Source: Saururus chinensis (lineage: Eukaryota; Streptophyta; Magnoliopsida; Piperales; Saururaceae). From it: 64,000 bases of DNA. Within the stretch, counting starts at the first letter, position 1; each line of letters opens with the position of its first letter. The translations under genes and the position numbers were made by a program. The notes beneath the pieces were generated by a model, which saw nothing but the letters and a program-made list of their open reading frames with translations, did not search any database and was not told the DNA's origin. The DNA lies in the NCBI GenBank assembly GCA_035235625.1, contig CP141140.1, positions 57,493,152 through 57,557,151 on the forward strand. The letters run 5' to 3'. Positions 1 through 64,000 of this stretch are shown piece by piece.

Positions 1-704
1 TCATGACTCTTAAGATGGTAATCTTCCATCATGAAAAGAAGTTTCAAATCTCAATTGGTTCAACACTCATTTTGGCCCTCAACGGTCCCAAATCAAAGAA
101 ACAATCTATGATGTTAATTTAAATGTGAGATAAAAATTTTAAATGAAGTATAAAAGGAGGCCTACATGTGCAAAGATGCAACGACCAATAATATATGACT
201 TAAAATAATTGCCTGAAGAATGAGCAAAACACCCACTAAATCTCCCAAGCAAACATGACTTAATAGTGACCTTTTTGGCTTCACTTAGACGTCATTTGCT
301 AAATCTAACCACTATAGCCATAAGTTACATGATATAAAAACTGCTCCATGACTCACAGTTCCCGTGGCGGTGACATTATGTCACCGGCCAATCAAGCTGA
401 GCCCTTCACCTCTTGTCAAAGTAAAAAAATGAGCAAAGCTCCACGAGCAATTTGCCTTCTGACTTCACCGTTCTCATGTTTTTTATTTGGGAGGGAGAAG
501 TGTCATCACCCTTGCAAGACTATATAGTAAATTCCATGAGAGTCGCATCAGAAGACAGAATTAAAGTACATACAAGGAGGTAAGTTGTGTATTAAAACAG
601 TTTGTCAATTTGGAAAGAGAAAAATATGTACTATGTCAGTCTTCTTATATGGACAACACCTTGAGAAGCTTATGGAGACCAAACTTTCATGTTTATATAT
701 TTTC
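1..704. other. AT-rich intergenic sequence, nothing recognised
   Basis: No open frame with recognisable protein similarity and no repeat structure that I can name. Base composition is AT-rich, as in the rest of the non-genic window. Confidence 0.6.
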
Positions 705-886
705 TTTGTCCCATATTAATAGTTACATTTTAAAGAAAAAAATTATTAAATAGTGAAACTTATATATAAAAAAAGAGAAAATAAATTTATGATACTCTTT
801 TTTAAGTACCTAACTATTTAAATTAAATTAAATAAAATTATTTATAAAATTTTTTTTTTTAAATAGAGCTATTAGAATGGAGTACT
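705..886. mobile_element. Stowaway-like MITE, degenerate
   Basis: The ends are imperfect inverted repeats: the left end reads gtcccatattaatagttaca, and the right end, read on the other strand, reads tactccattctaatagctct. The same end type (ccc..atattaatag) occurs in the UFD1 intron hairpin near 57.7 kb. The interior is AT-rich and non-coding. No clean TA target duplication is visible, so the exact limits are approximate. Confidence 0.45.
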
Positions 887-3800
887 AGCTAGAGGATAAA
901 TTTTTCCCATTGTAAGCTTCCTGTTACTGATTTTATATACATATAGCAAGTTAATGATTTTTTCCTTTTGTAAGTAATTGCCTGTTTTCTTACAAAGTGA
1001 ATGCCAAAAGCCATCCCATATAACCAACCCCTCGTAAGAAAGTTGCAGGTTAAAGTTAGTACAAAAAGTTTCATGGCATGTTAGGAATGTGAAAAACAAG
1101 AAACATCATCTAAAATGCATGCCCATTTGCATGGGCGGAAACCGTAGATCATGTGGTCCCATATGATCTAACGGGCTACACCCATAAGGCTATGGACATA
1201 AAATATAAGGATGTTGATAACCTTATAGTCTCTATGTATTATATTAATAGTTTTATTTGACAAAAAAATTTATTTTAAATTATTAAATTAATAGTTTCAC
1301 CATTAAATAAAAATTACTATTGTTTTAAAATATAACTATTAATATTAGACGAAAAGAATACTATTTTCTAGTCTAACAAAATTTCACTTTAGGTTTTGAT
1401 TGAACTGAAAATCTCACATAACAATATATAGGAAATTTTATTTTTCTTTGTCGAATCAAGACATAGTGTAAAATTTTATTATATAGAAACTACTGCAAAA
1501 AGAATTATTATCCATAATATAATCATGTGTAAACTAGATGAACATATAAAATATCAAGCTCCTGATAATCTGGCCTCTTACGAGCTCCAATCATGAAACT
1601 TGACTAGTTGTTCCATGTTGATGCTTCTCACATAATGCGAACATAAGTTGGAATCCCTTATTTTAAAGGGTCAATTCATGAGTCACAATCACCTGCCCAC
1701 CCACACCACCAACCTAAATAATTGAGACAAATAGGGGAAAGAGAAGTTGGATCTTTCAATAGCGATCCACCCCTAAACTCTGTATAATAATGGATACAGA
1801 GATGGCCGGGGGAAGACCCCTTTTCCAGCTACTCCTTTGGACTTGTTTGTTTCCATGCAACTCATTTCCAATTATTTTCCTATTGATTACGTACATGGAA
1901 ACAGATGTGCTGTGTCGCATTCCTCGTGAGGGAAGTTAGCTTTTCAATCCAATGGCCGATCCACTACCGGCAACAACAATAAAGTACAAATTGAGGGATC
2001 TTTTTCAGTCCCCATACACAGGTGCTTTTGTTCCCTCTCCTCTATTCGAAATTTCCAATTTGTATAAGAGTAGCTTCATTTGAGAAATAATATATTTAGC
2101 CTTGTGTTCGATAAAGGATAATAATTTTCGTACTCTACTTCGTATGGAACAAAACTTTACACAAAGTTTCAATTGGACTATAAAAAGCAGATTAAATTGT
2201 CTATTATCAGGGGAGACTCATTCATCCATGCCCAATCAAAACTTAGGTATAAATTTTTGTTGGATACAAAGTAAAATAGGAATATCAACATCTGAGGACA
2301 AACGTTTGGCCTTAAGTTTGATCGCCATCTAAATTCCGTGTTCATGACCTTTGTTTCTACTTTTTATTAGACCAGTTCTTGATTTGTGTGTGCCATCCTT
2401 ACAGAAGGGCTATGCTAATAGTCTTCGTTCCAATTGTAGTGTCTCAACAAATTCATGCATAGTATACATATTATGTGTAGATTTTGTTGTATATTTCTAC
2501 GTCAAACACTTATTTTTAAGAATTAATAATAGGAACCCAAGTGTGCATTGAATTTCAGGAGGGAGTTAATAAAATGTTTAAGCATAAACACTACAAAATA
2601 AACGACTTTTAGCAGCAGCCAAAAATAATTTTTTTTATTTTATTAATGAGGAATCTACGTTCTTAGGAATATTTAAAAGGGGCAAGCTAACTGGCCTCTT
2701 AGACCAGCTTTCTATCTTCTCAGGCATGTGTAAGCAGAAAAAAAAATTATCATAAGTACATTAAAAGAAAACCATTCACAATATTTTATACTTTATTTTA
2801 CTTCATGATACAGATTTTTGCCTCAAATGCTTTCATCTCCCCCAATAAGCTTTTGAAAGATTCTTTTGTTTTATATAGTTGAAGCTGTAAATGAGATATG
2901 ATTATCTTTTAAACTACTAAAGCCATTAATAACATAGTAATGCTATTTTTCCTTAAAGATCACACGTTAGAATCGACGATATTATTGATTTGTAAGGTTC
3001 ACTATATCAAAATACGGTGGTGATGCATGAGTTCTAACTTGTAATTTTTTACATAGAAAAAAAATTCCTATACAATATCCAAACATGCATATGCTGTTAT
3101 CCTCTTCTGCGGTAGGCCAAATTCCCTTCTTTTTTGGCTAAGATGCCGAATTGCTTACTACAAGTCTGCAGTCTCCAAACATTATGAGTGGTGATGAAGA
3201 AGCAATAATGCGCCCAATCATGTGGACTGCATAGATTGCATCTGACTCCTCTCTTTCTGTCCAGACACTTGAACGCTTGGCATGACGAGAGTCAGATGTG
3301 CAAACTGAAGTACACATGGTCGATATCACATGCAGGTCGACCCATTCATTGACAATGAAGGCATTTTGGGGCACCAGGCAATTGTGGGTGGTGATTTTTT
3401 TTCCTTTTTTATCCCCTAAAGAGATCCTAGGAACCGCAGGTCTTGTTGTTGTTGTGATGGCATAGGCCTCACTCTTGCATGCTTATCCAGTGCAAGACGT
3501 CCTTCCTCAATTATTGGGATTAGATGTAATTGCCTGTTAACTTCTTAATACAATTCAAATGACCAAAGCGTGTCAGCTAGCTGCAGAAGGCCATTATTGA
3601 AAATGGCGTAAACAAATAGCTGACTTGATACAAATGACAGGGTGAAGAAGTTGAAGACTAATCAATCATGATCTTTCGAAAGGAAATATAAACAATCATG
3701 CATGGGCATGACTATTAAATTAAGGAAACTAGTAATTAGACGTTTTTATCCATCGTTCCGCTGATCCGTATTAGATGTTTAGACCAAAAAAAGCCATTCA

Positions 3801-6620
3801 AAAGGAGAGCACCTAAGGTGGCTTCAAAGTAAATTCCTTCATCTAGAACAATTGCATAAAATGATGTCTCTGGCCCCGGAAGTTTGAGGGAATGTGCGGC
3901 CGAGAATGGCAAACTCTTCTCTGGACACATTAACACGAATTTAGAAACGGAGTTCACTCGTTCCAAAAGTTGACGAATTCATTGATCAATTAGGTCTAGG
4001 CTGAAAACTTTCTCAAGGCTAGTTCAATGGTCAGCAGAACGCGCAGGAGAAAGACTCAAAAAAAGAAGGGCGGCGCCCATTGTAGTCAATCATAATATTA
4101 TGTTGTTCCCCACATTAAAATTGGGACCAAACAGAATCACCTTTGACGTAAGAGCTTAAATTAATAAGAGGAGCATAAAGAAAAAAATTTACGAAAAAAC
4201 CCAATTCTTAAAGTTAACTTTCTTTGTTTTCTTGCGATGAGGGGGGAGAGAGAGAGAATCATTGCAAGATTGGGCATCATCATGTGCAAGATTGGACAAT
4301 GAGCTTCTCAACGAGTCAACATAGCAGCATAAAATCGGAGGAAGATCTTTCTAAGTACCATAAGCTATATTCTATCAATATTTGCTACAATGAGTTACTA
4401 AGTGCTCCTTAAATTTATTTACTAGTTGCTCACCAATATGGAACTTAACTACAAGATTAATGTTATATTTGCTCATGCCCAGGAAAGTGTTTAATGTTAC
4501 ATTTGCTAATGCACAGGAGAGTCTGCCACTACACATAGATTGTTCCCCGAGAATAAGGAGTTTTAACATTTTTATCTTAAAAATTTGAATGCTCCCTTAA
4601 TCCTAAATTTCAACCAAATAGCTATTCAGGTCGTATTTATATACCACTTTTTAATAATATCAAGTTCACATTGACAAAACCCGACCCCGGTGGCATCCTG
4701 GGTGAAACAGAAAAGGAAAAATCAAATCAAAGGCTGGAAGGACATACTCTTGGTGGATTGCTAGTCCTAATGGCCAGCAACAAACAGCAAAAAGATGGGT
4801 GCTTAATGAGTGATTAAAGGCACAATTGATCAGGTTGCAAGCAAGGGTGGGAGATAAAGCAGCCGGAGAAGAATGAGAAGGCCAGGAAAGTAACACCAGT
4901 GAGGGAAAATGCAACCAAGAGGCCTTTTGTGGCTGGCATAAAAGATTTTCAATGGTAATAAGAATTTTGTTAAGTCGAAATTTAACTTTCCAAAGATAGA
5001 AGGTTGGGGGGATTTATTTGCTCCAATTGCAGCTCATCGGCTGAAATGAATTATATGACTATTGTGTATATGCAAAAAAAAAAGGAAAATAAAAATGCTA
5101 GTTGTAGACATGTGTTTTTAAAATATGCTTAATTGCTAGCAGAAAATATAATTGAAGTTTGCTTAATACACACAAAAGTTTGATCAATACCTTGGTCCCT
5201 TTAAAAAATATGCTATATTCTTTTTTGGTACTTTAATAAAATTATGCAAAATAATTTATTTAGTAAAGTGATGCAAATATATGTCAAGGCACAATAGGCA
5301 CTTATAGTAGTATACAAGCCATGTCAATATTTAAAAGCAGTATGCTACAAATATGAAAAAATCTATTTATTCATTTAGTGTGACTCAGTCATCAAAATAG
5401 TAGTAAAATAAAAAAATGGTGATATTCTCACAGTAAAAAATACTAGCAAAAACTCATATAAGAGCTTTAATTAGACTTAATAAGTGGGCCTTATACAAAG
5501 TTCACATCAGCTCATTTATTTAGACTAATTAAAACTCATATGTAAATTTTTTATGTACTTTTGTTATAAAAATACAATTTTCTAATAAAAAATATGTCAA
5601 CAAGTTCACAAGTCCCAACTTCGATTCTAGGTCCGTTTACAAAGTAATTCTACCATGCCGTTTTCATATCCCGGTTTGTGTACAGGCCAAATGTATATCC
5701 ATTCTTTCAGTAACGAGTTCTGATATGGGTCTAAATCTAACCAAAATTGATATCCATACGTATCGTATTTTGAGGAGCATATCAAAAAAAATGTGGAGCG
5801 CTTCCTACACATTTATTGATAATTATTGATACGGATACATAACGACTAATATACACATGTATTGGTCTATACATCTTTCCTTATAAGTTGTTTTTTGCTA
5901 TCAAAGGAGGAGAGATATTAACCCATTTAAAATTAATGATGTAAGTAAATTAAGGTAGGCTGCCTAGAAAAGGGTGTGAGAAACCAGCCAGTCATGTAAA
6001 AAATATCTAGGAGGGGTAGTTGCGATCTAGAGAGCAGTTGACAGCTAGAAAGCATCAAATGAGAGTATTCCCTCCTTCTCTCCCTCATAAAATATATATC
6101 TAAGTTAAAAAGAATCCCTCTAATTAAATAAGTTTACAGAGACCTCCATCTCTTTTAACTATCTTCAAACCCCCTGCCACCTCAACTTAGAATTAATCGT
6201 CATGCTCAAGTGACTATATCTGTTGTATCAATGTTTTTAAAATTAGTGGTAAAAAGGATACTTTTCCAACTGAAATGGAGGTGGAATGTTAGCTAGTTCG
6301 TTTTTTCCATTAAAACACTTTGTGTACAAGCACACAAGAACACTGTTTAGTATGCTTATGGCTATGCGTGGCCCTGTGCCTAAGGGCGGGTTTGATGCGC
6401 ATGAGAGTTGAGCTGAAAATACCTTTGTTTAAATCTGATTGTCATGCAAAAATCACATTTGACTGATGCACTCCGGTGTCTTTACATTGTGGTTTGAAAC
6501 GATGAGTCGTGATAGACCATATCAAATGGTGGGATTCAGTTTTCAAAAGGTTATGGAGTCTGATTGAGCCAATCAAACGGACCCTATCGTAAGCTTTGAG
6601 TCTTACTCACAAGCACAAGC
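887..6620. other. Intergenic, no gene recognised
   Basis: About 5.7 kb of AT-rich DNA. Short open frames on both strands (for example 3138-3374, 3736-3966 and 4666-4914 on the - strand) resemble nothing I recognise and lack supporting splice structure. A weak MITE-like inverted structure lies at about 1,225-1,360, with attaatagt motifs facing aactattaat. Otherwise I see nothing. Confidence 0.55.
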
Positions 6621-6720
6621 TCTCCCTCTATCTCAAAATGAATATCTTATTTAATTTTTAAAATAAATTAAAATTAATATATTTTAAAAAATTAAATAGG
6701 ATACTTATTTTGGGACGGAA
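6621..6720. mobile_element. Stowaway-like MITE
   Basis: About 100 bp. The left arm starts ctccctctatctcaaaatga and continues into tatcttatttaattttt. The right arm (aaaaattaaataggata, then cttattttgggacgga) is its imperfect reverse complement, so the whole element folds as one long hairpin. Ends of the ctccctc type are typical of plant Stowaway/Tc1-mariner MITEs. It lies just upstream of the copia remnant. Confidence 0.55.
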
Positions 6721-6931
6721 AATATAACACAACTATTAAAGGAGTATTTTATTCATGTAATCTTCTCTTATAATATTTCACATATTTTCTCTCTAGAACA
6801 TTCCTCACTTTATTCTTTAGGCTGTTCTTGTAATTATTTTTACTATCTCTAGATTTGCTTCTAAATGATTCTTTTATAATCTAAATATTGTAACCTCTTA
6901 TCAATATTAGATTCAATCAAGTTCTCATTCA
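6721..6931 (+). mobile_element. Probable 3' part of the copia 5' LTR
   Basis: Sequence directly upstream of the primer-binding-like site. It is AT-rich, ends in CA at 6,931, and has the look of a copia LTR tail (attagattcaatcaagttctc). I could not locate the start of the LTR, and no second LTR copy remains in the window for comparison. Confidence 0.4.
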
Positions 6932-6944
6932 TGGAATCAAGCCT
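6932..6944 (+). other. Primer-binding-site-like sequence of the copia element
   Basis: tggaatcaagcc matches most of the usual copia primer-binding site TGGTATCAGAGC (complement of initiator methionine tRNA). It follows a CA end directly, as expected at an LTR/interior junction. Confidence 0.5.
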
Positions 6945-7571
6945 GGGATAAAGTTAACACTCTACCTTGTCGATCCAGTCGGCTGACTTTAGTGGTGCTC
7001 CTCTCCACCACCTGCTTCACCCTCCCCTTTTCTTTTGTCCGCCCTCTATCCCAACCGCCCTTCATACACCCCTCCTTCCTCCTCATCTTCCCCCCATCCT
7101 CCTGCACTGTCAATCGCCCCCCTCTCTCCACCGCGACCCCTCCCCTGCTTCTCTTTGGTCCTATCACCCTCCTCTCTACTTTCAGCTGCCTTCGATAGCC
7201 CTCGGCCGCCCTCCTCACCTTGTTGCGTCGGCCTCTGCCTGCCTTTCTCTCCCAACCCTTTCTCCCTCCTTCTCTCCCTATTTTACAACATCGCTGTCGT
7301 CCCTCCGCCATGTCAGGCCATCGCCCCCTCTTCCCTCCGTCCTTGCACCAACTTCCACCCCTTCTTCCTCTCTCATCTCTTCCCTCCTCACTGCGTTGCC
7401 GCCCTACATTGCAGCGCCCGGCCACCGCCCTCCTACGTCTCATTTTCTAACCAGCCCTCCCTTAACCTAACCTCCCGTCCATGCTCAACCCCACCCGCCC
7501 TCTAAAAATCCCGCCTTTATTCTTCTCTCTTACTGCCTCTTCCTCCCCTATGTTCCCACAGCGCTGCCCCT

Positions 7572-7590
7572 CCCCCCCCCCCCCCCCCCC
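7572..7590. repeat. Poly-C run
   Basis: Homopolymer of 19 C residues within the C-rich leader of the copia remnant. Confidence 0.9.
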
Positions 7591-8857
7591 ACCATCTTCC
7601 TCTTCCCTTATTCCCGGCAAACTCCACCCTTCCTTAAAGTTTCTCATTTTCCTCCTCCCAAAGCCATTGCCACCATACCATCTCTCTCTTTCTCTCAATA
7701 TGTCACCCCACCAGCTTCCCTCTCTGCCCAGTACACCGCTAGTCCTCCTCCATCCTATCCTTTGCCTCATCTCCTAGTTGCCCCCCTCTAATCAGCTCCC
7801 CCTATGGACCCTCCCCCCGACTTTTAGCACCTCTGGCACTCAACCTCCACCTCCTTTTGCCACCGCCTCAAATTTTATTACCATTGTTCCAGCCTCCATC
7901 AAATTTCTTGTGTCGAACATAGCCTCCCTCATCACTGTCCATCTTGATGGTTCTAATTTCCTCGTCTGGCGTGAAACCACTCGCTTTGTCCTAGCTGCTA
8001 CCAACTTCTTCCCTACATCGACAACTCCCTGCCTTGTCCCTCTCCAGCATCTACTTCTGCTCGCCCATCTTATTTTGACTGGATCCATATCGATCATCAT
8101 CTCCTCGTCTTTTTGTGTGCCACCATTGAACCAACACTCGTCCACCAATTCCTTACATACACCACCTCTGCTACCTTGTGGAGCGCGATTGAAATTTGCT
8201 ACCTCTCGGCCTTGCTAGCTGCGGTCATTCAATTGATGGATGATCTTCGTCATTGTCGTTTCGGCTTAGGTGGGATGGCTGCTTATCACGACCAACTGCA
8301 ATTCCTCGTTGATCAACTCATTGTAGTCGGTGTTCTCATAAGTGATTCGGACCTCCTCCACTAGACCCTAGTAGGTCTCCCAATCGAATACTCCACATTT
8401 GCCACCAGAATTTAGGTCTGTTATACCTTTGTTCGGGTCGTAGAACTTTGGAACCTTCTACTTACAGAGGAGGCCGCTCTCTCTCTCCCAACAATCGGCC
8501 CCCACCAGTCCCCCCTTGGCACACCCCACTGCCCTCCATGCCATCGTCAGCCCCATGGCCCCTCTTGCACCCTCTGCTGCTCCTACATCCCTCCAGCCAT
8601 CCTCAACATGATCAGTGTTGCCTTGGGGTAACTTCTTCTTGCTTCCCACCCGGCCTCCGCAAGGGCTTCTGCCATTCCCTCCAATGGCCACTCAGGACTG
8701 CCTCATGCTACCGCCTATGCCTCACCTGGTCTTCTTCCCACCCCCTGGTCGTCTACCCATTCAATATCAATAGCAGCACAGTGGGGGCAATGTGGACCTC
8801 TGACAAAAGCACGGCCAAGGGGGCTCCCGCTGCTACTGTCCCTCATGCCAAATATGT

Positions 8858-8881
8858 GGGGGGGGGGGGGGGGGGGGGGGG
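8858..8881. repeat. Poly-G run
   Basis: About 24 consecutive G residues inside the copia gag/protease zone. It is prone to length error in sequencing. Confidence 0.9.
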
Positions 8882-10636
8882 CACACTACTATCCACTGCA
8901 AATAGCGTTTCAAGGCTTCCCACCCAAGCCCTGCCATGGGTTCCAGCCTTGCCATGAGTGCCCAAGGAGGTGGGCCCACTCCTCCAATTGGCTCCTTGTT
9001 TCCGGTGCTAGCGATCACATTACTCCAGATCCGAACCACATCACCACCCTGGTCCCTCCCACGTCAACATTGGTAACGACCACTCTCTCCCTATCTCCTT
9101 TACGGGTAGCACCACGCTCTCTCTTCCCACCTCCACACTTTGTCTTAACATTGTTCTTCATGCACCCACTATTTCTCACAATCTCCTCTCAATACACAAA
9201 CTTGCCTATGATAATGATTGTTCTGTAACTTTTACTATGTATGATGTGTCTAATGAGGACAATAAGTCCAAGCGCGTCCTATACCACGACCCGAGTCAGA
9301 ACAGCATCTATCCTCTCTCCTCCACTCCTCTGTACGCTCTCCACATCCCTGCTTCCTCTTCTGACATCTAGCATCATCGACTTGGTCATCCTCCCCCCCC
9401 CCCCACTTTTAATTCAATTGTATCGAATTTTCCTTTTCCTGTCACCAAAAATAAAAAACTTAGTTTGTAATAGTTGACATGTTAGTAAATCTCACAAATT
9501 GTCATTCCCTCTTTCACAACGATCATCTACTCGTCCACTTGAACTTATTCACTCTAATGTCTGACCTCGCCTATTCCCTCATTCCTTGGTTACCAATACT
9601 ACGTCATATTCATTGATGGTTACTCTTGCTACACCTAGCTCTACCCTCTCAAACTCAAATCAAACATCTTTGAAACTTTTCTTGCCTTCCAGTCCATGGT
9701 CGAAAATGTTCCCCCTCATCGTATCACCTTCTTTCATTTTGACAACGGCTATGAGTACATCAACTCCCGCTTCACTCATCACTTCACCTCCCGCAGCATC
9801 ATGATCAATTTTCCTGCCCTCACACCCCCGAACAAAATGGTGTTGCCAAACATAAACACCATCATATCATTGAGACCACCATCACCCTTCTTACTGCAAC
9901 CCACATGCCTCCCTCCTATTGGGTTGATGCTACCTGCACTGCCACATATCTCATCAATCGTCTCCCAACTCCCACCTTAAGAAACACCTCCCCCTATCAA
10001 CTACTTCATCTCACCCCTCCTGATTACACTCACCTTCATACCTTTGGCTTTCGGTGCTACACGTGGACTCGTCCTAACTCTAACCACAAACTTGAACCTT
10101 GTTCTATTCCTTGTGTCTTCATCGGTAATTGCCCAACTACTAAAGGCTACCGGTGCCTTGACCCCACCACTCATCGTGTTTACATCTCTTGCCATGCCCG
10201 CTTTGTCAAAAATGAATTTCCCTTTCTCCGTCACTCTCCTACTACCCCCATCTCCGACTCTCATCCTATCTTCTCAACCTCAGGTTTCGAGTCTGTCATA
10301 TTGACTCCTCACTCTTCCTCCATTAGATGGGCTCTCAGGTTACTATCCTTGTCATTTATGTTGACAACATCCTCATTATTGGCACTCACCCCACTTTCAT
10401 CGATCATATCATTAACCTCCTTGGTCGAGTCATTGCTGTCAAAGACTTAGGTCTTCTTCACTACTTTCTTGGCATAGAATTCACTAATACTCTGGATGGT
10501 CTCTTCCTCTCACAGGCTCAATATACTCGAGACATTCTCATTAGGGCTAACATGGACAGCTGCAAACCCACTTCTACTGGCTACAAACGACCTCCTACCT
10601 CTCCTACTGATCCACTCTTCTCTAATCCTTCCCACT

Positions 10637-10641
10637 ATAAG
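10637..10641. repeat. 5-bp target duplication of LTR A1, left copy (ataag)
   Basis: ataag immediately precedes TGTAAGG, the start of A1. The same five bases follow its end at 18,982-18,986. Confidence 0.85.
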
Positions 10642-11682
10642 TGTAAGGTCCCTGATTTTTCTACGATTTTTCTTGAGATTTTTTTGCTATTTTTCTGGTC
10701 ATTTTCGGCAGGAAAATGTGACGTTTTAGCGTATGTGCATTTGTGTCTTTTCCCCGTATTTATACCCGTAGAGTCGGGTGTGGGGCTTAGTTGCGGGCCA
10801 CGGGCCTCACTGCGCGCTTACGGTGCAAATTTTGGAGGTTCGACGCGTAACCAGTGGGTTAACGCACGTTGGGGATATGTTTGGAAAAATAAAAGAAAAT
10901 AAAAAAAAAGAGGGATCGGGATCGCGATCCCGATCCCGATCCAATGGTTGGGTGAACAGTGCGCCGCCCCCCCCCTTTTCACCTGTTCACTGTGCCCGGG
11001 CGCCGCCGGCCGCCGGTGGGCCAGTGGGCCGCCGCACCGGCTCTGCCCCGGCCGTGCGACGGCAGGGGAGCTGCCATCCCGGCCCCACGGCCGCTCCGCC
11101 GTCCGCCCCTATTTTCCCGGTTAGACTCTCCCCTCTCTGTGAATTGCGATTCCGCCGCCGCCGTGGGCCGGCGAGGGCCGGCCGGCCGCCCACGGCTCCG
11201 CCCTGGGCCGGCAACGGCGGGAGGACACCCCTCCCAGCCCGGTGAGCCTCCACTCTACCGCCCCGTCCCAATTCCCCCTCTCTGCTCTGTTTTCGCCGGA
11301 GCTGTGTTTGGACGATTTCGTGGCCGCCGGCGGCAAGCCACGGCCGGCTGTGCTCCGTCTGGCCCGGCCTTGGTCCGGCGAAGTGATTGAGCCACCCCTC
11401 CCTGGCCGATTTTGCCTCCGCCCAGCCCACACAATTCCGGCCTCTCCCTTTTTCACTGTTCCGAGCTCCATTCTGCTGGTTCCCTGTGTCAGTCACCATC
11501 GTGGGCTGACAACGGCCATCCAGACCCCGATTCGGCACCGCCTTGATCCAGCGATGGCGAGAAGCCACTCCTCCCGACCGTAGGGGGCCTCTGCACCGCC
11601 GCCCAATGGATGTTTCCCCTGCCCTATTTTCCGCCGGCGATCTATTTTGTGAAACGGAGGCCGCTGGCGATGATCTGTGGCC

Positions 11683-11687
11683 AACAT
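11683..11687. repeat. 5-bp target duplication of LTR B, left copy (aacat)
   Basis: aacat precedes TGTCACGCC at 11,688 and is repeated at 15,119-15,123, directly after the CCTTACA end. Confidence 0.85.
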
Positions 11688-12324
11688 TGTCACGCCCCGA
11701 CGATGCCCGACCCGAGCCGAACCCGGTCCAAGGGCCGGTCAAGCGCGCGGGGGCGACGAAGTGAAATTGAGAAACGATTCTAGCGGAAGACTTAATCCCT
11801 AACCACGGGCGATTAACAGCAACACGGAGTGCGCACAATCCTTTGAGCAAGAGTAAATAAAAGGGAAAAAAAAAGGTGTTGCTTAACACGAAGTAAACAA
11901 CAATCTCAAACCCACAAACTTAGTTAAGTAAAGCCCACACCGGCTCAAAATAAGTCATAAGCAAACATAACTGTAACATGTGACATAAAACCACAACAAG
12001 AACCCTACACAAAGGTTCAAACATAAAGCATGAAAGAAACGATGATAAGTCACGCAACGATCTCCATCATCACACCCAAGCTACCTCTGACCTTTCCTCA
12101 AAAAGGCAATCCTGTCCGTCTGCGTGTCGCACCACGCAGCCCCAAATCAAAACACAAAAGAGGGGTGAGTTTTAACACTCAGCAATGGTTTTAATATCAC
12201 TCGTCAACGTAGAAAATACGATAGCTTAGAAATGAGATCGTTTCGGATCAAAGATTTACACGGTGCATCACTTTCTCGATCACACATTCATATCACTTAA
12301 CACTGCATAAAAATGCATAATTCA

Positions 12325-12645
12325 ACCTGCATGGATGTATCTCTAGCATACATATTCCCACATGCATTCACATCATAACCAATCCCGCATGGATGTATCT
12401 CTAACATACATATTCCACATGCATAACATCAACATCAACATGCATGGATGTATCTCTAACATACATATTCCACATGCATAACATCAAAATCAACATGCAT
12501 GGATGTATCTCTAACATACATATTCCACATGCATAACATCAATATCAACATGCATGGATGTATCTCTAACATACATATTCCACATGCATAACATCAATAT
12601 CAACATGCATGGATGTATCTCTAACATACATATTCCCACATGCAT
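12325..12645. repeat. Tandem array, 55-bp unit, about 6 copies
   Basis: Units share gcatggatgtatctctaaca followed by tacatattccacatgc. The last four copies are nearly identical with a 55-bp period, while the first two are more diverged. The array lies inside LTR B. Confidence 0.9.
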
Positions 12646-13918
12646 AATGTTATCACAATCAACCTCCATCAAGGAGTAATCACACATTGACGTCACACGT
12701 ACGGGAGCATAGACAAGGCCACAAAGGCGTGTCATGGTACAAAATTCTACACAAGAATTCAAGAAAGATCGGGGTTGTCAATCCCTAATACTGCTCGCCC
12801 TGGACGATCCTGGCCAAGGATGTCCCATTCTCACACAGAGAATCTAGAGCAGGGGTGTTCGCCAGTGGACATCTCCCGCGGAGGGAAGAGCCCGAGTTCT
12901 CACACGAGAGAACCCTAGAACACGTGGTAGCGGGGTGCACACGGCATACCACACCCGATTCTCGTGGTCCGGATGACACACATAATGATATTCTCACATA
13001 TCCGCAAGACAAGTACACAACTCGTCCCCACATTATTCCATTAAACAAGACTCAACCCAGGGAGTGCACTCGTTCCACACAGGAACTCCAAATCGTTCCA
13101 CACAGGAACTTCAAATCAAAATATGTCCTTTCGGACCAATCAACTTGCGATTAATCCACGACCGATAAACCCGGCACGCAATTCCATCACATTGCATCCA
13201 ATCGGTCAAATTCGATTAATCACGATGAAGCCTCAATTGGAAATCCATTTTCATGATGCGTGCAGCATGGTACATGCGTGGGCAAAGCATACATGAACCC
13301 TAATCATGATAAGTGCTCTCACCAGCCCCTAATGCATCATTCATAATCACGATATTAAGCTTCAACATCATCATTTAACCCCCACATGTGTGTGTGTGTA
13401 ACTAGTAGAAGCCTTTCACATGATGCATATTAACATGCTTGAAAATCAACTCACCACCACACTACACATGTGAATTTCTACCTAAACATGAATTCCAAAT
13501 GGAAATCATAGTAGAAGAATCGTTGAAATCTTAGCTAGATTCAAAACTCAACCACAAAGGCTAAACACCTATAACATCATTCATTTCATCATTGAGTCAT
13601 GGCATTCACCAACATTCACACACCATTAATCACAATTTATCATGACAAATCTGTCCAACAATGATTGTAGTGCTCCTGAAATATGCTTAACCAAAGGGAA
13701 ACAACTATTCATAATTTCAAAATAACGATTCCAACATCATGCCACAAAATATAAGTCATTCCACCATCACTAAGCATATATCTCAACTCCATAAACTCAA
13801 TAGCATGCATTTCCAGTAGCCTAACATAGCTTAAAACACTCCACATTCATATAAAATTGGCAAGCCAAAGTGGAATCATCAAAATAGGCATTATACACAC
13901 AACATACAATTTCCTGTG

Positions 13919-14022
13919 TAGCCGATCGATCGCCATTCAGGCCGTTCGATCGGTTACACGCAAAATTTTCAAATTTTCAGTTCAGCCGATCGATCGCCCT
14001 GCAAGGCCGATCGATCGCCAAC
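13919..14022. repeat. Clustered CCGATCGATCGCC motifs in LTR B
   Basis: Three good copies of gccgatcgatcgcc and one variant (gccgttcgatcggtt) within about 100 bp. The core CGATCG is self-complementary. No function is known to me. Confidence 0.6.
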
Positions 14023-15118
14023 ACGGCAGAACAGTCATCTTCTTCCTTTCGCAAAATCAAACCGAGACACCATAGATAACACTTCAAATCCACATCTAGC
14101 ACCCTAATTGTCATCAAAAGTCCTCCTTGACTTCCAGAATATCAAACCAAACCATAATAATGCAAAACCCTAAGAAATCGGGATTAAATAATTCCATTTT
14201 CTAATCTTACCATTAACACACTAAATCAAGCAAACCATTTCGAAATAAGCCAAAAATGAAGAGTTTTACCATGGATAAACAGAGATTTCGAAGACCCATT
14301 ACCTCAGCACTTGATTAAGCTCGGATTGAAGAGTCACCCTTCTTGAAATCCTTGAAAACACAATGAGTTTGAATCAAACACCAATAGAAATCGATTTACT
14401 TAAGAAATCCTTAATTGAATCTTAGATCTAGGGCTTGTTGGTAGTAAAAATCGAATTTTGAAAGTTAGGGTTTGTAGTAAAACAAAAATCAGTAGCTTTT
14501 GATGGTCAAAAACGAATTGAATCAAGGGGAAAATGGTAGATTTAGAAGAAATTAAGAGAAAAGCCATGGATTAGTGCTTAATTAGAGCAAGCTTACCTTA
14601 ATCGGCTTCTAATTCGGGCCTAAGTGGGGATTAGGCCAGACCTCCTTCCTTAGCCTATTCCCAAAAATGGAAATGACTCAGGTTTGCCCTTTTATAGTAA
14701 GGGTTGGGGTAGGCAAAGGTAAGTTTTGGGGTGTAAATATGAAAAGTAGGCTAAAAGTGGGTATTTTGCAAATTTAAGCACAATTTAAGCCTAATAAAAT
14801 TCTGAAAATTTTTGTGTGACCTTAAGTATATGTCTAGGGTCATTTGACATAAAAATAAAATTTTTGACCGTGGGGCCCACAGGGGTCCCGCCAAAACCCT
14901 AATTTTTGGGAAAATAGTGAAAATTCCGAAAAATCTCAAAAATTCACATTTGGTTTAAAATCACTTAAAACCACTAATATTGAAGTTAATTTTGGTTAAA
15001 ACCATCACAAACTCTATTTATTTACAAAATCATCGAATAAGATCAGAAAACACGTAAATCTCACGATAATCAATAATTAAAGAAAACCAAAACCGGTTTA
15101 AAGATGAGGGTCCTTACA

Positions 15119-15123
15119 AACAT
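15119..15123. repeat. Target duplication of LTR B, right copy (aacat)
   Basis: Matches 11,683-11,687 exactly. Confidence 0.85.
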
Positions 15124-16309
15124 GACCCCCATCCAGCCTCGCCTTGGTCCAGTGAAGGGCTGTGGACCACCCTACCCAGCCCGGTTCCATCCCCTCTGCC
15201 GTCCTCTGCTCCGCCCAGTCCGATTTGCGCGTACTGTGGGTGGATTTTCCAGTGGGCTGGCGCCGCCATCGTTGGCGGGTGAGGGTGACTTGACCACCGT
15301 GGGCTCTGCTCCGGCTCGGCGATAGTGAGGGTCAGCCCCACTTGGCCCAATTATACACTCCGCCCGGAATGGGCCGCTTGTCATTGCCCTATACTGTGCG
15401 AGATGCACAGCCGCCTGCACCATGGGTATTGGTTGTGGGTGGCGATCAGCGATGTCGCCGCTTAGATTGGCCACAGCTAAGGGCCTTAGCCCTGTTGGCT
15501 TTTGTGGGCCTTGAGTCGCCTCATTTCAGCCATTTCCCTGCCCTTTGGGCCGTGTGCACATGTAGCCACGCATGTACTTCTGGGTTTAGGCGCCGCATTT
15601 GTGCCGCCTGACCATCGGTTGACTTTGCCACCGAGTGGAGTTGACCACTAGAGCCGTCCTCCACCTCTCCTTTGGTTCTCGAGCATTGCCCCACGTTCTC
15701 CGCCCTTATGTGGGCCTTTGTTGACCGGAATCGTTGCCGTTGGGTGCTGTCCATGGCCGATTTTGACGTCTTGTGGCCGGCTGAGCACGTTTTAGCCACC
15801 GGCCGATCTTTAGAGTGTACACCCTTGACATCTGATCGTACCGCCACATATGTTGGCACGATATTTCTCCCGGCCGCCCTAGTGTGCCGTCGTGGTTCGC
15901 GGGTTTTACCACATTGAGTTCTGACACTCGGTTTGGCAGTGATAGTTCCGGCGCATCCTAAAATCCTCGGGACAGCAGCTCTCTCAGCCAGGTAACGGTT
16001 TTGACCGCCAACTCCGCCGCCGATGCCGCCACCATCGTGTGCTCGCCATCGAACGCCATGACTACGAGGTAGGGGAGCTTTGAACTCGTAAATTCATGAA
16101 GCATGCTTTGAATGAGTAGCAGCATGCTAGGATTGTATGATTCCATGCTTGGATGTTAAGTAATGATCCGATTGCATGATTTGCGTGTAAGCATGATTGT
16201 ATGGTATGATTGATATGCATGAGATGTATGCACGTTTTATGGATGTGGATTATGTATGCGCTAGCAATGGCTAGCAAATATGTCAGTATGCTACGTATGT
16301 GTTATGCAT

Positions 16310-16640
16310 GTGCTAGTGATGGCTAGCGTGCATGTTTGGAGTATGTATGAATGTTTGTGCATGTGCTAGTGATGGCTAGCGTGCACGTTTGAAGTATGTA
16401 TGAATGTGTATGCATGTGCTAGTGATGGCTAGCGTGCATGTTTGAAGTATGTATGAATGTTTGTGCATGTGCTAGTGATGGCTAGCGTGCACGTTTGAAG
16501 TATGTATGAATGTGTATGCATGTGCTAGTGATGGCTAGCGTGCATGTTTGAAGTATGTATGAATGTGTGTGCATGTACTAGTGATGACTAGCATGTACGT
16601 TTGATGTATGCATGTGTTAGTGATGGCTAGCGTGCATGTT
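16310..16640. repeat. Tandem array, 53-bp unit, about 6 copies, in LTR A1
   Basis: The unit starts gtgctagtgatggctagcgt and continues gcatgtttgaagtatgtatg. The first starts are 53 bp apart (16,310 and 16,363). The last copy is more diverged. Confidence 0.85.
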
Positions 16641-17577
16641 TGTAAGTTATGTATGTATGACCGTATGTGTATGTTGTACATATGTGTAAAACATACGTAT
16701 GTATGATGGCATTTTGCCTATGCTTTGGATGTGCGTATGTGTTTGTGGGCAGAGGTATGGGCGATGGACAGTAAGAGGTGACAGAAGCTCTATCTGAATT
16801 TGGATGCGGTTGTGTAAGCGTATGACAGAGGATAAGAGTATGACGGGCAAGGATTAGAATGGATCAGTTTGAGTTGGATTGTATGTTGGGCATTTGTCAG
16901 ATAGTAAGAGTGTTCATAATTGTACAAGCATAACGTACAAATTATGAAGTGAAAAATAAGTATAATAAGTGAGATATAAGTAAGAGGGCAACAACTGGGT
17001 TGGCTCTGAGGAGCGTTATTTGAGGATGTCAGTGTAAGAGGTTTTGGCCATAAGATGGATGGCGAAGTGTAAGACTGTAAGGGTTTGTTGTACAATGAGT
17101 TTTGTCCATGATGTGGACGGGTAAGTGAAGTCTGCTGCCCTGACGAACTTGGGTTTCGGATCGGGCTCAGCTTCAGTTTGACCAGTCGAGGACTGTGAGT
17201 TTGTGTGGCATAATTGTACCGCATAACATACTTAACTCAAACTTGAATTATAAGCACAGCTAATGATAGCGTTGTGAGTTTGAGACCTGAGGGTTAGACG
17301 GATTAAGTTCCGTGTTTGTGTCTGGGCTAATGAGTCGGCCGAGCATTTATTATGTCTTGCCATGGTGTTTATCCTGCGGGATGTTGTCTATGTGCTATAT
17401 AGAGCACCGGACGTCTGATGCTCTGCTGAGAGCGACGTATGTTTCTGATTTGGTCTGTGTGCTGTATAAGCCCAGACGTTTGATGTTCTGTTGAGAGCGT
17501 TGTATGTTTCCGCCCAAGAGTGGCACTGTATGTTTCTGCCCAAGTGGCACTGTATGTTTTTTGCCCAAGAGTGGCAA

Positions 17578-17680
17578 TGGCACTATAAGACCCATTATGG
17601 TGGGCAATTCTCTGGCACTATAAGACCCATTATGGTGGGCAATTCTCTGGCACTATAAGACCCATTATGGTGGGCAACTG
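17578..17680. repeat. Tandem array, 35-bp unit, 3 copies, in LTR A1
   Basis: ggcactataagacccattat followed by ggtgggcaattctct repeats with almost no change. The related LTR A2 has diverged versions near 34.66-34.75 kb. Confidence 0.9.
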
Positions 17681-17904
17681 TATGACCCCTTATGTGTGGG
17701 TGTTTATGTTTGCGCGCTCAGGTAAGTAGTATCATGGATCTACTCTTACCTGTTTGATCCAGTGCCCCATGAGCATTGGTGTGCCTTACCTTCGGAAAAG
17801 TCCATGGCGTCTAGTCACTCCCCAGAGGTTAAGGTGTTGCCCAGTGGCATTCTTTTCCATTTCGACACTGGAGCTTATTAGTTGTAATGAGCTTCAGTGG
17901 TCGT

Positions 17905-18260
17905 TGATATGTGTACGAGTACGACTGTACGAGTGTGAGTACGACTGTATGTGTATGAGCAGGACTGTAAGTGTATGAGCATGAGTAAGACTATAAGAGT
18001 GTGTATGAGCAGGACTGTAAGCGTATGAGTATGAGCACGACTGTAAGAATATGAGTACGATTGTAGGAATATGTTTCTGAGTAAGACAGTAAGTATGATT
18101 TTGTGCAGACTGTACGAGTGAGGTCGTACGAGTCTGATTGTACGAGTAAGGTCGTACATGTATGGGTAAGCTGTATGAGTGAGCATACGATTGTATGAGT
18201 AAGGTCGTATAAGTATGCGTATGTTGTATGAGTATGCATACGGTGGTACGAGTAAGTTGT
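17905..18260. repeat. Degenerate short-period repeats (gtacgagta / gtatgagta) in LTR A1
   Basis: Many imperfect repeats of gtacgagt, gtatgagt and actgtaag. The reverse-complement counterpart in A2 lies near 34.25-34.45 kb. The long open frames here are by-products of the repeat, not genes. Confidence 0.7.
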
Positions 18261-18490
18261 ATGACCCTGAATAAGGGTGTTTGTGTAAGTTGATTGGATA
18301 GTATGACTTTGGCACGATGGTGCCTTCGGTATGTCTGTGGCACGATGGTGCCTTCGGTATGATTGTATGCATTTGAGCATGTTATGATTATGTTATGTTG
18401 ATTGCTTCATGTTTGAGTTGCATGACACATGTGATTATGAACTTATGGAGTTCACCGTTTGGGTTTTTCCCTACTGGGTATTTTCCTACT

Positions 18491-18506
18491 GAGTATGAAA
18501 ATACTC
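18491..18506 (+). repeat. Conserved small inverted repeat in LTR A1 (gagtatgaaaatactc)
   Basis: A perfect short stem just upstream of the accct-type box. Equivalent stems occur in A2 (34,051-34,066), C (19,697-19,710) and B (12,167-12,180). Conservation between otherwise diverged LTRs suggests a role in the LTR, not identified here. Confidence 0.6.
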
Positions 18507-18981
18507 ACCCTACTTCTTTTAGCCCCATTGTTTGGGAGGTTTATGCAGGTTGTGCAGAGAGCTCTTGGAGATGGACGCTCGTTTCAGCGGTGGATTGATT
18601 CCCGTTGACTCAGGTATCTGCTTGACTCTCTGCGAGTTTTGTTTGTGCCACGATCTCCTGTATTGAGTGAGATGAGACTTTAAGATGTTTATTCTGGACT
18701 TTCATTTGGATTAGTCTGTGGACTGTTATGGGACTTGTACTCAGGGATGCTTGAGAATGATTTGTATTTAAAAGTCTATGATCTTAGCAAATTTATTCGT
18801 ACGTGTGTTTTCGAGTAGCGCCTGATGATATTTGATTTGGCAGTACGATGTTTAACCGTATGACGTTTTAAATTATAAAATGGTTATACATGTTTTGATT
18901 TTATCGTTTTGACTCCGATTTATGAAAAAAAAAATTTCTATGAGTTTTAAGAAAAAGGGATAAAAAATCTCGGGCGTTACA

Positions 18982-18986
18982 ATAAG
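18982..18986. repeat. Target duplication of LTR A1, right copy (ataag)
   Basis: Matches 10,637-10,641 exactly and marks the return to copia sequence. Confidence 0.85.
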
Positions 18987-19431
18987 AGCATTGTTGGAGC
19001 CCTTTAGTATCTCACTAATATTTGTCTTGACATTGCCTACTCTGTGAACTACGTGTGACAACACATGCATCAGCCCTCCACAATTCATTATGCAACTGTC
19101 AAATGGATCCTCCGTTATCTCCATGGCACTCTCTCTCTCTCATGACATTCTCATCTGACAGGGTTCCTTCACTCTCATAGCCTACTCAGATTCTGACTAG
19201 GTTGGTGACCCACTTGACTGTCAGTCCATCACTGGGTACTGTCTCTTCATGGGTCCCAACCCTATCATCTGGAAATCCAAGAAGTAGGAAACAGTTGCCC
19301 GCTCTTTTACTAAAGCCGAATATCGGGCCCTATCTTGCACTGCTACTGAGATAGTTTGGGTATCAATGATTCTCAAGTTCCTTGGCATCTCTCCTCCTGG
19401 GAGTCCTACTTTGTGGTGCAACAACCAAACA
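18987..19431 (+). mobile_element. Ty1/copia retrotransposon remnant, right part (RT end and RNase H)
   Basis: Continues the element cut at 10,641. The end of the reverse transcriptase domain (NICLDIAYSVNYV) is followed by RNase H sequence (ITGYCLFMGPNPIIWKSKK, FTKAEYRAL). It stops at LTR C, and the rest of RNase H, the 3' end and the 3' LTR are not in the window. It is broken, like the left part. Confidence 0.85.
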
Positions 19432-20965
19432 TGACAGTCCGCCGTACAAACATAAGTCAGCCTAACACATAAGAATTTTGGAGTTGACGCACAGCTAAAA
19501 AATATAACGTAGTCAAAAATTAGAATTCAGTCCGTAGTACACTGTATGTAGAACGTTCATATTACAGAATTACAAAATTCAAGCAAGTCTAAAAATATAA
19601 TATTACAGAGGTAGAAAAGTAAAAGAGACTAAACAGAGAATTCTTCGGTTGACCCCTCCGGGTTGGTTTTACTACCTGCAGATTCTGTGGGTGGGTGAGT
19701 ATTTTTATACCCAGTAGGTAGGATTAAAATCTAATTTAATGCTAAGTAACAGATCGTAATAATTTTTGCATAACTGATTTGGAAACCAATTCAAAAAAAA
19801 ACGTCGGTTCGTCCGATGACGAGAAATCCAGAGCCGTGATACCGACAGCGTTCCTCCGACGCTCATGGGGCAACCGGAAGCTCAGAAGGCAGGAGTTTTC
19901 CCATGATACTCCATACCTATATGCACGTGCCTAATACCGATATTTCCTTTGGTAGGTATCCAGAAAATATTGTTCTAGGTATAACCCTAGAACTCCCCAA
20001 AAAACACATATATCATGTCATGATGTGCATAAAATATTTCTTTTTGAAAACGTAAGAAAAGACATACGATTGACTAAAAACGATCCATAAAGAAACAAAG
20101 TATACACGTAGAGCATAAATTTAGAGTTTAAGACTCCCTACCTTAAAATGGGAGTAGAAATTTCGTGCTTGTAGAAGGCTTGTATTGAAAATTTGGCCCC
20201 GTCACAACGTCCGGCACAGTCGATTTAGTTAGTAATGCTTTTTGAATGGGTTGAAACGGACTTAAAACGGCTTAGAACGGAGGGTCAGAATCTTTGACTG
20301 GAGGTGAAAGTGAATGGTAAAAATGAAATGGCGGCGTATTTATAGGAAAGGAGGACCGGGCGATGTGCGATGCGTGTCCGCCACGCGTCGCGCGGTGGAA
20401 CTACGCGCCGTGTGATCCCGCGCTGCAACGCGAAACCCGACACGCGGGTTTCGCGAGTCACGCGGTCCGGCCGCGGACGGCGCGTGGGCCACGCGGTTCC
20501 ACTCGCCGCGCGGCGAGGACCCGCGCACAAGTCACGGGCCCGCCGCGCGGACGAACCATGCGACACCACGTCACGCGGTAAAATCTCGGCTGACGCAAGC
20601 ATTGCGTCAGCCGTTAATAAAATATTATTTTCTTTTTTTTCTTTTTCAAAACTTAAAATAACCATAACTTTTTACCTATATTTCAGAATTATACGTTCTT
20701 AGTACCAACGGACTCGTATCGACGAGCCCTTCGAAATAAGACCACTCAAGGATAGGTTTTACCGTAGTTTCATCGTTGGCCCGCTTATGATGCACGCTTC
20801 CACGATTGCTACATACGGTCACTATCTCCGAATCAAGTGTTTCAAAAATCTTTAAGTTCGTTTTTTAAAGTTCTACAACATTCATTTATGTCCTGAAAGC
20901 AAAATAACGTTCTAATAATATATAAAAATTCTAACAGTAAAATTTACCTCGGATCTAGGTTGTCA
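19432..20965 (-). mobile_element. LTR C, chromovirus-like, probably solo
   Basis: About 1.53 kb. On the - strand it begins TGACAACCTAGATCC and ends GGACTGTCA. It contains the box tgggtataaaaatactcacc (19,697-19,710 region) seen in the other LTRs, and a clear TATA box on the - strand (cctataaatacgcc, about 20,334-20,347) followed in that direction by AT-rich sequence. A strikingly CG-rich block lies upstream on the same strand (20,355-20,580). I see no exact 5-bp target duplication (aaaca on the left, cacaa on the right), and copia sequence does not resume on the right, so one flank was probably lost. Confidence 0.6.
20355..20580. other. CG-rich block within LTR C
   Basis: About 225 bp dense in cgcg, acgcg and cgg words, in sharp contrast with the AT-rich surroundings. 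It lies next to the TATA box of LTR C. Overlapping open frames on both strands reflect composition, not coding. Confidence 0.7.
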
Positions 20966-21699
20966 CACAACTTAAAAATAAGATTTAGGATTTTAATATC
21001 TTTAACTTTTTAGGGATTAAAATGGGTCATATAAGGGTAAAATAAGGATAAATTATATAAAATATGGGTCAAACTGTCTTATTTTAAAAGTTCTATAATA
21101 CACTAATTTACTTTATATTATAGTATGATTTTAACTTCTAAAAATACTATATTAACTTAAAACCAATTAAAAGAAATGTGTGGAAAAACTCCCAATTTTT
21201 AAACAAATAGGATCATCAACATCATTATCATAGTATTATAATTGGTATTAAAAAAGTTAATATGTATTATAACACATATTTGAAATTGATCACTTACCCC
21301 TATGTTAACATGGTAGTGCTACCAAAATTGTGCGACCTTAAGGCAGTCGTTGCACACTATATAAGTCATAATGTATATAAATGAATATTATTATTATTAT
21401 TATTATAAATTATATGGTCAAAAGAAAAAAAAATATTTACAAAATATAGGTCGAAAGGAAAAGGATATGAGAGTGACTTCACCCTTAAAACCGGAGACTG
21501 CATGTAAATAGCCAAAAGTGAAGGAGCTTATAAAAAGGTCCAAATATTGAAAGGCTTCCCATCATTTTCCCAATAAGTTACTAAAATATTGTGCTTAAAT
21601 TAATCGACTTAAATATTGTGCTTTAATTAATCAACTTTAATAAATACCGTCAACTTAGTTTAAAACTTTAAACGTTGACGATTAATTTAATCGTTTCTT
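20966..21699. other. AT-rich upstream region of the HAD hydrolase gene
   Basis: No copia or LTR sequence recognised. It includes an (att)n tract at about 21,388-21,406. It probably contains the promoter of the next gene, but I cannot name specific elements beyond the TATA-like site listed separately. Confidence 0.5.
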
Positions 21700-21703
21700 T
21701 CAC

Positions 21704-21713
21704 CTATTTAAAC
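21704..21713 (+). promoter_or_regulatory. TATA-like site of the HAD hydrolase gene
   Basis: ctatttaaac lies directly before a C/T-rich leader (ctccctctctgcttcc...), a common arrangement for plant core promoters and transcript starts. This is inferred; the transcript start itself is not visible. Confidence 0.45.
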
Positions 21714-21714
21714 A

Positions 21715-23310
21715 CCCCTCTCCCTCTCTGCTTCCTCCTCCGCTTCCTCTCTGCTTTCATCCTCCTTGTACCTCCGTCTCTCTGTTCGAGCATTTCTCTC
21801 TCCTACTTCATCTCCATTTCGTATTCCTTTTCTTTGACTTCTTTCCTCTCGAGTTCCAGACTCGTTCCTGGTATGTTTGTTTCCTCCCCCATTCAATAGT
21901 TCCATAATGCCGCTTGATTACCAATTTTCCTTGTGTTTTTATCAGTTAAAATTGCTTGTTTTCCTTCTTTTTTCTATTTTTTCTTTGTACCCATTTGTCT
22001 TTCAGCCATTAATGTCCTCTCTACGATAACTCGGATTGTCTGGTGGTCGGTTTTTGGCTTTCTGAAGAAGCTTTTGACTTTCATTTTTCTTTGGTCTTTA
22101 TGTTTTTCCTTTGTGAAAGAAGATGGATGCTGGGTTCAGATTGTCTTTTTCTTAGTTGTCTCTGATTGATGAAATTTTGATTCCTACTGAAGAAGAATTA
22201 CTGTGTTGTGAGCCTGGTTGTTGCTAAGACTATGTCTCTTCAGCTCTTGAACCTTAAATTAATGGCTTGAATCTCAGTTATGGTGGTTTTGAAGTTCTGT
22301 TTTCTGTGCACTGGCCTCATAAAAAAGCAAATATCTGCTCATTGAGGAATGTTATGTTCGTAATCACATGAATATGTGTACTTAATACTTAAGCATTTGA
22401 TCTATTATTAGAGCTCTAAAAGAAGTTGACATCTGATTTGAACAACCATACTTACGAAAATGATTTTAACAAATAAAATTGCAAACTTTATTGGGGCATA
22501 CTGTTTATTGAATAACAAACGCTCCCATCATATATCTCCTTCTTATCAGAGTAAACCATTTTATCTTTTTATTTTTCGCTTTCCCATCTTCAAGCGTCTG
22601 GTTGGTATTTGTCTGGATTTGTAGACGAGCTGTAACAAACCGGTTTTGCTTTACAATTTGGTTCTAATATACTAAAAGGCATAATCTTGTGCCACTGTTT
22701 CTTGCCACATATATTTTCCTGGCTCATATTTGGAAGGTACATGTGGCTATGGTACCGTCCTCTAAGAAAGTAGAGTTATGTGCTTATTATGTGGGTTTTC
22801 TTGTTTAGATTCGATGCACTTATTATCTTTTAACTGAGCTTTTTAAAGTACCAGCATGTTTTTTTTATCAGTCAAGCTACCAATATTCATTTTTACAAGG
22901 TAAAATTTTATTTCCAATGATCTTTTTATCTCAAGGCATGTGAATGGATAGCTGGTAATCATGGTTTGAAAATTTTACCCTTTTTTACTTATAGTAGGCT
23001 TCTGTGTTTTCTAAATGCTTTAGTAAAAGGTAGGTTTTCTTTACCATGAAGTCTTTGCTGTATGAAGTGCATTTCATGGAACATACTAACTGGAAGTTAT
23101 AATTGTAGACCACAACCAAGTTGTTAATTGTTTTCTTCAGTAAATTATATAAATACTGGCAATCATTTGTGAGTGTAGAAATCTTAAATCAAGATCAAAT
23201 ATGTCAGGAAATAAACTCTTGCTCATAATTCCTTTTAATTGTTAGCTGATAATCTCGTTTTCCAGCACTGACATTGGCTGTTATCTAATTTCTTAGGTTC
23301 ATAAACTAAT
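21715..23310 (+). other. 5' leader with a 1.4-kb leader intron (HAD hydrolase gene)
   Basis: A pyrimidine-rich leader runs to 21,870 and ends ...ctcgttcctg, followed by a donor gtatgt at 21,871. An acceptor ttcttag at 23,291-23,296 restores 14 bases of leader before the ATG at 23,311. The long first intron is T-rich, as usual for plant introns, and leader introns often raise expression. Short open frames inside it are chance. The boundaries are inferred from splice signals only. Confidence 0.6.
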
Positions 23311-24986
23311 ATGGAGTACACTGACCGATACCAACAGACTGAAAGGCCTAAATACAACTGCCTGCTCTTCGGTAAGTGTCAATCTCATAAAGTTTGCAAC
23401 GAAACTGAAACCAAATACGATTTGTTCTGTTGTTCTCACTGCTTTTTCTCAAATAATTTCAGATCTCGATGATACTCTCTATCCCTTGAGTTCTGGCCTG
23501 GCAACAGAATGCCGTAAAAATATTGAAGGTACAGAAACTCATACGTTATTTTTATTGTGGTTTCTTTTCTCTTTTACCCCTTCTGAACCAATTACATATT
23601 TATTTACTAAGAGAGTGATTTTTTTTTTCTAACTGCTTTTCCAGGGTATATGGTTGAAAAGCTTGGAATAGAGAAGGATAAGATTTTTGATATGGGCAAT
23701 CTTCTCTACAGAAATTATGGGACGACAATGGCGGGTCTCAGGGTATGTTCTGAATATTATTTACTCATGGTTGTCGTTACTCTCTTTTGTAATAGTTATG
23801 TTCTTTTTTATCAGCCGTTTGCTCCTTGTTCACTTTTTTGGCCCCATCTTAACGTTCCTTGTTGTGCAGGCAATCGGCTATGACTTCAATTATGATGAAT
23901 ATCACAGGTGAATTTGCCTTCTCTTTTTCTCTCTCATATTTTCTTTGTATTAATAACAAGAGGCGTAACATTCTTGACTTTATGTTCGACAGTTATGTTC
24001 ATGGAAGGCTGCCCTATGAAAACTTAAAGCCAGATCCTGTCTTGAGGCATCTTCTACTGAATCTTCCATATCGGAAAGTTGTAAGTTGCCTTTGTCCAAA
24101 TTCTGACTATTAGACATATTTGTTTAAAGCACCTTTGTTTTCTAACTGTTCATTTATATTCAGATATTTACAAATGCCGATAAGGTTCATGCTGCTAAAG
24201 TTCTTAGCAGACTTGGTTTGGAGGATTGTTTTGAAGGCATTATATGCTTTGAGACTCTAAACACCCAACAAGGTCCAGATGAATGCGTGGATAGAGAATT
24301 CTCTCCAGCTGATAATGCTGGTAAATTTGACATCCTCGAGTATTTTGCTCGTCCAAATGCTACTTCTGCTGGGCTACCAAAGACTCCAATTCGTTGCAAG
24401 CCATCTGAGGCTGCCATTGAAGATGCCCTTAAAATTGCTGACATCAATCCTCGTAGGACGGTAAGATGTCAAACTTGTATCCAATTTGTTACGTTAATGG
24501 CCTGGAATGTTGGGATAAGATTCAACTCTAGACGTCAAAGTATACTTTTATGAATCTTAGGTAGCTTTTCCTACAATTCTGATTTATTTTCCTTGTCTGG
24601 CATTCAGATATTCTTTGACGACAGTGTGCGGAATATCCAGGCTGGTAAACGCACAGGCCTCCACACTGTGCTAGTAAGTCTTGAAGTTCATTTTTTTCGT
24701 TGTGAAAGCAAGTTAATTTTTCTAAAGATACCTAAATCATTTCAATTGTTTGTTGTGGTCATTTATAACAAAGAATGGAACTAGAGTTCGGCATTAACAA
24801 CTGAATATTACCATTTCAATTTGTCTTCAGGTTGGCACTTCTCATAAGGTAAAAGGTGCAGATTTTGCGTTAGAGAGTATACACAATATCAAAGAAGCAT
24901 TGCCAGAGCTGTGGGAGCAGGAAGAGAAGACATCTGTTAGGTATACTGCAGGCCAGGTTGCTATGGAGACTCCTGTGACAGCGTAG
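23311..24986 (+). CDS. HAD-superfamily hydrolase, SDT1/pyrimidine 5'-nucleotidase type
   Basis: Intact host gene of 289 aa. Coding exons are 23311-23371, 23463-23528, 23645-23742, 23870-23907, 23993-24080, 24164-24460, 24608-24673 and 24831-24986; all introns are GT-AG and the frame stays open. The HAD motifs are complete: motif I DLDDT (D21, D23; nucleophile and acid), motif II FTNA (T120), motif III lysine K196 (RCKPSEAA) and motif IV FFDD (D220, D221). The cap lies between motifs I and II, as in class I HAD enzymes. The sequence resembles the plant family of Arabidopsis At5g02230/At5g59480, related to yeast Sdt1, a nucleotide phosphatase. A soluble cytosolic or nuclear enzyme is expected, since no signal peptide is visible. 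The substrate in plants is not certain, and a phosphatase on nucleotides or small phosphorylated metabolites is inferred. The ATG at 23311 is chosen because it is the first after the leader acceptor and matches the usual family start. Confidence 0.92.
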
Positions 24987-25059
24987 TTTTGTACAAGAAT
25001 TCTGAAAAGCTGGCTCAGCTTAGCTGTTGCATATGTCGTACCTGAGTTCAGTCGCTTTC

Positions 25060-25065
25060 AATAAA
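25060..25065 (+). terminator. Poly(A) signal of the HAD hydrolase gene
   Basis: aataaa lies 74 bases after the stop codon and is followed by T-rich sequence (ttctcttcgtgttgctcgttg). Confidence 0.6.
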
Positions 25066-25086
25066 TTTATCATTTTGCAATTCTCT

Positions 25087-26938
25087 TCGTGTTGCTCGTT
25101 GTAAATATGTATCTTTTCCTCCATGGGTTGCGTTTCATAGTGCCTTTCTTCCAAGAATAAAAAAGCAGAGGTGTCAGTGGGGAGGTCATGGGATGCAAGT
25201 GAATTGTTTTAATGGGTTTAGCTGGTTGTTGGTCTGTTTCGTAGCAGGATCCCATTTTCACTGGTCACAAAGAGCCGCACTGTTGGGGGCAGAACTTCCG
25301 TGACGTTGCACAACTCCTCAATGTCCTCATCAGCCATCTGGTCACGCCTCCCATTAGAGAAATGAAACAAAGAAAGCACAGTACATTGCATCATAGCCAA
25401 TCAATCTGTCTAATAAAATCTTCTAATAATTAGTTTTGGCTTAATAGAACATGTGGGCCTCATTCGGTCTATATCTTCTCTATAATTAAAACTTAATTAA
25501 AATATTTTATCAGAGAGACGCGTCTCATGATTATTACTCCCTCCATCTTAAATTTATAGCTGCATTTGATTAAAAAAAAATTATTCTATTTTAATAACTT
25601 TATTTTGTTAAATTTAAGTAGTTGAGTACTTAATTCCTTTTTTTAGATGTGGGTTGCACCATTTAAAAAAAATTATTTTTTTTAAATATAGCCATTTATA
25701 TAAGGGAGTATTTTTTTTTAAAAATAATTTCATCAACTTATTTTATTGACCCCACATAAATAGAGAGGACCCAAGAGCACAAATGGTAGAAGAAGAGGTA
25801 GAAGTAGGAAGAGGGAAGGCAGGGGGTGTCAAAAGTGGGAGTTGTAGACGTAGGGTATCAAGAGAGAATATATAAACCCACTAATGCATACTGATGCCTT
25901 CAAGAGCATCAATTCAACCCTACTATTTTGTAATGTATAATCGATTCAACATTAGGTTCTAGGAAACTCATGACTGCCTTTGATAGTGGACATTCTTTAT
26001 ATGGATGTCCAGAAACACTAAGAAATTGCAATGCCATATCTATTGATAATGAATTGTCTATAGCAATTTTTATTCAACAAAATCTTTCACTAGGTTGGCA
26101 ACACATTTGACGGTGAAGAAAATGATATTTTGCTTCAAATGCCTTTGTAGATAAATGAGATTAATGTGCCTCAAAATTTATGAAGGATCATTGTGAGGAT
26201 TTGTGAGTCATTTGTGTAGAAAGGTCCTCTTGATGAGCTTTTCCACAAATGAGCTTCATAATTTTTTTAACACAAGTTCATATTTCGAGGTCATTTGTTT
26301 AGAATTTATAGGGAAATAATTAATGTGAGTTGCCAAACAAGAACTATTTACTAACATTTATTAGGAAAATAATTTGACATGAAATATGACATCCAAACAA
26401 GATTAAAGACATTTAAAAAAATATGATACTTAACACCAGTGTTTTTAAAATTGACCTGACCACTTATATGAATTGGTGGTTAGACTAGGCTAACTAGGTT
26501 TAACCAGCCATGCCCCTAACCCAAACCAGTTAGAGGATGCAATAATTTAATCCACCACCATGAGTTAATCAGAGTACACAGTCACCACTTTATTTAAAAA
26601 CAAAGTAAAGAAAATAAAAGAAATTAAACTATTACTACCAAACATACTACTAGTAAACATCTTTATATAACTCAAAATTAATAGGCATGATGACATCAAA
26701 TGCCTTCACGTTTAAAAGAAAGATCCATACTTCTCTAAATAGAAATAATATCAAACAAAATAGTGGTGTCTCAAAGTTTTGCTTAAATGTATTAATTATT
26801 AGAGAAAATTCTCACCAGAACCCTAAAATACCTATAATATCCCATTACGTCCTCTTTAAAAATTAAATTCTTTATTTTAATTTTTAGTTTTCACTTATTC
26901 TCAAAAAGTCTTCGCCCCACTGATTGACCTTTATTATA
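25087..26938. other. Intergenic region with one MITE
   Basis: No gene recognised. Short open frames at 25,070-25,400 on the - strand overlap the 3' flank of the HAD gene and have no recognisable similarity. The MITE at 25,537-25,708 is listed separately. Confidence 0.5.
25537..25708. mobile_element. Stowaway-like MITE with TA target duplication
   Basis: 172 bp. The left end ctccctccatcttaaattta (then tagctgcattt) mirrors the right end (aaatatagccatttatataagggag). Both sides carry TA (25,535-25,536 and 25,709-25,710), the target of Tc1/mariner-class MITEs. The interior is AT-rich and non-coding. Confidence 0.7.
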
Positions 26939-27241
26939 CCTAAATTACCCTTCTTTTCGTCATCTTATGCCCATACTTTTATAACGCCTCTTCCCCCACC
27001 GGGCACCTCTTCCACCGGCGTCTTCTCCCTCCTTCTCTTCTCATGCTCTTCAATGGGCAGTGGAGGGCCGCGAGCGCCTGGAGTTTTGGACCTTGGCCTT
27101 GTTCAGGCCACTTGGGATCGCGCACTTGGACCCGCCTCCGTCCCTTTTCTACTCTCCTCCACCTCCACAACCCAGGTTCCACCTTAGACGCAGAGCCAGA
27201 CGCTGGCGCTTTTCGTCTCTCTTGACTTTCTCCCCTTTCAG
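26939..27241 (+). other. Possible promoter and leader exon of the broken E3-ligase-like gene
   Basis: A TATA-like tttata (26,977-26,983) precedes a GC-rich stretch ending ctcccctttcag followed by gtgaaaa at 27,242, a usable donor. With the acceptor ttatatcag ending at 28,677 just before the ATG at 28,701, this gives a leader exon plus a 1.4-kb leader intron. That matches the layout of many plant genes. Inferred from signals only. Confidence 0.35.
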
Positions 27242-28700
27242 GTGAAAATACAAGTACTGATTGTCGGAGGACTCCGTTATTTTGATCAAGGACGTGCTTT
27301 TTCAATCTAGTTTTGATCGGACGGAAAATAATTTTTAAAAAATGGTTTTCTGTGCCTATGCAATTCGTGTTCGAGGTTTCCAAGGTCTTGTACGTGATTT
27401 GCGTGTGTGCCTAATTCTCTGGTAGCTAGGAAACAGCCGGGAAGGTGAGGGGACCCTGCCGTTTGATGCGTTTGAGCGTGTTTCGGCTGAATTTCCAGTG
27501 TAAGTCTGTAGCGACAAGCTGAAACAGCCACGGATTGTAATATCTATCTTTTTGTTTTCTTCTTTGAGTTTTTTGATCGATGCTGGGTATTGTGTTTGTG
27601 ACTTATTGATGGAATTGTTTGTAGTTGCAAACGGTGATATGGATTTAACAAAAAAATGAAATTTTTATAGGTGGAAAAGAAAGGTATGATTAGATTATTA
27701 CGGATTGGTATTTGGTATGGTGGGAATTAAGAGTGGTCCGTGTGCTGTTGGTGATCATGTCCTCAATATTTTGCTTCTCTAAAAAATAGTTGAGTTCTCA
27801 GAATTATCATCCATAAGGGAAGAGAACCATGAAGTTTGTTTCTCCAATACAATCAATTTCATTTGATGGTTCACTTTATTTCAGCTATGACTGATAAACT
27901 AAGATAAGAAGTTGGATTTACTCATTCATTCTGTTTTTTTTTATACATGAGCGGGTATATCTTTTCTAAATCCATTGAAAGATGTAGTTTTTGTCCATCG
28001 CAAGAAGTTGGTGTCTGTACTAGGCAAATACAACTTTTTGCCCATTTTCTAGCTTACTTCTCACATTTATGAAGCCTTATATAAGAGCCGTGAATTTTAT
28101 GCTTGTGATACACCTCAGCTAAACTTGCCTGAGATTTTGGTTTATGTTGTTGTTGCCTAACTGATAAATATCATGATATATGTCATTTGTTATGCAACTT
28201 GACCCTTCTTTGTATAGATGATTACTCTTAATCTATGTTATTTGTGTGATGGAAATATCAACTCATATAGCCAACTGCAGATAACTAGGGAAAAATAACA
28301 TAGCGGTGTATCTGGGTATTATTATCCCCATGTTATGAGGGTTGTGCCAGGGAGGGATTTGGGATTAATTATTTCTTTTGTGTTCTTTACATGGATCAAT
28401 ATCATCATGTCGAGTATGACGAGGTTGTAAGTCAAACTCAGAATCCATGTTAAGTAGTGTAATTGTTTATCTAAACTCCTTATATATGTCACATACTTTC
28501 TTCTTTTAAGCCTGTTCACTTTTTTAAAGGGCAATATTGATGATACCGCCCTTATGACGGATCATTTGTTTCTACATTTAGTTAATTACTTTATTTTGCT
28601 ATTTGATTTGCTTATATCATTGCATCAAATAGTCCAGAAGTAATTGAGAGGAACTGATAGATTCCATTTTATATCAGTAGATTGTACTGCGTTTACATAA
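27242..28700. other. Intron-like T-rich sequence
   Basis: T-rich, no sustained frame, bounded by plausible splice signals (gtgaaa and atatcag). No repeat recognised. Confidence 0.35.
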
Positions 28701-29510
28701 ATGGAGAACTATGTCAGCAAGAAAGTTTCTTGTGAGCTTAGTATTACTAGAAGGGAGAACATACTTACTTCCAAAGATACAAATAATGGGAGCAGAAGCA
28801 CTCAATATTGTAAACGGCTTGGATGTAGCACCAGGCTTGACACCAAAGAGGGCAATCAGATAGGTAATTCAGAGAAGGGAAAATATTCCAAACCTTCTTT
28901 CCGTGCTTCAAGTAGCAAGACAGTAGTTGGAAGCTCCTATAGATCATTTTCTAACGCAAATGACTTAAAAAGCTCTAGCAAATATCCCCAGGAAAAAATT
29001 GATTTGTGTCAAAGCAGTAACATGCAGAATCGAACAGATTGTGAAGTTTTAGGGACCTCTGCTTCTTCTTTAGTTGTTTAGGTTCAAAATGTTGAACGTG
29101 GACTTCTTGATGGTATTAGTTCAATGGAAGAGGAAGTACTGAACTCTGCCACGACATCAAATACAACGTCCAAAAATCAAATCACTCCATGTTTGGATGT
29201 GAAAGATCAGGTTGCTTCTATTGGCCCATCCATCAAACAGAATTTTTCTTCCCAAACTTCTGTTGGCACATAAAAAGGATCAGTCTTATTGGGTCCAGAT
29301 ACTGGTTCTCATAACCGTAGCCTCAAGAATTTCCGTTGTACATCACTATCAGATGTGCTTCCTTCTGGCTATACTAACTCAATTTCTACTCCCGCTCCCA
29401 GAGGGACCGATTCTACTAAAAGGAGAGGTCTTCTTGCAGATGGAGAGAGCTCTTCCAGGAGGGGAAAGAGCACGAGCAGGTCATCTACCAAAGGAAGTTC
29501 AATCTTACTC
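28701..29510 (+). pseudogene. N-terminal fragment of a RING-type E3 ubiquitin ligase gene
   Basis: A single frame opening with ATG at 28,701 carries the signature of the N-terminal, low-complexity part of plant RING E3 proteins of the At4g31450/At5g24870 type. The landmarks are an early CKRLGCSTRL (family: NRIGCSGRL), then SKPSFRASSSKTVVGSS (family: SRPSFRSSSSGKEIIGSS), then FRCTSLSDVLPSGYTNS (family: LRCNSISDVIPSGCSSS), and Ser/Arg-rich sequence before the break. In-frame stops at 29,079-29,081 and 29,271-29,273 interrupt it, and the last part continues in another frame. The RING domain and the whole C-terminal half are absent. At about 29,510 it runs straight into MULE transposase tail sequence. 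It is a broken copy, probably duplicated or captured. The match is from memory of the family; the precise parent gene is unknown. Confidence 0.6.
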
Positions 29511-29703
29511 TCGTTAATATTCCTACTTTGAAAAAGCCAGATGAAAAAAATTTAGTATTGCCACTATTAACAAGAAGGCAACCTGGGAGGCCCAAGAAGA
29601 AGAGGATTCTTTCTCTTGGTGAGAAAATAAAAAGAAAAATAAAATGTGGTTGATGTGGTAAACTTGGTCACCACAACAAAAAGTCATGTAAAGAGGCTTT
29701 GTA
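29511..29703 (+). pseudogene. C-terminal tail of a Mutator-like transposase
   Basis: Reads ...RRQPGRPKKKRILSLGEK, then a CCHC knuckle (CGKLGHHNKKSC) preceded by a stop in place of one residue, ending KEAL and a stop at 29,701-29,703. The basic GRPKKKR stretch followed by a CCHC knuckle is the usual end of plant MURA-type transposases; compare the MULE at 48.6 kb, which ends with RPRSVRIR and CGRCKQSGHNSKSC. The upstream catalytic and SWIM domains are missing. It is not derived from the 48.6-kb MULE, since the sequences differ. Confidence 0.65.
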
Positions 29704-30865
29704 GTCCCTCATATATAATGTTTTTTTTCCTACTTTTGTTTTAGTAATACAAAATTTTCAATTTTTATATGCAAATTATAATTTCATATTCAAAAGGCAT
29801 TGCTTAGTTGACATTTTAATTTCCCTTTACATACTAAATCATTAATTTAGTGTTACAGTAAATTTATACTCTGTCAGTATCATAGTATAAATCTACTGTA
29901 ATTCATTTTATGATTTTATATTGAAAAGTCATGTACCACAGCAAATTTATACTTTGTTCTGATTTCATATTGAAAGGTCATGCCTTACAGTAAATTCATA
30001 CTGCTGTAATTCATTTTTTGAAGGGAATGTAAGAAATAGATACAAGCGGGAAAACACAAAGGGTGCTCAGAATGATGAACAGTCTACCTCTTATCAGAAA
30101 CAAAAAAAAAATCAAAAATTCCAATATCATCAAGTGTTGTTTACTTGTTACTTATTGGTATAAATTTCTTGTTTTCTCTGAGCCCAAAGGTTGAAGAAAC
30201 TTATTAAAACTTACAGTTCTGTAAAGGAACCTGTTTATTATGGAGTCACATAACACCACACAAAGAACTCTTTCCATGAGATCTGTAGATTCTTTGATGG
30301 CATTGGATCACTCGTGAGATTAGAATACACTAGCAAGACATGATGTCAGCCTAATGGTTTTCCTTGCCGAACTTCACATAACATTCTAATTCCTCTTTTA
30401 CACAGAAACTTTGATTCGTATACAACATAAAATCAAATGGGCAACACGACCTACATGTTAGTGGCAATGTTCACACTTGTCATGCTCTCTAGTCCAACAC
30501 ACAGTGCAATGAAGCCAGAGTTTAACACGTAAAATAGGCAAATGAGAAGAGTCAACACTAAAGATGTGACCTGAGGGCAAAGCCTAGATCAACGAAGAGT
30601 CCAAAACATTAGCAGTCGGTCAAGTCCAGCAACAAAAAAACTTTCCAATAAAATGGTTCCTGATGGGTTGATAACCCCTATATGTGTTAGCAAATGGTTG
30701 TTATAACAATTTCATCATGAAGTCATGTGTTACAAAATACATTTTACAACACAAAATCAGTTTTCACACCAAGTTGGCTTCTGCACTTGAATCATTCCCC
30801 TATTTGATTCACACAAGAGGCTTCTGGACAGTCATCTAAGTTACTCCTGCATCCACCATAGAACA
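29704..30865. other. Intergenic, diverged forerunners of the tandem array
   Basis: No gene recognised. Around 29,855-30,010 there are three or four loose versions of cagtaaatttatact and attcatttt, resembling the 44-bp unit of the array that follows. Confidence 0.4.
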
Positions 30866-30869
30866 TAAC

Positions 30870-31325
30870 AGTAAATATATACTCTGTTATTTACATCCAC
30901 CAAAAAATAAAATAGTAAATATATACTCTGTTGTTTACATCCACCACAAAGCAGAACAGTAAATATATACTCTGTTATTTACATCCAAAGAACAAAATAG
31001 TAAATATATACTCTATTGTTTACATCCACCACATAACAGAACAGTAAATATATACTCTGTTATTTACATCCACCAAAGAACAAACAGTAAATATATACTC
31101 TGTTGTTTACATCCACCACAAAACAAAATAATAAATATATACTCTGTTATTTACATCCACCAAAGAACAAAACAGTAAATATATACTATGTTGTTTACAT
31201 CCACCACATAACAGAATAGTAAATATATACTCTGTTATTTACATCCACCAAAGAACAAAACAGTAAATATATACTCTATTGTTTACATCCACCACATAAT
31301 AGAACAGTAAATATATACTCTGTTC
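30870..31325. repeat. Tandem array, 44-bp unit, 11 copies in alternating dimers
   Basis: The core agtaaatatatactctgtt is present 11 times. The next base alternates strictly A, G, A, G through the array (attta versus gttta). The spacer alternates between the caccaaagaacaaa type and the caccacataacaga type, so the true repeat unit is a dimer of about 88 bp. The short open frame on the - strand here is repeat-derived. Confidence 0.9.
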
Positions 31326-32846
31326 ACATCCATCTGATTTTAGCATTGCCTCACAGATAATATATGAAACATTTCCACATCTCGTGTTGCTGTCCAAAAA
31401 GGATCCCGAAAATGAAACCAAAGGGTAGGATATGAAAGCAAAAAACTTTACTCGATCTGGGCCGTCAATAAGATCACCGATCACTATTTGACTCGTCGGC
31501 ATAAGCATCAGCATTCAGCTGGGAGGCAAATAAAAGTAGAACCACCAAATTTACAACTTGTTTCTTGACCTTGAGGACCTTCATCTTGCCCAGTAGTTCA
31601 AGTTTAGTCCGTCCACAGGGTGGACTCGAGCCAAGATATTTTTAAAGCATTTTGTCTGCTTCCATGTGAACGGATGTGAGTCCAAACTCCACAACACTAT
31701 CACAATTCGCAAAGCAGAACAACATCTTTATCATGTGTACCCCAAGGACTCTTGGAAATCCAAAATTGTACATTAAAAGGGAACGCAAAGAACGAGTACC
31801 AAATCACCACTCAGCAATTCCTGCAAAAGCATCAAAACCAAATTCCTGAAACAGATGCAAACAACGCAAAACACAGAAAGAAATGTATGTAAAGCCCAAT
31901 TTCAGGAGGCGAGACGAAAAAGGTGTGGTCTCAACCCAAATGGAAAGAATGGGCTTTGGCGTATAATCGTTGTTGTATGCCGGCAACAGAACCGAGACGG
32001 AGATGGTTGAGCCGCCCCAGCTCTCCCAGAGGCAGATTTGAAACCCCAAATCGACTAAAGAAGCGAATCACTTCGTCAAAGACGAGCAAAGAGGGGTTTT
32101 AGAAGATAAAGTACCGGGTAAAATAGAAGTGGAGTCTTAGTTGGATGCCGAAGGCGAGGAGGTGGAGGAGAAGGTGGACACCGTTGAAAAGCTCGGTGGA
32201 GGTCCTAGGACAGCAACAATCAGTGAGGAAGATGGCAAGCAATGGATTGCAGTAGCATGAAATCGCCGGAACGAAGCTTCAAATCGCCGGAGCTTTTATT
32301 TTGATCAAGAGCAAATGGTGCGCAGTCCCTGGGTGGTTGGAGTCTTAAATTTGGAATTTAATGGGAAAAGAGAGAAGGGTATTTTAGGATTTTTAAAAGT
32401 TACCTATAACTCAGTTACTTATTAGTCAATTTCTAATGATCGGGACTTAACGATAATTAAGCATCAAACTTAGTCCTAATGGGTCACGCGCCCTAATTAT
32501 TAATCTATCCCATAGTAGTTGTCTCTATCCCTGCTCAACATTTCTTTAATTTTTGTTTTGTACACAAAATAAATTACCCTGAGTACCTGCATACATAAAT
32601 CATACAGGGATCCTTGAAGGATTCCCAAAATAAAATAGAATAAGGGGTGAGCATAGCCCAATAAGGTTTTTTTATATCAAATAATCTATATTAACACCAT
32701 AAAGAATAATCTCATAGATGAAACTTCCAAATACTGCATTAAGTCATAAATAGATCTCAATATTCATAAAAATTGCTACACTATGCTAGCATAAATAGTT
32801 CAATTAATGCATCAAAGAAATATCCTAATAAAATAAAGTCATAGTT
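31326..32846. other. Unassigned sequence, possible - strand leader near 31.9-32.3 kb
   Basis: The stretch 31,900-32,340 reads on the - strand like a transcript leader (C/T-rich, with ccaccttctcctccacctcctcg). I cannot identify a protein; the - strand frames 31,239-31,514 and 31,804-32,049 look like nothing I know. With the 26.9-kb GC-rich segment it might form the two flanks of one element, but no clear inverted repeat supports this. Confidence 0.3.
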
Positions 32847-33531
32847 TGTAAGATCCCTAAATCTTAAGCTGGTTTAATTAATTACGTTTGTTGTTATTAT
32901 GCGGTTTAGTACCAATTTTACCGATTTGACTTATTTTTTTATTTAAGATAGTTAATGGTGGTTTTAATTAGTACTTTCTTCATTTTGTTGGTTTTTATGT
33001 TAAACTAAGTCTATTCAAATTTTTCTGGAATTTTTTGCAATTTTTCTAAAAAAGTTACGGTGCAGGTCCCACTGTGGCCCCCATGTTCGTAAATTGGGAG
33101 GATGGGTTTCACAAAACCCTAAAACCATCTTATTTCACTACTAAAATGTTTTAAAATTTTTAAACTTTGTTTTGGACTCAAAATGAACAAATTACTTATT
33201 TTTAGTAGTAAATTTTATTTGTACCCCAATTTTTCATTAGGTATACCCATGATTTACTATAAATAGAAAGCCCCAGCTTCATTCCCATTTGGAAAGGGCT
33301 AAGACCTAGAGGCTAAGTAGCCCTAATCCTCATTCCACAAGAGGAAAGCTCAATTAAGGTAAGGATTAGCCTTAATTTTTCATTAATTACTTAGAATTTT
33401 GCCTAATTTTTCTTAACCCCATCTTTTTCAAGGTTAAATCTTATTTTTTATTATTAAAGTTTTTTATTTTGACCTCTATTTCAAACTTCTAATGAGGGAT
33501 TTTCATTTTGGAATAAAACAAACCCTAGATC
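32847..33531 (+). mobile_element. LTR D, left part (relative of LTR B)
   Basis: Begins TGTAAGATCCCTAAATCTTAA, matching the - strand start of LTR B (TGTAAGGACCCTCATCTTTAA). It follows B closely through the TATA box (actataaatagaaag, about 33,258), the ctaatcctcattcc stretch, attaaggtaagg, and ccctagatct where A2 inserted. It is split by A2 and resumes at 38,217. It lacks its distal part, so it is a truncated fossil. Confidence 0.65.
33527..33531. repeat. 5-bp target duplication of LTR A2, left copy (agatc)
   Basis: agatc precedes TGTAACACC at 33,532 and recurs at 38,212-38,216 after GGGCATTACA. Confidence 0.85.
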
Positions 33532-36500
33532 TGTAACACCTGAGATTTTTTTTCACATTTTCTTAAAATTCACAAAAAATTGTTGCAATACAACGGCTGT
33601 AAATTAGAGGAAAACAATGAAATCAAAACCTGTAAAAATAGTTTATAATTAAAAATACTAAACATCAATTTTCCATCCAACTTTATCCTTATTCAGTCCA
33701 ACATCATATGGCCAAAGCAAATATCCTCTAGCGCTACTCAAAAACAAACTTACGACTAAATTACCATGATCATGGATTTTTAAATACAAATAACTCCGAA
33801 ACATCCCTGAGTACAAGTCCGATAAACAGTCCACTGTCTGATCCAAATTAAAAGTCCAGAATACATACACTTTAAATCTTATCTCACCCAATACATTAGA
33901 TCATGGCACAAAATATACTATTATTGAGTCAAATATACCTAAATCAAAAGGGGAAACAATCCACCGCAGAATCGGGCATCCATCTCCAGGAGCTCTCCAA
34001 CACAACCTGTAAAAGCCTCCCGAACAATGGGGCTAAAAAAATAGGGTAATGAGTATTTTCATACTCGGTAGGAAAATACCAAGTAGGGAATCCTAAACAG
34101 TAAACTCAATAAGTTCATAAAATACATGTGTTCATGCAACTCAAACATAAAGCAATCAACGCAATATAATCATATATATCTGCATATAACAATGCATAGC
34201 ACACCAATGAAAGCAAATTTACACAAACACCCTTAATCAGGATCTTACAACTTACTCGTACCATCGTACGCATACTCAATACCTTACACATACTCGTACG
34301 ACCTTACTCGTACAATCTTACACTTACAGTCCTCTCATAATCATATACTTACAGTCGTGCTTAGAAACTTACACTTATATTCTTACTCAGAATCATCATC
34401 TTACAGTCATGCCCATACTCATACTCATACAACTTACAATCGTACTCATACTATCAACCACTGAAGCTCATTACAACTAATAAGCTCTAGCGTCAAAAAA
34501 GAAAAGAATGTCATTGGGGCATCACCTTAACCTCCGGGGAGTGACTAGATGTCATAGACTTTTCCAAAGACAAGGCACACCTATGCTCATGGAGCACAAG
34601 ATCAAACAGGTAAGAGTAGATCCATGATACTACTTACCTAAGCACGCAAACATATACCCACACATAAGGGGTCATACAATTGCCCACACATAAGGGGTCT
34701 TATAGTGCCATACAATTGCCCACCATTATGGGTCTTATAGTGCCAGTGCCACTCTCGGGCAGAAATCATATAATGTCTCTTGGGTGGAATCATACAATGC
34801 CACTCTTGGCCAGGAATCATACAATACTCTCAACAGAGTATTAAACGTCTAGGCATAATATAACACATAGACCAAATTGAAAACATACATACAGTTGCTC
34901 TCAACAGAGCATAAAACGTTTGGTGTCTATATAGCACACAAACAACATCCTACAGGATAAACACCATGGCAAGACATGAGAAATATTTAACCGACTCATT
35001 ATCAGCTAGCTCAAACACAGATTTTAATCCATCGAACCCTCAGGTCTCAAACTGACAACGCTATTATTAGCTTTCTCATAATTCAAGTTTGAATTAAGTA
35101 AATTATGCGGTACAATTATGCCACACAAACACACAGCCCTAGACTGATCAAACCGAAGCTGAGCCCGATCGAAACCCTAGTTCGTCAGGGCAACAGACTT
35201 CACTTACCCGTCCATATCATGATCAACTCACCGTACATCAAATCCTTACATAATCATATAGTCTCCGCCATCCACCTTATGGCCAAAACATCTTACACAT
35301 ATGTCATCAAACTGAGCTAATCACAGTAGATCCATGTTATCATCCTCTAACTTAATACCTCATTTATTATGCTTACTTTTCGCTTCATAATCTGTATGTT
35401 ATGCTTGTACAATTATACAGGCTCTTACTGTCTAATAAACCTTCATAAGGCTCTAAGCCTAAGTCTTCTTATTTACCGAACCCCTAACGTACGCTCCAAA
35501 CCAGACCAAACCAATCCGCTCAAATCCTTGGCTGTCAAACTTACGTCCACCATCTTTTGTCGCATGCCTACACATCCAAATCTACATCCAACTTCGTACC
35601 AACCCTCTGTCATCTCTTATCGCTCATTGCCCAAACTTCTACCGACACATAGCCCACATACGTAACTAACTCACAATTGCTAGCCACCACTAGCATGTCC
35701 ATGAAACATATATGTATCATACTAACATATTCGCTAGCCATTACTAGCGCATACATATTTTGCATACATAAAACACACATACATACATACATATATATAT
35801 ATATATATCTCAATGTGGCATAATTCATTATCTTACATCATGCAAATAAACCATGATTTGATATCCAAACATGGAATCATATAATCCTAGCATGTTGCTA
35901 CTCATTCAAAGCATGTTATTATCAAATTACAAGTTCAAAGCTCCCCTACCTCGTAATCATGATGTTTGATGGCGAGCATACGACGGTGGTGGCGTCAGCG
36001 GCCAAAAGCTTTGCTAGGTTGAGAGAGTTGTTGTCCCAAGGGTTTAAAACAAGCTAAAAATATTCACAGCCAAACGGGGTGTCAGTAGTTAATGCAGCAA
36101 AATCCGCGATCCATGGTAGCACACTACGGGGGGCCGGGAGAAAAGTTGTACCAACGAGTGGCAGGTGTGACTAAAGGTTCAGGTTTCACATTAAAATTTG
36201 ACTAGTGGTTGAACAATACTCAACCAATCACAAGACGTCAAAATTGGCTGTGGACGGCACCCAACGGCATTGATTTTGCCTTCACAGGGGCCCAATTAAG
36301 GGCGAAGGGCATGGGGTGACACTAAAGGACAAAGGAGAGGTGGAGAACTCTAGTGGTCAAATCCAAATGATGGCGGAGCCATCCGACTGTCAGCAGCACC
36401 AAAATCTTATACTACACGTGCAGCTACATGCACAAGCGGCCAAATGGGAGGGGGAGAGGCTAGACAGAGGCGGTCCAAGGCTCATAAAGGGTCCGACAGG

Positions 36501-38211
36501 GCTAAGGCCCTAGTGGTGACCAATCGAAATGGCTACATCGCCGATCACCACCCACAACCAAAACAATAGGAGCAGGCGGTTGTACATCTCTCACAGAGAG
36601 GACGGGGAAGGTTATGGGTCGAGCAAAGGCCGCAAGGCCGTCACTGGCCAAAGCCTATGCAGGTGAACTCGTCCACCTTCAATCAAGGTAGACCATATAG
36701 ATTCTTGCTAGATGTTGCCCAGTACCGACGGCGTAAAATGGGCAAGAGGGGTCAACAGGCAAACATGCTAGTGACACAGAACTAGTTGCGGCTACTAGCC
36801 ACAAGGAAGAGCACGAGTCAGAGGCAATCACACCAGGTTAGGTGGGGCCAAGCTAGGGTGGCCCTTGCCATCATCCCCAAGCCGGGGCAGAACCGAACAA
36901 AGGCTGACCAGCCCAAACCAACCACCAATGACACGATGGCAACCAAAAATAGAGCATGTCGCTCGAATCGACCAAAAAATATCGCATTCCAGACATGGTT
37001 CTAAGCAGAGGCCGAACAAGGCCCAGAGGGGTGGCCCACTAGTGTCACCGGGCCGAGGCAGAGCCAAATGAAGATCCACTAAGTCAAGTCCGTCATCCAG
37101 ACGGTGGCAGTCACAACGTCCAAAACGGATGTAGACCAAAAACACGGGACGACTGAACTGAGCAGAGGAGAGACAGAGGGGACGGAGGCTTAACCGGTCT
37201 AGGTGGGGCCGTTCCCAGGCCATCACCTGGCCGGGGGAGCCCATAGTGGCCAGGTCGCCATCACTAGCCAATGATGGCGGCGACAACTCACTGAAAAATT
37301 AAAACACAGTAAGGTGCAAATCGGACAGGGAGGAGTAGAGGACAGTGTTGGAATCGGGCTAGGTAGGGTAGTCCATAGCCTTCGCCGGACCAAGGCGAGG
37401 CTGGAGGGTGGTCAGGTCAGCCATGTCTCGCCGGCGGCGGCCTCCGTTTCACCAAAATAGCGCACCTATAGAAAAGCAGAGCAGAAGTGGAAAAAAGACT
37501 TAGGCGGCAGAGGAGACGCCCTCTAGGGCCGGGAGGGGTGGCCTCCCACCTTCGTCTGCCCAAGGCGGAGCCTTGGCTGGCCCACGGTGGTGGCCATAGA
37601 TCGCAAAATGGAGGAGACACAAACTGGGAAAAAGGGGTGAACGGGAATGAAAACGGGGAGGTTGAACCAAGTGGCACTGGGCTGAGTGCGGCCAGTCCTC
37701 ACCGTCGCTATGACGGGGCAGAGCCCACAACGGCAGTCCGGTAACCGCCGGCCAGTGGCGGTGATGCTAAAACAATATACAGAGAGGGACAAACTGGGGA
37801 GGAAGGGCGGATTTGGGCTGGGGTGGTGTCAGGGAGGCGGCCTGGCCGTCATCAGGCCAAGGTCGGCAGACTGCCCGCCGATGATGCTCCTCCGGCTTGA
37901 ACAGATGAGAGAGGGGGGTCATGCACTATTCTCTTCCAAAAAGGTCTGGATCAGGCTCGACCAAGCCCGAGCCCGTTTTCCTTTATTTTATTTTCTTTTT
38001 CCCCTTATCCTTTTCTGCACTTCCATTCTCTCTCAATTTTTCACGCCATAAACGTGTGTCCAGGCTCATGGCCTACGACTAACCCATACCTGACTATACG
38101 GGTAAGAATATCATGACCAAATACGCCGAAGCGACATATTTTTCTGTCGAAAATGACCCAAAAAATCCCAAGAAAATTACAAAAAATCGTAGAAAAATCA
38201 AGGGCATTACA
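33532..38211 (-). mobile_element. Long solo LTR A2, same family as A1
   Basis: 4,680 bp, - strand, starting TGTAATGCCCTTGATTTTTC and ending CTCAGGTGTTACA, between agatc duplications in LTR D. It shares with A1 the start, the tactcat/gagtattttcatactc box (34,051-34,066), the degenerate gtacgagt zone (34.25-34.45 kb), the cttatagtgcc repeats (34.66-34.75 kb), the chromovirus-like ends and the GC-rich block (36.1-37.9 kb). No second LTR or coding region is visible, so it appears to be a whole solo LTR. Divergence from A1 is moderate throughout, and both look old. Confidence 0.8.
35790..35808. repeat. (TA)n microsatellite
   Basis: Uninterrupted at-repeat within LTR A2, preceded by acat repeats. 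Confidence 0.9.
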
Positions 38212-38216
38212 AGATC
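38212..38216. repeat. Target duplication of LTR A2, right copy (agatc)
   Basis: Exact match to 33,527-33,531. Confidence 0.85.
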
Positions 38217-38520
38217 TGTGAGTTTTTAAGTGATTTAAGCTTTGATAATCAAATTTATCCATGTATTAACAAAACCTTAAATGTGGGTAGGGATTTGAAG
38301 AAATTGGAGTTTTGATTACAGACCAAGAACTCACTGAAGGTAAGGATTTTCTTCCAAAATTCGAATTTGAAGTTTGTGATGGTTTATATGGATTTTGCTT
38401 GATATGGAGCTTTAATGGTGGGTTATGTAAAGCTTAATCTTTTTAGGGATTTCCTTGTGTTTTAGTTAATAAGTGACTAGATTTACCATTTCCTAAGCTT
38501 AGATTTTATTATTATTTCAA
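38217..38520 (+). mobile_element. LTR D, right part
   Basis: Resumes the B-like LTR sequence after A2 (tgtgagtttttaagtg... then ttttgcttgatatggagctttaatggt, and the atctttttagggattt stretch that parallels LTR B). Similarity fades at about 38,520, where different sequence begins. Confidence 0.5.
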
Positions 38521-39480
38521 GGAGTCAATTTCCCTCTGCTTCCTATGCTTCAACTTGTTGTTTTTCTCCCTCAGTCGCAAGTTGACATTATAAATGTGCT
38601 GAAAGTTCTTCAGCATCTACTGTATCATCTCCTCATAAGTCTGCAAAGTGATTTCCCTCCTTTTCAAAGTTGGCCCCACATCTATGTCCACCTCAATCTT
38701 TGCCTCAGCCTCATGTCTCCCCATGGGCTATGAACTTTTGGAAGGCTCCCACTACATCCCTAGCGGAGGACTATGATGTCATGAAGGGATCCGATATAGC
38801 TGGGGGGAGGGCTACTATTTGTAGGCAGGCTCCCCTATGGATAGGAGTGAAGTGATGACTCCCCATGCAGCTAGGTGGGAGGGCTCATGGTTCCAGCAAA
38901 GGCCCTGTGTGGAGGATAGCTCATGTCTCGAGGGGGGCTCGGCTCCAATTGCCTCCACTCGTCTTCTTCAGGGGATCATGAAGGGATACCTCATCACGTC
39001 TTCTCTTCACAGGTGAAGGAGGTGTAGGAGGAATGGATGATACCTCATCACCCCTCTCCTCTAAATCTAGTACCTCCTCTATCTGTTGTTATGATGTCAA
39101 TGCCCTTGCCACAATAAGCAACTGACCCTCTTCATCTGTGACTTCTATAGAGTGGACAACCTGGTCTTGTATCATTTGAATACTTTGCTTTAGGTTCGGG
39201 GCATTATACATACTCCACTGTAGGATTTTGGGCGACTCATCAGTGCACCGCTCAATCCCCACAATGGAAGAAGATATATTGAAGTACCAATACTGAAAGG
39301 GAGACACAAACGAAAAGTCTGGAGAAGTATAGTAAATATGCAAGTAAATAGTAACAATATGAAGCCATGTCATAAAAGTATAAGACATATACAAGGAAAT
39401 AGTTACCTGCAAAAGAATTGAACATGTGAATAAGTTGACCCTATCCCTATATAAAGGATCGCCTGCATTCCTCACGGCTT
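38521..39480 (-). pseudogene. Fragment of a transposon-type accessory gene, uncertain family
   Basis: On the - strand a sustained frame (39,475 down to 39,089) includes AGDPLYRDRVNLFTCSILLQ and then SIVGIERCTDESPKILQWS, and ends VTDEEGQLLIVARALTS. Less continuous sequence follows, with a charged segment down to about 38,540. The PKILQW...TDEE pattern is reminiscent of the DUF1985/Ulp1-like proteins carried by some plant MULEs, but I am not sure. A putative intron (gtaactatttccttg at about 39,405 on the - strand) separates the first 20 residues from the rest. Several stops break the distal part. Confidence 0.3.
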
Positions 39481-42060
39481 ACTCTCCTCCTCTACCAATA
39501 GCCAATACTTTAAGTCAACTATCCCCCCTAGCTCTAGGGAGTATGAAGACAATTATGATATATATATATATATATATATATATAGAAAAGCAAGCCTGAG
39601 TTTGTCCTACATTAGAGTCTTCTTAGCCTTGATCTTATTCATTGTCTTTGACACTTGACAGTTTTGGGTAGAGCCTTTCTTTGAAGCTAGACTTGAATGC
39701 TTGTTTATCTACGTCTGCATCCCGCAACTTATGAACACACAGCCCATGGATGAGGCTAACACCTAGTGGCTTGAAGGTTGAATGTGAGGCTGCTAATATT
39801 GAATGCGAGGCAAGATTGCCTCACAAAAAGTAAGTTGGCAATCAGCTAATGACTAACTTGAGTCAATGGTAGAGGAAGAAGCTTCTTAAAACAAGTCATC
39901 ATAAATAATGCTCTCAGATCCCTTGTTAGGACTCGGTTTAATTCGATATCCCTTGTCAGGACTCGGTTCAATTCGATTATTTTATAGGTTAAGCACCTTA
40001 GTATAACTTGCCCATCAGCAAGCAAATAAATTTGACAGTTAGAGTCTAAATTAAAATGTAAGTTGTAAATTAAATTAAATTAGCCTACTTGCGATGGCAT
40101 CTAGTGGGTTGTGATGGCATCTGAGTGGGTTGCAATATTCCCCTTTGTGGGCAACCCCCTCTGCCTCACCGTAACCCTACCCCCTCCTTGCCCCATTGCA
40201 ACCACACCCTCTGCCCCATCACAACACCCCACCCCCCTTGAACCATTGCAATCCCTCCACATCTACCCGATCACAACCCCCACCATCACAATCCCCCTCC
40301 ACCCATCAGAGTACAGAACAAATAAACATGAAATTGAAAATAAACTTACTTGCTTGTTGAATGTCATTTGTACTAGAGAAGAGTCTAGACCACCACGGAA
40401 GAGAGGAACGCTGGGACAAGAGCGTAGTGGAGCCGAGAGGAGAGGAGAGCCGACCAGAACAGAGCGGAGCTGAGAGGAGAGGAGAGACGATGCGACAATG
40501 ATGTGATGGTCCAAAATTGAAATGGAGGCACTAGAGCATAGGCAATGCAACGGTTCAAAATGGAGGTACTGGCGATGGGATGGCCAGCCGAAAGGCTATT
40601 TCGGTCCTTCATTTCATACATGCGACATGTGAAGCATTTAAGCGGTCCATTATGAATTCATTCATAAAACCTATTTCTATCTTAAAATTCATCTATTAAA
40701 CCCATTTACATTTTGAACAACTTTCCAGCATGTTGCCTAAAACAAAATTCTTCTTAAAATAATTTAAAAAATTATTAATTACCTCCAAACATTAACAAAA
40801 TAGTGACAAAAAATTTAAAACTTGCGGATATTAGATGGTCAGCTTGTCCTCTGCCCTCCTTATAAAAAGCAACTGAGAGGGTTCTCATTAACTGGACTTA
40901 TGGGCTAGGTCTTCCGAGATGACAAGATATTTTGGAGCTGGCCAAAGGCTATTCGAGGCTACTAACAACTCACGTGCAGGTCTTGAGTCTCATGGCAAAT
41001 TAAACTACCTCGGAATAAAAGCTTGCAGTGGTCTTCCACAACAAGTCAACAATTCACAATCGATTCCAACAGTGAAGGCTTCAGCCAACTCCAAAGTGGC
41101 TTTGTCGTAGTAGCAACCGGAACATAGAAGAGCATCATGACAGCTTCAAAGACCAAGTCACATTTGGCTGTGAAGGTGGGAAGCAGCAGCTACAACCTTC
41201 AGTGACGGATGGCGGACAACAACTCTTCGATGGGCGTGGCAAGCGTTTGGTGGATGGCAGACTCAAGCGACAACGGCCAGGCATAAGATCAGGAGAGTCC
41301 ATAAAGAGGCTAGAGAGGGAGTGACGAACTGTGAAGACTGGATGAAAGGGAGGGAGAGTCAGGATTGTTATTAACTGACGTCGTTTTGCATGTGCATTTA
41401 CATGTTTTACGACACAAATTTGACTGAAGATAAGGATAGTATTTAACATGTCCTTAAAGACAAATTTTGCCCTTGGATGGACATATACCTCCCATAATAT
41501 AATGATTTATCACATAGAAGAAGTACCGCAATCTGTGTGCCTGGTGAACCGAAACCATGTTCTGACTGTCAATGACCGTCATACACAATCCTTGAAAAAT
41601 TGCACTCACTTTCCCAAAATCCTTTAAGCATGATGATGAATAAAGATTTTATAAAAAGAGAAAACGCTGTGTCCATCCTATGGGTTATGTCATTCAGATG
41701 GGTTGTGACCATTCAGCTAAGGCTAACCTATTTTACACATGGAGACTATGAGATAATTTCTATAATTCACTTCAAGTTAGCTCAACCCAACTTTTCCCAA
41801 TAGGGACACAGATCGGGAGTTGGTTTTTTATTATTATTTATGTAAAATGGTCAAACCACACTGGTTCAGGTCATTGGGCTATGGTTCACCAGCCGGGTAT
41901 GTACAGCGTAGACATGTCAAGGGACCCAAAGAAAACGAATTGCCCGTCCAAAAAACTCCATTGGGTCCAAAGAACGGCCGATCTGGTTTTTAAAACCATG
42001 CTCAACAGGAGAGTATGACATGTCACATGTTCTCCCCTCTCTTATCTCTTTTGAAATGTT
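39481..42060. other. Intergenic, no gene recognised
   Basis: Contains a (TA)n tract (39,558-39,584) and a purine-rich gagagg stretch (40,380-40,490). Open frames at 40,111-40,473 and 41,135-41,449 show no family resemblance, and their composition suggests chance. Confidence 0.45.
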
Positions 42061-42065
42061 CATAT
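42061..42065. repeat. Target duplication of the copia-type solo LTR, left copy (catat)
   Basis: catat precedes tgtagagtggcc at 42,066 and recurs at 43,055-43,059. Confidence 0.75.
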
Positions 42066-43054
42066 TGTAGAGTGGCCAGATTAGCGGAAACTTGATGTGA
42101 GGGGGAGGACGCACAAATCAAAAATCAAAATTTTAACTTAATCTACACAAAGCATGTATCAATCTAATCTCAATTAGCAAAATAAATATGCATCCATTCA
42201 AATTAACCAAAGGATAATAAAATAAAGGAAAGAAGATAAATTGACCTGGGCGATTTTAGCCCTAGCACGCCCTCCAACAATCAGCCTTCACACGCCAATT
42301 ACAAAAAATAATAAATAGGGATTAGAGTTTACCTTTTTAATGTGCAGATCCATCAACACCTTGTTTGGATTGATAAAACACAGTAATAAATCAGCCCAAT
42401 TAAGCACCAAAATGACTCAGCAATGGAGAGGAGTGTCTTCCTTCCTTTCAGCCCACCTAGAGCACCTTGGAGAGGGGAGAGGAGGGGCGGCCAGCGCCTT
42501 CTCCCAAACGAGGAGCAGGCCGCACCAAGGGAGAGAAGGGGGCGGCTCAAATTGGGAAAGAGAAGAACAAAGAGGGGGGGCGGCCAACCTATGTCAATTA
42601 GGGCTCTCTCCTCTCTTAAGCTCTCCCTTAAATACTCTTCCTCAATCCTATTTTGAGTGGGCCTAATTTGGGCTATTGCTTAATGGGCTTCACTGCTCTT
42701 TTCTATCCTGCTAGAGGGTCTTATGCAACGGGAGCGGGCTCTGACTCTCAGAGCTCGCGGAGGCCCCTATACACGGCCAAGCCCGCAATAGGGTCGACCC
42801 TTGCTAACCACGGGTTTCACCCTTGACACCTAATTCACGCATTTGGGCCCCACAATATATAAATGCACAATTTAGCGAGCGCCTAGTGCACGTGTGTGAC
42901 ATATGTGGGTCTCACTTGAATTATATGTAACAAAGGTACATGTGGGATCGGCGTGACCGCCCCCACCACCCTTAGACCTTGTGGCCCATACCAGTTCACT
43001 TGGACCAAGTCACATTGGACCAAATTGGGCACAAGCCCATACCATGGTCCAACA
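42066..43054 (-). mobile_element. Solo LTR, copia-type ends
   Basis: 989 bp. On the - strand it begins TGTTGGACCATGGTATGG and ends GGCCACTCTACA, with a catat duplication on both sides. TGTTGG is the commonest start of plant copia LTRs. A TATA-like tttatatattg lies near its - strand start (42,855-42,866). A GC-rich leader-like zone (42,420-42,600) creates meaningless open frames. No internal domain or second LTR is present, so it looks whole as a solo LTR. Confidence 0.65.
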
Positions 43055-46000
43055 CATATGCCTTCGACATCATTTTATTTTATTTTTTAACATCCTCAAG
43101 CTTACTTATGGTCACATATTACATTGTCTAAGAAAAAGTCACGTATAAAGTATAGAAATTTAGCTCATATTGCAGCTACAACAGGCAGGCTAGTGGGCTG
43201 TAGCCGCCCCTAGCTATTAGATCATGACCTAGGGCTTACTTCCTCTTAGGTGAACAAGCCCTAGCCAAAGTCTTATGGCCAGGGAGCTACAGCTCACTAA
43301 TATGCATGCAGCTGAAACGCAGGTTAGGCGTCCTCTGAATGATAAGCTCAAAGGAATTGAAATGCTCGTAACAGCCGCAACTGTAAAGATTCTTTTAGCA
43401 TTGTTACTTGTGGAAGTTCCTTTATCATATGCTTAAAGATTTCTTATTGGCCAAAAAAAAATGCTGATATATTGTCAAGAAATTTAAGTTGTAAGACAAA
43501 AACTTTAATAGAAATAACTACTTATATCCCTAGGCCCCAACAATGGGAGTAATCCCAGTGAACCTCTATGAGCTTTCCACATATGTCTAGTAAGGGAAAT
43601 AATTTCAGCAGCATGTCCCCTACCTTCCTTTTGTCAAAATTGTTATTTGTTACACAGCCGTAAGAAATACATAAGTGAATATTTCAATGTCATATCCTCG
43701 AAATATAGGAATAATTTTCAAAGTTGAAAAGATAAGAGAATTTGGGATTTTTGGAGTAGAAGGTGTTGGTCTACATTGGTGCCTACATATTGGTAGTACA
43801 AATGTGACACCTTATATTTTTCAAAGAAAAATATAATTTTAATTTTAGAAATCTTTTTTTTGATGAAAAATGAGTCTAACTATCAGCATGCACCAATGTG
43901 TCTGCAAGCAATCAATGAAATCATAAGACATGGTTGCATCGGGAAGCATAGATACTTAAGCAGTTCTAACTTTTAAGGGGCGGTTGCGCCTTTTATAAAG
44001 GGCAAGAATATAAAAATTTTGGGTAATTTGGAGTCTCGTAGGAGTTCAAGGAAGAGTAGAGTGTTGATTTGGAGTACAGAAGGCTTTGTGCTAGGAAGAA
44101 GAAGCAGTGCATGAACAAGGTCATATTGCTAACCTTGTAATCTTATGATGGTCAAAATTCTTCTTTTTAACATGATTGCATGCTTGTGGTGTGTTTTGAT
44201 GCATGTTGTGGTTATTTTATAAGATTTATACTATGTTTAGAGTAACAATGACACTTTTGATGCATGCAATTTATATCACTCATTCATGTCTTAAATTATA
44301 AATATACAATTTAGATGTTGAGTTTATCATGTTTCTAATTTGGTCTCTGTTTGTTTTCTGTTCAATCATCGACATGGTAGCTAACATGTCGGTGATTGGA
44401 GGAAGATAAACAATACCAACACTAACATATTGTATCACATCGGTACTATTATACTAGACATCCGTTGTGTGACTAACGCGTCACTGATGACATTGGCAAG
44501 ATGGGCTCCCACAGCCTATCCACTGTCAATAAGGGTTCAATGCGTTGATGGGGATGCTGATGGTCATCGAGACCTCGGTCAACACGTTGATGAGGTTACC
44601 AATAGTGTATTGGCTCATAAATTTCAAGCATGATTTTTGTCGTAATATATCCTATTTATGAGATACTAGTTAAAGTGCACATATAAATGTACATGGTAAA
44701 CATAGAGTTGTATTTGTCACTTTTTGCTTCACAAATTGTTAGATGAATAATTTAATTATTAAGTATAAGCCAATTAGAAACTTAAGTAGATAGGAGATTT
44801 GTCGAAAAAAGATTCAAGAGGAAGTTTAAGATAATCTTGAAAAATCTATTGTTATCTCCATCTAGCTTGCAAGTTTTTTTAATATCCCCTCCCCACTACC
44901 CACTACATTATATAATATTACAAGTTCTAAAACTATCTCTCTAGTTATTCATATACAAAGGTTATTATAGGAATGCCACATTATTTTTTTGCCACTTACA
45001 AAACTATATTTTTTTCTACTCATACCCATATTTACTCACACCATACATTGTGCTCATTGTAATATTTCACAACAAGTAAGAACAACCAAGTATGTGGCAA
45101 AAATATTCTGGTACACCTCTTAAATTTATAATGTGCAATTTATCTATCATATAAGAGGGGGAAATATCTATCATATACATATGATGACCGGTTGTCAACT
45201 ACTAAAAATTCCCTCTCATATTAAGTTTATAAAAGCTAAAAAAAATTGAGCCATTACTTTAACATAGTATATACATTTTACAAAAAAAGTAAAGAAATGG
45301 TAGAGAGAAGAGGCATGTGCTTTGGTATTTATAGAGAAAATTGATTGTGAGACATCTGAGTTGAGGTGGGAGAATGAGAGACTTCTCCAAATAAGGTTAT
45401 GATGTACTGGGAAACCTGATTGCTAATTTCATTTTGTGTTGTGTTCAAACCAAAAAAGCTATAAAAAAAGTTTGTATCGAGGCAAACTTTTATATTCTCT
45501 TAAACTAAACTTAGAACTCAATTATGATAAGAGTTGGATATATTTGTATAAATACTTGATCGGCTTTTTTATAATGGTGGTAGAGGAATAAGTGGACATT
45601 CATCACTATGCTCAATCCTAGAGTTGATAGGCTTTTAACCTAGCCCATTGTCTCGTAAAGACCTGCAACAAAAGGAAATTATGGGAAGATTGGGTGCACA
45701 TGAGCCCAAGCTCACCCAAATGAGGCTCCTTTCAAAAATAAATATTTTTTTAATATATGACTGGGCCAAGGAGGGCAGCCCTTCCTGAGGTACGGTAAAG
45801 ACTCGTGAGCAGTGCAAGGCCTTCTTTTTGTATATATGGACCGGCTTGTCCTTATCACAAACTCTGGTTAGGCATGATGTGACCTGAGCCCAATGGGCCC
45901 TAGCCTGGCCTTGCACAACCCAAGTTTAACGGTCCCAATCCCAACCCAGTAAGACTCGTTGCCACCTATGCCTGTTGCATATTAGGATACTTGTATTTTT

Positions 46001-48585
46001 CCTGTAAAGTTTCATATGTTTTAAATTAATTATGACTTTAAATTTAATATTTTTGTATATCTATTTAAGGATTATACAAATGAGGTTTGACAAGTTGTAA
46101 ACTAATTAGGACTATAAAATCTATATTTTTTATGTGGCTACAAGGTAAAATGTATTGAAAAATTTATTGCAATATTTCAAGTCTCTTAAGCTCTAAATTA
46201 ATTATAAATTTACTTAAAGAGCAATATAGGTATAACTTGGTAAAAATCTCTTCCCACTTCTCACTTTAATAATTTACTAATTGGAGTGCACATGCAGAAT
46301 GCACGTGATGCACTCCAGCATATTCAAATTGATGAGATATGAGTTCAAACAAAATCTAACTGAGTAAATTTTGCTTGTAAAGTGGTGTGCTCCTTATTTG
46401 TGTTAACCTTTTTCAATTTGTATCATCATTGGTTGAAAACATGCTCTAAACTTTTACTATAAGTGGATGCAGCAACTTTTACTTGGCGTACAAATGGATG
46501 CATGTTATGACATTTTTCTTATTTCTACGTATAAATGATAAATAGTAAAATTATTGAAATGGAATTGAGGTGATGTCATATATGTTTAAGCTTGATACAA
46601 AGGAGACAATAGAATATAATGACAATTTTACACCACAAATATTACAAGATAATGCAAGTATAATTTCATCTCATATTATACTTCTAGTTATTTAATAGCA
46701 ATGGCCTCCTTGATGGATTATGATGGTGGCGGAGGAATAAGTGAACATGTGTCACTATGCTCAGTCCTTGAGTTGACAGACTTTTAACCCAACTCATTGT
46801 CTCGTGAAGGTCTGCATCAAAAGGAAATTATCGAAAGATTGGGCAATATAGGTATAACATGGCAAAAAAATTTGCCCCCCTTCTCACTTTAATATTAGTA
46901 TTAGATATAATAACATATTTTTTTATTAGTGATAGAAGATTAAATACATTTTAAAGTTACATGTATGATATTGGGGTAAGTCAACTCTATGTGTGAATCC
47001 TTATGATGCTGACCATTGTATTTGACACATGAGGTTGTATGGGCCTAGTACCAAGTTAGACTCCAAAAGAGGGCAGGGTTAGCCATGTTTAGGTGACCTA
47101 AGATGGATGCACTCATGGGTCTATGCCTATCCAAAAGTGTGTGTTTATATTTATAGAGTCATTCCTTTGGCTAGGAAGTTAGGTTTGAATGAATGATAGC
47201 ATAAACAGATGAATGATCTAGTGTAGTGCAACAAATGAGGTCTCGACAATCAAATAAGTCAAGAATCTCAACCACTTGGGTCCATGAGCCCTTAAAGATC
47301 TTCGTTTCATAGTGTGGATGAAGTTGAACAATAGTTTTAGCAGAAGTCTGAAGTTGAGCAGTGTGGTGGTCCATGGTCCATATTCTAAAAAGACGTAGTT
47401 GTACTCCTTAGATGTGGCCACCATGTCATAGTGAACATTTTGTCTTTAATTTTTATTTGTCTATATATGACCGTGAAAAGAATGAAAGGTATAACTTGAC
47501 TTGAATTATCTTATGTTTTAATCTTTTTGTTATTTTGGTTCTTGTTTAGCCAACACTTGGTTATATTTGCATACTTATGGTGCAAGTGTTACATATGGAG
47601 ACCATGTTCAACATGGGAAGGACAGGTCGTAGAGTGGACATTCTTGCATATTAGGTTCTCTCTATCTTTGTAGGAAAATTTTATAGGTATGCAAGTGTGT
47701 CATTTATTTCAATTGTTACTCAAAGTGGTGCATTGACACACAAATGTCTAACATGTGATCCTGTAATTCTTTTAGTTTGATTTAAATATTTGGTAATATA
47801 AAAATTATACTACTCACTTGCATCAAATTGTGAGAACGGGTAATCATACTCCCAAGTGTTTTTAATAATTATTCTGAATTTCTCATGTTTAAATTATTTT
47901 GTTGCATTAAGTTAGATATTTAATGCATATTTTTTTAAAAGAAAATTATAAATTTACATTGATAGCAAGGGTATTGTTGTTTGGCAATTACAGTGCTTAT
48001 CATTCAGCTCAACACATAACTTGAAATGTTAACCTCTTGGGCAGTCGATGTTGAAGTGCAAGCAACTGACATGCAAAGCGATGAAGCTTATCATCAATAC
48101 CGCATCTCAGTGTTTTTGGGGATTAATAAAGGTGTGGTGGAAACCGTATTCCCATGTACTTAGAGGGAGTTGGAGCTTGGAGGAGTGGATTTGAAGGAAG
48201 AGGGCCTATGAGCTGGGAATCAGAAATTAGAGGTTCAGTAATGCAAGAAGAGGTACTCAAGCTCTAAGATTTGGAAGCTTCGTATTGTTAGATGGATAGT
48301 ATTTCATGTATTTAAATTGAAAACTCATAGTAGAATGGTAAAGATTCAACTATGGGTGGGTTTTAAAAGTGATGTTTATACATTTCAATAAAAAAGTATT
48401 TTGAAGACTTTAAGGTTCTTTAGAAAGATTTTGGATGGATTAAGAACCATAGGTGGATCAAAATTGTATAAAACAATAACCTTGAACCACCAACATAGAC
48501 TTAGACAAGTTGGTGTGGTGTCAATGGCACTCAACATAGGCTTGACTTGTTAACTATGGTGTCTACAGTAAAATATTAAAAAATA
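43055..48585. other. AT-rich intergenic region with a dispersed local duplication
   Basis: No gene recognised. Two related segments occur: 45,575-45,692 with 46,219-46,272, and 46,727-46,892. The second copy joins sequences that are 526 bp apart in the first, so the first gained, or the second lost, that piece. Short frames (44,430-44,633; 45,635-45,916; 47,171-47,424) show no known similarity. Confidence 0.5.
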
Positions 48586-48594
48586 TATAAAAAA
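48586..48594. repeat. 9-bp MULE target duplication, left copy (tataaaaaa)
   Basis: Exact match to 55,452-55,460 on the other side of the element. Nine bases is the usual target size of Mutator-like transposases. Confidence 0.9.
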
Positions 48595-48877
48595 GGGAAA
48601 TTTATTGAAATAATAAAAAAAAATATAATTACCAAAATATACCACTTTGGGAAATATTTCCCAAAGTGGTGTTCGTTTTTGCCATGCTGGCGCCAACCAA
48701 GCAGCTGGCGCCAGCGTGGCTTTTTTTTATATTTTTTAAGTTGATTTCGTCGTTTAGAACGACAAAATTGGCTTGAATACGATTTCGTCGTTCTAAACGA
48801 TGAAACTACCACACTTGTGTTATTTTGGTCTCAGTCGTGGGAAAGACATTGATTTCGTCGTTCTAAACGACGAAATC
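48595..48877 (+). repeat. Left terminal inverted repeat of the MULE
   Basis: About 283 bp, aligned to the reverse complement of 55,114-55,451. Shared blocks are gggaaatttatt, caaagtggtgttcgttttt, gctggcgccagcgtgg, atattttttaagttgatttc, ttggcttgaatacgatttcg, aaactaccaca and cagtcgtggga. It contains a 28-bp perfect palindrome (48,642-48,669), centred on gggaaatatttccc, and two copies of gctggcgcca. Confidence 0.9.
48743..48877. repeat. Left cluster of TTTCGTCGTT...AACGACGAAA palindromes (3 copies)
   Basis: Copies lie at 48,743-48,768, 48,781-48,806 and 48,851-48,877. Each is an inverted repeat with a 2-4 base centre (ctaa or taga). The third is perfect. Unit spacing varies, so this is not a simple tandem repeat. 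Confidence 0.9.
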
Positions 48878-49617
48878 ATCGTCGTTATATCCGCGACTCC
48901 GCTCCGCCTCCCGTCGCGTTCCAGTGTGTTTTTGCTCCGCCGCTGTTGCCGACGTCTGGACGCTGCCAAACTCGCCGCCGCCGTCCAGCCCGCCTCCGCC
49001 GACCTCATTCCGCCGCTGCCAACTGCAGTCCGCCACCGCCTTGGTCTAGCCTGCCGCTGCCCACGTCGAACCGCTCCCATTTCATTTTTTTGGTATGTGT
49101 TTTTCTATTTTTTTTTATTTACCTGTTTTTTAATTATTGTAATAAATTTTTTATATGTTACATTGAAGAAATATAGTTTTTGTATATTACATTGAAAAAA
49201 TTTGAAGTTTTGAATGTCCTATCATTTAGCCCTAATTTTAGAAGTATTGTTCTAAGTCATTGTGTGTGTTTTTTTGTTTAAGATTATTAAATTGAGATGG
49301 ATTTTTAATTAATGAGTTTTTGTTTTTTAAGATAGCAAGTCTCTCAAATTTTGGAAAATAAGGAGGATTTGAGTTTTTGAACATGTTTTTATATGATATG
49401 TGACATTGTATGCGTTATTACATTAAATGTCTAATTTTATTAATTAGAAAATTTACTCATTAATATAAAGTATTAATGATATGCTTATATACTTGGTAAA
49501 GTTATTAGTTTCTATGCGTATATATTTTTTAAATATATTTGTTAGAGTAGATATTAGTATTAGTTTGCTTAATCTAATATTAATTTTATTTATTATTTAT
49601 GAATTAATTGAATAGAA
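48878..49617 (+). promoter_or_regulatory. Presumed promoter and leader of the MULE transposase
   Basis: A GC-rich stretch (to about 49,080, ctccgccgctgttgcc...) is followed by about 500 bp of T-rich sequence ending at the ATG. The GC-rich part may be leader exon and the T-rich part a leader intron (a ttttttggtatgtgt donor lies near 49,093). No exact signals can be fixed. Confidence 0.4.
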
Positions 49618-52467
49618 ATGGCAAAAGAAATTGTTAGTTTTTTCGTTAACTACAACGGACGCATAGAAGGATTATTAATGAAGAAACCATCTACATTTGA
49701 TGAATTTGAGATGCACGTAGCAAGTAAGGTTGGGTTGGATCGAAGAAGATGGAAAATTACTATCAAATGTAATCTTTCGTCCTATGGATCGAGAATGATA
49801 CTAATGAACATAAATGATGATTCATCAATGGCTTTTATGTTTCACCACTCGCGTCACATAATTTCTTTCGAGTTATTTCTCGAAAAAGAGGCTCGAGTGA
49901 CTAGTGGAAGGCTAAGTAGTTCACATAGGAGCTCTTACAAAAGCTCACAAAGGAGCTCGGATAGAAATGTGAACAATGAAAGTCATATGCAAGTGCCGGT
50001 GGACGACGAAGAAGAGGGAAATTTATCTATGACAGTAGCTTCAAATGAACGTCATAGGTCGTCTGCCCCTATTTACGATGGAAGTGGACCTACTTGGAGG
50101 TAAGGGTTGATTTAGTTGTCAATACGTTTTCAATCTTATTATCCTTTAATGAAAATACGTTTAGCTAAATTTTGAGATTTTGTGTGTAATATGGAAGTTC
50201 TACGACGCATGCACATGAGCCATTTAGCGTTCCAATGTCTCAAGGCGGTGCATGGTATGAAACTCAAAGTTCGATGGGCCTTCATTACCCCTACACGTAT
50301 GTTGGTCATACCGATGCTGGACCATCTAATCAGAGGTGAAATATATATTTATAAATAAATTCAACTTTTTTATGCTTACGAAATTTAATACATATGCGAT
50401 GTTTATATGTAGGGGGGATATGTCTACGGTGAAGATATTGATGAAAATGAGGATAATGAAGGTGAAGATAATATTAACGAAGTAAGTGGAGAAGATTCTG
50501 ATATGAATGTAGAAGGGGTTAGAGGTGAAGAAAGTGCTCAAGAGATGGTTGATGGCGAGGGGGATGATGCGGTAGACAATGTCATTGCTGGGAATGATAT
50601 GAATGTAGATGATGAAGAGACGCCGTGCTGTGAAGTGGAGCCACTTTATGCACACATCACAAATGAGGAGATAGATGCTGCAGTGAATTCTACAATGGAT
50701 TTGGACCAACAAAACGAAAATGAGTTATACGTTGGCCACATCTTTGAGAATAAAGAAGCATTCGTTACAGCCTTGCAGGAGTTTTCCATTCAAAATCATG
50801 TCGAATACAAGGTTGTACGAACAAATCCGGCGGAGTATACAGTGAAGTGCATTGATAGCACTTGCCCTTGGAGAGTGCATGGCTCAATCAAAAGGGGTGG
50901 TGGGTTCTTTAAATTGAAGACGTACAAAGGTGACCACACATGTCGGAATGCCCAGCTTAGCACAGATCATAGGCAATGCAGTGCCTCCTTTATTTCGAAG
51001 GTCATAATGCCCGCTATCCAAGCCGAATTAACTCTCACACCAGGGGATATTATTCAAAGAATGAAGGAGAAGTATCATGTTGACATATAATATAAGAAAG
51101 CATGGGCAGCAAGGAATATGGCGATCAAGGCCATTTATGGAGATTGGGTTGAATCGTATAAATTGTTGCCAATGTACCTAAGGGCGGTGCAAGAAGCCAA
51201 TCCTGACACCTACTACCGCTTAGAGGATGATGCAGTACCTCGTGCAGATGGTGGCACTTGTAGGAGATTTAGACGGTTGTTTTGGGCCTTTGGGCCGTCT
51301 ATAGCTGGGTTTCGACATTGCATCCCTGTGATTGGCGTTGATGCCACTCACTTGTATGGCAGATATCCTGGTGCTCTTATGGCTGCAACGGCTACAGATG
51401 GAAATAATGGGTTATTTCCTCTTGCATTCGGGCTTGTCGGGAAAGAAGACGGAGACAATTGGAAATGGTTTCTAATGGAATTGAGGGATCATGTACTGAT
51501 GGGCATGACGAACATCGCCATTATTTCAGATCGACATAAGGGGCTTCAAAAGGCAGTGCCTGAGGTTCTTCCAGAGCCGGATTACCACCATCGTTATTGC
51601 ATCCGTCACATAAAAGCAAATTTTAAGAAGGAGTTCAAAAATGATAGACTAACGGACTTGATTGGGGCAGCAGCTTGTGCACTCACAATAGAAAAGTTTG
51701 ATGCTAAAATGGACTTGATTGGTCAAGAGAGTCCTAGGGCAAAACATCTCCTCTTAGGAGGAGAATTGCATCCTGCACAGTGGTCCCTTACACACGGTGG
51801 TTTTATGACATTTGGCATGACGACTACAAATATGGCTGAAAGTTTAAATAGCGTCTTGAAGGGGGCACGAGGGTTACCCATGCAGGCTTTAGTGTCAGCT
51901 ATCTTTTATCGGCTCATAAAATTTTTTGTTAAACGATCTTCTGCCGCCTCTGCCATAGTCACCCCATATACTCCTAGAGTGGAAGCCATATTGAGAGAGC
52001 AAACAAGAAAAATTGGGGAGTATATAGTTAATAGGATCAACAGGAGTCAGTACAAAGTGACATCAATTCATGCCCGCAAGGTTATGGTAAATGTTGCGAT
52101 GCATACTTGTACATGCAACATCCCTCACGTTTATGGTTATCCTTGCTCGCACCTTATCGCAGTGTGGGCAAAGCAGCGGGAGCCAATCAATGCATCACTA
52201 TTTTACACATCTTCTACTTATAGAAATGTGTACTCTGCAGAATTTTATTCTCCTCATGGTCGGGAGTATTGGGAGAGGGATATACCGTTTGTGTTATACC
52301 CACCGATAGCAACAAGGCAACCCGGTCGCCCACGGTCTGTTCGCATTAGGAATACCATGGACCGCAGAACAATGGAAAGAGATGGTAGAGGAGGATATAA
52401 ATGCGGGAGGTGTAAACAAAGTGGGCATAATAGTAAATCATGTAGAAACCCTCCTGTTGATTGGTAA
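49618..52467 (+). pseudogene. MURA-type MULE transposase, interrupted
   Basis: Exon 1 (49618-50099) encodes a PB1-like N-terminus (MAKEIVSFFVNYNGR...). Exon 2 (50199-50335) is a short linker. Exon 3 (from about 50,413) encodes an acidic stretch, the MuDR zinc-binding domain (about 50,738-50,955; CPWRVHGS...GDHTC), the DDE-type core with first Asp in GVDATHL (51,340-51,342) and second in ISDRHKGL (51,529-51,531), a SWIM finger (52,108-52,152; CTCN...CSH) and a CCHC knuckle (52,402-52,443). A TAA at 51,088-51,090 interrupts an otherwise open frame between MuDR and core. The exon 2/3 join with the only visible AG acceptor does not keep frame and lies in a run of six G, so that border is uncertain. 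In the cell such proteins bind element ends and cut and join DNA. Not functional as read. Confidence 0.9.
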
Positions 52468-52563
52468 ACATATAATCAACCTCTGTATTTATTATATTTT
52501 TTTAGTTACGTACGCATGTATTCCTTACGATTAATGATATGATCTTCATCTTTCATAGATCAT

Positions 52564-54904
52564 ATGGATCATGCAGAGCCTTGTTACAGGCCAGGCCCGA
52601 GTGACGCTTCTTTACTCGTAAAGCAAGAGTCACATAGGTCTGCTGCTATTTGGGGAGGAGAGGTATGATAACTTTTTTTAAAATTTGTTTCATTATTTTT
52701 TGGTTAATATAATACGACATGTTATAATTTTAAAATTTATTATAGGACCCCGGGTGCCTTGAGTGCACCGAACATTTTAAATACCTCCGTCATTGGCCTA
52801 TAGATGAGCGTATATTACCTTATATCGAGCGAGCAGGATTCGGCCATTTCATTCATCTACAGTATGTTCGTCTCGATCGGCCTCTATTGACGGCTCTTGT
52901 TGAGAGATGGAGGAGGGAGACACAGACGTTTCATTTGTCATATGGAGAGATGTCCATCACGCTCATGGATGTGGCAGTTCTATTAGGACTCCGTATTGAT
53001 GGACGTCCAGTGACAGGTACTACAGGAGGAGCTCATATGGATATATTACTTAGACTTCTTGGTAGAGCTCCTCCTCCTACAGTGATGCGTGGTAGCCGAG
53101 TGAGCCTATGATGGCTATTACAGGAGTTTCGTGAGCTCCCAGCCGATGCTACAGAGATAGTTATCGAGCAGCATGCACGAGCCTATATATTGCATTTACT
53201 TGGAGCCACTATATTTGCGGATACCACGAGCAGCCACGTGCATGTTTCGTATCTCTCTCTCCTTCACGACTTTGACATGGCTGACACTTATTCATGGGGC
53301 AGTGCTACTCTCGCATTCTTATACCGAGAGTTAGGAAAGGCATGCCAGGCCATTACCTCAGGGATTGCGGGTTGTCTTACTCTTCTTCAGGTAAATAATT
53401 GTGTAACTTTACTTAGAGTTTTAGTCACGTATAATTTTTTATTTCTAATATTTGTTATCACTATTTTATGACATAGTTATGGTCGTGGGAGCACTTACAC
53501 ATCGGCCGACCAACTGCTGAGATGGGTCGCTTGGTCGAGGGTGCTCCATTAGGGGCGAGGTAGGTTGTATTTATGTTTACCACATTACTTTTTGTGCAAC
53601 GTTTTATGAACATATGCTGAACTCATTTCTTAAATTTAACTCCTTAAGGTGGAATGTTCGGAAGAAGAGAACCGAAAATCCACTAGGAGTCCTCCGTTTA
53701 TATAGAGGGGAGTTAGACCACCAGCGGCCATACCAGGTAATTTTATTGTCGTGTTGAACTTTTTTATATAATGATTTTAAAAAAATTTGTCATTATTTAA
53801 ACTAACTTATCTTTATATATTATATAGATTATTTGGCAGCCGTACTCGGAGGACTTATTCGCTGTGATACCTCCACTCTACACTGACGGTCGAGAGGTGT
53901 GGCTTTCTCGAACCCCTCTCATATGTTATGGGATTATAGAGATGTATGTGCCAGATCGTGTAATGCTCCAGTTTAACCTGGAGCAAGGGGTCCCACCTTC
54001 TACTGTCGAGTTTGTCCATCGCATCACTCGACAGGGCCGCCATATTACCGACTGGGCTATATATCATGCGTCGTATATTGCTCAATGGGAGGATAGGAGA
54101 TCCACTATTATTAGAGGGGAGCTGGCTACGACATTGCGAGATGTTCATAGTACTTATATGCACTGGTATTTACCGATTACACGGCGATATATTTTACCGC
54201 GCGATGATGTAGAGGAGATGACATATCAGCCTAGGGGAGCATATGAGGCAGCTCTAGTAAGTACAACTTTGTTAATTAAGGCATATATTATTTTCTTATT
54301 TTATGTTAATTATTTATCTAATATTTAATTTATTTTTTTATAGCTTCGTCAGCTTCGACATACTAAAGCATATTTGAGTGATGCACTTGTCACCTGTATT
54401 TCGCGCAAGGACTTAGCAGCAGCATGTGAGTCGGTGATTAGATCGTCTAATGATGTCCTTCGTAGCTTGCCACTACTTCATTCGGTGATCACGGATGTTT
54501 ATCGAGATTATCCTGTCGACGAGGCCGCTCAGACGCAGCCGATGCACTCTTCATGCCCTGATATTCCATCATCATCAGCAGCATATAGCTCTCCTACAAG
54601 TTCATCATTTCCAGATACTACACATGTCACTCAGCTAGATCCGATTTTATATTATAGACGACATCGGTCAGCTCGTATTGTACCATCTATTACTTATGCT
54701 TAGCCGGAGCCCGAGCAGGAGCCTGACATGGAGTCGCAGCCGGAGCCCTAGCCCGAGCCTGAGCCCCAGCCCCAGTCGGAGCCCCAGCCCGAGCCCTAGT
54801 TGGAGCCAGAGTTAGAGCCACAGCCAGAGGTAGATCATGAGGAGCTCGTACACCCCCGTCGAGGACGAGGGCGAGGGCGAGGACGAGGACGTAGGAGATT
54901 ATAA
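52564..54904 (+). pseudogene. Plant mobile domain (PMD, MAIN-like) gene inside the MULE
   Basis: Six exons: 52564-52662, 52746-53390, 53477-53559, 53649-53736, 53828-54256 and 54344-54904. All junctions are GT-AG, and their sum is 1,905 bp, exactly in frame (634 residues). The protein has the PMD signature: HWPIDERILPYIERAGFGHF, then TFHLSYGEMSITLMDVAVLLGLRIDG, then YLSLLHDF, and YSWGSATLAFLYRELGKACQ. The tail is rich in Pro-Glu/Gln repeats and ends in an RGRGRGRGR stretch, a likely nucleic-acid-binding tail. Four in-frame stops occur at 53,109, 54,701, 54,749 and 54,797. Host relatives MAIN and MAIL1 act in gene expression and transposon silencing, while many PMD genes sit in transposons. 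The role in the MULE is unknown; it could help mobility or counter silencing. PMD identification rests on recalled family patterns. Confidence 0.85.
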
Positions 54905-55113
54905 TATTACTTGTGATGTATTATATTTGTTATTCGTATATGATGTACTGTACTTATATTTGTTATGGTGATATTCGTGATAGTGATATTTGTTATGGGT
55001 GGAATGAATGAAGTCGTGCATATTTATGTGTGTTGTGTTCTGTGTTTTGAATGAATGAATAGGGACATGTGATAAAATTAGTTTTAAATAGTAATTTTAA
55101 AAAAATTTAAGCT
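54905..55113. other. 3' flank of the PMD gene within the MULE
   Basis: AT-rich, with repeated gtgatattcgtgata-like words. No clear poly(A) signal stands out. Confidence 0.4.
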
Positions 55114-55320
55114 GATTTCGTCGTTTAGAACGACAAAATCAGTGTCCTCCCACGACCGAGCCCGAAATATGTGGTAGTTTCGTCGTTCAGAACGACGAAA
55201 TCAGCTTAAGTTGATTTTGTCGTTCTGAACGACGAAACCGGGTCAAGTAATATAAGGTTTCGTCGTTTAGAACGACGAAATCGTATTCAAGCCAATTTCG
55301 TTGTTCTAAACAACGAAATC
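55114..55320. repeat. Right cluster of TTTCGTCGTT...AACGACGAAA palindromes (5 copies)
   Basis: Copies lie at 55,114-55,140, 55,177-55,202, 55,213-55,238, 55,257-55,282 and 55,295-55,320. The cluster has two more copies than the left end, which explains why the right inverted repeat is about 55 bp longer. Confidence 0.9.
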
Positions 55321-55451
55321 AACTTAAAAAATATAAAAAAAAAAACCACGCTGGCGCCAGCGTGGTAAAAACGAACACCACTTTGAAAAATATTTTCCAA
55401 AATGATATATTTTAATAATTATTTTATTATTATTATTTTAATAAATTTCCC
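55114..55451 (-). repeat. Right terminal inverted repeat of the MULE
   Basis: About 338 bp, the inverted partner of 48,595-48,877. It contains a perfect 20-bp palindrome centred on ggcgcc at 55,346-55,365. Confidence 0.9.
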
Positions 55452-55460
55452 TATAAAAAA
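55452..55460. repeat. 9-bp MULE target duplication, right copy (tataaaaaa)
   Basis: Identical to 48,586-48,594. Confidence 0.9.
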
Positions 55461-56531
55461 ACCTAAGTGGAGATCCTTGGGGGGCTTGAGAGGAAGAAAA
55501 GAGCCTCATAAACCAACAACATACCTTGGGTATGTCATTACAAGATAGTGAAGTCCTACATAGTGTCGGGTAGGTCAGGGTGGTGTTAAAAGTATTTGAC
55601 ACATAATTAGACATGTCAAGATAATGTAGACAGGCAATGACATGTTTAAAAAGATGAATGGAACAAGTAACATCACAAGCTCATAATGTATCACTAATAA
55701 TGGGGTAAAAGTAGGGCTGCATCTTAGTTCGGTTCCTACAAGAACCGAACTAAATTTAAGAACCAAAATTTAAGAACCGAACCAAATTAAAATTTAAAAC
55801 CAAAATATAAAAACCGAACCGAACTAACATGAAAACTGAAACCAAATAAAAACTAAATATTTTAATAAATCAAAATCAAGTAAATATAATATAAAATTAC
55901 ACATTTTTATATAATTTTTTTTTTTAAAAACCAAACTGAACCAAAATTATTTTAATTAAATTAATTTGGTTTCAATTCGGTTTCGGTTTATTAAAACCAA
56001 ACTGACCCAAAATTCATTCGATATTTTTTTATACAAACCAAACCGAAACCAAATAAGGAACCGGATTAAACCAAACCACTAAATTTTGGTTCGATTTCAC
56101 CCGGTTTGGTTCAATTCCAATTTTCTGGCTCAACCCTAAGAAAAAGATTTGAACTTCCAATAAAATAAATAGTAATAATAATTAATAAAAAAATTAAAAT
56201 AGGTAATATAGACCCAAAAAGTGGTTTGCACCCAAGAAATGGCTTACACGGTGACGATCGGGAATGGTCCTCACAGTGTAGGTCTGACATAGGTTCTCAT
56301 CGGGGTGGGGCTTCGCATATTTAGCATTAATCTACTTGAAAGAAAATAAACGCATCTTCAAACCCCAATTACCAGAAGAGATTGTGTATATACATTATCA
56401 ATTGGCAACTTATGCTATAGGGGCCCAAAACAGTTTTAATCTTTTGGTCTTAAAAGTTCACCTTCATTTTTTTTTAATTTTTTGATATATAAATATATCA
56501 TGATTAATCATGCCAGAAACAACAGAGAATC
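55461..56531. other. 3' flank of UFD1 with aaccgaa-type low-complexity sequence
   Basis: 55,715-56,135 is built from repeated aaccgaac, aaaaccaa and ttcggttt words in both orientations. No gene recognised. The part next to 56,532 presumably holds the UFD1 3' untranslated region. Confidence 0.5.
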
Positions 56532-58037
56532 TCAGCCTTTGAGTGAGTACTTCTTCCCCGTAAAAGCTTGAAATTTCGGTTCTTCTTTCTTTGGAGGCTC
56601 TGGATTGGGATCTTTTGCAGGTGCCTTCAAGAAATAGGGAGTGATGGTCAACACATTAAATCAAGTAAATGCATAAATATCTTTAAGAAAATGCAATGTA
56701 AAAGAATCCATCTATGCAAGTATAAAATGAAAACAATAGACTCAGTATATAGATACAAAACCTATCTTCTTATAATCTCAAAACAAAGTAAGCACAAGCA
56801 CCTTTGCCTTTTCCTTTGATGCCTGGCTAGGAGTCGAACCAAAAACAAGTTTTCCAGAAGGTTGACGTGATGAACCACCAGGAGCAGATCTCGTCCCATT
56901 AGTTGCTCCTGATTGACACTCTCTCAAGACGGGAGCAGGTGCAGAGGGCTTGCCATCTAGACGCCGCCCAACACCAGTGAATGCGCTGAACTTAGGTTCC
57001 TCACTGGCAGCCTCTTCCTGAGCTAAAATGGCAAAAAATCAAATCAAGGAGTCACTAACGAATAATTCATGTTTGGAACGTGAATTAAAAACATGAAACA
57101 TCATAATTAAATAGGAAGTTATATTATTGTTTCTTGCTTCCATATTCATTTCAATAATTGATAAAATAAAGCCAAATAAAATCCCATACCACCTGAAAGT
57201 ATTGAATACAAACATGCCAAATATCTTTTGCAACAAAATTCAGAAAATAAAAAATACGGGTCTGCAAGATACAAGAGGAAAACCTTGAACATGAGCTTTA
57301 CTTAAAGGAACGGATGGAGCTGACTTTTCAGGCTCTTTATAATCCAGAGGTGGAGCAAAGTCTACTTCACAGTCGGTCTCTATAATACTAACAGCAGGAG
57401 AAGGTTTCGTTTCAACAATATCAATGTAGAACTTCTTATTATTATAAGCGACCATAATTGTATCACCAGTAGTCAAACACGAGTAGTTCCTCAATGTTGT
57501 TTCCAAGCTGCAAAGGATGATAAAAAAAGAATTATGAACTCCATTGTCATAGTGCCTACAAATGCAGCACGCATCCAAGAGGCAAACATGCAGCATATTA
57601 GGTACTATTTACATGTGTTCCCAATTGTCTCCTGTGTTTGTGGAATTGAAACAATAAAGCAGCATATTAAGAACTCCCTCTGTCACATATTAATAGCTCC
57701 ATTTGGTTTTTAATGGAGCTATTAATATGGGATGGAGGGAGTATTATTTGCATATGTTTCCAATTCTGTCCTGTGTTGATGCAATGGATCCCTAACAATG
57801 AGCACATGCCACTCGCAAGAAAAACATCTGACATGTTCATGAGCAATAGCATAAATTCTCACAAACAAAAGAAGCCCACGCAGCAGAGATTGAAGAGAGG
57901 CAGCAGTGAAGAATAGCCACAATAATTTGCCATTTCTTTTTTCACAAGAAGCCATTGTATAATTTGGCAAGCTAGCTAAACCTGTCAACATGTATACTGG
58001 AGGTATATATATGACAGGTAGGTGCGTGAGTGTGCTT

Positions 58038-58071
<34 letters not shown>

Positions 58072-60811
58072 TCCAGCCAGTATTTACATTGCTTTGGGAT
58101 TGGATATATCCAGAAAGTCCTTGGTGTGAGGTTGTAGTTTGACATATCCTCCCTTTGGAAGAGTGGCATTTTTAACTTGCACAATGTCTCCTTCTTGTAA
58201 GAGCAAGTTCTCCATCATCTGTAGTTTGTAAAAATCAGAGCACAAGCTCATAGCATCAAATAGAAATTATGATTTCAAAGACAACACACAAAATAAACTG
58301 TAGGTGCCTACCCAATATGGCATGTAGATCATGCCTTCATCAGCAATAAACTCCAGCACACCACAATGTGAAGCACGTTCAGTAGCAGGATTACGAAGTT
58401 CAAAAAGCATTGGATATTCAATGTGCAATGATGCTGCATAAAAAATTATAAGTTGGCTAATGCATGTTCAAATGAATAATGAAAAGCAGCAACAATATGT
58501 TACACAAACAGCACCAGTTACTGAAAGATACATAATAAATAAATGAAAAAAGAACTACATAATAAATAATCAAAAGAAAAGTACATAATAGATAAGTTAA
58601 TAGAATTCTACATATCCGGGAAAGGAAAAGCATGAGTATAGTTTCTTTACCCAGTCGATCAAGTGCTGAAGGAGGCATTATAACTGGAGAAAAGAAACAA
58701 CAATACAAATCCGATCAGTTACTTGTACAGCATTCAAATTAATGGACAAGTTTTAGGGACCAAAAAAAGACAATTGATTATAATTTATGCTAAATAGTTA
58801 TATCTGAGGGTGTTATTGCAGGCCAGTTGATTTTAAAAAATCTATCTCCTAAACAAAAGAGTGAAATTTAAAAAAGCTGCCAAAATTATTTTCTAATTGA
58901 TCAGAATTGTCTAAATAGATACAAGAGTTACCATAACTACAATCAGCTTCCGCACCCATAACTAATCCTAACTAATTCCCTACTATTACATAGATCTAAC
59001 TCTTTAAGACAAGGTCCTTCATAAACTATAACTAATAATCCAATTCTATAGTCCCTAACAGGTATGAAAACTAACTTGTATATTTTTTCTCTCTTTCACT
59101 ACATAGAACCCTAAGCACTGCCTAGGAAAAGATCACCACGCTCAAGAGGTCTAATGGGTTGGGGGATTGGAAGACTCGATGTCATCCCCAACCCACAGTG
59201 ACCCAACCAATTGGGATAAGCCCATAGGCATATGAGACTAACTTGTATCAATCAAGAACAAAACTATACAAATACCAACATTTTGTATACAAAATAAGAT
59301 TACTCTTTAAAATATTAAAATTTGATGATTATCGATGCATTAACATGATTAATGAGAGAACAACTTACTCTTATCACCAGTTTCCAATTGTGGCTGCAAG
59401 AAGTAAAAAAAGGAAATCACTGTTAGTACTCTAGCAATACAAAAGGAAACATAAGAGTTTTAAACATTCAATGGACCAAAAAATTTTGCATGCAATGTGT
59501 CAACAGAGACGTATTTTTCCTTATTGAACATCAAGACTTAGTATTTGCGTTTCAATTTGCACCACAATAAGTTTTCACCAAATCAAGTACGTTTTTCTTT
59601 TCAAATGCATTCCAAGTTTTCTGCAGCAGCATCAGTAGTTCAAAGCAAGGCGGCTATATAGTGCTGGCATTCATAATTTGAATCAACATATCAAACCCTC
59701 CAATTTGATAAAACATATGTTACCTTAAAGAGGACCATCAACACTTCTAGAAACTATCTCAACATTCTTTTCATTCAATGGAAAGGTGAGAAATAAGTTA
59801 ATAGCAAGGAACCAGGGAAGTAACACATGAGAAAGGCCATTTAGCAATCATACTATATCTCAAGGAAATTAATGAAAGGAAATAATCAGAAAAGATTGTA
59901 CAACCTTATCTATAAAAGAAGCTGGGTAGCAGCGGTAAGTTTTCTCGAAAGACCCACCATGATAACCATAGCCATCAAAAAACTGCAACACCATTACCAA
60001 TTAGTGGGAACAATTGAATAAAGAAGAGAGGAAAAGCCTACAGTATTCATAGGAAACATAAAACCAGTGATTCTTTTATAGTTGTCAGCAAAATATACAC
60101 CCAACTGGCCAACTCTAATTAAATGGTTGAATTACTGTATAATCATTGTTTCCAACTAGTTGTGGGAGAGATCCCAGGGATGAATCCCATTGGTGCATAG
60201 AATGTGAGAGTGTGTGAGTCTCACCTATAAAAAAAAATTTGAATGTGTTGAACTCAAATGAGGCTAAGATTAATCCAAAATTCACACACCAACTAGCACT
60301 ACCCCTCTCCGCCCGCCTCACTCCAAATTAAATAGAAACAAATAACTGAGACAAATAACACCTTCCCAGATGTGCTTTACCATAAGAGAAGGCAGCCAAG
60401 GGACTAGCACCACAAGATTCCAGAGAAGCGCAGTTTTAACTCTTAGCTATTTACTCGAGAGTTGAGCATACATTAATTACAGAAACCTTTGATGCAGAAC
60501 AAATTAACATAAATACGTAAAACCCAAGTAGATCCCAAAGATCAAGGCACAACAGCCCGGAACTTTGCAAAAAGAAACCTAAAAGCAGTTCACAGGTCCC
60601 CTTAGTCTCATAATTCCGGCAGCTTCAAGCAAACTTGCACAAAAGCATAGTGGACTGCAAATTACACCCCCATAGAACCATCTAAACAGTTCATAAATTC
60701 CTAGATGACTCACAAACTGAGTAACCAAGTACACCCAGAATTTGCATCAAATCTGACAAATCTTCTATGTCTATAAGACCCATGACATAAATAAATACAA
60801 CATCTTACCAT
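56532..60811 (-). CDS. UFD1: UFD1, ubiquitin fusion degradation protein 1 (CDC48 adaptor)
   Basis: Intact host gene of 309 aa. Coding exons on the - strand, in order: 60811-60809 (ATG only), 59982-59905, 59393-59369, 58683-58651, 58433-58312, 58218-58088, 57507-57284, 57022-56802 and 56624-56532. All junctions are GT-AG and in frame. UFD1 pairs with NPL4 to load ubiquitinated substrates onto the CDC48/p97 ATPase for extraction and proteasomal degradation, in cytosol and nucleus. Residues 2-180 form the UFD1 double-psi-barrel region ([59 protein letters not shown]). Two SHP boxes that bind CDC48 are visible: FTGVGRRL (220-227) and FTGKKYSL (300-307) near the C-terminus. Length fits other plant UFD1 proteins (about 310-320 aa). 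The start is fixed by the family's MFFDG beginning. Confidence 0.95.
57591..57784. repeat. Local tandem duplication in a UFD1 intron, second copy split by a MITE
   Basis: gcagcatattaggtactatt...tcctgtgttt (57,591-57,657) is repeated as gcagcatattaag (57,658-57,672) plus tattatttgcatatgtttcc...tcctgtgttgat (57,742-57,784), with the hairpin element in between. Confidence 0.7.
57674..57741. mobile_element. 68-bp near-perfect hairpin MITE in a UFD1 intron
   Basis: ctccctctgtcacatattaa continues to tagctccat, and its complement (atggagctattaatatg...gagggag) follows after only a short loop (ttggttttta). Ends are of Stowaway type, with ta on the right flank and aa on the left. It lies in the intron between the exons at 57,507 and 58,088. 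Confidence 0.75.
58045..58070. repeat. (AG)n microsatellite in a UFD1 intron
   Basis: Uninterrupted ag repeat that, on the - strand, is a (CT)n tract just after the donor of the exon ending at 58,088. Confidence 0.9.
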
Positions 60812-61740
60812 CTTGATATCCTCCAAGTATACCACCGAAAAAGAATTTCCCGCGGAAATCCAAATCCCTGAAAGAGAGAAAATCCAATCAACAGATGATG
60901 AATGTAACCAGCAGCATCTAAGAAACAGAAAAAACTCTCAACTGATTCCCGAGTGCAAAAACCTAGCAGAAAATTTTCATTGGTTTAACGTACTGTACTA
61001 AGAATTGTTGAGCATCTTCTATTGCTAATGTAATAAGGAGTTGCTATTTCTAATTCAACAAGGAGTTGCCTTTATAAGGCTCCTATCCAAGTATTTAAGT
61101 GAAAAGCTTATGATACGGACAAGACAGATTGGTCTTGTCTTCAATCTTCTATCTCTGCTTCTCTCTCTGTTTCTTCTTCTCACAACCTGTACGACTGGAC
61201 TGTAGCCCACCATCGAATTGACCATCGCATGAGATTTTCCAATTGCCCAAAAATTGGGAATCTCTACAGACGACGGAAGCTTAGGAGGGGGAAAATTCCT
61301 CTAAATCGGATGAATCGGGAGGAGAAATTTTTCCTTTTTTTTTTGTGAATACTGTTTCTCGAGATCGCTCAAGATATCAGAATGTTCACAAGCTAAAAAA
61401 AAAAACAGTTCAGCAACAGAAAGATGGAGACCTTGAGAAGGGGGAGGCCAATGGGTCGAGTCCTGGACACAGGGTGTCGCCGGAATCGTACGCGGCCGGA
61501 AAGCGGTGGATGATGGCGTTCGCTCTCCGCAGAGACGTATTTCGGGTTGCGGGCTGCCTTGGGTGGAAAGGAAGGACGAGGGAATAACCGGGAAAGTGGC
61601 TGGCCCGGATCGCCCGATTTATCCGCCTGGGCCGAGTCGTGTCAAGACCAGTGGTTTTGAAACCGACACGACTACAACCCGGTTCGCGGCCAGGCGGGCC
61701 AACCGGGTCTGACAAAAACTCTCCCTCAGCTTCCTAATAT
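60812..61740 (-). promoter_or_regulatory. 5' region of UFD1
   Basis: On the - strand, the leader ends ctcatctt...tatcaagATG at 60,809. Further upstream, 61,255-61,345 reads like a leader (ttctcctcccgattcatccg). 61,410-61,720 is GC-richer and may be core promoter or first-exon sequence. A copia-LTR-like start (tgttgagcatcttc) lies at 61,006 on the + strand. The exact transcript start and any leader intron cannot be fixed. Confidence 0.4.
61006..61190 (+). mobile_element. Possible short LTR-like sequence upstream of UFD1
   Basis: Starts tgttgagcatcttctattgc, has a TATA-like cctttataagg at about 61,070, and passes through ttcaatcttctatctctgct to ctcaca, a layout like a small copia or TRIM LTR. 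No matching target duplication was found, so this is tentative. Confidence 0.3.
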
Positions 61741-62330
61741 TAACAACCTAAGTGCAACTAGTGGTGTCATTGGCCCGCTTTTATTAAACCTGAGTCTAAT
61801 ACTATTTAAAAAAAAGTAACCCGACTTAGAATAAACCCGGCCCGTTTTACCCGTTTAAAACTAAAATTTATTTTTTAAAATTTAAAGTATATATACAAAA
61901 TTTATTTATAATGTTAGTAAGGTTGAATTTAGTGATGCCGCTGAGTTGGGTTCAGGTCGGGTTTTGTCAAACCCGAACCCGATACCATAAAATAAAACTG
62001 TGACCCAAACTTGACCCGTTTGACCTAAATATTTATTTTAATTATATTAAAAAATATATAAAAAATTAAATTTTATATTTATATTTATATTCAAGTGGGT
62101 TGGGTTGGGTTGGATTACTTAAAACCCGAACCTGACCCGAATAAGCTATTCGGGTTATTTTTAAAAACTAAACCTGATCCATTAGGGTTGGCTCGAGTCA
62201 AGTTTACCGTTTGCCCGACCCGAGTGGCATCCCTAGTTGAATTGGGTTGGATCACTTAAAACTTAAACGTAACCCAAATAATTATTAGAGTTAAATTTTA
62301 TAAACTATACAAACTAAACCCGAATGGCAT
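61741..62330. other. Low-complexity region of gggttgggt / acccga words
   Basis: Repeated cccgaaccc, gacccg and gggttggg words in both orientations with AT-rich spacers. Similar in style to the aaccgaa region near 55.7-56.1 kb. No coding potential seen. Confidence 0.5.
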
Positions 62331-63109
62331 CAAGGAGAGCTTTTTCTATACACTCTACTTTCTACTCTACTAGCTACCGTAAAGAATGCCCCAACTACAC
62401 ATATGCTAACTGACACTAACATACACCGTGTCCACATCTATCTCACATTTGAACGACTCTCGTGTATTTTTTACATTGGGCTCATGAAAAGTGGGGAACG
62501 CAAGCATTTTATACAAGAGGGTCAAAAAATATATGTATATAAAATAAATTCTCTTTTAAAAAAGTTACTAAAATTTATAATAAAGATGTTATTGAAAAAA
62601 TAAAAGACATAAAGATTAAGACCATAGCATCTTACAACTAAGCCTATTAATAAGAGTATAAGGCAATTCTAGGTAAAGTTATTTATTACATTTACTCTTT
62701 AGTGGGTCCAATGAGACTCAATATATAGGTAAAACTATCCATATCTCCCATAAATCGTGGGGATCAGCTGACCCCCTTAGCTATAATGTGGATCCGGCCC
62801 TCCCTGTAATCGATGACTTACCCAAAAGGAAAAGACTCCATAACTGTAAATATGTTTGTAACATACTATAAAAATATTAACATAGTATATAGCTACTCTT
62901 GCAATACCCATTACTACGTAATTGCATATATGTATATGTTAAAGATTCTATATATATCATGGTTGCAAATAGAGATGGCAATAGGCTGGCATTGCCCATA
63001 ACTATGTGAAGGTCCAAGGGGCCGTCCATTCCTTTAAAGAAGAGGCTTGGCCATAACCCACGGGCTTGTTGTGTCATGCCTCATGCCGGCCTGGCATGCG
63101 GCCGGTTAG

Positions 63110-63158
<49 letters not shown>

Positions 63159-64000
63159 ATATAATAGTTTGTTAATTTATAATTTTTTAAATAAAAAGGA
63201 GGTGAAAATTATTTTACTATAATATGAGTACATACTAACTAGGTTGAGACTTACTCACATATCTAACATTTATAATTTATCATTAACAACTCTATAATAT
63301 AAAAAAAATCATTTTAACTATCTAAGAATTTGAAATTTCATTAAAGTCTTATTCTAACTTCTCTTGTAATTTCAAAGTTTGTTCCCTATCTTTTACATCT
63401 AGCTTATCCTTCAAACATATGTAGCACTCAACTCTCATTGGACCTAAGCAACTCTTCCAATCATCCAATACTCTATTTTATGCACTAAAAGTAGATTATA
63501 AAACTATTATAGACACTAGAGGAGTTAATAAATCACATGCTAAGGCAGCAACCAAATGATAAGTTTTTTTATATGTTAGACACCAAACTAAAATATCAAA
63601 GTTACTTATTTCTTCTTTGGTTAGAAATTAATAAAATTACTTTATAAATACATAAATAATTCATGATTATAAGTATTATTGTAATGTTGTTTATTTCTAC
63701 TAAGTAATAACCAAAAAGGGTCATTTCTATTTAAAGAACTTGCAATAGTAGTCTTTATACTCATACATAGATTCATATGCATTGTATAAAGAATATAAGT
63801 ATTTTAAGTGTCTTCAATGATATTATTATAGATTTTTTTCATATTAGTATATATACCTTCTACTAATATTTTTCTAGTTAAATTAATCATATGATCCATG
63901 ATTGCACCTAAACAAAAAATCATAGGAATTTTAGACTAATGTATTATTATATTTTATTTTCATTGACCCCACAATCATATTAAATATATTTTTATTTCTA
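62331..64000. other. AT-rich intergenic sequence to the window end
   Basis: No gene recognised. 63,000-63,110 contains an isolated GC-richer stretch (ggcctggcatgcggccgg) directly before the AT repeat. Short frames have no known similarity. Confidence 0.5.
63113..63156. repeat. (AT)n microsatellite
   Basis: About 22 uninterrupted at units. Confidence 0.95.

Follow-up and report, generated by a model that had tools for sequence, protein, structure and literature searches.

A decayed MULE with long inverted ends and a full-length plant mobile domain gene next to its transposase gene

The plant mobile domain (PMD) was first described together with a rice MULE (Mutator-like element). Several grasses as well as Amborella have PMD-C members that form fusions with the transposase of a MULE, and two captures were inferred (Ikeda 2017, PMC5418596). 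Whether transposons use PMD genes against the MAIN/MAIL1 silencing pathway is a question raised in the available sections of that paper, where an anti-silencing use of the MULE PMD is offered as speculation. In Table 1 of Dupeyron 2019 (PMC6446971), "PMD" is entered for the majority of MULE-Monocots, MDR and MUDRAVI2 members; it is antisense in most of MUDR, occurs also in MuDR-9_OS and MULE-Solanaceae_1, and appears as "PMD and/or DUF" in half the VANDAL members. The same table gives no "PMD" for other plant groups and the MUDRAVI sub-group, and leaves the abbreviation unexpanded. Eudicots have mostly PMDs of the genic PMD-C type, and the host proteins MAIN and MAIL1 are tied to PP7L and to transposon silencing (Nicolau 2020, PMC7156037). 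In tea, phased small RNAs are reported to arise from PMD genes (PMC10673657), and the term "PMD" is absent from the accessible text of a 2026 gene-capture review (PMC13317346). The premise of the initial annotation, that PMD genes travel with plant transposons, agrees with Ikeda 2017 (PMC5418596) and Dupeyron 2019 (PMC6446971), as far as the available parts of both go. PMD-carrying MULEs are already in print (Ikeda 2017; Dupeyron 2019), as is the proposed link to silencing (Ikeda 2017), so the copy described here illustrates a known kind neatly and does not come as a surprise. A literature search by terms other than the host name returned nothing on this particular element.

Here, we analyzed a stretch of 64 kb (hereafter the window), in which a MULE occupies positions 48595–55451 (6857 bp). 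The element has defined boundaries with 9-bp target copies, inverted ends, a transposase gene with recognizable domains, and a complete PMD frame spread over six exons; each of the two genes is interrupted by nonsense codons. We consider it likely that it is a decayed plant MULE with terminal inverted repeats (TIRs), of the known PMD-carrying kind. Exact 9-bp direct copies of TATAAAAAA flank it at 48586–48594 and 55452–55460, as had been claimed. Random pairs of 9-mers match by chance with a frequency of 1.5e-5 when the flank is taken as ~2 kb on each side, and none of 200000 random pairs drawn within ~200 bp matched. TATAAAAAA is of low complexity, with eight occurrences on the + strand and nine as the complement within the window.

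Each end of the element, read inwards, opens with GGGAAATTTATT. When the left inverted end (48595–48890, + strand, 296 bp) was aligned, allowing gaps, to the complement of the right (55105–55451, - strand, 347 bp), 243 of the 265 aligned bases were identical, with 22 mismatches, 17 of them transitions, and 10 gap events. The alignment score of 339 is to be set against a maximum of 52.6 among 286 random pairs of segments from the window, which bears out the description of the ends as long and inverted. The largest difference between the two is a stretch of ~80 bp present in the right end only, which contains further palindrome sequence and leaves the right end a net 51 bp longer. The K2P distance between the ends is 0.089; we dropped an attempt to date the insertion from this value, because MULE ends need not be identical at insertion. 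The left end runs into a G+C-rich block (48880–49095, + strand, G+C 0.648), possibly a transcript leader. The AT-rich stretch that follows, as far as ~49612, could be an intron of that leader (GTATGT...AATAG). Outside the element, the window contains 37 short matches to the two ends, the best of which is 27 bp long (21385–21411, E 5.5e-4).

The ends were also said to be palindromic. We found eight copies of a 23-bp palindrome, TTTCGTCGTTCTAAACGACGAAA, at two or fewer mismatches, all within the two ends: three in the left (starts 48745, 48783 and 48853) and five in the right (starts 55116, 55178, 55215, 55258 and 55296). Elsewhere in the window there was none, even at five or fewer mismatches. 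Six of the 32 CpG sites in these copies are changed, every one of them from C to T or from G to A, and the remaining differences amount to two central bases. Such changes are the trace that methylated CpG leaves, and would fit a silenced copy. At 1.66 and 2.42, the ends have a higher CpG ratio than the flanks (0.26 and 0.49). Because the repeated motif has four CpGs of its own, we did not accept this ratio as proving low methylation. The palindromes are obvious candidate sites at which the transposase might recognize the ends.

Both genes lie on the + strand in tandem, transposase first, as the initial annotation had it. The transposase gene spans 49618–52467; its start is uncertain, and its last exon (~50413–52467) contains DBD_Tnp_Mut, MULE and SWIM domains and a sub-threshold zinc knuckle. 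The strongest profile matches were to MULE (PF10551, E 2.6e-19) and DBD_Tnp_Mut (PF03108, E 1.3e-11), followed by Transposase_mut (PF00872, E 7.6e-7) and SWIM (PF04434, E 2e-4). A match to the NCBIfam IS256 transposase (E 3.8e-9) fell under the cut-off of that model. Acidic residues are present at the codons at 51340, 51529 and 51838 (D, D and E, respectively), which we take to be the DDE triad. A MULE leaves target copies of 8–11 bp and has a MULE/MuDR transposase with a DDE motif and long TIRs; we found exactly 9 bp here, together with such a transposase and such ends. An in-frame TAA at 51088–51090 interrupts the coding sequence. In the most obvious splice model, the joint between exons 2 and 3 (50335/50413) is off by one base; a break at this point is not proven, and 63 combinations of alternative GT/AG choices, 25 of the 63 being listed, keep the frame. 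Exon 1 (160 aa) was folded from its single sequence with a mean pLDDT of 51, and the strand-strand-helix-strand start of this model hints at a PB1-like domain. Among solved structures, none was related to the transposase by sequence.

The PMD gene (52564–54904) consists of six exons, 52564–52662, 52746–53390, 53477–53559, 53649–53736, 53828–54256 and 54344–54904 (99, 645, 83, 88, 429 and 561 nt), with a G+C content of 0.48–0.59. They are separated by GT..AG introns of 83–91 nt and G+C 0.14–0.29, and the frame leads from an ATG at 52564 to a terminal TAA at 54902–54904. Among the 729 possible phase combinations, the set implied by the splice sites has the fewest stops, five including the final TAA, with six in the runner-up. 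The 567-codon core contains a single stop, compared to an average of 28 and a minimum of 16 in 500 shuffles, and its 1701 nt are free of frame-breaking indels. With an X placed at the stop, the spliced core matched positions 1–346 of the 347 in PF10536, the plant mobile domain profile (E 9.6e-90). Its score, 301.7 bits, lies far above the Pfam cut-off of 34.9, which was also passed by the piece before the stop, the piece after it and exon 5 when taken singly (85.5, 70.8 and 76.9 bits, respectively). Together with the target copies, the ends and the transposase domains, this match upholds the claim of a MULE carrying a full-length PMD gene. The stop itself, a TGA at 53109–53111, lies in exon 2 and inside the domain. 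The tail of the protein is a Pro-Glu repeat ending in an Arg-Gly run, and its coding sequence contains three TAGs, the first at 54701. Three in 68 codons is more than simulated decay produces (mean 0.09–0.46), so either the loss of the tail may be older, or the working stop may be that at 54701. The reading of a six-exon gene in frame thus held for the splice sites and the frame, and has to be qualified by the TGA and the TAGs of the tail. The best match of the PMD among solved structures was a TNF ligand (E 0.013), which was taken as chance; no solved structure was related to it by sequence, so that the fold gives no clue to function.

The two genes are separated by only 96 nt (52468–52563, + strand), and the gap is intron-like. 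Its length and G+C content (0.26) resemble those of the 83–91-nt PMD introns, so the gap could be spliced out of a single gene to give a transposase-PMD fusion, like the fusion proteins of Ikeda 2017. A GTAAAC donor starts from the last base of the last transposase sense codon (52464), and when it is spliced to an acceptor whose last base is 52589 (CTTGTTACAG), the frame is kept and stays open across the joint. However, 16 GT/AG pairs across the gap join in frame, so any single joint is weak evidence. Moreover, the donor at 52464 does not join in frame to the acceptor at 52558, which is instead compatible with five donors further upstream, and the PMD has its own in-frame ATG at 52564. As they stand, the transposase and the PMD are in separate frames with a stop between them. 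We regard a fusion as unlikely and take two genes as the default reading.

The position of the PMD also bears on whether it belongs to a nested element, for example a Ty3/gypsy retroelement which carried an additional PMD frame and inserted into the MULE. Such elements exist, as 57% of Ogre elements are given as carrying a PMD in the available part of PMC6317226. Against this origin stand the six-exon split of the gene and its placement, with 96 nt separating it from the transposase stop upstream and ~200 bp from the right inverted end downstream. Furthermore, the only direct repeats of at least 60 bases flanking the PMD are 61-nt pieces that bear the palindrome and lie in the element's own ends. 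A nested origin is therefore hardly credible.

Next, we compared the decay of the two genes. The PMD core has one stop in 567 codons and the last transposase exon one in 684, and in a simple simulation both counts fit unconstrained change of 0.01–0.045 per site. The two genes look equally decayed, which suggests that both were probably whole at insertion. Equal decay does not show selection on the PMD, as a recent capture would leave the same picture. We also considered that the MULE had recently taken up a host PMD gene by transduplication and carried it as a passenger of no use to the element. Uptake of host sequence by MULEs is documented (PMC6446971). In the available sections of Ikeda 2017 (PMC5418596), MULE PMDs fall within the mainly genic PMD-C clade, from which capture from the host is inferred. 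PMD and transposase of the present copy are decayed to a similar degree, each having one stop over comparable lengths, and an intact PMD frame at insertion would be just as much expected had the gene been captured shortly before. By contrast, the PMD consists of a whole domain with its introns, on the transposase strand and 96 nt downstream of that gene, and most members of several MULE groups list "PMD" (PMC6446971, Table 1). To the extent covered by that source (PMC6446971), a PMD shared by the majority of members in several groups of plant MULEs favors retention over a one-off passenger. The counterweight is that many of these entries are antisense, that other plant groups and the MUDRAVI sub-group are without PMD in that table, and that no more than two captures were inferred by Ikeda. 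On balance, we think it rather unlikely that the PMD is a passenger, and prefer a MULE of the known PMD-carrying kind.

On this preferred reading, a DDE transposase of the element's own type would have recognized the ends and mobilized the element. The PMD would have been whole, with introns, at the last move, and so would have traveled as an entire accessory gene rather than as a fragment that had been taken up. Its most likely role, which we suggest only tentatively, may be that the PMD protein interferes with the host MAIN/MAIL silencing machinery in favor of the element. The copy would have been silenced afterwards and would now be decaying, with CpG lost in its ends. Because of the inner stops, the PMD of the present copy cannot yield a full protein. 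The element had been called complete; its anatomy agrees, but the stops in both genes (TAA at 51088–51090 and TGA at 53109–53111) had been missed. For the same reason, the present copy alone does not settle the anti-silencing question. Its proposed value as a good test case of whether the PMD is a working part or a passenger is weaker than claimed, given stops in both genes and a single copy. Nevertheless, the clear ends, the same-strand PMD and the repeated candidate binding motif provide exact probes for intact relatives in the host.

We also searched for relatives in other collections. In viral contigs, no relative was retrieved with the initial 154 residues of the PMD, with the ORF of the transposase, with the palindrome or with a degenerate PMD motif; in contigs of prokaryote genomes, the same was true of 114 residues of PMD exons 3–5 and of the degenerate motif. 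The absence of relatives from viral and prokaryote collections means little. Within the window but outside the element, the PMD had no match up to E 1, and the transposase had one at 29552–29692 (E 7.6e-4). A match to exon 1 (E 0.36), likewise in the window and outside the element, was taken as chance. Rfam gave no match at gathering thresholds.

A further lead concerns VANC, a MULE anti-silencing protein with DUF1985 that binds short repeated motifs and has tandem peptide repeats in its variable parts, according to the available text of PMC5735166. The PMD piece 53112–53390 matched DUF1985 (PF09331) with E 0.0017 and 18.8 bits, under the cut-off of 35.1 bits, and the whole core matched with E 0.036 and 14.5 bits against the same cut-off. 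In the same profile search, other pieces of the element gave hits that we took as chance, to Rad1 (E 0.026) and porphobilinogen deaminase (E 0.04). The whole-core value is no better than these; only that of the single piece is. VANC is defined by DUF1985 together with DUF287, and DUF287 gave no match. The DUF1985 match is thus a weak lead to VANC at the level of sequence similarity. In the repeat tail of its PMD protein and in the motif repeated in its ends, the element resembles the VANC system; the resemblance is a parallel and does not demonstrate a link. Taken furthest, the MULE PMD might be a VANC-like anti-silencing factor that shares its fold with the DUF1985 of VANC by descent, binds the CpG-rich palindrome (eight in the ends) and keeps the ends unmethylated while the element is active. 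We consider this very improbable. If true, a VANC-like PMD would bring together two of the accessory-gene systems that plant MULEs have.

Compared with the systems described so far, VANDAL elements with VANC (Hosaka et al., 2017, PMC5735166, as far as its available text goes) are likewise MULEs with an accessory protein and short repeated motifs in non-coding parts. They differ from the present element, in which the DUF1985 match is partial and under the cut-off, DUF287 gives no match, and the repeats are palindromes in the ends. Pack-MULEs also have MULE ends around host-like sequence. However, Pack-MULEs are defined by having no transposase gene, whereas transposase domains are present here; they have lost that gene and carry fragments (PMC6446971, available part), while in this element a transposase gene is present and the domain is whole. 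The host PMD-C proteins MAIN, MAIL1 and MAIL2 share the PF10536 domain with the present PMD (PMC5418596, available sections, for the MAIN/MAIL PMD), which, unlike them, lies inside a transposon and contains stops. Among PMD-carrying MULEs, those of Ikeda 2017 encode fusion proteins, whereas the PMD here reads as a gene of its own, downstream of the transposase and on the strand of the latter. The entries of Dupeyron 2019, in which "PMD" is not spelled out in the table, are often antisense, in contrast to the present PMD on the transposase strand. Features of a neighboring hydrolase gene may point to a eudicot host; in that case, a PMD borne by a MULE would extend the range given in Ikeda 2017 (grasses and Amborella), though not that of the Dupeyron table with its Solanaceae and VANDAL entries. 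Nevertheless, to the extent documented in PMC5418596 and in groups 42 and 45–50 of PMC6446971 Table 1, PMD-carrying MULEs resemble the present element in their SWIM-type transposase, in a PMD inside the element, in 9-bp target copies where these are given, and in inverted ends in most of the listed groups.

Upon inspection of the plant mobile domain (PMD, PF10536) gene carried by the decayed MULE, we noted that its tail (54701–54904 of the window) is a Pro-Glu repeat that contains three TAGs in 68 codons, a count higher than a simple simulation of unconstrained change (0.01–0.045 per site) yields. An intact Arg-Gly run and a TAA close this stretch.

A sequence search of the window outside the element returned a match at 29552–29692 (53 residues, 37.7%, E = 7.6e-4), which pairs with the transposase's C-terminal, zinc-knuckle end and has a stop within it. 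This stretch is probably a remnant of another MULE. Two open frames (28701–29078 and 29203–29514) adjoin the match, and a Pfam search of both frames gave no match.

The open frames at 23297–24550 are likely a host gene, which we take to be a probable HAD-type hydrolase; one of them, 24146–24550, had a sub-threshold Pfam match (E = 0.0092). At 30850–31324 lies a tandem array of about 11 copies of a 44-bp unit, with higher-order periods of 88 and 260 bp. Regions 15394–18793 and 33758–36596 align in opposite orientation over about 3 kb, in pieces 73–90% alike, and probably belong to a single repeat family, as two copies facing each other. Lastly, SH3-like and RVT_2 matches, found in two frames at 9755–10899 by a Pfam search, suggest probable pieces of a Ty1/copia-type retroelement.
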